Shown piece by piece: positions 1-38,489 of a stretch of DNA of 38,489 nucleotides (within the stretch, counting starts at the first letter, position 1; each line of letters starts with the position of its first letter). The position numbers and the translations under genes were made by a program. The stretch comes from an uncultured Bacteroidia bacterium (lineage in GTDB: Bacteria; Bacteroidota; Bacteroidia; Bacteroidales; Prolixibacteraceae). The notes under the pieces are model-generated. The model did not search any database and was not told the origin of the DNA. It was given only the letters and a program-made list of their open reading frames with translations. The stretch spans positions 1 to 38,489 of the forward strand of contig CAIVGL010000056.1 of assembly GCA_903905505.1 (NCBI GenBank), given 5' to 3'.

Positions 1-155
1 AATACAAATAATTCAAACCAAATATGTTTATGCCAGAATCTCAGGTACCTTAATGGATTTCGGCAAGTTGCAAACAAATTTTCAAAACATTTAGATTGCT
101 GGAGATTGGCTTTTTTAACGTGCCTAATGGGGGAATTATCGTCTACTAGGGGAAC

Positions 156-208
156 AAAAAAAATTGCATTTTGAAAAGAATCGGAGTTTGGCTTTCAAAA
201 TGCAATTT
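156..208 (-). terminator. Rho-independent terminator of the caspase operon
   Basis: Perfect 16-bp arms (AAATTGCATTTTGAAA at 161-176 and its complement at 193-208) with a 16-base loop. On the minus strand the stem is followed by an unbroken run of T (complement of the A run at 156-163). It lies about 180 bases beyond the stop codon of the caspase gene at 390. Confidence 0.7.
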
Positions 209-232
209 AGATTGAAATAATAATTTCAATCT
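209..232. repeat. Perfect short hairpin
   Basis: AGATTGAAAT at 209-218 and ATTTCAATCT at 223-232 are perfectly complementary around a 4-base loop. It touches the 156-208 terminator directly, making a tandem hairpin pair. Confidence 0.55.
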
Positions 233-274
233 ATTCTAATAACATTTGTCTAAAAAATCAAGAGGACAAAGTGA

Positions 275-332
275 TAGGAACTATACTATCGACAAGGACA
301 TAATGGGTGTCCGAGAAATATTATAGTTCCTA
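275..332. repeat. Nested inverted repeat
   Basis: Outer arms TAGGAACTATA (275-285) and TATAGTTCCTA (322-332) pair perfectly. Inside them GGACA (296-300) pairs with TGTCC (308-312). The nested form suggests a structured 3' UTR or the trace of a small element. A further short pair, ACGTTT/AAACGT, lies at 335-353. Confidence 0.5.
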
Positions 333-389
333 AAACGTTTTAAAATTTAAACGTGCTGTTAACCCCAATAAATGACCTCTAAAAAATAA

Positions 390-3300
390 TTATTTTAATC
401 GAAATGAATTCCAAGCATCTTGAATTTGAGAACCTGTATTTACTTGAGGAGTTTGTGATTTTTTATTAACCACCACCGATTGTTGAGTCACATTGGTAGT
501 AATAAATTCCTTTAATTCACTTAAGGTTGCATCGCCCTTTGTCTCCTGAATTTTTTTCAATAAAAAATAGGTAAACATACCATGCTGTTTGTCATAATAA
601 GGAAATGCTGTTTCGTCGCCAGTAGCTGCGCTAAAAACAACCAGATTGCCAGGAACCAAATCATCTTTGGGTTTAATTTTCACTCCGCGACCTTCTGCTA
701 ACATCGTACCATTTGATTCGCGAGTTGCACCACTAAAACAGGCATCAAGGAATGCAGTAACCGAAAGCGAGGGAAACTCTGTTAATTTAGCATAGATATC
801 AGAAAGTTTTACTGCGGATGACAAATTTTGTGAGTTGCCATCTACTGGCAAAATAAATGCATTTTTCGACTGTTCTTCAGGCATTCCATGTCCCGCATAG
901 TAAAAAATAATCCGTGCTTGACCTTTGTAGGCCTTAGAAACCTCGTTAATCCATTTTAATGCGTCCAAAATCTGACCATATGTCGCATTTTCAATATAAT
1001 GAATGTTATTTAAAGGCAATCCCATAGTTTTAACAAGATATTGCTTTAATATCCTAGCATCATTCAAAGCAAATTTGACTTTAATCTCCTTTGAATAAAC
1101 TTCATTTCCAATGACCACGGCAAAGATTTTGTCATTAACAACAGAATTGGCTGGTATATTTTCATCAACATCTGAAATGAAATCTGGAATATCTTCAATA
1201 ACAACTTTGCCTTTAATTGGAGAATCCATTGATGCTACATTTCGAATATACCCTTCCTCTTCTAGTTTTTTATTGATTTCTACGGATTTAGTTTGAGCGA
1301 ATCCAAAATTATTAGTCCTTTCTTCAGCTTTAACCTTAAATTCTAATTGGTTTCCAGTAAAGTCACTATTTACAAAGTATCGAAATGTAAGCGTTTCAAA
1401 TTTGCCTGATCCGATAGAGGTAAAAGATGGATTTTGCCGAGATAATTTTCCGGAGCTCTCAACCACATTTAAAAACATAACACCTTTTTGCTCATTAATA
1501 AGAGACACGCGCACGTTATCAGCATCGCCTTGTCCTACATTCTGCAAGGCAAATTTTACGTCTATCTGCTCATTAATATCAATTTGATTATTTGGATTTG
1601 CCGAAAGATTCTCTACTACAGCAAACTTAGCAACAATTAACTCGGGTTTTAAAAATTCCCGCGTAGGGAATTTAACTTGTTTACCTTGAATCTTAACTTT
1701 GAAATTAGGTTCAACCACTTCAATTTTAAGCACAGCGCTTGAAGTCGGAAGATCCATTTCTCCTTGTATAGTAATATTTACCGTTTCGACACCTCCATTC
1801 CTAGCAATCACGGGGAATACAGTCTTTGGATCTGCCTTTATTCCCTTTAGTTCACTAGATAAATTTACAAAGACATCTTTTGCATCTCCTGGCCCAATAT
1901 TTTTCAGAGTTAAGGATAAGACTGCAGCCTCATTCGCTCTTAAACTGTTTTTTGAAAATGAGATGTCTTGAATAGACAGAATAGGAGGAAGAAAATTAGT
2001 GGCATTATCAACCGTTAAGGTATCACTAGGCACTTTCTTTTCAGCTGGCTTATTTTTTAGAACTCGAGATCCTTCTTTGAACTCCTTAAAAACCCCGTGC
2101 AGAACGAGTTCAATAGAAATCTTACGATATTGTGAGCCCTTCTCTTTCGCGACAAAAGTATAATGTTGAAAATGCAATTTCGCCTTATTAAGAGGTTCAA
2201 TATAATCTAGAATAAACTTCCGGACTCCATAAGTTCTTAAAAAAGCAAGCTGTTCATTCTTTTTAATGCCTGTTTTTTTAGTCAGGGACATGCTTTCCAG
2301 ATTATTATTATTGAAGTATGGTTCATCTTCAAAATCCCCAAAATCATCAGCATAAGGAATCGCATTTACAATCGGAGTTCCATCTGTAGACCCTGTAATT
2401 TTGACAGTAACATCCATACCACTTTTAATGTACTTGATAAGCTCTTTCTCGATAGTTTCCTTTAATATCTGAACTGTTATTCTCGCGGCATTGGAAGAGG
2501 TAAGCTTATATTTTCCTAATGGAAAATCATCAGTTTGATTCTCCACCGTTGCCTTTATCACCTCATAGCTATACTCTACGTGATAATTTAACTCTGGATT
2601 TCCCGTAGAATCTTTTTCAACAACGATACTTGTATTAACATTAAGATCAACATTTTCAGATATGATCTTTTCATTCTTCTTCTCTTTGATATAAGAAGTC
2701 AGCCTTCCTTTTAGCGTGTCTTGCCGATTAGCAACTTCTGCAATTACTTCCGCTGGAGGTGCGACGATCTCTTCTATACGGTAAAGTTCATTGGTCTTGA
2801 TACCACTTTCATCATAATAAAAAACCTTTCCATCTATCGTATTTTTCAACTCCAAATAACTCAATTTGAAGTCTTCATCATTGTATACAAATTGAAAATT
2901 TGCAGGTTTTAAATTTTTAAAATTTTGACTGAAGTTCTCGGCTTCGTTTTTAGGAATCTTTAAATTGATAGGCAAGGTTTTATTAAAATTAATAGAAAAA
3001 GTTTCTTTGTCTTTATTGTAAGAAGATAGCTCCGCATTTGCAAACGAATAGTTTTTTAACGCATATTTATTGACAATGCTATTTTGGATTTTTTTAACCT
3101 GAATTGCCTTATTCGAATAAGAGATCCTTTCTTGAAACTGAGTTAAGGATTCATTTTCCAACTTCTTCTCCCAATTTGCTATTTCATGTTGAATCTCATT
3201 CTTTATAATATAATCATAGGGCAAAGGCAGATCCGTTGTCTCCCAAGCCCTAAGGGTTTTATCATCTCCTCCAGTTAATAAATACTCACGCTTGGAATCA

Positions 3301-4142
3301 TTATCAAATAAAAAGATAGCTTTTCTAATTGGGGCGTTATAATTTTCAAGAACTTTAAACTTTGTCCCCTTTCTTAAAGACCAAATTATTAATTTATTAT
3401 CATTGCCGACACTAGCGGCATAGAAACCATTTCGTGTTATGGCCACACTATTTACACCGCCAACATGACCATTTAGATTATATCGCACTTCTCCTGAGCT
3501 TGAATCCATTATTTTAATGGAACCATCAGATCCTCCAACTGTTAAAAAGGCATCATCCGAGCTAATTGCAATGGAGGTAATCGGCATTTTCACTTGCAAT
3601 AATTTCTCGAGCTGCAAAGTTGACATATTCCAAAGAGAGATTGTTCCATCATCATTAGCGGCGTAGAGTTTAGTGCCACTAGAATTAAAACACATCCCTT
3701 TTATTAGGCCGTTATTGCTTTTAAAATTTGCAATAATTTTATTTTGTTTAAAGTCAGTTATGTGAATCTCCAAATCTTCAGCAGCACTTGCTAAGGTACC
3801 CTGGGGAGAGAAGCAAATAGAACTAATTGGCTTTTTATGACTGTTAAAGGTTTTAAATAAGGTTATTTTATCATCAATTCTCCAAACCTGAACTTTACTA
3901 TCTGCAGCATTCGCGATATACCGCCCAGTAGGATTTAGTGCAATGGCATTAACATGTTCGTTTTCTATAATAGGAACCTTCCAAGCAAAAACTTCATGAT
4001 TGTTCGTGCAGGTATAAATAGAATAAACATGAGCAGTAATATCCGTAATAGGATTTTCAAACTTTAGCTCGCGAGAAAGATTTATCTGAGCATTTAAAGA
4101 AAAGGTAAATAGTATGCCAATAATTGGCAGAAGTGATTTCAT
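390..4142 (-). CDS. Secreted WD40-repeat caspase-family (C14) protein
   Basis: A 1250-residue protein with an N-terminal signal peptide (about residues 1-19, ending NAQ), so it is exported. Residues about 40-305 hold WD40-like repeats (for example LSGxDGSIKIMD-like and DDKTLRAWE segments). A middle part around 575-690 has GSTDGTPI and a later LAFLRTYGVRKFI stretch that resemble an OmpA-C-like fold; this is only a guess. Two CARDB-like beta domains follow (about 720-810 and 850-960, both with N-x-G-x-GDA motifs). The C-terminal 248 residues are a caspase p20-like domain with His1085 in YYAGHG and Cys1135 in LDACFSG, so the catalytic dyad is intact. It is the last and largest gene of the minus-strand locus starting with a sigma factor at 9093. 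Caspase-type hydrolase identity is firm; substrate and role are unknown. Confidence 0.9.
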   Translation of the reverse strand: MKSLLPIIGILFTFSLNAQINLSRELKFENPITDITAHVYSIYTCTNNHEVFAWKVPIIENEHVNAIALNPTGRYIANAADSKVQVWRIDDKITLFKTFNSHKKPISSICFSPQGTLASAAEDLEIHITDFKQNKIIANFKSNNGLIKGMCFNSSGTKLYAANDDGTISLWNMSTLQLEKLLQVKMPITSIAISSDDAFLTVGGSDGSIKIMDSSSGEVRYNLNGHVGGVNSVAITRNGFYAASVGNDNKLIIWSLRKGTKFKVLENYNAPIRKAIFLFDNDSKREYLLTGGDDKTLRAWETTDLPLPYDYIIKNEIQHEIANWEKKLENESLTQFQERISYSNKAIQVKKIQNSIVNKYALKNYSFANAELSSYNKDKETFSINFNKTLPINLKIPKNEAENFSQNFKNLKPANFQFVYNDEDFKLSYLELKNTIDGKVFYYDESGIKTNELYRIEEIVAPPAEVIAEVANRQDTLKGRLTSYIKEKKNEKIISENVDLNVNTSIVVEKDSTGNPELNYHVEYSYEVIKATVENQTDDFPLGKYKLTSSNAARITVQILKETIEKELIKYIKSGMDVTVKITGSTDGTPIVNAIPYADDFGDFEDEPYFNNNNLESMSLTKKTGIKKNEQLAFLRTYGVRKFILDYIEPLNKAKLHFQHYTFVAKEKGSQYRKISIELVLHGVFKEFKEGSRVLKNKPAEKKVPSDTLTVDNATNFLPPILSIQDISFSKNSLRANEAAVLSLTLKNIGPGDAKDVFVNLSSELKGIKADPKTVFPVIARNGGVETVNITIQGEMDLPTSSAVLKIEVVEPNFKVKIQGKQVKFPTREFLKPELIVAKFAVVENLSANPNNQIDINEQIDVKFALQNVGQGDADNVRVSLINEQKGVMFLNVVESSGKLSRQNPSFTSIGSGKFETLTFRYFVNSDFTGNQLEFKVKAEERTNNFGFAQTKSVEINKKLEEEGYIRNVASMDSPIKGKVVIEDIPDFISDVDENIPANSVVNDKIFAVVIGNEVYSKEIKVKFALNDARILKQYLVKTMGLPLNNIHYIENATYGQILDALKWINEVSKAYKGQARIIFYYAGHGMPEEQSKNAFILPVDGNSQNLSSAVKLSDIYAKLTEFPSLSVTAFLDACFSGATRESNGTMLAEGRGVKIKPKDDLVPGNLVVFSAATGDETAFPYYDKQHGMFTYFLLKKIQETKGDATLSELKEFITTNVTQQSVVVNKKSQTPQVNTGSQIQDAWNSFRLK

Positions 4143-4218
4143 GACTGGCAGATTAAGTTTGATTGTTATTACCTTCTCAGTTTTTTATTGAAAAATTGGG
4201 TTTCTGATTCTATAACCT

Positions 4219-4255
4219 AGCTTGGGAGAATATCATAAAGAAATCCTCCCAAGCT
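4219..4255. repeat. Inverted repeat between the LPP20-like and caspase genes
   Basis: AGCTTGGGAG at 4219-4228 pairs with CTCCCAAGCT at 4246-4255 around 17 bases. No T run follows on either strand, so it may be a processing or mRNA-stability hairpin, or a weak terminator, in the 137-base gap between the two genes. Confidence 0.5.
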
Positions 4256-4279
4256 TAACAAAATGCGTTTACTCTTTTG

Positions 4280-4927
4280 TTAGAACTTCAATAATTTTTC
4301 TAATTTCTCATGAGCTATTTTAGTCTCCTCTTCTAAGCTCTTGCGAATTACTCGTTTTGCAACGTCAAATGCAGTGGCCATATTGTAAGCTAATCGAACA
4401 TTGACCTCAATATTCTTTCCCATTTTTTTGTACATTTCTAACATCGGAATAACTTGTCCAAGTTCCTGAGCAATAAGATTCTTTGATGCAGCAACAGTTT
4501 TAGTAACCGACGCAGCATCCTCATTGTTAAGCTGCTGATTGGCAATACTATTTTCAATCAGAGCCGCAACCTGCGTATTTATTTGACCCGCCAATTCCAA
4601 TTTTGCAGTTTCCATTGCTTGCATTTTTGCGGCAGTCTGAGTTTCGCCAATTGAGTTTCCTGAAGCCATGATATACTTCGACTCATTTTTATCATTCGTT
4701 TCAAGCTGTCTCATCCATGCACGCTCAAGCTGTTTATCCATTAAAGGAGATCCTGGAGCCACATAATAGCCATCCTTTACATATTTTCTTGCTTCTTTGC
4801 GTGCACTTTTTATTGCACGTGATGCAACATCCTTCTTTAATTCCTTTTCTGTTTGTTGTGCACTTAGGTTGTTAAAGGCGATACAAACCATGAGAAAAGC
4901 AAAAAATAATTTTAGAGTAGTTTTCAT
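4280..4927 (-). CDS. Secreted LPP20-like protein
   Basis: A 215-residue protein with a clear signal peptide (residues 1-23, ending LSAQ). Residues about 85-180 carry the pattern ASGNSIGETQTAAKMQAMETA followed by alternating Ala/Gln-rich helix and a later basic stretch. This matches the layout of the LPP20-like fold, in which an 'ASG ... A ... A' segment leads into a helix and a beta strand. The assignment is by eye and only moderate. It lies between the DUF4384-like gene (221-base gap) and the caspase gene (137-base gap), on the same strand. LPP20-like and DUF4384-like proteins are often found as envelope partners in other bacteria, so a periplasmic or outer-membrane accessory role is likely. 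No catalytic motif is visible. Confidence 0.75.
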   Translation of the reverse strand: MKTTLKLFFAFLMVCIAFNNLSAQQTEKELKKDVASRAIKSARKEARKYVKDGYYVAPGSPLMDKQLERAWMRQLETNDKNESKYIMASGNSIGETQTAAKMQAMETAKLELAGQINTQVAALIENSIANQQLNNEDAASVTKTVAASKNLIAQELGQVIPMLEMYKKMGKNIEVNVRLAYNMATAFDVAKRVIRKSLEEETKIAHEKLEKLLKF

Positions 4928-5148
4928 AATAGAGATTTAAAAATATTATTTTATGTTTATTAATATGCTTATTAGTGCTTAAAACATTAAAAACGTGACA
5001 AATTAATGAAATATAATTTTCGACTGGTCATACCAATACAAAATCAAAACTATTCCCCTGTTAGAATTTTTTAACGTAGGAAATTTGCGGTTTAACGCAA
5101 ATATTTATCGTTAGTTATGACAAGAAAAACTGAATAAACTCTTATAAA

Positions 5149-6048
5149 TTAAGGCTTAGAAATACTAAATTTGATTTGCTTTACTTGAAAATCAGGCATT
5201 GCAACTTTGCATTCTGAAATCCATTCTTGGAACTTTGAAGTTGGCATTTCTTTAGGAAGTATATATCCCTTCTCCAACATCTGAGCATCCGATAAAATTG
5301 GTTTTACATAAGTCGTTGGTGAAAACACAATGAAAACATGGTTGTATTCTATTAGCTTTTGTGTAAAAAGCTCAATTTCATCAGCTTTTGTTGTAAATCT
5401 ATTACACCCATCTAAGTTTGTAAAAAGATAATACGACTTGTCTCCTTCAATTTTAACCGCACTTTCATTTCCTTGATTCAAATAAGGAAAAAGTCTTCGA
5501 GTTACTTCGTTCCCCTCATCGATAAAGACAGACAAATATCCATCTATTGGAGATCTAAAATAAAGGATTAATCCCTGGGAAGTAACAAATGAATTAGTCT
5601 CGCATTCAAGTTTTGGGCAGCGCAATAATTTACAGTCTAGCATGGCCTTAGAACTAACAGGACGAACTTCTCCTTCAACTGAGCAAGATATCCAGATAAA
5701 CTTCTCTTTATGCTGAGTATTATCAAGCTGCTCTTGAATATCTTCTTTAAATTCTTTCCTAGTAGTCTTTATCCATTCTCCCTTTACTTTAGTCGATCCA
5801 ATAATATTATACGTAACTGCTCCATTATCTACTTTAATATCTGTATTTTGTTCCACAAAAGTTCCAAAAGCATTCTCTATTGCATTAATTTTTGCTAACT
5901 CCTCAGCCCTATCCCGAGATTGATCTTTGGTCATATTGCTCTCCATACGAACTTGACTCTTCCCTTTTGTAAAATGTGTTTTTTGCCCACATAGGAACAT
6001 GGGCCAAATGCAACCACAAAGAATTAAAAGCAGAAAATAGTGTTTCAT
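5149..6048 (-). CDS. Secreted DUF4384-like protein
   Basis: A 299-residue exported protein (signal peptide about residues 1-21). Residues about 30-130 form an Ala/Glu-rich alpha-beta segment containing DRAEELAKINAIENAFG, which resembles an LPP20/FlgT-N type domain. Residues about 150-260 contain the strands ILYFRSPIDGYLSVFID and RRLFPY, the hallmark pattern of DUF4384 (a beta domain describing 'pressure' of cell-surface modules, often next to peptidase or kinase domains). It follows the transglutaminase-like gene by 46 bases in the same direction, so the two are probably co-transcribed. Its role is unknown; a scaffold or ligand-binding part of an envelope module is the simplest reading. Confidence 0.75.
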   Translation of the reverse strand: MKHYFLLLILCGCIWPMFLCGQKTHFTKGKSQVRMESNMTKDQSRDRAEELAKINAIENAFGTFVEQNTDIKVDNGAVTYNIIGSTKVKGEWIKTTRKEFKEDIQEQLDNTQHKEKFIWISCSVEGEVRPVSSKAMLDCKLLRCPKLECETNSFVTSQGLILYFRSPIDGYLSVFIDEGNEVTRRLFPYLNQGNESAVKIEGDKSYYLFTNLDGCNRFTTKADEIELFTQKLIEYNHVFIVFSPTTYVKPILSDAQMLEKGYILPKEMPTSKFQEWISECKVAMPDFQVKQIKFSISKP

Positions 6049-6094
6049 AAATATTTGAAAATCAATACAAAAAAAATGCTAGGCAATTTAAATT

Positions 6095-7648
6095 TTATTC
6101 AACAAACTCAGGATCTAGATTAGCAAGCTTGGGCATAACTTGCCCACAAGAGGCGCCAATATAAGTTGGATCACAATTGTAAAATAATTTATTTTTATAT
6201 TTAAAACTCTTTTGCGTCGAGACATTATTCAAATTTACAGCTAATGAAACATGCTCAGGATAGACTAATCCAACTGTTTCTAAATTTGTAAAATGCTTGA
6301 TGAGCTTTGATAGAAGGATTGCACGATCTTCACAATCAGCTGCTGGATAAAAAATTGTTTCATCAGCAAAAAAATACTTCTCCCGTCCGAATTGTTCTTG
6401 ATCTATCTGATAATTAATATTTTGTTGCACATAGTTTAACAGATAGGCGGCTCTTTCATCATCATTTTTATCCTTTAGTATTGGACCTAAGGCTTCATCA
6501 AATTGTTTCATGATAGACTTGGATAATGGGCTATTAAAAACCACCTTTAGTTCACATGGAGGATAATTATTATAAAATTCAATCAAATTCTTGTTAACCT
6601 TAAATTTGATCGCATTTTTTTTCCCAATAGTTTTGGTAATATACTGAGCACCAAATTGTGGGACCTCATTTAAAAGGAATGAAAATCCAATCTTACTGCC
6701 TGGATAATCTGCTTCATATATAGAAAGAAGATGAGCATCTGGAGAGGTTAGATTAAAATCAAACAAATAGTACGCGATTCCTTTTACAAGATAGCTTGTG
6801 GTATAGATTTTCTCATTGGCAGGAAGCAACAAATATATTTGGTCTTTATTGTATCCGATTTTTGCATTATAACCATTCCTAATCAGCGCAAACCAAGTGA
6901 ACAAAACTTGCTCATTACTTTCTTTGTAAATTTTCTTTGAGGCTGTCATAATCATAGATGCAATTCCCCAGTCGTTAAGGCCTGAATTAACCGAATTTTC
7001 CTTAAGTGATTTGATTGTATTATTAATCAATTTAGAATTCGACGCTGAAGTAAAAAAATGAATTATTTCATCATTATTAACCGCGCTAATTTTAGGAACT
7101 TCAGAGGTCAAAAAGGGCATGGAAATCGTTGACCCATAAAATATAAAAGAGGAATACAAGGAAGATGTATTAAAAACAGTTGCTTTTTTGGGTAAAGAAT
7201 CTGCAGGAAGAGTCTTAATATCGTTCTCCTTAACTATATTTGAATGGCTGCCATTATCATCTTTGGGTGATTCATCCTTCGGACTTGATTGCGATTTAAT
7301 CTTTAAGGTGTCCTTTAATATGACAGCGTCAGGAGCTTTAATAAGTTGCAAGTCTTCTCGTGATGAAGAAACTTCCATAGGAGTTTTAGGCTTATGAATA
7401 ACTGGCCTTAAATTCTGAATTCCGTCAAATTCTTTCCAAGATTGCGACAAAAATTGTATGAAAACAGAATCATTATGCGATAAGAAAGCATTATACTCCT
7501 GATTGATAGAATTCTTGAACGAATCAAACTGACTTTGAAAATCATTACTCTTAGTTGATTCTTGGGCACGAAGACCAAATGAGATGAATAGTAGTCCAAT
7601 GATTATCCCAATATGCCAATGACTTTTCCGTTTTTTATCTAGTTTCAT
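6095..7648 (-). CDS. Transglutaminase-like secreted or anchored protein
   Basis: From the ATG at 7648 the product is 517 residues; a TTG two codons upstream is a less likely start. After a basic start, residues about 10-29 are hydrophobic (signal peptide or anchor, ending LRAQ). Residues 50-150 are low-complexity and Ser/Lys-rich. The C-terminal part contains YPAADCEDRAILLSKLI (Cys439), LVYPEHVSLAV (His466) and FYNCDPTYIGA (Asp493). This is the ordered Cys-His-Asp triad of the transglutaminase/protease-like superfamily, in the usual spacing. It is therefore a likely active cysteine enzyme acting outside the cytoplasm. It sits between the anti-sigma-like gene and the DUF4384-like gene in a six-gene minus-strand locus. 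Confidence 0.8.
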   Translation of the reverse strand: MKLDKKRKSHWHIGIIIGLLFISFGLRAQESTKSNDFQSQFDSFKNSINQEYNAFLSHNDSVFIQFLSQSWKEFDGIQNLRPVIHKPKTPMEVSSSREDLQLIKAPDAVILKDTLKIKSQSSPKDESPKDDNGSHSNIVKENDIKTLPADSLPKKATVFNTSSLYSSFIFYGSTISMPFLTSEVPKISAVNNDEIIHFFTSASNSKLINNTIKSLKENSVNSGLNDWGIASMIMTASKKIYKESNEQVLFTWFALIRNGYNAKIGYNKDQIYLLLPANEKIYTTSYLVKGIAYYLFDFNLTSPDAHLLSIYEADYPGSKIGFSFLLNEVPQFGAQYITKTIGKKNAIKFKVNKNLIEFYNNYPPCELKVVFNSPLSKSIMKQFDEALGPILKDKNDDERAAYLLNYVQQNINYQIDQEQFGREKYFFADETIFYPAADCEDRAILLSKLIKHFTNLETVGLVYPEHVSLAVNLNNVSTQKSFKYKNKLFYNCDPTYIGASCGQVMPKLANLDPEFVE

Positions 7649-7715
7649 ATTCAATGGGTATTTGGTCTCCTATTCTTAAGTTTTTATTGAATCTGAAGAA
7701 AAAGCTATATTCAAA

Positions 7716-8420
7716 TTATTTATTGATGGTAAATTTATAATTCTTAATTCGAGGCTCTAGAACATATGTGTAATTACCTGGCTCTAATCTCGATGGCATT
7801 AGTTTATAGCCAATATCTCCATTCTTTAATTTTATCTCAATAACTTTTTCTCCGGCATTATTAAAGATCAAAAGTGGCTTTTCTGACTGCGTCGAAACAG
7901 ATGGCCAAATAAAAGTAATAGTATCTGAAGCTTGATAAATGGACCCATTTCTAGGCAATTTATGGTTATATAAAATCGATTCATTTTCATTTGAAAAATC
8001 AATACTTCCATATTCTTTTATGGTATTCTTCTGCCCTTGCAGAATATTTTCTTTAGTATCTGTTACTGGGGCTTTGATGCTAAGGACCAGTTCTGAATTG
8101 CGGTGTTCCTTTAAATTTTTGGATATTACCAAAGATCCTATACCTACTAAAATAAATAAGGATGCAGCGACAAGCCAAGTATTTCTTTTTGCGGAGTGAG
8201 CATGCTTCTCTGCCATAATCAATAATTTTATATGTTGTTTTAAATCTTCGTGTTGCGCACTTTTTACCCAGGCCTCTTGAAGAGCGATTCTTGCTGAAAA
8301 CTTTCTTTTCAAATCAGCATCCTCAGTAATACTCTTTTCAAACTTAATTCTTGCTTCCTCAGCAAGGGATCCATCAAGGTAGCTTTCAATAAGAGAATCC
8401 TCTTCTTTATTATTTTTCAT
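7716..8420 (-). CDS. Anti-sigma-factor-like membrane protein
   Basis: A 234-residue protein with one transmembrane segment (about residues 82-101, WLVAASLFILVGIGSLVI). The N-terminal 80 residues are cytoplasmic and include SLIESYLDGSLAEEARIKFE, the usual opening of Bacteroidota anti-sigma proteins. No HxxxCxxC zinc motif is present. The C-terminal 130 residues are extracytoplasmic beta-rich sequence (LIFNNAGEKVIEIKLKNG ... LEPGNYTYVLEP). It starts 22 bases after the sigma-factor gene stops, which is the normal arrangement of an ECF sigma factor with its membrane anti-sigma partner. Function is inferred from topology and position. Confidence 0.8.
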   Translation of the reverse strand: MKNNKEEDSLIESYLDGSLAEEARIKFEKSITEDADLKRKFSARIALQEAWVKSAQHEDLKQHIKLLIMAEKHAHSAKRNTWLVAASLFILVGIGSLVISKNLKEHRNSELVLSIKAPVTDTKENILQGQKNTIKEYGSIDFSNENESILYNHKLPRNGSIYQASDTITFIWPSVSTQSEKPLLIFNNAGEKVIEIKLKNGDIGYKLMPSRLEPGNYTYVLEPRIKNYKFTINK

Positions 8421-8442
8421 AATTCATAGAATTAACTAATTA

Positions 8443-9093
8443 CTAACTTATTATTTCCTTCCAATGATGATCCTTTAAAATAACTAATTTGAGTTTTTCA
8501 AGACAGCGTTTAAAACGTTGTCTCGCATTATCAACTTCAACATCAAGGAGCTTTGCAATATCCTCAAATTTGATATTTCCTACCTTAGGCTCAGTCACTA
8601 ACCCACTATCTTCTTGATTACTAGACAATCCAAATCGCAAATCGATAATCTGCTTGCAATTTTCATCCATATTGTTTTTAAGGAAAGTCATTCTATTAAT
8701 CAATGCATCCTGATCTGATTCAGTAGTTTCAGAAGCTAATCCAACATGATCGATCTCGCGTAGATCTGTAACTATTTTCAACTCCTTCAAACAGATATTT
8801 CTACAAATTGAAGATAGATAGGTTTTAAACGAACTTTCTCCTTTAAACTTTTGTTCTCGCACATTAATAACGGCACGCATCAAACCTTCTTGAAAAATAT
8901 CCTCCGCAACTAAAACCAAATTGCGAAAAGAATTCACCATTATTTTTATGCTTGGATAATAAAGTTTATAGATATAGCGTATCATTTTATCATCATTATT
9001 TAAAATACCAGAGATGATTTCATCTTCTTCGTATTTTTCCCTATTGTACTTGAAAAAGGAATAATGTGACAACTGAGACTTAATATTTTTCAT
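8443..9093 (-). CDS. ECF-type sigma-70 family RNA polymerase sigma factor
   Basis: A 216-residue protein. Residues about 25-105 form sigma region 2 (IYKLYYPSIKIMVNSF, then LVAEDIFQEGLMRAVIN for the -10 recognition helix, then FKTYLSSICRNICLKELK). Residues about 135-212 form region 4 with a helix-turn-helix near KFEDIAKLLDVEVDNARQRFKRCLEKLK. It is the first gene of the minus-strand locus and is followed by the anti-sigma-like gene. ECF sigma factors usually control their own operon, so it probably directs expression of the envelope genes behind it. The N-terminal ~25 residues are somewhat longer than in typical family members. Confidence 0.9.
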   Translation of the reverse strand: MKNIKSQLSHYSFFKYNREKYEEDEIISGILNNDDKMIRYIYKLYYPSIKIMVNSFRNLVLVAEDIFQEGLMRAVINVREQKFKGESSFKTYLSSICRNICLKELKIVTDLREIDHVGLASETTESDQDALINRMTFLKNNMDENCKQIIDLRFGLSSNQEDSGLVTEPKVGNIKFEDIAKLLDVEVDNARQRFKRCLEKLKLVILKDHHWKEIIS

Positions 9094-9137
9094 GTGATGA
9101 GTTAAGTAGTAAAACTTTTTCTATAAAAGCGTAAAGG

Positions 9138-9166
9138 AATGAATTCTTTCCGCAAAAGAATTCATT
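9138..9166. promoter_or_regulatory. Perfect inverted repeat upstream of the sigma gene
   Basis: AATGAATTCTTT (9138-9149) and AAAGAATTCATT (9155-9166) are perfectly complementary with a 5-base spacer. The centre lies about 59 bases before the sigma-factor start codon. It could be an operator or a leader hairpin controlling the sigma/caspase locus. There is no T run after it, so a terminator is unlikely. Confidence 0.45.
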
Positions 9167-9376
9167 GATAAATATCAGAATTATAACTTCTATACAGTTT
9201 AAATTGCATGTTATGTAAATCAATAAATCCAATCATTGCTGAAAGGATTTATACATATAATTAAGTAATTTGAGCTAACGCAATGAAGAAAGATTCGTAC
9301 CTAATTTTTGAACCACTATACTCCTTCTTTGAATAGAATAATAAAAGTTAGAAAATGTTTACTTGATTTTTTCTTA

Positions 9377-9568
9377 CTAAACAACACCTTTATACTTATC
9401 AAATCTATGCAAAGAGCCAGATGTTGTATCTACAATAGTCCATACTAGACCATACCTAGTAAGCCATCTCCAAATATCCACTGCAATAAATCAGGTTTGG
9501 GTGTTATTTTCAAGTGATACGGTTCTAGTTTCAAAGCTCTCCTAAAGGAGCAAGCTGATTGTCGATCT
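9377..9568 (-). pseudogene. Degenerate coding remnant, family unknown
   Basis: Two minus-strand reading frames join to give protein-like sequence: one runs from about 9568 to 9455 (…LKLEPYHLKITPKPDLLQW) and the other from about 9482 to the stop at 9377 (RYGLVWTIVDTTSGSLHRF, ending YKGVV). They overlap near 9460-9480 with a frame change, and both are bounded by stop codons. It looks like the 3' end of a frameshifted gene. I do not recognise the family. Confidence 0.25.
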
Positions 9569-9693
9569 TATTAAGTCGCATTTAAGTAGGTTAATATAAA
9601 ATTAGTTATTACACATTTAGCTTTTCTAATTCTTGAAACTTTGAAATTTTCAGGTCTCTATAATTTTCTAAATTAATAATTAAGCCAATTAAA

Positions 9694-9730
9694 GACTAAA
9701 TAAAATAGTAGCATTGTATTTCTGCTATTT
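9694..9730. repeat. Dispersed short repeat, copy 1
   Basis: The segment matches 17617-17655 at roughly 85 percent over about 38 bases; both copies contain GTAGCATT followed by ATTTCT(G/A)CTATTT. Within it ATAGTAG and CTGCTAT can form an imperfect hairpin. A shorter related piece lies at 17711-17728. Confidence 0.45.
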
Positions 9731-10060
9731 TACAAGCCAATAAGCTCTTGTAATTCAAATAATTGCAAAAAGGATTGAAAGTTGATTAAAAGCTATTTTT
9801 TTGGCCTTAGGGACGAATGGCAGAGTAAAAGACCAAGTTTAAATAGATACGTTGGTGGATTAAGGGGAGTTGATTATTGTTTATTCGACATTATAAGAAT
9901 TTTAAAACAAATCTTGAATCAGAATCAACCGCTATAATATAGCATATAGGTGTTGCCTTTAATTCAGTTTGTGCCATTTTTACGTATAGGCACAACCAAG
10001 TCCAAAAAGAAATTATGCGATAGTAATTCTGCGAATTTATAAATGGAATAATCCAAAACA

Positions 10061-11506
10061 TCAATGGTGAATCTTCACAAACTCCTCATTGATTTTCACT
10101 TCTAGTAATCTGCTATCGTTGGGATTTTTCCGAACTAGAATAATTTCAATCTCACCTTTTGTGACAAAATTCACCTTGTCATTAATTGAGCTAAAAGTTT
10201 TCTTCCAGTTTTTATAAATCACATCCATAGAGCTTTTTTCTAAATCATGACCGGCGAAGAGCTCTAAAAGACTATGATATTTTAAGTCATCACTTAGCTT
10301 ATTCAAACAATACTGTTCGTTAGAATCGAGCTGTATTTCAATCTTTTTAAATTTCAGGGCACTATTTATCTTATAAAAATCAATTCTATCACCTTGACGG
10401 GAATAAGACTTATAAAAACGATTAGCAAGCCAACCGCCAATCAATACGAATAGCAATAGACTCCAAAGGCCCCAAGAAATCCAAGAGTTTGAATATATAT
10501 GCGTGATCACGGGCTCTCCAGATATCAAGTTCGAAATTGGAGAGATCAGTATCGATTGAACTGCAGAGCTATGAGGAAAAGGAAGTGTTGAATACATAAA
10601 ATCCTGATGCACCGTGTCGACAGCCGGTGTAATCTTATTGTAAAAATTAACTGAATTAGCTTCTGTTAATTCGTAATTCGAAAGCTTATTCTGCTCAAAA
10701 TTAAAGAGATGATAAGTCCTATCTTTCTCAACATCATAGCATAGAACTTGATTTTTAAATATCAAAGGAGATAGGTACAAACCGGCTAGGTCTTTCTCAA
10801 CATGGCCCAGTTTCTCCCATTTCCGCTCAGTCATATTTATCTTCCAAATATCATCCATTTGAATATCTTGTCGAGGAAGCCTTGCCTTATATCTGGTGGT
10901 ATAACCCCCTAAAAGATAAAATTCTCTTTGCTCTGCATTAAAGTATCCCAAAGGTCTAGTTCTTGCAGTTGGAAGCGTTTCTTCAGAAGCCAATTCCCAC
11001 ATTTCCCATCCTCCAGTTGCAGGATCAAAATAGGTGAAGAATGGCTGTAAACTCCAATGACCATAACCACCATAAGACATTATGGTATCGTTCATTACAA
11101 ATTTTACAGAACCGTATTGGGTGTTAAAATTCGAGGATTTATCAAGCTTTCTTATCGAATCCCGAACCATTTCATAGACATACCCACCACTTCGAAGAAC
11201 AAGAAACATGTGAGACTTGGTTGGCAAAACAACCAACTCTCTAAAATCGATGTTCCGATCAAATTCATTTTTATCATACGACTTCTTCACCCATCCCTTA
11301 TGGTCATTTTTCAAATAGAAAAATGAATCTCGTTCTAGTACGAGATATCGATTGGCAGGCTGATCGTATGCTAGCTGATAGGGCTCACTGGGAGCAACAA
11401 GTTTAAAATTATACAGTTCTTGTTGTCCATTTACAGCGCAGCATTTTTCACCCAAATAGCCATTTAGAAGGAAGAAGAAAATTAGGTAGACAGGTAATAA
11501 TCGCAT
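10061..11506 (-). CDS. Kelch/galactose-oxidase-like membrane protein
   Basis: From the ATG at 11506 the product is 481 residues (a GTG one codon earlier is also possible). Residues 1-28 are a signal peptide or anchor. Residues about 60-330 are beta-propeller-like with kelch-type patches, such as FYLLGGYTTR and a following W-x-x-L segment (KWEKLGHVEKD). A single transmembrane segment spans about 345-363 (WGLWSLLLFVLIGGWLANRF). A tail of about 115 residues follows, basic near the membrane, which would lie in the cytoplasm if the propeller is outside. The tail matches no family I know. The gene is transcribed away from the LamG lipoprotein gene, with a 325-base divergent gap between them. A sensor with an external propeller is plausible but not shown. 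Confidence 0.65.
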   Translation of the reverse strand: MRLLPVYLIFFFLLNGYLGEKCCAVNGQQELYNFKLVAPSEPYQLAYDQPANRYLVLERDSFFYLKNDHKGWVKKSYDKNEFDRNIDFRELVVLPTKSHMFLVLRSGGYVYEMVRDSIRKLDKSSNFNTQYGSVKFVMNDTIMSYGGYGHWSLQPFFTYFDPATGGWEMWELASEETLPTARTRPLGYFNAEQREFYLLGGYTTRYKARLPRQDIQMDDIWKINMTERKWEKLGHVEKDLAGLYLSPLIFKNQVLCYDVEKDRTYHLFNFEQNKLSNYELTEANSVNFYNKITPAVDTVHQDFMYSTLPFPHSSAVQSILISPISNLISGEPVITHIYSNSWISWGLWSLLLFVLIGGWLANRFYKSYSRQGDRIDFYKINSALKFKKIEIQLDSNEQYCLNKLSDDLKYHSLLELFAGHDLEKSSMDVIYKNWKKTFSSINDKVNFVTKGEIEIILVRKNPNDSRLLEVKINEEFVKIHH

Positions 11507-11509
11507 CAC

Positions 11510-11831
11510 AAGAAATATCTTTTTAGATTAGTTAGGTTGGGTCATGTTTTAATCAAACGAACTTAAAATCTTAAACCAACGTTATGTAAACCAGAATAAC
11601 AAATGTGGCTAATTTAAACTGATAAGTCATTATTATTTAACATATTAATTATGACAGGTAAAAATAGCAATTATCCTTGCAGGTTAAAGAATAGACTATT
11701 GAAAAACCCTTGAATTGCAATTCAACTATTTTATCTAGGGATTTCGATTCACGATCAATATACTTGCAAGCAATCGCCAAAAGCGCGAATTACTCAACCT
11801 CGATTGGGGATAACCCTTAAAATTTAAAACC
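11510..11831. other. Divergent intergenic region
   Basis: This 322-base gap separates the leftward kelch-like gene from the rightward LamG lipoprotein gene and must hold promoters for both. The only clear structure is the 16-base perfect palindrome at 11710-11725. No good TAnnTTTG box was found. Confidence 0.5.
11710..11725. promoter_or_regulatory. 16-base perfect palindrome
   Basis: TTGAATTGCAATTCAA is a perfect palindrome about 107 bases before the lipoprotein start codon. It has the form of a dimer-binding operator, but AT-rich palindromes also arise by chance. Confidence 0.3.
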
Positions 11832-12941
11832 ATGAAAATTAGATCTCTGATTTTACCTATTATGCTTATTCTATTAAGCATTTCTTGCCAAAAGCAAAAG
11901 GATTACGCCCCTGAGCTAAATTCTTTACAAAGTCAAATTGATGCTCTAGTAGCGAAGGAAACTATTATTAACAGCCTACAGACTTCCCTTTTAAATCTTT
12001 CAAAAAGAGCAGACTCTCTATCAAGTGCCTTAGTAATCACGAATAATAAAGTTCTGACAACAGGCAATACGGTTACAAGTCAAAGTGCCTTAATTATTTC
12101 TATCCAGACTCAGATCACAACAATTTCTACTCAAATAACCTCCTTAAGTTCCCAGCTTACGACATCGAATGCCAATGTGACCATTATTAATACGACAATA
12201 ACGAACCTAACAATTCAGTTGAATGCCCTGCAGGTTCAAATAAATACAATTCTATCACCCCTTTATACATTACCCACTTCCTTAAAATCTGGACTTTTAC
12301 TTTATTATCCATTTAGTGGAAATGCAAATGATGCAAGTGGCAATGGATATTCAGGAACTGTAAGCGGGGCGGTTTTAACAACTGATCGAAATGGAATACC
12401 TAATTCAGCCTATCAATTTACAGCCAATAGTGATGTTATTTCAGTCTCAAATAGTTCATTAAATCCACAAGTTTTATCCTTAAGTCTTTGGTTTAAACTA
12501 ACCCTTGGATGGACTTATACAACCACAAACTTATTCTCAATTAATAATATCAACGAAGCTACCGCTGGTGGATTTATTACTCGTTTAGATCAGAACAACA
12601 ACTCTTATGGAGCAGGAAACTATAAAATTTACTCAGCCATCAATAATCCCGATAATGTTAGTTTAATTACACCTTCACCTTCATACCCGTTAAGCCAATT
12701 TACGACTTGGAATAATTTAATAATTGTACGAACAGCCACTCAGCTTACTATGTATTTAAATGGTACACTTGTTAGCGCGAATAATGTTTCAGCAGCCATT
12801 GATTATTCAAATACAGTACTTCAAATTGGCAACAAAAGAAATCTAAATAGTAATCCTTTAGGGGGTAGAGTAATTGATGATGTTTTATTGTACAACCGAG
12901 CTTTAACTGCCGATGAAATAAGTTATTTGGCAACACATTAA
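11832..12941 (+). CDS. Lipoprotein with coiled-coil stalk and LamG-like domain
   Basis: A 369-residue protein with a lipoprotein signal peptide; the lipobox is LSISC, with Cys at about residue 20. Residues about 28-140 are a long, nearly Pro-free stretch rich in Ser, Thr, Ile and Gln with heptad-like spacing (repeated ISTQITSLSSQL-type segments), probably a coiled-coil stalk. Residues about 155-369 form a concanavalin A/LamG-like jelly roll with the usual opening GLLLYYPFSGNANDASGNG and the late motif RVIDDVLLYNRALTADEI. LamG-3 domains usually bind carbohydrate or protein at the cell surface. It is monocistronic and ends at the strong terminator at 13055-13095. Confidence 0.85.
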   Translation: MKIRSLILPIMLILLSISCQKQKDYAPELNSLQSQIDALVAKETIINSLQTSLLNLSKRADSLSSALVITNNKVLTTGNTVTSQSALIISIQTQITTISTQITSLSSQLTTSNANVTIINTTITNLTIQLNALQVQINTILSPLYTLPTSLKSGLLLYYPFSGNANDASGNGYSGTVSGAVLTTDRNGIPNSAYQFTANSDVISVSNSSLNPQVLSLSLWFKLTLGWTYTTTNLFSINNINEATAGGFITRLDQNNNSYGAGNYKIYSAINNPDNVSLITPSPSYPLSQFTTWNNLIIVRTATQLTMYLNGTLVSANNVSAAIDYSNTVLQIGNKRNLNSNPLGGRVIDDVLLYNRALTADEISYLATH

Positions 12942-13054
12942 TTTGGGATACGACAGTACTAGCTATTCTTTTTAAAATTGAAGAATTATCATAAATCGCC
13001 AAATCGCTATGCATAGAATAAATAGTTCGATAATTAGCATCAAGTTCGACTAAC

Positions 13055-13095
13055 AAAAAAGCTTCGATAACCAGTTAGGATTATCGAAGCTTTTT
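13055..13095. terminator. Bidirectional Rho-independent terminator
   Basis: AAAAAGCTTCGATAA (ending 13070) pairs with TTATCGAAGCTTTTT (13081-13095) around a 10-base loop, giving a 15-bp stem with A and T runs on the two sides. It serves both the plus-strand lipoprotein gene ending at 12941 and the minus-strand antitoxin gene ending at 13123. Confidence 0.85.
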
Positions 13096-13122
13096 GCTTG
13101 TATTACTAAATGACAGATGAAG

Positions 13123-13428
13123 TTAAAGCTCCACGGTCATTCTTAATTGTTTCCCGAATCCCTGCCGAACAATTCGCATCAAGGTTGTTAACCTGATATC
13201 GGATGCATCATTTTCAATTCGAGAGATATAGTTTTTCGTAGTTCCACATTTAGCGGCGAGTTGTTCTTGTGTCATCCCTTGTTGTTTACGCAATTCTTGA
13301 AGCATCGCCCCAATCTTAAAAGCCTCGAAGCCCTCTTCAAATTCTTCGCGTTCAACAGTTCCTCTTTGACCATACTGAGAATCTAGATGATCGTTTAAGG
13401 AGATCAAGTTATCTGATTGCTTTTTCAT
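13123..13428 (-). CDS. XRE-family antitoxin (HigA-like), orphaned
   Basis: A 101-residue protein with a Cro/C1 helix-turn-helix at about residues 38-95 (LRKQQGMTQEQLAAKCGTT, then KNYISRIENDASDIRLTTL). The N-terminal 35 residues are acidic and unstructured, as in HigA antitoxins. It starts inside the last codons of a truncated toxin gene (13409-13519), the same overlap as in an intact HigB-HigA pair. Its partner being broken, it may persist as a regulator or be on the way out. It could also still bind the related toxin encoded at 20309-20668, but this is a guess. Confidence 0.85.
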   Translation of the reverse strand: MKKQSDNLISLNDHLDSQYGQRGTVEREEFEEGFEAFKIGAMLQELRKQQGMTQEQLAAKCGTTKNYISRIENDASDIRLTTLMRIVRQGFGKQLRMTVEL

Positions 13429-13519
13429 CGAAATATTGTTTTTTTAATTTTTCAGCTAATTCAATTTCTACTCGTGGTGTCTTCTGCGATTTCTTATGAA
13501 ATACGCCCAGAACTAGCCT
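13409..13519 (-). pseudogene. Truncated HigB/RelE (Gp49-like) toxin, C-terminal stub
   Basis: The minus-strand frame ending with TAA at 13409-13411 reads RLVLGVFHKKSQKTPRVEIE and continues to a C-terminus FDEKAIR. This is the standard tail of the phage-derived Gp49/HigB toxin family (compare FIKKRSRVPENEIQKA in the intact toxin at 20309-20668). A stop codon immediately upstream (about 13520) closes the frame, and no toxin N-terminus follows, so about two thirds of the gene is gone. The last 20 bases overlap the start of the antitoxin gene, preserving the usual operon geometry. Confidence 0.75.
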
Positions 13520-13833
13520 TTAAGTAAAGTACTAAAGCTAACTAATTAGGTAATAAATTGCAAGTAATTAGACGATTATTTTAGTTGGAAATTGAAAAGA
13601 CAACCGAATCAGCAACGAAAAAACTTACGAGTATGTCAAAACCTGCTCGTGACAACGTTTAAAATTGTATTTTCACAAGCGGAGGAACAGAGTTCACTTA
13701 CAAAACGTAAGAATATCTCGCCAAATATCAAAAACAAGAGAACGATATCCGAGCATTGATTTATGCTTACGATCTAACCTTTCTAATTAGTTCGTACAGC
13801 TGTATCTAAACTAAATTGCAAAAGATCATAATC
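13520..13833. other. Non-coding or decayed stretch before the secreted-protein gene
   Basis: From 13633 a plus-strand frame reads MSKPARDNV, a stop, then CIFTSGGTEFTYKT, a stop, then EYLAKYQKQENDIRALIYAY to about 13800. The protein-like composition broken by two stops suggests a dead short gene of unknown family, but chance cannot be excluded. No promoter of the TAnnTTTG type was seen for the gene at 13834. Confidence 0.3.
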
Positions 13834-15417
13834 ATGAAATTTATAAAACACAAGATTCTATTATTTCTGTTGGGGGTGTTATCTATTTCTGGATTTGCCC
13901 AAAATCCGGGATTCAAGCATCGTGGATTCTATCTGCACGAAGGGTGGTTTTTCAAGTACCCATTTGCTGTCAGGACTTGGGAGCGTGCAGATTTTGCAAA
14001 GATGTTTCAACTGATTCAGCGGATGGGTTACGACCAGGTAGGCATCTGGCCCATGCTCGAAGCGATACCCATGCCATTGAGCAAGGTTGATTCCCTGGCC
14101 TTAAGTGCATTTAGAGGAACGATTGACGATGCACATGCCGCGTCGTTGGAATGCTGGTTGGCGCAGTGTCCTAATCTGACCCCTGATCCTTCCATCTCAG
14201 CAAAACCATGGAACCAAAGAAACCCATATCATGTATGGAAGAATATACGGTTGGATGATCCCAAAGAGGCAGTGCCTTATCTGGCACATCGCTCAAAGAT
14301 GTTATCGATCCTCAACAATGCGGATGCCTATATTACAATCGATGGCGATCCAGGGGGTTACGAAGGAGCCAGGCCTGAAGAGTGGCTCAACGTATTTCTC
14401 TCCGACCGTGCTGCCATAAACCGTTATGGTGTAAATCCATCCAAACAGCGTCTCATCCCCTGGGTATGGTGTGGCTGGGGGACTAAAAGTGTCTGGGGAG
14501 GCAATCCGAACAATCCACCGGCACGGATTAAACCCTATTCCAGTAGTCCGATGAAGCTGTTTAAAACGGCGATGCCCGAGCCTTGGGAGATGCTGCCAGG
14601 CAGGTCGCACCGCACCGATTGGGCGAATGGCCGGGTGAATGTTGAACTTGCCGATTCTTTGGGACTGATGAACCGATCGACTATTTTATGCTACGAAGCC
14701 ATTGAGTTTGAGCCAACACCTCCGGCTGCGATAGTACAGTTCGATCATATCCGCCGCATTCTCCGAGAAGAGTCTAAATTTGCGGCAACTGCCAAAGGTG
14801 TATTTGGGAATGCCCAACAACCGGTTATGGTCTTGCCCAATATCTATTTTTTTGCACGGGGGGCGCAAGATCTGACTTATCTCAACAAATCAAACGAAGA
14901 GATTTTAACCGACTTTGCTAATTTTCTTGGCGGTCCTTCAAAGTTGTTGATTCCAGCTTGGGATTGTCTGCAACGGGATCTTAAATCGCTTCCTGCTGAT
15001 TTGCCTCAACGTCTGCGGTCCATCAGCCTGACCAGTGAAGCGGCACAGTTCATTCCAGGAGGGCCCGAACGTTATCTCGAAATCCTAGCCCAGCAGGCCG
15101 AAAGTCGGATTAAGTTATTGCAAGCAATCGCGAAACCGGCCCTTTCTGATGAGCAGGCAGCAAAAAATATGACAGATGGCATTACCGCATTGGTAAATTG
15201 GTGGAATGTTCACCAGTATGTGGTCAGTGAAACGGATGTGGAATTCAGATGGAATTTTGTGCACAATTCACAAGTCTCGATCCTTGCAAAATGGTGCCGG
15301 CAAAACATCAAAGACAGCGCACTTGTTTCAAAGCTAGCGTCTGTTCTTTTAACTAAAAATCATGTTTTAACTGAAGCGCAAGCTCTGCAAAGGGTGAACG
15401 AATTGATGTCGAAATAA
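13834..15417 (+). CDS. Secreted protein of unknown function, TIM-barrel hydrolase-like
   Basis: From the ATG at 13834 the product is 527 residues; a TTG six codons upstream is in frame but would bury the signal peptide start. Residues 1-22 are a signal peptide ending GFAQ. The body has alternating helices and strands with aromatic and acidic motifs (RGFYLHEGWFFKYPF at the start, AYITIDGDPGGYEG near 180, LIPWVWCGWG near 215, PNIYFFARGAQDL near 345). These resemble the barrel of glycosidase-type proteins, but I recognise no family and no catalytic pair can be named. Base composition is clearly GC-richer than that of its neighbours. It converges on the nuclease-helicase gene with only 27 bases between the two stops. 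Confidence 0.75.
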   Translation: MKFIKHKILLFLLGVLSISGFAQNPGFKHRGFYLHEGWFFKYPFAVRTWERADFAKMFQLIQRMGYDQVGIWPMLEAIPMPLSKVDSLALSAFRGTIDDAHAASLECWLAQCPNLTPDPSISAKPWNQRNPYHVWKNIRLDDPKEAVPYLAHRSKMLSILNNADAYITIDGDPGGYEGARPEEWLNVFLSDRAAINRYGVNPSKQRLIPWVWCGWGTKSVWGGNPNNPPARIKPYSSSPMKLFKTAMPEPWEMLPGRSHRTDWANGRVNVELADSLGLMNRSTILCYEAIEFEPTPPAAIVQFDHIRRILREESKFAATAKGVFGNAQQPVMVLPNIYFFARGAQDLTYLNKSNEEILTDFANFLGGPSKLLIPAWDCLQRDLKSLPADLPQRLRSISLTSEAAQFIPGGPERYLEILAQQAESRIKLLQAIAKPALSDEQAAKNMTDGITALVNWWNVHQYVVSETDVEFRWNFVHNSQVSILAKWCRQNIKDSALVSKLASVLLTKNHVLTEAQALQRVNELMSK

Positions 15418-15444
15418 GCAATCTTTTAAAGTTTTTTCTTCTCA

Positions 15445-17412
15445 TTATAAAGGCTGAATTCCACATGATAAAAAGTAGTTAAATGTTTTGTCATACAGTT
15501 TCTTTGGTCTTGTATGGTCAAGGTCGTCACCTTCTGGAACATAAATTATAAGGCCTTGCCTTGCCCTGGTCAAAAGAACTCTATAGGCATTTTGCAAATA
15601 TGTTTTGTCATTAACGTTGTTAATATTTTGCCACTTGGTCCCGGAAAAATTTTGACAATTCCATTTCGCATTTTCAAAATAATAGTTAATATCCCAAGCT
15701 AAACAGACCCAATCGATTTCTAAACCTTGTATGTCAAATTCAGTTGCGATTTCTTCCAAGAAATAGGAGGAACGAACATCATCTGAATTATTCAAAAACC
15801 AATTTGGAGCTGAAATTTCATTTTTAACATCAATTCCTAAAGGTCTCAACCTTCTTCCACCTGAACTTGCAACCAGTCCAATTCTTTCACTTCCTTTTGC
15901 TTGAGTTCTCAACCATTTTTTTGCGGTTGGTAAATCTCTTGTCATAAAAATTGGAAAAACATTTTTGACTTCTCCAATAAGAGTATTTGCTCTTTGATAA
16001 TTTGCCTCTAAAATCTCGTGCATCAATTCAGAAATTTTTTCTGAACGAAAAGACCTGACAGAAACCGATAAATGCAACTCCTGCTTTTCAGTGGCTACAG
16101 ACTGAATCCAATTCCTTAATTCAATGTCTGATAAATAATTATTGTCTGTTGAAATCAAATTAGAGTAATAAATGTCCCAGTGAGGATAATTGTTTTTTAA
16201 AGAGGAAAGCCATTCAGAAACTCCAGCCTCACCAGTATTAATTTCTTGTCCGCCTCCTATTAAACAAATAATGGTGCACCAATCTACATGCCTGTCCATA
16301 ACACTGATTAAAAATTCTGGCTCTGACATATCGAAGTCCTCAACTCCTTTCTTTCGTTTCATAAATGAGCTTACTTGCTCTTTTGCCCACGCCCTTTGTG
16401 CCTCATCAAATACTACAACCTTTTCAACTGGGGCTTTCTTCGAAATTAGATTGTCATCTCGAAAGTGATGAATGTTTTGAATAAAAGCATTAGCTTTAAT
16501 TGCAGCAACTTTTTTTGTTAGAGGTTCGCCATTTTCTTTTGATGTCGCAACTTCATCTCTTGTTAACGCTTCTCTTAGCACATCGACTAAGGGACCATTG
16601 CCAGAAAGGAAAACTGCATGCTCATCTTCATCAGCTTTCATCCTTTCGTTGGCTATATTTAGTCCTGCAAGCGTTTTACCTGCTCCTGGGACACCTGTCA
16701 GAAAGCAAATTGATTTTTTATTTTCTCTTTTTGCAGTTTCAATTACAGTATTGATGCAGTCGGTAGTTTTTGAAAGATTTATTGCTCCTGCATCGTGTCT
16801 TGAAATTTCTTTTACATTATGTCCTTTGTAGAGTGCTTGAGCAGCTTCAATGATAGTAGGAGTCGGTTTATAAATTGAATTTTCCCATTCAGTTGCATTT
16901 ATTTGTCTTCCATTGCTTTGAAAAAGTGTTTTGTTTATTACTTCACGCAAATTTTGCTGATTAGCTTTTAGAGGGTCAAATAAATTGTTTGAGATTTTAA
17001 ATATGTTTTCAATCGATTCCGCCTTAGTTGAAACCAATACCGGAATTAATTTTTCGTGATGACTTCCTTCATGAAAGTTTTGCAAGTCTAAGCAATAATC
17101 AACTACTTGCTCAATGGAATATTTTTGATATTGATCATCGCCAACTTTAAATTCTAAAACAAAAATAAGGTCATTTATAATTAAAACATTGTCAACTCTC
17201 TTTCCCATTCTTGGGATTGAAAACTCAAAATATATTTGACCTTTGGTAATACCTTGAAGTGTGTCCTTTAAAATTTTTATTTGCTTAACCCAAGCGTTTT
17301 TTTGTAAGTCTTCAAGTGCAAAATTGTGATGCAAACTTAGCTCTCCAAGAATGCGTGTTTCGTCATCTTGCAAGAAATCCGAAATAGTATTAGAGTAGTA
17401 ACTTCTTGTCAT
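15445..17412 (-). CDS. Nuclease-helicase fusion, DUF2075 / Schlafen group 3 type
   Basis: A 655-residue cytoplasmic protein with two parts. Residues about 55-130 have the PD-(D/E)XK nuclease pattern: Asp74 in RVDNVLII and Glu87-x-Lys89 in IFVLEFKVG. Residues about 230-650 are a P-loop helicase: Walker A GVPGAGKT at 240-247, Walker B VVVFDEAQR at 332-340, and the late arginine motif YRVLLTRARQGLIIYVP near 620. This combination is the known layout of DUF2075 (Schlafen group 3 helicase) proteins, which are often found in phage-defence and mobile regions. It stands alone, with no methylase or other partner, and both sides are low-GC and repeat-bearing. A defence role is likely by family and setting, not proved. 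Confidence 0.85.
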   Translation of the reverse strand: MTRSYYSNTISDFLQDDETRILGELSLHHNFALEDLQKNAWVKQIKILKDTLQGITKGQIYFEFSIPRMGKRVDNVLIINDLIFVLEFKVGDDQYQKYSIEQVVDYCLDLQNFHEGSHHEKLIPVLVSTKAESIENIFKISNNLFDPLKANQQNLREVINKTLFQSNGRQINATEWENSIYKPTPTIIEAAQALYKGHNVKEISRHDAGAINLSKTTDCINTVIETAKRENKKSICFLTGVPGAGKTLAGLNIANERMKADEDEHAVFLSGNGPLVDVLREALTRDEVATSKENGEPLTKKVAAIKANAFIQNIHHFRDDNLISKKAPVEKVVVFDEAQRAWAKEQVSSFMKRKKGVEDFDMSEPEFLISVMDRHVDWCTIICLIGGGQEINTGEAGVSEWLSSLKNNYPHWDIYYSNLISTDNNYLSDIELRNWIQSVATEKQELHLSVSVRSFRSEKISELMHEILEANYQRANTLIGEVKNVFPIFMTRDLPTAKKWLRTQAKGSERIGLVASSGGRRLRPLGIDVKNEISAPNWFLNNSDDVRSSYFLEEIATEFDIQGLEIDWVCLAWDINYYFENAKWNCQNFSGTKWQNINNVNDKTYLQNAYRVLLTRARQGLIIYVPEGDDLDHTRPKKLYDKTFNYFLSCGIQPL

Positions 17413-17616
17413 TTAAATCACTTGGTTGTTAGCTGCGTACCTGTCATCCATGCATTACTCATTTATTAGTCCAATAAAATCAGGCCTATTATTTTTAGAA
17501 CTTCACAATAAATCTGCCTTAAAGCATTTAAATAGAATGATTTTTGAACTCAATTTTTGTATTTTACCTAATAATTATACTGTTCGAGCACCAAGGTAGT
17601 CTTTAGTTTGAAAATG

Positions 17617-17655
17617 GACTAAGAAAATTAGTAGCATTACATTTCTACTATTTTT
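17617..17655. repeat. Dispersed short repeat, copy 2
   Basis: About 85 percent identical to 9694-9730. Here TAGTAG (17629-17634) and CTACTA form a perfect 6-bp stem, which is imperfect in copy 1. Confidence 0.45.
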
Positions 17656-17710
17656 GGAACAATAGATAAAGATGCGATTAAAAACTGAAATTCAGTTATT
17701 TATAGCTTTC

Positions 17711-17728
17711 AAAATTGTATTTCTACTA
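17711..17728. repeat. Dispersed short repeat, partial copy 3
   Basis: AAAATTGTATTTCTACTA repeats the core of the copies at 9694 and 17617 (ATT-GTATTTCT-CTA). It lies about 78 bases downstream of copy 2. Confidence 0.3.
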
Positions 17729-17823
17729 CCGCATTCACAGGACTTGTCGTAACGAAAGACAAATATTTCTTGTTGTGAATAGTTTAAATGTTATTCGAAT
17801 GTCATTCCGCTTTTTCATCCAAT

Positions 17824-17850
17824 AAAAAAGACCCGAAATAATCGGGTCTT
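17824..17850 (-). terminator. Rho-independent terminator of the porin gene
   Basis: AAGACCCGA (17828-17836) pairs with TCGGGTCTT (17842-17850) around a 5-base loop. On the minus strand the stem is followed by a run of T. It begins 28 bases past the porin stop codon. Confidence 0.9.
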
Positions 17851-17878
17851 TAAAAACAAAAAATTAAAAACTCAGAAA

Positions 17879-18925
17879 TTAAAATGAGTACGCTATTGCG
17901 AATAAAGCATAAGCAGTAGATTTTTGTGGTGCACCGTCAGTGAAAATCTTGTCTGAAGCGCTATCCAATCTAAATTCAGGAATGAAAGTTAAATTACCCT
18001 CTTTGAAATTTAAGGAAAGGGTGTTTGCAAATACATTTGATCCCACTCCTACAACTCCATCTTTATCATCGAAATATTCTGCTCTGTAGGCCAAACTTAG
18101 ATTTTTCTTTAATGCTATGTTAGCATATCCAACTACTGAAAACCAAGAACTAGATTCGTCAATAACATCATCAGAGGTTAAAGCATACGTTCCATTAAAA
18201 CCTAAAGATAGTTTTTCGGAAATTTTCTTTGATGCTACAATATCGAATTGTGTTTTATTCGCAGTTGAAACAGGGTTTAAACTTCCAGAAGTAAAATTAA
18301 AAAAGGCACTTCTGGTTTCCCCGGTGTAACCCAATTGAGCAATAACCGTTTTTTGAGTTGAACCCGCAGTTACCGCTGATTTAAAATCTGTTGGATTGGT
18401 AACACCCGCCATAAAGTTGTATTTTCCAATAGTATATTGTGCTTTCACTCCAGTATTAAAGAAAGGTCCGTTTGTAAAAGCGTAGGACATACTGTAGTTT
18501 TTGTTGTCAATTGCATCTACTAATTCGTAACCAAGATGAGTTCCAAAACTACCCGCTGTAACTTTGAAACGAGGAGAAATATCGTAAGTAACATACAATT
18601 GCTTCACCATAAATGTGGTAGTTGTATCCGTATAAGTAAATTCAGAAGCTCTTGTTCCAAATCCTAAATCTACAAAAACTGATGCTTTTCCAACTTTGTG
18701 AGAAGCCTCAATAGACGCCATTCCTAATTCAAAAGAGTCATTTGATTTGGTAAAACTCGTTTTGCTATTATCAAATTTTGAAAAATCATATTTGTAATAC
18801 ATATCTGCAGATCCTGCAAATACGGTAGCTGCTGGAGCAGCTTCTTGTGCGAAGTTATTGGCGAAAGCCGATAAAACTAGTGCCGCTGAAAATAAAGTCG
18901 ATTTCATGTTAATGATATTCTTCAT
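17879..18925 (-). CDS. Outer-membrane beta-barrel porin, ammonium-transport associated
   Basis: A 348-residue protein with a signal peptide ending NNFAQ. The rest is amphipathic beta-barrel sequence: many 8-12 residue strands with alternating aromatic or hydrophobic residues, and the final strand TAYALFAIAYSF ends in Phe, as outer-membrane proteins do. It fits the 'porin 2 / OmpL-like' barrels of Bacteroidota. These often precede or follow amt and glnB genes, and here the gene lies 55 bases downstream of a truncated amt gene on the same strand. An alternative start, seven codons inside (Met at 18907), gives a signal peptide of more usual length. The terminator at 17824 follows it. Confidence 0.85.
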   Translation of the reverse strand: MKNIINMKSTLFSAALVLSAFANNFAQEAAPAATVFAGSADMYYKYDFSKFDNSKTSFTKSNDSFELGMASIEASHKVGKASVFVDLGFGTRASEFTYTDTTTTFMVKQLYVTYDISPRFKVTAGSFGTHLGYELVDAIDNKNYSMSYAFTNGPFFNTGVKAQYTIGKYNFMAGVTNPTDFKSAVTAGSTQKTVIAQLGYTGETRSAFFNFTSGSLNPVSTANKTQFDIVASKKISEKLSLGFNGTYALTSDDVIDESSSWFSVVGYANIALKKNLSLAYRAEYFDDKDGVVGVGSNVFANTLSLNFKEGNLTFIPEFRLDSASDKIFTDGAPQKSTAYALFAIAYSF

Positions 18926-18979
18926 AATTTAAAAATTAAGGATTAATAATAGATTTGAAATTGTATTGATTTGTGTGTT

Positions 18980-19210
18980 TTATTTAAAAATTGAGATAAA
19001 AATTCCCTTTCCGCCAGAAAAGAATCCTAAACCAGGAATCATTAATAATACAAGACCTGTAGCCACAAGCATCCAAGCTGGATCTCCAGGATCTAATTTA
19101 AGTGGCACATTGTGAGCCCCTAATACAGAACTTTCAGGAAATAAATAAATTGGAAAAAGGGATAACACCAAAATCGTGATTAGAATCACACTAAAAATAA
19201 TTTTTCTCAT
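18980..19210 (-). pseudogene. amt: Ammonium transporter, N-terminal fragment
   Basis: From the ATG at 19210 the frame gives 76 residues: a hydrophobic signal sequence (MRKIIFSVILITILVLSLFP), then LDPGDPAWMLVATGLVLLM and PGLGFFSGG, which is the first transmembrane helix of Amt/Mep proteins with a near-family consensus (DPGDTAWML..PGLAFFYGG). It then ends after 10 unrelated residues. A complete Amt has about 400 residues, but only 55 bases separate this stop from the porin gene, so over 80 percent of the gene is missing. The porin gene downstream is intact. I read it as a deletion derivative; the frame could still make a single-helix peptide. Confidence 0.8.
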
Positions 19211-19396
19211 TGCTCTTGATTTAAATTCGGGATAAAAATATAGAAATATTTTATACACCCCCCCCTAAAAAAAGACTAACAATGTTAAATTTATATCATT
19301 TTTCAATTTGCACCCCCTTAATTTAAGGTGCAAGTCAAAATATAAATTAAAAATTAAAAATTTGATCCTGCATTTTTTGAGGAAAATGAGAAATAA

Positions 19397-19428
19397 AAAA
19401 ACCTGCTCAAGTCAATGAACAGGTTTTT
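19397..19428. terminator. Terminator hairpin between the amt and kynU fragments
   Basis: AAAAACCTG (19397-19405) pairs with CAGGTTTTT (19420-19428) around 14 bases. A and T runs on both sides allow it to act in either direction. It lies 28 bases beyond the stop of the kynureninase remnant and may have been its terminator. Confidence 0.7.
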
Positions 19429-19455
19429 GATAAGTTATTTGGGCACAAAATTAAT

Positions 19456-19835
19456 TTACAATACCTTTTTTATTAGTTGACCAAAATTGTACATATAATC
19501 AAACGAATAATATACAGGAACTGGCGCTAAACGGATAACGTTTGGCTCTCGCCAATCGGTGATTACACCATTTTTCATTAAATAATCAAACAATGAATCC
19601 CCTTCGCCGTGAAGCCATACAGAAAGTTGACAACCTCGTTCTTCTTGATATGAAGATGTCATGATTTCAACGCAACCGTTTACTTCTTTGCTAATTTCTT
19701 GAAGAATGAACTCTAAATAAGCCGTGATTTTATTCCTTTTATAAATCAATGCTTCCATTCCAACTTCATCAAACACCTCAACAGACGCTAAATAAGGGGC
19801 AAGTGATAGAATTGGTAAATTACCGATTTACCACC
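19456..19835 (-). pseudogene. kynU: Kynureninase, C-terminal fragment
   Basis: The frame ends at 19456 and reads RGCQLSVWLHGEG, DYLMKNGVITDWREPNVIRL and APVPVYYSFDYMYNFGQLI, which is the C-terminal domain of kynureninase (EC 3.7.1.3). Upstream of the Met at 19776 it stays recognisable (IGNLPILSLAPYLASVEVF, a near match to the family's Q-L-SN-P-I-L motif) back to a stop at about 19826; the residue before it would be Gln in the intact protein, so CAA to TAA is the simplest lesion. About 300 residues, including the PLP-binding domain, are missing. The protein is certainly inactive. Confidence 0.85.
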
Positions 19836-19997
19836 CCTAGGCACCGCTTTAGCTTCACAACGAATCTTGAATCTTTTTTGGTGTGGGCTTGTAAAAAGCA
19901 ACCATCATCAGGTGAAGATTCACCTGTGGTATTCCCAAAGTGCCAATTAACAGCTTGCACCTACCTGCTGGCAGTGAAGTGCTGGATGGGGGCGCCG
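19836..19997. other. GC-rich unassigned stretch
   Basis: These 160 bases are more GC-rich than their surroundings and have no open frame with family resemblance. A short palindrome-like pair CAGGTGAA/TTCACCTG lies near 19910. It looks like residue of the event that removed the 5' part of kynU. Confidence 0.35.
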
Positions 19998-20312
19998 TTA
20001 TTGTCCGAGACTAATTTTGAAATGGGATAATTCAACTTGAAGTTTCACTTTTGCCTGCAAGGCATTAAATACACGCATCAAGGTGTCGATGGTTACATTG
20101 CTGGCATTACTCTCTATTCTTGAGATTTGAGATTTTTGAACCCCAATTAATCTCCCCAATTCTTCCTGTGTTAAATTACGTTCTTGCCGAGTCTGCTTAA
20201 TGGCTTGTCCAATTAAATCGATCTGCAACTCATATTCAAACTTATCGCGATCAGGTGTCCCAACTTTCCCAATAAGTTTATCTGTAACCTCATCTAAGGT
20301 ATATGTTTTCAT
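19998..20312 (-). CDS. XRE-family antitoxin (HigA-like)
   Basis: A 104-residue protein with a Cro/C1 helix-turn-helix at about residues 36-92 (IKQTRQERNLTQEELGRL, VQKSQISRIESNASNVTI). Its ATG overlaps the toxin stop codon (ATGA at 20309-20312), so translation is coupled. It is a paralogue of the orphan at 13123-13428 with the same domain order. Antitoxins of this kind bind the operon promoter, and an inverted repeat suited to this is found at 20700-20725. Confidence 0.9.
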   Translation of the reverse strand: MKTYTLDEVTDKLIGKVGTPDRDKFEYELQIDLIGQAIKQTRQERNLTQEELGRLIGVQKSQISRIESNASNVTIDTLMRVFNALQAKVKLQVELSHFKISLGQ

Positions 20313-20668
20313 CTCTTTCCCGTTTTAATTTTTTCTTTGTCTTCAAAATACCTAATCATTAAATGCTTCGCCTTTTGAATCTCATTTTCTGGTACTCTGC
20401 TGCGTTTTTTTATAAATCCATGCGTCGAAACGACCAATGTATTTTGAAAATCTGTTTTATCCCAAAAGGCAAGTAAGCGATATTGAAAACCTTGATAGAG
20501 CGTCCTAAATTCCCAGATATCATCATTTATTTTCTTGAAAAGCTCTGGATCTCGATCTCTTTGTGCTTTGCGAATATTAAATAGGATTTTCTGGTAATGC
20601 TTTTTATCAAGACCATTCAGAAATTCAAATGCTTCGACTAAAAATACAATGTCGAAATTCTTTTTCAT
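20309..20668 (-). CDS. HigB/RelE-superfamily toxin (Gp49-like)
   Basis: A 119-residue protein of the phage-derived Gp49/HigB family. It has an amphipathic N-terminal helix, the core IWEFRTLYQGFQYRLLAFW, the strand TLVVSTHGFIKKRSR and the helix PENEIQKAKHLMIRYF. These toxins are ribosome-dependent mRNA endonucleases in the RelE fold; basic residues in the last strand (Lys-Lys-Arg) fit that. Toxin precedes antitoxin, the order usual for HigBA. Confidence 0.9.
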   Translation of the reverse strand: MKKNFDIVFLVEAFEFLNGLDKKHYQKILFNIRKAQRDRDPELFKKINDDIWEFRTLYQGFQYRLLAFWDKTDFQNTLVVSTHGFIKKRSRVPENEIQKAKHLMIRYFEDKEKIKTGKR

Positions 20669-20688
20669 TTAAATATTCATTGACGTAT

Positions 20689-20696
20689 CAAAGATA
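20689..20696 (-). promoter_or_regulatory. -7 box of the toxin-antitoxin promoter
   Basis: On the minus strand the sequence reads TATCTTTG, the Bacteroidota -7 consensus TAnnTTTG. It lies about 20 bases before the toxin start codon, which would give a very short leader. The -33 element is not clear. Confidence 0.55.
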
Positions 20697-20699
20697 AAT

Positions 20700-20725
20700 A
20701 AAAGTTTCATTAAAAAGAAACTTTT
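20700..20725. promoter_or_regulatory. Inverted repeat, probable antitoxin operator
   Basis: AAAAGTTTC (20700-20708) and GAAACTTTT (20717-20725) are perfect inverted arms around 8 bases. They sit immediately upstream of the -7 box, over the spacer and -33 region, which is where a HigA-type repressor would act. Confidence 0.55.
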
Positions 20726-20861
20726 AGAACAAACGTTTTTAATTACGCGCCATTAGGCAGTGGTGGTCCGAGATAGCCAAAGGGAGCTGGCGATCTATTA
20801 TCAAATTACAAAAAACTTGAGGCGGGGCAGAGTGCTTAAATAAACAATTAAAAACAATGTT

Positions 20862-21173
20862 TTAAACTGCCTGTTGCTGTTTGTTTTTTCGTGCGCTGTC
20901 GGGATTTAGTTGTATTTGTCCACCTATGGCTCTTAACACTTTCATAATGGTCTCAAATTGAGGCTTAGAGCCATCAGATAAAGCTTTGTACAAACTGGGT
21001 CTGCTTAATCCGGTTTCTTGAGCAATCTTTGTCATTCCAATTGACTTTGCAATATGCCCGATTGCAGTAATTAGTTCAGCATCATTTCCTTCTGCCAAAA
21101 CAGCATTGAGATACTCTGCAATCATTTCGTTGCTATCTAAATAATCCGCTAGATCAAATCTTGAAGTTTCCAT
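20862..21173 (-). CDS. Addiction-module antidote protein (HigA-like)
   Basis: From the ATG at 21173 the product is 103 residues; a GTG one codon upstream is also possible. It is a short helix-turn-helix protein: LNAVLAEGNDAELITAIGHI opens the family's first helices, and IGMTKIAQETGLSRPSLYKAL is the DNA-binding helix pair. This is the antidote family that pairs with killer proteins of the RelE/ParE type. The gene starts 4 bases after its toxin gene stops. Confidence 0.9.
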   Translation of the reverse strand: METSRFDLADYLDSNEMIAEYLNAVLAEGNDAELITAIGHIAKSIGMTKIAQETGLSRPSLYKALSDGSKPQFETIMKVLRAIGGQIQLNPDSARKNKQQQAV

Positions 21174-21177
21174 CACT

Positions 21178-21477
21178 CTATGCTTTAATTCTATTTAAAA
21201 TCTCTTTCGCCTTTTCAATGTCTCTCTGCTGAGTTGACTTATCTCCACCAAGGAGTAGAAGAATGATCTTACCATTTGATTCTTTAAAATAGACTCTGTA
21301 ACTTTTCGCATAATCAATTTTTAATTCCAGAACCCCATTACCAACAGGCTCACAGTCTCTAAAATGTTCATCATTCTCAATCTTTTGAATGCGAAACAAT
21401 ATTTTGGCTTTGGCTCTTAAATCTTTAAGTTTTCTAAACCACTTGTCAAATTCGTCTGTTTTCTCAATGATGTACAT
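21178..21477 (-). CDS. RelE/ParE-type killer protein
   Basis: A 99-residue toxin of the addiction-module killer-protein family. The signature is FDKWFRKLKDLRAKAKI, then IENDEHFRDCEPVGNGVLEL, then YRVYFKESNGKIILLLLGG, ending in the QRDIEKAKEIL helix. Toxin is upstream of antidote on the same strand. A weak TAnnTTTA box lies close upstream near 21490, but it is not convincing. Confidence 0.9.
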   Translation of the reverse strand: MYIIEKTDEFDKWFRKLKDLRAKAKILFRIQKIENDEHFRDCEPVGNGVLELKIDYAKSYRVYFKESNGKIILLLLGGDKSTQQRDIEKAKEILNRIKA

Positions 21478-21690
21478 TCAGTTAAATGTATTCACTTGGA
21501 TACAAATTTAAGCAATCTTTTCTATTCGTAAAAGGTTTTATTCAGAATAATAAACATCTACATTTAAGACGCTTAGGAATTTCCGATTTATAACGGCAGA
21601 AACGCATGATAAAAGTCATTCTTCTCTATGTGACTCCAATAACCCCATCACAACTTTTCAACTCTTTTAGCTTAAATTAACTTTAGAAAC

Positions 21691-21721
21691 TTGACAACGG
21701 CTTATTTACACCCTATCTTTG
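21691..21721 (+). promoter_or_regulatory. Strong Bacteroidota-type promoter
   Basis: TTGACA at 21691-21696, a 17-base spacer, and TATCTTTG at 21714-21721, which fits the TAnnTTTG -7 consensus exactly. The expected start point is about 21727-21730. It is the best promoter in the window. Confidence 0.8.
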
Positions 21722-21726
21722 TAGTG

Positions 21727-21804
21727 CATTTAATTCATAGGTTTAGGTTTAGTTAGTTTGGTTTTAGTAAAAGGGTAGAGTCGCTAGACGCTACCCTTTT
21801 CAAT
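21727..21804 (+). ncRNA. Short leader or small RNA ending in a terminator
   Basis: The transcript would begin just after the promoter and run about 75 bases to the hairpin at 21769-21800. It has no open frame of useful length and a GT-rich, repetitive body (TTTAGGTTTAGTTAGTTTGG). Either it is a free small RNA or it is a 5' leader whose terminator is read through to hemH 160 bases on. No known RNA family was recognised. Confidence 0.55.
21769..21800 (+). terminator. Intrinsic terminator / attenuator hairpin
   Basis: AAAAGGGTAG (21769-21778) pairs with CTACCCTTTT (21791-21800). Inside, GTC and GAC add three more pairs around a GCTA loop, with one A-G mismatch between the two stems. The T run is built into the right arm. 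Confidence 0.8.
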
Positions 21805-21960
21805 TTTTAGATCCCTGCACAGCTAAATCATAACCCAAAACGATTAATTGTCTTGCGAGATACCCAAAATCACCCCAAAATTTCCTATACTTGTCATTCT
21901 TTCAAAAGTCAATATTCGTTTCTCGAAAGCCGAATAATTTGTCAATCCTAACATACAAAA

Positions 21961-22977
21961 ATGGAGCAAACAGCACTGTTACTGGTCAACCTTGGCACAC
22001 CCGACTCACCCTCGCTGTCAGACGTTCGGAGATACCTCTTCCAATTTCTAAACGATAGACGGGTGATCGACATCCCATGGGTCTTTCAAAAAGCCCTGGT
22101 AAACTTGATAATCGTCCCATTTAGAGCCCCGGGATCAACAAAATTATATAAACGCTTGTGGAGCGAAAAAGGATCTCCCCTGCTTTACCATTCGGAGTCG
22201 GTAGCGGAAAAAATTCAAGAGAGACTGGGATCAACCTATACCGTGTTTAACGCCATGCGTTACGGCAAACCAGACCTTAAACTGGTCCTTCGAGAGATCG
22301 AAAAACAACAGTTTAAGAAAATTATCGTCCTGCCCGTATTTCCACAATACGCCTCTGCCACAACGGGTTCCGTATTCGAACTGGTGATGAAAGAGATGAA
22401 AAATTGGCAGAAATTTCCAAACCTACAGCTGATAAGTAACTTCCACGACCACCCTGCCTTCGTAAAAGCTTTCGCAGCTCAAGGACGGAAATACGACGTG
22501 AAAAAATACGACCACGTGATCTTCTCCTTCCATGGATTGCCTCTGTCGCAAATTAGTAAACTGCATAACGGCGCGAACTGCAAAAATTGCAACTGCGCCA
22601 ACCAAAATATCCCGGAAGGTAAACTATGCTACAAAGCGGCCTGCTACGAGACCGCACGCCTGATAGCCGCCGAACTAAACCTTACCCCGGAAGACTATAC
22701 CATCAGCTTCCAATCGCGACTAAGCAAAAATTGGATGTCGCCATTTACCGATAAGGTGCTGATCGAAAAAGCAAAAGCCGGAACAAAAAAAATACTGGTC
22801 TTTGCCCCATCCTTCGTCGCCGACTGCCTCGAGACAAAAGTGGAAATCGAATACGAATATGGCGAACTATTCCATGAAAATGGGGGCGAAGAGCTTCAAA
22901 TGGTCGACAGCCTGAACGATACTCCCGAATGGATCGATGGATTAGAACAAATAATTACCGAACTTTGCGAGAAATAA
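21961..22977 (+). CDS. hemH: Ferrochelatase
   Basis: A 338-residue enzyme that inserts ferrous iron into protoporphyrin IX, the last step of heme synthesis (EC 4.98.1.1). It has the family opening LLLVNLGTPDSP, the catalytic His191 in FSFHGLP, and the acidic Glu pair near CLETKVEIE (Glu291, Glu295). A Cys-rich stretch, ANCKNCNCANQN followed by CYKAACYETA, is present, but a [2Fe-2S] cluster cannot be asserted from sequence. Length is normal. It is the first gene of the cluster, 33 bases before hemF, and is preceded by the leader RNA. Confidence 0.97.
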   Translation: MEQTALLLVNLGTPDSPSLSDVRRYLFQFLNDRRVIDIPWVFQKALVNLIIVPFRAPGSTKLYKRLWSEKGSPLLYHSESVAEKIQERLGSTYTVFNAMRYGKPDLKLVLREIEKQQFKKIIVLPVFPQYASATTGSVFELVMKEMKNWQKFPNLQLISNFHDHPAFVKAFAAQGRKYDVKKYDHVIFSFHGLPLSQISKLHNGANCKNCNCANQNIPEGKLCYKAACYETARLIAAELNLTPEDYTISFQSRLSKNWMSPFTDKVLIEKAKAGTKKILVFAPSFVADCLETKVEIEYEYGELFHENGGEELQMVDSLNDTPEWIDGLEQIITELCEK

Positions 22978-23010
22978 TCACTCGAGAAGTTAAAATAGGA
23001 AGTCAACGCT

Positions 23011-23931
23011 ATGCAGTTTAAAGATCACTGGATCGAAACCATCCATAACTTACAAGATACCATCTGCCATGCATTGGAGAAATGCGACGGCAAGGCAACC
23101 TTCACCGAAGACCAATGGACACGTCCAGAAGGGGGTGGCGGCAAGACTCGGGTAATCAACCATGGAGCTGTATTTGAAAAAGGGGGCGTCAACACCTCCG
23201 TTGTTTATGGCACCGTCAGCGAGGCCATGCGTAATGAACTAAAGATTGATGGCGATAAATGGTTTGCCTGCGGATTGAGTCTGGTGATACACCCAGCAAA
23301 CCCTTTCGTACCAACCATACACTGCAACTACCGCATGTTTGAGCTGTACGACAAAAACGACCAGGTGCTAACACGCTGGTTTGGCGGAGGGACCGATCTA
23401 ACCCCCTATTACCTGTTCGATGAAGATGCGATCCATTTTCACCAGAGTTATAAAGATGTCTGCGACCAGTTTGACCCTACGTTTTATGCCACCTTTAAAG
23501 AGAACTGCGACGAATATTTTGTCAATGAACACCGAAACAGGGAGCGACGTGGCGTAGGGGGGATATTTTACGACCATCAAAAACCTTCGGATCAAAAAGA
23601 TCCGGAGTTCTGGCTTAACTTCTCCAAAGCATGCGGCGAAGCTTTTATCACAGCCTATATCCCGATCGTGGAAAAACGACGCAACGACACCTACACCGAA
23701 GCACATAAATACTGGCAAGAGATACGCCGAGGTCGTTATGTTGAGTTTAACCTCATCCACGACCGTGGGACCATCTTTGGATTAAAAACCAATGGTCGCA
23801 CCGAGAGTATCCTGATGACCTTGCCGCCTACGGTGCGGTTTGATTACAACCAAAAGCCTGAAGCGGGAAGCGAGGAAGATCGGCTTTTGCAAGCTTGTCT
23901 CCATCCTCGCAACTGGATTAAAACAGTCTAA
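23011..23931 (+). CDS. hemF: Coproporphyrinogen III oxidase, oxygen-dependent
   Basis: A 306-residue enzyme (EC 1.3.3.3) that oxidatively decarboxylates coproporphyrinogen III using oxygen. It shows the family blocks TRPEGGGGKTRVI, NYRMFELYD, WFGGGTDLTPYY, HRNRERRGVGGIFYD and RGRYVEFNLIHDRGTIFGL. It lies 33 bases after hemH and only 8 bases before the response regulator gene, so all are probably on one message. The cluster also encodes HemN, the oxygen-independent enzyme for the same step, suggesting a switch between oxic and anoxic growth. Confidence 0.97.
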   Translation: MQFKDHWIETIHNLQDTICHALEKCDGKATFTEDQWTRPEGGGGKTRVINHGAVFEKGGVNTSVVYGTVSEAMRNELKIDGDKWFACGLSLVIHPANPFVPTIHCNYRMFELYDKNDQVLTRWFGGGTDLTPYYLFDEDAIHFHQSYKDVCDQFDPTFYATFKENCDEYFVNEHRNRERRGVGGIFYDHQKPSDQKDPEFWLNFSKACGEAFITAYIPIVEKRRNDTYTEAHKYWQEIRRGRYVEFNLIHDRGTIFGLKTNGRTESILMTLPPTVRFDYNQKPEAGSEEDRLLQACLHPRNWIKTV

Positions 23932-23939
23932 AACGAAGT

Positions 23940-24617
23940 ATGAAGATCTTAATTGTCGAAGACGAGAAGCCATTATCGGACTCCATGGTCGAATATCTTT
24001 CGGAAGAGGGGCACCACAGCGAAGCGGTGTACACCTACAACGATGCGGTAGAGAAGATTAGGATGTACCAATATGACTGCGCCGTGGTGGATATCAACCT
24101 ACCCGATGGGAATGGCCTCGACCTGATCCGAATGATCAAGAAACAATCGATCACACTTGGAATCATCATCATATCGGCACTTAACTCGCTAGAAAACAGA
24201 ATCGAAGGGCTTGAGATCGGGGCCGACAACTATTTGACAAAGCCGTTTCATCTGGCTGAATTAAATGCACATCTAAAATCGATCAATCGAAGAATTAGCT
24301 ACGGAGGAAATAACCAGATCGTGGTGAATGAGATCCGACTGATACCCGATGAGCATATGATTTTTGTCCATGAGGTACAAGTTACGTTGACGAAAAAAGA
24401 GTATGAACTGCTCCTATTTTTCATCGCCAACAAAAATAAGGTGATCACCAAAGCTGGGCTCGCCGAATACCTCTGGGGTGACTACATGGATCTGGCCGAT
24501 TCGTACGATTTTATCTATACGCACATCAAAAATCTACGCAGCAAACTGCTCAAAAAAGGGTGCGAAGATTACATCAAAACTATTTATGGACTCGGTTATA
24601 AATTCGAAATCAATTGA
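23940..24617 (+). CDS. OmpR/PhoB-type response regulator
   Basis: A 225-residue regulator. Residues 1-120 are a receiver domain with the acidic pair Glu7-Asp8, the phosphorylation site Asp51 (AVVDINLPDG), Ser79 and Lys101 (LTKPF). Residues about 128-225 are a winged helix ending in IYGLGYKFE, the OmpR signature. It is translationally coupled to the kinase gene: its TGA stop overlaps the kinase's TTG start. Lying between hemF and hemA, it may control heme synthesis in response to oxygen, heme or a metal, but the target is not shown by the sequence. Confidence 0.95.
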   Translation: MKILIVEDEKPLSDSMVEYLSEEGHHSEAVYTYNDAVEKIRMYQYDCAVVDINLPDGNGLDLIRMIKKQSITLGIIIISALNSLENRIEGLEIGADNYLTKPFHLAELNAHLKSINRRISYGGNNQIVVNEIRLIPDEHMIFVHEVQVTLTKKEYELLLFFIANKNKVITKAGLAEYLWGDYMDLADSYDFIYTHIKNLRSKLLKKGCEDYIKTIYGLGYKFEIN

Positions 24618-25879
24618 GACTCTTAAATAAAATAACACTCAACTTGCTGGCGATCTCCCTCTTCGTTTTTCTGATTGGGATGATGGCCTTTTACTATATT
24701 TTGCGCAAGCAGGTGGATCAAAATATCAATTTAGAGCTTCAAAATCGAGCATCCAGCATTACAAAAGAGTTCGATGCGGCCCATTCGTATGCCAATCAGC
24801 TGTCGAATATGAGCGACACGATCATCATCACACCGCTGAAAAACTTTCAGAAAGCTGAGAAATTTAGCGATACCTTACTCTTAAATCCCGAAACGAAGAA
24901 ATATGTCTTGTATCGCGAGCACGGCTTTGTGAACAGCATTCACGGTCAGAATTATTACATCCAGATCTTTAAACCTCTAGAGGAGAGCGATCGACTGATT
25001 GTCCGTATTGTGATGGTGATGAACCTGTTGGTTATGATGATCATCCTCACCTTGATTGTGGTCAACCGATATCTGTCGCGTCAGGACTGGAAAGTTTTTT
25101 ACGATACGATTGCGAAGATCAACAATTATGAGGTTAACTCAGACAAGGCTTTTGAGTTGCAAGAATCAGATATTAAAGAGTTTGAAGATCTGAATCGGGT
25201 GATTGTCACCATGACCAAACGGATAAAAAACGACTATCTAAATCTGAAGGAGTACATCGAAAATGCGTCGCATGAGATTCAAACACCCCTTGCGATCATC
25301 AATTCGAAGATGGAGCTCTTGCTGCAGTCGGGCGATATGCAAGAGAAACAATACAAATCGGTTGCCGAAGCGTATGAAGCTTCTAATCGTCTTTCGCGAC
25401 TGAACAAAACGCTTATTCTCTTGGCTAAGATTGAAAACAGGCAGTTTCCTGAACTTAAGCCTGTGAATCCAGCGATTATGATCAATCATCAGTTGGAAAG
25501 CCTGGAAGATCTGATCCATTCGAAGAAGATCAAGATCACCAAACTTCTTGATCCGGAAGCGACCATCTCCGTGAATCCCTATCTGGCTGAGATCTTGTTC
25601 GTGAACCTAATCAAAAATGCCATCCGTCACAACCTCACGGGAGGTCATCTGATTTTGGAACTCACGTCTCAAAGTTTGAAGATTGCCAATTCTGGATCGT
25701 CAACGCCACTCGATCCCGAGATGTTGTTTAAGCGCTTCCATACCTCGTCGTCGTCGCCAGAGTCGCTTGGCTTGGGCTTGTCGATTGTGCAAAAGATCTG
25801 CACCATGTATGGATTTCAGATCTCGTACCGCTACGAAGATGAACTGCACGTGATGCAAGTTAATTTTTCCAAAGCGTAG
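24614..25879 (+). CDS. Membrane sensor histidine kinase
   Basis: A 421-residue kinase. Two transmembrane segments (about 8-29 and 127-150) enclose a roughly 95-residue periplasmic sensor with no recognised domain. Then follow a HAMP-like linker, the dimerisation domain with His220 in ENASHEIQTPLAII, and the ATPase domain with the N box NLIKNAIRH (331-339) and the G box LGLGLSIVQKI. The G1 motif is replaced by NSG, as in several short Bacteroidota kinases. The start is TTG at 24614, in a 4-base overlap with the response-regulator stop; the next Met would cut into the first membrane segment, so TTG is preferred. Confidence 0.92.
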   Translation: MRLLNKITLNLLAISLFVFLIGMMAFYYILRKQVDQNINLELQNRASSITKEFDAAHSYANQLSNMSDTIIITPLKNFQKAEKFSDTLLLNPETKKYVLYREHGFVNSIHGQNYYIQIFKPLEESDRLIVRIVMVMNLLVMMIILTLIVVNRYLSRQDWKVFYDTIAKINNYEVNSDKAFELQESDIKEFEDLNRVIVTMTKRIKNDYLNLKEYIENASHEIQTPLAIINSKMELLLQSGDMQEKQYKSVAEAYEASNRLSRLNKTLILLAKIENRQFPELKPVNPAIMINHQLESLEDLIHSKKIKITKLLDPEATISVNPYLAEILFVNLIKNAIRHNLTGGHLILELTSQSLKIANSGSSTPLDPEMLFKRFHTSSSSPESLGLGLSIVQKICTMYGFQISYRYEDELHVMQVNFSKA

Positions 25880-26291
25880 CGCAAATCGCGTGACCGTTTT
25901 TCTCTGCTCCTACCCCTTCGAATCAAAATATTCGCTGAATTGAATTGTTTTGAAAAAAAATTAAAAAAAAATCATCTTTTTTTAATTCATAAACGATCTA
26001 AACAATTCGGCCCGGGTCGGTTTTTGAGATTTTAGACTTCACTGAAACTGAAAACAGACGCTTTCAAATTCAATTCTCAAAACCCTGCTATTCAGCACTT
26101 AAAAACAAGTCCTTGGCCAATCCGAGTCAAAGTTTACGACCGCAAATTTTATATTGTTAAGCTAATTTTATTTAGATTAAAAATCAATAAGGAGAGGCGT
26201 CCCCGAGCTTGCTTCAATTCTGTGTTTTACTTCAGATTTGCTTCAGATTCTATTTCTAAAATTGTACTCAAGATATCAAGAAAGCAAAAGC
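25880..26291. other. Gap between the kinase and hemA
   Basis: This 412-base gap has an AT-only hairpin (AATTAAAAAAA at 25959-25969 against TTTTTTTAATT at 25977-25987), which may act as a terminator for the first half of the cluster. The stretch 26150-26290 would hold a hemA promoter, but no exact TAnnTTTG box is present. Two similar copies of TTGCTTCA-x-ATTCT-type sequence lie at 26209 and 26238. Confidence 0.45.
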
Positions 26292-27542
26292 ATGATCGGA
26301 TTAATTGGTTTAAATCATAAGTCGGCTCCCATCGACATCAGAGAGAAGTTTGTATTTTGCGAAGAGGATATCAGACGGTTTGTTCCCCAGCTCTTAACAC
26401 AAGGTATTGCGGGTGCGGTGGTTGTTTCAACCTGTAATCGGACTGAGATCTACTTCGAACTTAAAGAGCACGCTTCAGCTGCTGATTTTGAACAAATCAT
26501 CAACACCCTTATACAGTACCGCAAAGCAAATGCGGAGGTAAAAGCCCATTTCTATCACATGAAAAACGAAGAGGCTGTAAAGCATCTCTTCCGCGTGGTA
26601 TCGGGTCTTGACTCTATGGCGCTTGGCGAATACCAGATAGTTGGTCAGATTAAAGAGGCTTTTAGTATCAGTCAGAGCAATCAACATTGCAGTTCAATCC
26701 TCTATAAGCTATTTAACGAAGCGCTAAAGACTGGAAAAGATATCAGAACCAATACTGCACTGAATAAAGGTGCCGTTTCAATGAGTTATGCTGGCGTAGA
26801 GCTTGCCGGTCAGAAACTTCAAAACCTAACCTCTCACCCAGTATTGTTAGTGGGCGCAGGTCAGACCAGTGAGTTGACCTTATTAAACTTGATTAAAAAA
26901 GAGTGCACCCAATTTACTGTGATCAATCGCACACAGGAGAAAGCGTGTGAACTAGCAGAGAAATACCATTGTAAAGTAGCGAATTTCGATCAACTTGAAG
27001 AGCTACTTCGGACCAATGACATCATCATAACCTCTACAGCCTCAAAGAAACCATTGTATACCGAAGAGATGGTGACTCGGGCTATGAAGGAACGGAACAA
27101 TCAACCCCTCTTATTTATCGACCTTTCGGTTCCACGTAATGTGGTCAATGAGGTCGGCGCCATCGAAAATGTGCATGTGTATGATGTGGATGCCTTAAAT
27201 GGGGTGATCGACGACAATTTAGAGCGTCGCAAAGGGGAGATCTCACATGCCGAACAGATCATTGAAGAGTCGGTATTGGAATTTACCCAATGGCAATCGA
27301 TTCAAGTTTTAGTCCCTACGTTTCAGAATATCTCCACCCGTTTTCAAGAGATTAACAAAACCATGCTTGACAGCTATGTTAAGAATCAAAATGAAGCAGA
27401 CCATGAAAAAGCTGCTGCTTACGGCGAATTAATTACGAAAAAAATTATTGGCCTTATGATCGAGAATGTAAAGACGGTCACCAATAATGGACAAGAGCAA
27501 GAGTACGTTTTAATGCTTAATAAGTTATTCGCGCAAAATTGA
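26292..27542 (+). CDS. hemA: Glutamyl-tRNA reductase
   Basis: A 416-residue enzyme from the ATG at 26292 (an upstream TTG at 26238 would add 18 residues of no family likeness). It reduces the glutamate of glutamyl-tRNA to glutamate-1-semialdehyde, the committed step of the C5 route (EC 1.2.1.70). The catalytic Cys48 lies in STCNRTEIY, the substrate motif in GLDSMALGEYQIVGQ, and the NADPH-binding site in VLLVGAGQTSE. The gene overlaps hemC by one base, so translation is coupled. HemA is usually the regulated step, so control of this gene matters most for the pathway. Confidence 0.97.
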   Translation: MIGLIGLNHKSAPIDIREKFVFCEEDIRRFVPQLLTQGIAGAVVVSTCNRTEIYFELKEHASAADFEQIINTLIQYRKANAEVKAHFYHMKNEEAVKHLFRVVSGLDSMALGEYQIVGQIKEAFSISQSNQHCSSILYKLFNEALKTGKDIRTNTALNKGAVSMSYAGVELAGQKLQNLTSHPVLLVGAGQTSELTLLNLIKKECTQFTVINRTQEKACELAEKYHCKVANFDQLEELLRTNDIIITSTASKKPLYTEEMVTRAMKERNNQPLLFIDLSVPRNVVNEVGAIENVHVYDVDALNGVIDDNLERRKGEISHAEQIIEESVLEFTQWQSIQVLVPTFQNISTRFQEINKTMLDSYVKNQNEADHEKAAAYGELITKKIIGLMIENVKTVTNNGQEQEYVLMLNKLFAQN

Positions 27543-29254
27543 TGGTTCAGAAGACGGTTAAAATTGGAACAAGGGGCAGTAAATTAGCGCTTTATCAAGC
27601 ATTTCTGGTCCAGGAAGGACTTCAGAAAGAGTTCCCCAACACAAACTTTTCCATTGAGATTATAAAAACCAAAGGAGATCAGATCTTGGATGTGGCCTTG
27701 TCGAAAATTGGCGATAAAGGGCTATTCACCAAGGAGATGGAGACGGCACTTTTCAATGGAGAGATCGACATGGCGGTCCATAGTTTGAAAGATCTACCCA
27801 CCAAATTTCCAGAGGGCGCTAAGCTCGGAGCGGTTCTTAAACGGGGCGATATCCGTGATGCGCTGGTAACCCTTGATGGACGAAAAATCAAAGACCTAAC
27901 CTCCGACGATATTATTGCCACCTCAAGTCTTCGACGTAAAGCACAACTGCTGCGGATCAACAAAGATTTTCAAATTATTGAGATTCGTGGTAACGTAAAC
28001 ACCCGTATTCGGAAGATGCAAGAGGGGTATTGCACAGCCATGGTGATGGCTGGGGCAGGTCTTCAACGATTAGAAATGGGTGAACATATCTCTGAATTCT
28101 TCGAGCCAGAGCTGATGATACCGGCTTGCAGTCAGGGTGCCATTGCGGTGGAGATCCGGATTAATGATGCCGAAATTGAAAATATTGTAGCCCAAATAAA
28201 TGACCAGACCACCTATCAAGCCACGGAAGCTGAACGGGCCTTTCTGGGCACTTTAGAAGGAGGATGTCAGATTCCAGTAGGGAGCTATACCAAGATCGAC
28301 GGTGATAACTTCGAAATCACCGGATTTATTTCCAGCATCGACGGGACAAAATATCTTCAGAAAACAGCCAATGGCTCTTTAGCACAGGCAACTTACCTAG
28401 CCGCAAAGCTAGCCAACGACTTATTCAAAAGCGGTGGATCCGAAATACTTACAGAGATACGAATTGAGACTGCTCAAGATCCGCATGCTGAATTGCCATT
28501 AAAAGAGAAGGTGATCATCTCAACCAGAGCCTTAGAAGCCAGTGATACCTTGCCTAGCATTATTCAGGCGAGCGGAGCAAAGGTGATCTCCTTTCCGATG
28601 ATTGAGATTATCCCAGCGCCACTGACAGATCAACTTAAAAATACGATCGAGAACTTAAATCAATTTGATTGGGTCTTCTTCACCAGTAAAAATGGGGTGG
28701 TGAACTTCTTCAAACAGCTGATCGACATTAAAGGGAGTTCTGATCTTCCTTCAACGCTGAAACTAGCTGTCATTGGATATAAAACGGCCCTTGAACTCGA
28801 ATATTATGGCTATGCCCCCACTTTTATCAGTGCGGAAAATACGGCGGAGGAATTAATCAACCGCTTTTGTGCCACGATCAATCCAAGAGATCTTAATATC
28901 TTACTTTCGTTAGGGAATCTTGCTGATAACACCCTTGAAGATCGACTTAAAAAAGAGAATGAAGTAAGTCGGATCAATGTCTATCAGACTGTTAAACCAA
29001 GCCAGGTTGATCCGAAAATCCTAGCAATCATCAAAAACAACCAATACGACCTCATCGTCTTCACCAGTCCTTCGACGTATCACAATTATTGTGAGGTGGC
29101 TGGGGCCGATGGCTTGAAAGAGTTAAAAATGGCCAGCATTGGTTCAATAACAACTAAAGCAATTCAGAAATCGGGCTTTGAACCTCTGTTCACCGCACAG
29201 AAATCGAATGCCGAAGGTATACGAGATGCAATTTTAGACTTTTATAAATCTTAA
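27542..29254 (+). CDS. hemC/hemD: Fused porphobilinogen deaminase and uroporphyrinogen-III synthase
   Basis: A 570-residue two-domain enzyme from the ATG at 27542. Residues 1-310 are HemC: Asp84 in AVHSLKDLP and the cofactor-bearing Cys242 in EGGCQIPVGS fall at the same positions as in the E. coli enzyme. Residues about 322-570 are HemD (EKVIISTRALEASDTLP, then FDWVFFTSKNGVVNFF, then YDLIVFTSPSTYHNYC). The first domain makes hydroxymethylbilane and the second closes it to uroporphyrinogen III, so fusion may channel the unstable intermediate. HemC-HemD fusions are known in Bacteroidota. No separate hemD gene is present. Confidence 0.95.
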   Translation: MVQKTVKIGTRGSKLALYQAFLVQEGLQKEFPNTNFSIEIIKTKGDQILDVALSKIGDKGLFTKEMETALFNGEIDMAVHSLKDLPTKFPEGAKLGAVLKRGDIRDALVTLDGRKIKDLTSDDIIATSSLRRKAQLLRINKDFQIIEIRGNVNTRIRKMQEGYCTAMVMAGAGLQRLEMGEHISEFFEPELMIPACSQGAIAVEIRINDAEIENIVAQINDQTTYQATEAERAFLGTLEGGCQIPVGSYTKIDGDNFEITGFISSIDGTKYLQKTANGSLAQATYLAAKLANDLFKSGGSEILTEIRIETAQDPHAELPLKEKVIISTRALEASDTLPSIIQASGAKVISFPMIEIIPAPLTDQLKNTIENLNQFDWVFFTSKNGVVNFFKQLIDIKGSSDLPSTLKLAVIGYKTALELEYYGYAPTFISAENTAEELINRFCATINPRDLNILLSLGNLADNTLEDRLKKENEVSRINVYQTVKPSQVDPKILAIIKNNQYDLIVFTSPSTYHNYCEVAGADGLKELKMASIGSITTKAIQKSGFEPLFTAQKSNAEGIRDAILDFYKS

Positions 29255-29265
29255 AATCTACGATT

Positions 29266-30243
29266 ATGACTTTTCCGGTAACCCGTTTAAGACGATTAAG
29301 ATACAACGCTGTATTGCGACAAATGGTCACTGAGACGAAGCTTTCGGCAGATGATTTTGTGATGCCCCTATTTGTGGTATCCGGAATAAATGTTCGAAAT
29401 CACATCAACTCGATGCCTGGCAACTACCAATTATCGGTTGATCAATTGGTTGAAGAGTGTCGGACAGTCTATGCTGCAGGGGTTAAGTCAGTCTTGCTTT
29501 TCGGCATACCGGCTACAAAAGATGAAGATGGCACGGTGGCTTGTCAGCATAACGGAATCGTACAGCAAGCTATCCGGGCCTTGAAAAAAGATAACAAAGA
29601 GCTTTACTTGATTGCCGATGTCTGCAACTGTGAATACACCACTCACGGTCATTGCGGTACCATTATCGATGGGGATGTTGACAACGATCTAACCTTGGTG
29701 ACCTTAGCCAAACAGGCTGTTTCACTAGCTGAGGCGGGTGCCGACATGATTGCACCAAGCGATATGATGGATGGACGAGTGGGTGAGATTAGAGCTCAAC
29801 TCGATGCGGCAGGTTTCAATAAAATACCGATTATGGCCTATTCGGCGAAGTATGCCTCTGGTTTTTATGGTCCGTTTAGGGAAGCAGCTGAGAGTGCTCC
29901 GCAATTTGGTAATCGGGCCACATACCAGATGAATCCTGCCAATACCAACGAAGCGATTCGCGAGGTTGAGCAAGATATCTTGGAAGGTGCCGATATCGTG
30001 ATGGTCAAGCCAGCGCTTAGCTATTTAGACGTCATCCATCGGGTGAAAAATGAGTTTAACCTTCCGGTGGCTGCCTATAATGTCAGTGGAGAGTTTTCGA
30101 TGGTTAAGGCAGCTGCAGAGAAAGGGTGGATCGATGGTCCGCGTGTGATGATGGAGATTTTAACCTCGATTAAACGTGCCGGTGCCGATATCATCATCAC
30201 CTATCATGCGGTGGAAGCAGCCAAAATCCTTAACGGGAAATAG
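29266..30243 (+). CDS. hemB: Porphobilinogen synthase (ALA dehydratase)
   Basis: A 325-residue enzyme (EC 4.2.1.24) that condenses two aminolevulinates. It has the zinc site Cys120/Cys122/Cys130 in ADVCNCEYTTHGHCG, the Schiff-base lysines Lys195 (IMAYSAK) and Lys248 (IVMVKPALSYLD), and the normal family length. It starts 11 bases after hemCD and is followed by hemL after 24 bases. Confidence 0.97.
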   Translation: MTFPVTRLRRLRYNAVLRQMVTETKLSADDFVMPLFVVSGINVRNHINSMPGNYQLSVDQLVEECRTVYAAGVKSVLLFGIPATKDEDGTVACQHNGIVQQAIRALKKDNKELYLIADVCNCEYTTHGHCGTIIDGDVDNDLTLVTLAKQAVSLAEAGADMIAPSDMMDGRVGEIRAQLDAAGFNKIPIMAYSAKYASGFYGPFREAAESAPQFGNRATYQMNPANTNEAIREVEQDILEGADIVMVKPALSYLDVIHRVKNEFNLPVAAYNVSGEFSMVKAAAEKGWIDGPRVMMEILTSIKRAGADIIITYHAVEAAKILNGK

Positions 30244-30267
30244 CCTATTTTATCTAAACAGAAGATT

Positions 30268-31560
30268 ATGCAATTCACAAAAAGTATAGCGGCATTTAAA
30301 AAAGCGCAAGAGCTAATCCCTGGCGGTGTCAACTCACCGGTTCGTGCTTTTAAAAGCGTCAATATGAACCCGGTGTTTATTCAAAAAGCCAAGGGAGCCG
30401 TCCTAACCGATATCGATGGCAATGAATACATTGATTTCTTATCCTCGTGGGGACCGTTAATCTTTGGTCATGCTCACGACAACATATTAGCTGCGATAGC
30501 TGAGGCCGCGCAAAAAGGGACCAGCTACGGGGCGCCAACAGAATACGAAACACGCATGGCGGAGCTTATTATTGAGATGGTTCCATCAATCGAAAAGGTG
30601 CGCATGGTATCGTCCGGTACAGAGGCAACGATGAGCGCCATAAGGCTTGCCAGAGGATTCACCGGAAGGGAAGCCATTATGAAATTTGCCGGCAATTACC
30701 ACGGTCATGGCGACAGTTTTCTAATCCAGGCCGGATCGGGTGCAATCACCTTAGGACTACCAAATAGTCCGGGCGTCACCAAGGGGACGGCTCGCGACAC
30801 CGTTATTGCGGAATACAACAACCTTGAATCAGTCAAAGCGATCTTCAGAGAGAAAGGAAATGAGATCGCAGCGATCATCGTAGAGCCGGTATCCGGTAAT
30901 ATGGGTGTGGTGGTTCCGTCACCAGGATTCCTGCAAGGGTTGCGTGAGATCACTAAAGAATATGGGGCCTTACTCATCTTTGATGAAGTGATCACCGGTT
31001 TCAGACTGGCTAAAGGGGGGGCTCAAGAACGTTATGGCGTACTGCCAGATCTGACCACATTGGGCAAAATTATCGGCGGAGGCCTTCCGGTAGGCGCTTA
31101 TGGCGGACGGAAAGAGATTATGGATATGCTGGCTCCACTAGGACCAGTATACCAAGCAGGGACTTTGTCGGGAAATCCTTTGGCTATGTCAGCAGGGATA
31201 ACGATGTTAACGATGATGAGAGACACGCCTGATTTTTATTCCGAGTTAGAACGTAAAGCGACGATTCTGGAAGCTGGTCTGCGCAAGAATCTTGCTGAGA
31301 CGGGTGTTAAGGCTGTTATTAACCGGGTAGGTTCGATGATGACGATGTTCTTTACCGATCATCACCAAGTAACCTCCTTAGACGAGGCGATGACATCTGA
31401 TACCGATAAATACGCGGCTTACTTTAAGCTGACACTCCAGAGTGGGTTCTACATCGCACCTTCGCAGTTCGAGTGTCTATTTATATCGTATGCGCATACC
31501 GACAAAAATATCCAGGATGCCTTAGCGGCGAATCTGAAGGCGCTAAAGGAGTTAAAGTGA
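30268..31560 (+). CDS. hemL: Glutamate-1-semialdehyde 2,1-aminomutase
   Basis: A 430-residue PLP enzyme (EC 5.4.3.8) that turns glutamate-1-semialdehyde into 5-aminolevulinate. The PLP lysine is Lys267 in [17 protein letters not shown]; other family blocks are [35 protein letters not shown] and [10 protein letters not shown]. With HemA it defines the C5 route. After it there is a 179-base gap before hemE, the longest within the second half of the cluster, so a separate promoter there is possible. Confidence 0.97.
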
Positions 31561-31739
31561 CTCAGAATTCCAATACAAACATTACTATAAATCAATATAA
31601 TTTAAATAAGAAATGTCACCAAATCTCAAAATTACACCAAATCAAGGAACAAGATAATTTCTTTGGTGTTCGTCGGTAGTCGCTTTGTGGCTTGGGGCCT
31701 TAGTGGCATAAAAAAGTATACATAAAATTTTAAATAAAT

Positions 31740-32774
31740 ATGGCTGATTCAATATTTGTAAAAACTCTAAAGGGAGAGAAGACAGAGCGACCGCCTGTCT
31801 GGTTTATGCGTCAAGCGGGAAGGGTGCTCCCTAGGTACCTTAAATTACGCGAATCGCATAGCTTCAGCGCGTTGATGCAATCACCAGAGCTGGCGGCAAA
31901 AGTTACGCTCTTACCCATCGATGATCTGGGTGTTGATGCAGCCATCTTATTCTCAGATATTCTGGTGATCCCTGAAGCATTAGGGATGGAGCTTAACTTC
32001 ACCGACTCGGGTCCGAAATTCGTGAAGCCGCTGAAAGAGCTTAGCGATCCAGCAAGCGCCTTGCATCCTGATGCCTCTAAGCTGGAGTATATCTATAACG
32101 CCATCGATGAGGTGATGAAAACAAAGCGTGACGACACCCCGCTAATCGGATTTTGTGGAGCGCCATTTACAACGCTTTGCTATATGGTTCAAGGGTTAAG
32201 CTCGAATCATAGCTTCCCCGATGCAGTAGGGATTCTTTACAAGGATAAAAAATCAGCACATAAAATATTGCACCAGATCACGGAGCTTTCGATAGAATAT
32301 GCAGTCAATCAGGTGAAGCATGGCATCTCGGCCTTTCAGATTTTTGAGACGCACGCTGGATTGATTCCATGTGAACTCTATTTTGAGATGATCATGCCTT
32401 ATGTTCGCAAGATTTCAGCTGCGGTTAAACAGGCCGGATGTCCGGTGATCTTCCTTCCCAAAGGGTTGGGAACGGGTATCGCAGATATCAAACCTGAAGA
32501 TACCGATTTCTTAAGCATCGACTGGCAGACTCCTCTTGAGGTGGCGCGTAAACTAGTTGATCCAGCAATCGGACTTCAAGGCAATCTAGATCCTCGACTA
32601 TTCTTAGCCGACCAAGCAACCATCAAAGAGACATTAGAACGTTATGTCGATTTCGGTTCTAAAAATCACAATTGGATTTTTAACGTAGGTCATGGCTTTA
32701 TCCCTGGAATACCATTTGAGAATGCCAAGATGGTGACAGACTGGGTGAAAGAAACGAATTGGAAAAGAGACTAA
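31740..32774 (+). CDS. hemE: Uroporphyrinogen decarboxylase
   Basis: A 344-residue enzyme (EC 4.1.1.37) that removes four carboxyl groups from uroporphyrinogen III. Family signatures are PVWFMRQAGRVLPRY near the N-terminus and GFCGAPFTTLCYMVQG in the middle, with the active-site loop near NVGHGFIPGIP at the end. It is separated from hemN by 3 bases. Confidence 0.97.
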   Translation: MADSIFVKTLKGEKTERPPVWFMRQAGRVLPRYLKLRESHSFSALMQSPELAAKVTLLPIDDLGVDAAILFSDILVIPEALGMELNFTDSGPKFVKPLKELSDPASALHPDASKLEYIYNAIDEVMKTKRDDTPLIGFCGAPFTTLCYMVQGLSSNHSFPDAVGILYKDKKSAHKILHQITELSIEYAVNQVKHGISAFQIFETHAGLIPCELYFEMIMPYVRKISAAVKQAGCPVIFLPKGLGTGIADIKPEDTDFLSIDWQTPLEVARKLVDPAIGLQGNLDPRLFLADQATIKETLERYVDFGSKNHNWIFNVGHGFIPGIPFENAKMVTDWVKETNWKRD

Positions 32775-32777
32775 AAG

Positions 32778-34154
32778 ATGAGCGTAAGTACTGAATTTTT
32801 GAATAAATACAATGTTTCGGGACCTCGATATACCAGTTATCCACCCGCAAACTTTTTCAACAATGCCTTTTCGGTATCTGATTACATCGGTGAGCTCAAA
32901 GCTTCGAATACTCAGACGCCCAAAGATATCTCGATCTATATTCATATTCCATTCTGTCCTTGCCGTTGTCATTTTTGCGGATGTAGCACCGTTATTGCAC
33001 AAAAGAAATCGATCGTAGAACAATATATCGATGCGATGAAGACGGAGATCTCGAATGTCGCGTCGCATCTCGATTTAAATCGGAAAGTTACCCAGATCCA
33101 TTGGGGCGGAGGCACTCCAAACTCCATCGAGATGGCCTTTATTCGGGACATCATGAACCATATCCGAGGCATCTTCACCATAGCTCCAAAAGCAGAAATT
33201 GCCATGGAGTGCAGTCCGGCTTACTTGGAATTTAGTGATATCGATGAGTTAGCTGAGATGGGCTTCAACAGGATGAGTCTGGGGATTCAAGATTTCCGCG
33301 AAGACGTCTTGAAGATTGTAAATCGGATGGGACCAAAACATCCTGTTCAAGATATTGTCGCTTACCTACGGACGAAAGGTTTTAGAGGGATCAACCTCGA
33401 TTTTATCTATGGTCTTCCTCTTCAAACTGCCGAGTCATTTAAGGAAACGCTTAAGCAAGCTATCGCGATAAGGCCTGATCGTATCGTAACATTCTCGTAT
33501 GCACATGTCCCTTGGGTGAAAAAAGCACAGAAGATACTAGAAAAGACTGGCCTACCAGGTCCTGAGGAGAAGATGGAAATGCTCATCAATACCATTGCTC
33601 AACTTGAGGAAGCAGGCTATATCTCTATCGGCATCGACCATTTTGTCCTTCCCGATGATGATCTGGCGATTGCCTACCAAGAGAAGAAACTACATCGGAA
33701 TTTCCAGGGCTATTGCACGCTCGAAACAACCGGACAAGTGTATGGCTTCGGTGCATCTGCGATAGGGCAATTTTGGGGTGCTTATGCGCAAAATATCAAA
33801 GAATTTCCTAAGTATATCGAGGCTATCGAATCAACTGGATATGCTATCGAAAGAGGATACAAGCTTAACAACGAAGAGCAGATCATCCGAACGATTGTCA
33901 ACAACATTATGTGTAATGGCGTATTGAGTTTTGACGAGGTTGCTGCGCAGTTTAATTTGAGTGGACAGGACATTAAAAATCTGGTTCGTTTTAATCCCAA
34001 AAACTTCAACGATTTTATCGTGGATGGGTTAATGGATTTAAAGGACGATCAGATTAGAGTCCATGACAAAGGATTTATTTTCGCCCGCAACATCGCGATG
34101 GCTTTAGATCCAGCGTTCAATCAAGAAGAGAATATTTATTCAAAGACCGTATAG
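32778..34154 (+). CDS. hemN: Coproporphyrinogen dehydrogenase, oxygen-independent (radical SAM)
   Basis: A 458-residue radical-SAM enzyme (EC 1.3.98.3). The iron-sulphur motif C-x3-C-x2-C-x-C is present as Cys60, Cys64, Cys67 and Cys69 (FCPCRCHFCGC), with an extra Cys62. Other HemN blocks are GGGTPNSI, RMSLGIQDF and INLDFIYGLP, plus YGFGASAIGQF near the C-terminus. The N-terminal PRYTSYPPA is a true HemN mark, distinguishing it from HemW-like proteins. It does the same step as HemF without oxygen. Four bases separate it from hemG. Confidence 0.96.
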   Translation: MSVSTEFLNKYNVSGPRYTSYPPANFFNNAFSVSDYIGELKASNTQTPKDISIYIHIPFCPCRCHFCGCSTVIAQKKSIVEQYIDAMKTEISNVASHLDLNRKVTQIHWGGGTPNSIEMAFIRDIMNHIRGIFTIAPKAEIAMECSPAYLEFSDIDELAEMGFNRMSLGIQDFREDVLKIVNRMGPKHPVQDIVAYLRTKGFRGINLDFIYGLPLQTAESFKETLKQAIAIRPDRIVTFSYAHVPWVKKAQKILEKTGLPGPEEKMEMLINTIAQLEEAGYISIGIDHFVLPDDDLAIAYQEKKLHRNFQGYCTLETTGQVYGFGASAIGQFWGAYAQNIKEFPKYIEAIESTGYAIERGYKLNNEEQIIRTIVNNIMCNGVLSFDEVAAQFNLSGQDIKNLVRFNPKNFNDFIVDGLMDLKDDQIRVHDKGFIFARNIAMALDPAFNQEENIYSKTV

Positions 34155-34158
34155 ATAC

Positions 34159-35517
34159 ATGAAGGATGTCGTCGTAATAGGAGCTGGAATCACAGGGTTA
34201 ACAACCGCTTTTCATTTGAAGAAAGCTGGGGTTGACTTTACGATCCTAGAAAAAAGCGATCGAGTCGGCGGCGTCATTAACTCTGTCACCGAGCAAGGAT
34301 TCACGTACGAAGAAGGTCCAAACTCAGGTGTGGTGGCTAATGTTGAAGTTTTACGACTCTTCGAAGCATTAGGAACTTGTGATATTGAGGTGGCGAACGA
34401 GAACGTAAAGAAACGATACATCCTTAAGTCGGGAGTGTGGGAAGCCTTACCAAGTAGTCTGAAAGCGGCCATAACAACACCCTTATTTACCCTGAAAGAT
34501 AAATTCAGAATCTTAGGTGAGCCATTTCGCAAAGCTGGCACGATTCCAAACGAATCGTTAGCTGGATTGGTGAAGCGTCGGATGGGTCAGAGCTTTTTAG
34601 ATTACGCCATCGATCCATTTATATTAGGTGTTTATGCCGGTGATCCAAACCGCTTAATCACCCGATTTGCCTTGCCTAAGCTCTATAATTTAGAGCAGAA
34701 ATATGGCAGTTTTATTGGTGGATCAATTCGAAAGAAATTGGAGAAAAAGTCAGACGATGAGAAAAGAGTCTCCAGAAGTGTATTCTCGGTAAAAGGTGGC
34801 TTAATCAAACTTATCGAAGCCATAACAGACCAGGTGGGCACTGAAAATATCACCTTTGGCGTTTCAAAAATTACCGTTAATCCTGTTGGGGATCATTACG
34901 AGGTTAGCTATCTTGACAAAGATGGGTTGAGTGTTAGCCTGGAGACTAAAAAAGTGATCTCAACCGTTGGTGCGTATCATTTAGACAAGGTGTTACCATT
35001 CGTCGAAAAGGAGACTATTGCGAAGGTTACAGCCTTATATTATGCTCCAACCATTGAGATAATCCTTGGATTTAATAAGTGGGAAGGGATGGTATTAGAT
35101 GCATTTGGAGGTCTTATTCCTTTTAAAGAGGATCGGGCGTTGCTTGGGGTATTATTCTTATCGGCGCTCTTCAAGGATCGGGCACCGGAGGGGGGCGCGC
35201 TATTTTCCATCTTTCTAGGTGGTGTTCGTAAACCAGAGCTTTGTGACTTATCAACTGACGAATTAAAAGTGATCATCAAGCGGGAATTTTGTCATATTAT
35301 GCGGACGAAGACTTTCGAACCAGATCTATTTAAGATCATCCGCTATGAAGCGGCTATCCCTCAATATGAAGCCGACACCGAGTTTCGATTAAAGGCGGTT
35401 GCTGAGCTTGAGCAGCGTTATCCAGGACTGATTATTGGAGGAAACCTGAAAGATGGTATTGGCATGGCAGACCGCATTATGCAAGCTAAAGCCTTAGCTA
35501 AAGCCGCTATTAACTAG
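34159..35517 (+). CDS. hemG: Protoporphyrinogen oxidase (HemY-type)
   Basis: A 452-residue FAD enzyme. The dinucleotide-binding motif VVIGAGITGLTTAFHLKKAG starts at residue 4, and the later motifs are FTYEEGPNSGVV, FSVKGGLIKLIEA, and the closing GLIIGGNLKDGIGMADRI with the FAD-contacting Gly-rich loop. It oxidises protoporphyrinogen to protoporphyrin (EC 1.3.3.4), giving the substrate of HemH. This and the absence of a coproheme decarboxylase indicate the protoporphyrin-dependent route. The symbol hemY is also used for this type. Confidence 0.93.
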   Translation: MKDVVVIGAGITGLTTAFHLKKAGVDFTILEKSDRVGGVINSVTEQGFTYEEGPNSGVVANVEVLRLFEALGTCDIEVANENVKKRYILKSGVWEALPSSLKAAITTPLFTLKDKFRILGEPFRKAGTIPNESLAGLVKRRMGQSFLDYAIDPFILGVYAGDPNRLITRFALPKLYNLEQKYGSFIGGSIRKKLEKKSDDEKRVSRSVFSVKGGLIKLIEAITDQVGTENITFGVSKITVNPVGDHYEVSYLDKDGLSVSLETKKVISTVGAYHLDKVLPFVEKETIAKVTALYYAPTIEIILGFNKWEGMVLDAFGGLIPFKEDRALLGVLFLSALFKDRAPEGGALFSIFLGGVRKPELCDLSTDELKVIIKREFCHIMRTKTFEPDLFKIIRYEAAIPQYEADTEFRLKAVAELEQRYPGLIIGGNLKDGIGMADRIMQAKALAKAAIN

Positions 35518-35549
35518 ACCAATACGAACTAAAACCTAAATCTGAAGAT

Positions 35550-36005
35550 ATGCAGTTAAACACAATTTTCTTGGAAAGCTTAAGTCTGACGAAATCGTTT
35601 CATACCCTGATCAGTGGTACTTTTGCCATTATTGCAGTCTGGCTAGTTGTTCGCTCTGTATTGGGAATTGTTAAGAAGGCACCATATACAAAGCTTGACA
35701 AATACCTGTCGTATGGGTTTATCATCAATCTCTATCTCCAGTTGATCTTTGGATTATTACTCTTTGCAAATCCGAATACGCTATCGGGAAGTGAGATGGC
35801 TGGTGTTGAAGGGGCGCTCAAGATGGCCTCGAAGCGATTTTGGCCGATCGAGCACATTGTGATGATGTTGTTTGCGCTCTTAATTGCCAATCTTGGACTT
35901 ATCTTCTCGAGTCAAACTCAAACCGATAAAGACAAACATATCAAAGTATTAGTCTATTATATGTCTGCCTTAATTTTGATTGCCATATCGCTGGGAGCGA
36001 ACTAA
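35550..36005 (+). CDS. Four-helix membrane protein, cytochrome B-like
   Basis: A 151-residue membrane protein with four predicted transmembrane helices (about 12-34, 52-71, 100-118 and 132-149). His18 (SFHTLISG) and His101 (PIEHIVMM) lie in or near helices 1 and 3, a layout compatible with heme ligation. Similar small proteins in Bacteroidota genomes carry the label 'cytochrome B'. It is 32 bases after hemG on the same strand and ends the heme cluster, so a role in heme handling, or as electron acceptor for HemG, is possible but not shown. Confidence 0.65.
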   Translation: MQLNTIFLESLSLTKSFHTLISGTFAIIAVWLVVRSVLGIVKKAPYTKLDKYLSYGFIINLYLQLIFGLLLFANPNTLSGSEMAGVEGALKMASKRFWPIEHIVMMLFALLIANLGLIFSSQTQTDKDKHIKVLVYYMSALILIAISLGAN

Positions 36006-36045
36006 ATAGCAACCGAAGCACCCCAAACCACACATCTATTAAACA

Positions 36046-36078
36046 AGTCAGGGGCCCACTTGGAGTGGGACCCTGACT
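36046..36078. terminator. Long hairpin 1, likely terminator of the heme cluster
   Basis: AGTCAGGG and CCCTGACT enclose a second stem CCCACT/AGTGGG with loop TGG, and only one G-A mismatch between the stems. It lies 41 bases beyond the last gene of the heme cluster and is followed by TTT. Identical or near-identical hairpins follow at 36088 and 36167. Confidence 0.65.
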
Positions 36079-36136
36079 TTAAAAGCCGTCCGGGACCCAC
36101 TTGGAGTGGGACCCTGACTTTAAAAGCCGTCCGGGA
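36055..36136. repeat. Two perfect 41-base tandem units
   Basis: Bases 36055-36095 and 36096-36136 are identical over all 41 positions. Each unit contains the hairpin core. The array is enclosed by AACAAGTC (36042-36049) and its complement GACTTGTT (36139-36146), giving a possible outer stem. Confidence 0.85.
36088..36118. repeat. Long hairpin 2, tandem copy
   Basis: The same CCCACT-TGG-AGTGGG core recurs, with outer arms GTCCGGG and CCCTGAC that pair except for one C-T mismatch. It belongs to a second copy of a 41-base unit. Confidence 0.65.
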
Positions 36137-36166
36137 CCGACTTGTTCAGGACATTAAATAGTATGC

Positions 36167-36199
36167 AGTTAGGGGCCCACTTGGAGTGGGTCCCTAACT
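36167..36199. repeat. Long hairpin 3, with a compensatory change
   Basis: Arms AGTTAGGG and CCCTAACT enclose the same CCCACT-TGG-AGTGGG core. Compared with hairpin 1 the outer stem has C to T on the left and G to A on the right, so pairing is kept. The internal mismatch is G-T here instead of G-A, allowing a wobble pair. Confidence 0.7.
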
Positions 36200-36243
36200 A
36201 TTGCCTTCGTTGGGTATACCGCATATAAAACCTCCAACTAGCC

Positions 36244-36298
36244 AAATCAATGACTTACATTAAATCGTGGGTCCTTTGTTGTTTTTGCGTGAGGTTTT
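36244..36298. repeat. 55-base direct repeat, copy A
   Basis: It matches 37663-37717 over 55 bases with about 4-5 differences, all in the first 20 bases; the last 36 bases (36263-36298 and 37682-37717, starting AATCGTGGGTCC) are identical. The two copies bracket the GH10 xylanase gene. Confidence 0.85.
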
Positions 36299-36317
36299 GC
36301 GTGAGGTTTTGCGTGAG
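36287..36317. repeat. 12-base tandem repeat
   Basis: GCGTGAGGTTTT is present twice and followed by a partial third unit, GCGTGAG. It lies at the inner end of direct repeat A; copy B has a single unit, so this is probably slippage expansion. Confidence 0.8.
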
Positions 36318-36382
36318 TTATTTATCATTTTTAATTATTAATGATGGAAACGCACGACTGAGTTAAACTATATTATATTATA

Positions 36383-36390
36383 TACATTTG
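36383..36390 (+). promoter_or_regulatory. -7 box of the xylanase promoter
   Basis: TACATTTG fits TAnnTTTG and lies 36 bases before the xylanase start codon. The -33 element is weak. The flanking sequence is very AT-rich. Confidence 0.5.
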
Positions 36391-36426
36391 ATCCATATAT
36401 TTACTTTAACAATGAAATAAATAAAT

Positions 36427-37506
36427 ATGAATAACATCAAATTAAAATTAACATTACAAATTTTTTTATTTGCTATATGGACATTGGGTGGCTGTAAGAA
36501 AAATGTTTCTAATGATGATATAGTTGTTGCACCTTCAACTATATCATCATTGAAAAATAAGACAACAACTTTTTTTGTTGGTGTTGAAACTAGCACCACA
36601 AAACTTGCAATACCTAGTTATACACAATTAATAGAGAGTGAATTTGAGAGTATTACAGCAGGGTATCAAATGAAAATGAATGTAATTCTTCCAACACAAG
36701 GAAATTACAATTGGGCAAAGGCTGATGAAATAGTGAACTACGGAATTACTAGAGGATTGCGAGTTCATGGTCATGCACTAATTTGGCATGAATCTACTCC
36801 TGACTGGTTGGTTAATTACAAAGGGACAGATGCGGAGTTTGAAATCGAGGTTAAGAATTATATCACTGCCGTTGTAACCCGCTATAAAGATAAAGTTACG
36901 TCTTGGGATGTTGTGAACGAGGGTGTAGCCGATGCAGGAGGAACTCTAAGAAATACGATATTCAAACAACGTATGGGCGATGATTATATGGTAAAATGTT
37001 TTAAATGGGCTAGGGATGCTGATCCGAACTGCAAACTTTTTTATAATGATTATGGCTTTGAAACAAATATATTAAAACAGAATAAAATATTTCAATTGAT
37101 TTTAGATTGGAAAAATAGAAATATTCCCATTAATGGGATAGGTTTTCAAATGCATATAAATTATTTAACTCCAAAATCACAAATACAGGATGCAATTACT
37201 AGGGCAGTCGGTACTGGTCTGCTAATTCATTTTTCAGAGCTGGATATAAGAATGAATCCCAATAACGATATTTCTTCTTTTATCACAGAAAGATCTACTG
37301 CTCAACAGTTAAAATACAAAGAAGTTGTTTCAATGTATAATGATATTCCTGTAGCAAATAAATTTGGCATTACTATTTGGGGAGTGAAAGATGATGACTC
37401 GTGGCTTCTTTTGCATCATAATAATTATAATGAATGGCCATTATTATTTGATGCAAATTTCAAAGCTAAAAAAGCTCATGTAGGGTTTTTAGAAGGGATA
37501 AATTAA
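36427..37506 (+). CDS. GH10 endo-1,4-beta-xylanase, lipoprotein
   Basis: A 359-residue protein with a lipoprotein signal (lipobox TLGGC, Cys23), so it is probably anchored in the outer envelope. The rest is a GH10 (beta/alpha)8 barrel: the acid/base Glu165 lies in SWDVVNEGV, the nucleophile Glu271 in IHFSELDIR, and the conserved HGHALIWHESTPDWL near 114 and FYNDYGFE near 205 line the cleft. It cleaves xylan internally (EC 3.2.1.8). It stands alone, without SusC/D or other xylan genes nearby, is AT-rich compared with the heme genes, and is bracketed by 55-base direct repeats. Acquisition or movement as a cassette is likely. Confidence 0.95.
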   Translation: MNNIKLKLTLQIFLFAIWTLGGCKKNVSNDDIVVAPSTISSLKNKTTTFFVGVETSTTKLAIPSYTQLIESEFESITAGYQMKMNVILPTQGNYNWAKADEIVNYGITRGLRVHGHALIWHESTPDWLVNYKGTDAEFEIEVKNYITAVVTRYKDKVTSWDVVNEGVADAGGTLRNTIFKQRMGDDYMVKCFKWARDADPNCKLFYNDYGFETNILKQNKIFQLILDWKNRNIPINGIGFQMHINYLTPKSQIQDAITRAVGTGLLIHFSELDIRMNPNNDISSFITERSTAQQLKYKEVVSMYNDIPVANKFGITIWGVKDDDSWLLLHHNNYNEWPLLFDANFKAKKAHVGFLEGIN

Positions 37507-37662
37507 TTTCGATAAAACTTCTAGTTTACATATTCTAATAATTCAAATCATGCAAGGCTATAATTAATTCATTTTAAGCATCTTAAACAACCACGCCAAT
37601 TTGTAAAATTCCCCCAAATCCTTCCATATTGATTATAATGTAGTAAAAAATTTGCTACATAA

Positions 37663-37717
37663 AAATCAAGGACTTGCTTTCAATCGTGGGTCCTTTGTTG
37701 TTTTTGCGTGAGGTTTT
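37663..37717. repeat. 55-base direct repeat, copy B
   Basis: The second copy of the repeat described at 36244-36298, 157 bases after the xylanase stop and 9 bases beyond the stop of the minus-strand Rossmann-fold gene. The 1.4-kb block between the copies carries only the xylanase gene. Confidence 0.85.
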
Positions 37718-37725
37718 ATTTTATC

Positions 37726-38358
37726 CTATTTTTCAGATATACCAACGTACTTTTTTAATTCAGTTTGGTTTTCTGCTTGTTTTATTAAAAAGTCTGCTAC
37801 GTCTGCTCTATTGATTCCGCCTATATTAATCCCTTTAAATAACTTGTTTTCAACACGGTATTTTTCTGTCAATTCCTTATCAAAGAGCCTTCCTGGCCTC
37901 ACAACAGTCCAATTCAGATCTGTATTAGTGATAATTTCTTCCATTTTAGTTTTGTCAGCATAAACATCTTTTAAAAAGTATTTTAAAAACATCTTTACTA
38001 ACCAAGGCACATAATTTTTACTTTCTCCAGCTCCAAATCCAGTAACAAAAATAAGTGGAATATCTATTTTGTTCTCCGTATGAATTTCCACAATTAATTT
38101 TGCAAAATCTGAAAAAAGGGTAGTAGGTTTCATACTCTTACCAGTCCCCAAGGTTACAATAAGTGCTTCTGCGTTTTGGATTGAATTTAAAAGGTCGGCT
38201 TTATTAGTAGCATCACCAAGTATCATGCTTAACGATTTTATCTCTTCTATTTCAATTTCAGATCGAGAAAGGGTCGTTATCGAATGCTTTCTATTTAATC
38301 CTATTTTCACTGTATCGAGTCCTATTCCACCTGAGGCTCCTATTATAGTTAGCTGAAT
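37726..38358 (-). pseudogene. NAD(P)-binding (NmrA/SDR-like) protein lacking its start codon
   Basis: The frame is open from 38358 to 37726 (210 codons). It begins IQLTIIGASGGIGLDTVKIG, the Rossmann nucleotide-binding loop, and includes EALIVTLGTGK, VTGFGAGESKNY and WTVVRPGRLFD, the pattern of the NAD(P)H-binding 'NmrA-like' or SDR-e/a5 family. Met-starting versions of this family begin about three codons earlier. Here those codons are missing: the TGA stop of an IS30-type transposase lies directly before ATT (38356-38358) in the same frame. The internal GTG at 38310 could start a 194-residue product, but without the Gly-rich loop it would not bind cofactor. I call it 5'-truncated. Confidence 0.75.
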
Positions 38359-38489
38359 TCAAGCTACAAATGCAACTTTTGGGTTAAACAATAATTTTTC
38401 CATTACAAATATAGGAGATTCAAATCCAAAACGTTTTCTTGGTCTGTTATTTAAGATGTTTTCAATTTCAGTAACTCTCTGATCACTAA
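38359..38489 (-). mobile_element. IS30-family transposase, C-terminal part at the window edge
   Basis: The minus-strand frame from the window edge to the stop at 38359-38361 reads TEIENILNNRPRKRFGFESP and ends NPKVAFVA. LNNRPRKRLG is the near-C-terminal signature of IS30-type DDE transposases. The upstream part lies outside the window. The stop codon is followed at once by the Rossmann-fold frame, so the element's end must lie within a few bases of 38356. Terminal repeats cannot be judged here. Confidence 0.85.

Follow-up and report, generated by a model that had tools for sequence, protein, structure and literature searches.

The locus probably encodes a dedicated ECF sigma/anti-sigma regulon of Bacteroidales, which would transcribe its own locus from cognate promoters and export two cysteine proteases together with envelope partners. 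It occupies positions 390–9093 of the window (the whole analysed stretch of 38,489 nucleotides), where six ORFs are open and, as a preliminary description had stated, run in one direction, all on the minus strand. The regulon is supported in the sequence by a shared promoter-like motif, export-type N-termini, intact active sites and a LapG-like fold.

Table 1. Features of the locus and the names used for them in the text
Feature	Position	Strand	Description
SIG	8443..9093	-	ECF sigma factor, 216 aa; PF04542 and TIGR02937 over cut-off
P1	9042..9072	-	promoter-like site TTGTCACA-N15-GTACAATA, inside the start of the SIG ORF
ANTI	7716..8420	-	putative anti-sigma factor; on inspection, an outer domain and a single transmembrane stretch; 8-row alignment
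TG	6095..7654	-	exported-type transglutaminase-fold cysteine enzyme; nearest solved fold LapG
TG Cys441 codon (catalytic)	6332..6334	-	Asp443 at Cys+2
D4384	5149..6048	-	exported-type DUF4384-like protein, 299 aa
P2	4971..5001	-	weak promoter-like site TTGTCACG-N15-GCACTAAT, 44–74 nt upstream of LPP
LPP	4280..4927	-	exported-type protein, 215 aa, without a named family; 9-row alignment
Hairpin between LPP and CASP	4219..4255	-	13-bp stem, without U-tract
CASP	390..4142	-	exported-type WD40 - middle region - Peptidase_C14 protein, 1250 aa
CASP catalytic codons	888..890 (His1085); 738..740 (Cys1135)	-	
Intrinsic-terminator-like hairpin, then T run	162..207	-	downstream of CASP

Control by one ECF sigma factor, which had been proposed earlier, is supported as far as sequence goes, by a promoter-like motif that genes of the system share. 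The motif TGTCAC(A/T)-N15-KTAC was found at 15 sites in 10 SIG loci (184 kb) compared with one site in 59 other loci (848 kb), and this sole site lies in a locus bearing ANTI (L058). Permuted patterns gave a mean of 0.14 and a maximum of 3 (300 runs). When spacers of 8–25 were tried for TGTCACA-N-GTAC in the SIG loci, 14 sites occurred at 15 and none at any other length. TGTCACA stood at the start of SIG in each of the 10 loci; the SIG-start site of L040 lacks the second half of the motif. The number of SIG loci is 10, or 11 with L060, whose SIG was missed by ORF picking and read by eye; the SIG of L041 is a 73-aa fragment.

A matrix seeded with the SIG sites gave 20 sites scoring ≥18 (only positions passing a TGTCAC-like prefilter were scored): nine seeds and 11 others, 10 of the latter being upstream of an LPP, caspase, TG or accessory gene. 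The 55 loci with neither SIG nor ANTI had no site ≥18. Ten matches scored between 11 and 18. One was the seed L040, one was at LPP of L050, one at the SIG start of L060 and two were at other places in SIG loci (L045 minus strand and L036); the remaining five were in loci with neither SIG nor ANTI (L017 twice, L073, L079 and L029). With a matrix leaving out the tested locus, the SIG-start site ranked first in 5 of 10 loci, and one to two positions outscored it in the other five. Among 76,918 positions of the window, P1 had the top score (23.0, matrix built without the window), followed by P2 (11.3) and a third position (9.4). With the full matrix, P2 scored only 9.1, which is under the reporting limit of 11.

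Two genomes not used as seeds contained additional sigma loci and one unlinked LPP site, and unlinked genes bearing a sigma site were present in L039 and L098. Exact motif matches occur somewhere in 98 of the 295 genomes of the order, so a lone match means nothing. Four genome-wide matches were inspected (three in G118, one in G221), chosen from genomes with the D4384 family; G057, G061 and G078, which have matches as well, are further carriers.

An explanation of the motif by protein-level conservation alone was rejected: its letters fall in two different reading frames (..LSH.. in the window, L035 and L044; ..VTK.. in L045, L066, L096 and L099), and sites are also found outside ORFs. P1 as a promoter of SIG itself was set aside as well. 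By eye, the stretch from the predicted transcription start to the conserved sigma region has no canonical start codon common to the loci. P1, which lies inside the SIG ORF, may therefore act only on the genes that follow SIG. A shorter SIG could still be made from a later start (Met37 in the window), and in L060 an ATG stands just after the motif site.

The terminator had been placed only after the last gene. A U-tailed hairpin is indeed present 3' of the caspase gene, but a second hairpin stands between LPP and CASP. The 141-nt stretch with the former and a neighbouring hairpin has a folding z of -6.0; the former is absent from the list of a terminator consensus scan. For the LPP–CASP hairpin, the folding energy of its 81-nt stretch is -24.7 kcal/mol (z -4.3). 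Wide gaps precede LPP (221 nt) and CASP (137 nt). Owing to this hairpin and these gaps, the six genes may form more than one transcription unit.

SIG matched TIGR02937 (sigma70-ECF) with 70.3 bits (cut-off 42.9) and PF04542 (Sigma70_r2) with 29.3 bits (cut-off 24), and PF04545 (region 4) with 15.9 bits, below the cut-off of 24.1. It is classed as an ECF sigma factor from the match to the ECF model and from the cognate promoter motif at its own locus. ANTI is a putative anti-sigma factor; NCBIfam anti-sigma models matched it only below cut-off (NF052375 with 15.8 versus 100 in the window; a best score of 26.2 versus 225 for ANTI of L066).

The active-site residues of the caspase, His1085 and Cys1135, are exactly those described before, and both are kept in 28 of 29 caspases of 48 relative loci. 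All 29 also have Asp1133, which precedes the Cys by two residues; we take it to be part of a basic-specificity pocket (a predicted preference). CASP scored 69.1 bits against Peptidase_C14 (cut-off 21.4), and WD40 was also over the Pfam cut-off. By analogy with the relative L036, a CARDB-like stretch may precede C14. The score against the EACC1-associated caspase model NF047832 was 55.8, below the cut-off of 140.

For TG, the intact triad of the preliminary description stood and its numbering changed: Cys441/His468/Asp495 are counted from the TTG start at 7654, whereas Cys439-His466-Asp493 had been counted from an ATG two codons later. The expected conservation in homologues was found, with C441, H468, D495 and D443 invariant in 14 of 14 aligned sequences and the triad kept in 24 of 24 TG proteins of relative loci. 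The label of a transglutaminase-like enzyme agrees with fold and triad, but in the structure comparison of the model the best fold match was a periplasmic protease, LapG (no E under 0.001 in Foldseek). A comparison of a 14-row sequence profile with the PDB gave no matching chain at E up to 10, LapG included, and the score against Transglut_core was 16.3 bits (below the cut-off of 23). As no sequence-profile relationship was found, TG was not filed as a LapG member. TG shares several LapG-type features: the closest fold, a C-H-D triad and an acidic residue at Cys+2 (calcium binding is predicted only). Presumably, the Cys+2 spacing of Asp139 in LapG is matched by Asp443 in TG. Asp139 is the acidic calcium ligand of LapG (PMC4866520).

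The naming of the two partners held in part. The window protein D4384 has no PF14326 match, but 5 of 22 homologues match PF14326 (best 2.2e-6); its structure model had a pLDDT of 87.5. The LPP20 likeness was not recovered, with PF02169, which we take to be the LPP20 accession, in none of nine LPP homologues at E up to 0.1. The reported export signals agree with the relatives, where predicted export-type N-termini were found in 29 of 29 caspases, 23 of 24 TG, 21 of 21 LPP and 42 of 48 D4384 proteins, judged solely by an N-terminal hydrophobicity rule.

The neighbourhood is conserved among relatives, but of 48 relative loci only L066 has the exact six-gene order, and L045 has it with one insertion. 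In the sequences compared, the genes form a modular set, of which this order is one version, and not a fixed operon. TG stands before D4384, and directly after ANTI (11 loci) or SIG (2), in 13 of 13 loci. The caspase was ≤10 kb from D4384 in 16 of 29 order-search loci, where 0.65 would be expected; of 14 loci having ≥9 kb on either side, 13 had it within this distance. The loci were mostly collected through D4384, and the counts are conditional on it. Left out of the 48 were L001, L033 and L034 (window or short copies), L004 (a duplicate of L013), L048 (no ORF passing the profile) and loci with identical C-terminal 100 residues; the weak D4384 hits G273, G183 and G118:C29 are also not among them, the last being examined separately. 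In the 295 genomes of the order, TG was found in 76, D4384 in 30 and both in 24. Fisher values for gene co-occurrence overstate significance here because the genomes are not phylogenetically independent. The caspase was found in at least 126 of the 295, a lower bound, as the search missed the window's own caspase; other first-look genome searches may likewise miss members.

Several observations count against the regulon. In the window, the scan gave no promoter-like site directly before the caspase gene, the hairpin separates LPP from CASP, and the LPP site is weak. In the window's own genome, with 3 mismatches allowed, 5 motif matches (P2 being one) were found versus 14 for a backwards control. 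L040 and L041 have no ANTI between SIG and TG. The Bacteroides/Muribaculaceae relatives L053, L054 and L056 have caspase, DUF4384-like and transglutaminase-fold genes, and no sigma pair in the locus DNA examined. The picture from the TG side is patchy: only L013 and L019 of 20 TG loci have a strong module neighbour.

In the regulon that we favour, an envelope signal would act on the periplasmic part of ANTI and free the sigma factor. The freed sigma factor would read P1 for the anti-sigma factor, the LapG-like protease and D4384, and P2 for LPP and, by read-through past the hairpin, the caspase. Two proteases of unrelated folds (LapG-like and caspase-fold) would be exported with the non-enzymatic DUF4384-like and LPP partners, joined in relatives by further exported-type and lipoprotein-like proteins, and the proteases may cut envelope or surface proteins.

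A possible but less favoured course is that the proteases also act upstream: the LapG-like enzyme or the caspase would cut the periplasmic part of ANTI and free SIG, giving positive feedback. The position of TG next to ANTI in 11 relative loci, and next to SIG in two loci without ANTI there, is consistent with this. There is also a described precedent: the caspase-like Csx29 cuts the sigma inhibitor Csx30 and relieves an ECF sigma factor, with DegS-RseA named as a parallel (PMC10028731). However, SIG-less loci keep TG and caspase, and another substrate would be needed there.

A self-killing or anti-phage module, in which damage would lead the exported caspase, with its partner protease, to destroy the envelope of the cell itself, is unlikely. 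Caspase homologues of prokaryotes are described as often proposed in cell death, also outside the cytoplasm (PMC3501461). In PADLOC, matches were confined to CASP, with the caspase profile at the C14 domain (E 1.4e-11) and HEAT-ARM_XIII at the WD40 part; the other five proteins match nothing at E up to 0.01. In profile searches, however, the six proteins had no NTPase, adaptor or known defence partner, and some regulon members in relatives resemble ordinary surface proteins. It is similarly doubtful that TG is a true transglutaminase cross-linking LPP/D4384 or surface proteins into a covalent layer; proteolysis would fit TG better, because its closest structure is the periplasmic protease LapG. 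A chance neighbourhood of unrelated envelope genes is very improbable: many relatives lack one or more parts, L046 (a D4384 locus with 10 kb on either side) has no other module gene and many TG paralogues stand elsewhere, but unlinked genes share the sigma site, the motif is nearly confined to SIG loci, caspase–D4384 proximity is above expectation and the TG–D4384 order is constant.

For the regulon as a class of its own, the case is evenly balanced: it may be an undescribed Bacteroidales envelope system with a self-contained ECF regulon, a conserved promoter in the first codons of its own sigma gene, and an exported caspase that acts jointly with a LapG-like protease and dedicated partners. 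If true, this would be a two-protease extracytoplasmic programme centred on a caspase outside the cytoplasm. The role of prokaryotic caspase homologues is a long-standing question; in many proposals it is death or immunity. In the present loci, a promoter motif and a common location link a LapG-like protease to caspases whose N-termini are of export type. The motif offers a direct handle: removal of ANTI or expression of SIG should switch on caspase and partners together. Moreover, it indicates that other genomes have more members, some of them unlinked.

Among known systems, ECF41 sigma factors are reported to use the -35 element TGTCACA and to have no detectable targets beyond neighbouring genes (PMC3426412). 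They differ in the -10 element (CGTC there, GTAC-like here) and in a large fused C-terminal regulatory extension; the window SIG, with 216 aa and a separate ANTI gene, has neither that -10 element nor the extension. In the described EACC2-caspase neighbourhoods with a DUF1822 TPR protein, a caspase gene also stands beside an ECF sigma gene (PMC8195603); that caspase is fused to an EACC2 domain and proposed for a counter-invader role, whereas the window caspase has an export-type N-terminus and other partners. Type III-E CRISPR (Csx29-Csx30-CASP-sigma) likewise has a caspase-like protease in the same locus as an ECF sigma factor and is described as RNA-activated through Cas7-11 (PMC10028731); profile searches of the six window proteins gave no match to Cas-type families. 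Surveyed prokaryotic metacaspases have N-terminal helices that are maybe signal peptides and sigma factors among operon neighbours, but the cited parts of that survey give no defined gene set, promoter or LapG-like partner (PMC3501461). Cyanobacterial orthocaspases include caspases with WD40, and DUF4384 is reported in 23 of 473 of them (PMC8283722); here, a gene of its own encodes the DUF4384-like protein, and the N-termini of the proteins are of export type. The best fold match of TG leads to the periplasmic proteolysis systems LapG/LapD-LapA and DvhG/DvhD, described with a periplasmic transglutaminase-fold cysteine protease that has calcium near the active site (PMC4359373). LapG and DvhG are reported to cut surface adhesins (PMC4359373; PMC13090378). 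TG has no detectable sequence match to LapG, and its gene is grouped here with those of an ECF sigma factor, a caspase and DUF4384-like/LPP proteins.

The window spans 38,489 bases, forms contig 56 of a draft genome of 2.9 Mb and most likely belongs to the Prolixibacteraceae group of the Bacteroidales. The six co-directional ORFs of the preliminary description were found again, on the minus strand. They encode an ECF sigma factor (SIG), a putative anti-sigma factor (ANTI), a transglutaminase-fold cysteine enzyme (TG), a DUF4384-like protein (D4384), an exported-type protein (LPP) and a WD40-Peptidase_C14 caspase (CASP). The intergenic distances from SIG to CASP were 22, 61, 46, 221 and 137 nt. 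SIG-ANTI-TG-D4384 look like a single transcription unit; LPP and CASP each have a wide gap in front. The LPP-CASP gap holds a hairpin without a U-tract, and a hairpin with a U-tail lies 3' of CASP. The G+C content was 0.349 at positions 1-22000 and 0.436 at 22000-37000, with a jump at ~22 kb; five further short stretches of the same genome had 0.37-0.41. Other genes of the window are included in the table.

D4384 relatives were gathered by profile from 295 genomes of the order (30 positive) and from named genomes (23 loci), and their flanks were fetched and searched with iterated profiles. The set comprised 48 distinct loci (49 table rows minus the duplicate L004), many of them shortened by contig ends. 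Within 10 kb of D4384, a caspase was found in 26 of the 48 loci, TG in 23, LPP in 21, ANTI in 11 and SIG in 10 (11 if L060 is counted). At least one module neighbour was present in 38 loci, at least two in 29 and none in 10. In 14 loci D4384 had 9 kb or more of sequence on each side, and in 13 of these the gene-neighbourhood check proposed earlier showed a caspase; the sole exception, L046, had no module neighbour. A caspase lay within 10 kb in 16 of the 29 order-search loci, versus 0.65 expected from the candidate caspases per genome. Somewhere in the genome, it was present in all 29 other D4384 genomes of the order set, in the window's own and in 97 of the 265 genomes without D4384.

The exact six-gene order recurred in L066, whose genome is from a different family of the same order; L045 shows it too, interrupted by one extra gene. 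The proposed order is thus found elsewhere, but it is not a fixed six-gene operon among the 48 loci. Where TG followed ANTI (11 loci) or SIG (two: L040 and L041), the next gene was D4384 in 13 of 13 relative loci. L053, L054 and L056 (Bacteroides/Muribaculaceae) had caspase, D4384, a 208-aa protein and TG, and the sigma pair was absent within the fetched DNA. Seen from the TG side, the neighbourhood is patchier than from the D4384 side: TG was matched in 25 of 61 relatives, mostly as long 870-900-aa paralogues, and a strong module neighbour was found in 2 of 20 fetched TG loci (L013, L019). The same genus and order commonly have TG paralogues of ~880-900 aa that lie apart from the module. Beyond the order, the D4384 family is scarce: besides the own genome, 295 genomes drawn from the phylum gave two weak matches. 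A contig labelled Chlorobiota (L043) carried caspase-D4384-LPP.

Catalytic residues were intact in 28 of 29 caspases and 24 of 24 TG proteins; in the one exception (L075), Leu and Pro replace the catalytic His and Cys. Together with the neighbourhood counts and the export-type N-termini, this supports a conserved exported-type module, as had been suggested. Two labels were corrected: TG is LapG-like by fold and probably not a cross-linking transglutaminase, and LPP, called LPP20-like, has no named family. In L053, L054 and L056, two adjacent proteins both contain the middle region of the window's caspase, one with C14 and the other without a C14 match (in L053 with WD40-like repeats). CASP joins in a single chain the parts split over these two proteins. 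A family of 277-288-aa proteins recurs near the caspase, with no Pfam match in the two members scanned; a distant relative in L037 bears a sigma site.

Features of the window and of relative loci (nt; the sites listed for relative loci score ≥18 with the SIG-start matrix)
Sequence	Position	Strand	Feature
Window	9093 down to 390	minus	SIG, ANTI, TG, D4384, LPP, CASP, in that order
Window	9042-9072		P1, promoter-like site at SIG start
Window	4971-5001		P2, weak promoter-like site upstream of LPP
Window	21961-35517	plus	Haem-biosynthesis-like cluster, ferrochelatase to protoporphyrinogen oxidase (names from reading translations)
Window	23940-25879		Response regulator and sensor kinase, embedded in this run (names from reading translations)
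Window	36427-37506	plus	Family-10 xylanase-like gene adjoining the haem cluster (by inspection)
L040	1230-3343		SIG then TG, no ANTI between
L041	1-1723		SIG then TG, no ANTI between
L015	7606-10275		TG paralogue outside module (others exist)
L014	2361-5018		TG paralogue outside module
L028	9281-11920		TG paralogue outside module
L075	5740-7581		Caspase neighbour, catalytic residues replaced
L053	5166-9971		Paired proteins
L054	5243-9923		Paired proteins
L056	2473-7279		Paired proteins
L066	10989-11831		277-288-aa family
L036	13738-14604		277-288-aa family
L038	3257-4090		277-288-aa family
L039	19064-19927		277-288-aa family
L060	6848-7687		277-288-aa family
L066	56 upstream		LPP site
L045	62 upstream		LPP site
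L042	52 upstream		LPP site
L044	76 upstream		LPP site
L037			LPP site, inside over-long ORF call, ahead of homologous part
L040			LPP site, inside over-long ORF call, ahead of homologous part
L039	55 upstream		Caspase site
L058	115 upstream		Caspase site, truncated ORF
L044	48 upstream		TG site
L037	114 upstream		Accessory-gene site
L044			Site without ORF

TGTCAC was present in the SIG 5' regions (290-nt stretches) of 9 of 10 loci, compared with a mean of 0.43 and a maximum of 4 in 2000 random resamplings. In the tenth, L036, it lies slightly further in, and the ORF call there begins too early. Eight of the ten loci had TGTCACA-N15-(G/T)TAC at the SIG start; L050 carries ATAC instead, and L040 lacks a TAC at this spacing. 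TGTCACA-N15-GTAC occurred 14 times in SIG-bearing loci and never with any other spacer of 8-25, and permuted patterns gave a mean of 0.14. With each locus left out in turn, the SIG-start site ranked best of its own locus in five of ten, with one or two positions above it in the others. Across the ten loci, the site lies no more than ~30 nt from the annotated SIG start, except in L036, where it is further in; it is usually inside the ORF. Its reading frame is not the same in all loci, two frames being represented, and the site is therefore constrained as DNA. It may mainly drive the genes after SIG, with ANTI and the effectors amplified rather than the sigma factor itself.

A matrix built from the ten SIG-start sites only (threshold 18, TGTCAC-like prefilter) found 11 additional places (table). 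The L039 caspase is 6.3 kb from D4384, beyond four opposite-strand ORFs, and the truncated ORF of L058 shares 41-59% identity with the N-terminus of five caspases from the neighbourhoods. LPP of L050 scored 14.3. In the 55 loci without SIG or ANTI (824 kb), no prefiltered position reached 18 and five scored 11-14.

The exact pattern was present in 98 of 295 order genomes, and a single match therefore carries little meaning. Four matches were opened in two D4384-carrying genomes (G118, G221). Two of them lay at the start of SIG in additional SIG-ANTI loci, L096 and L099 (in L099 followed by TG), neither among the seeds of the motif. On another contig (L098), the site was 72 nt upstream of an LPP gene followed by a D4384 relative, and in L097 it was 106 nt upstream of a gene that is lipoprotein-like by inspection. 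The common control proposed earlier is supported by a promoter-like motif shared among module loci.

The window was scanned with an informative-column matrix from which it was left out. Of 76,918 positions, the SIG-start site ranked first (23.0) and the LPP site second (11.3; 9.1 with the full matrix), followed by 9.4. The LPP site is clearly weaker. Across the own genome, the strict pattern gave three places including P1, versus one for the backwards control, and the consensus with up to three mismatches gave five, including P1 and P2, versus 14. These strict and relaxed searches, of limited excluding power, gave no sign of a wider regulon.

Sequence evidence supports the motif common to these loci, the N-termini of export type, the intactness of the active sites and the LapG-like fold. 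SIG would be set free by a signal and the promoter-like sites would then be active; in the window, the LPP transcript may read through into CASP. Proteins of the envelope or the surface would be cut by proteolysis. LapG and the related DvhG are described as cutting adhesins at the surface (PMC4359373; PMC13090378), and surface-type genes accompany the module in L097 and in L044, where Fib_succ_major and FGE-sulfatase-domain genes lie downstream of the caspase. For these reasons, surface remodelling is favoured over self-killing.

The locus combines parts of known kinds in a new way, and its biological purpose is now directly testable. A metacaspase survey had already pointed out possible signal peptides, as well as sigma factors within operons (PMC3501461). 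EACC2 neighbourhoods (PMC8195603) and the Csx29-Csx30-CASP-sigma system (PMC10028731) also link a caspase-type protease with an ECF sigma factor, but are otherwise different. ECF41, as far as its cited description goes (PMC3426412), has the -35 in common with the motif found here, whereas the -10 and the protein architecture differ.
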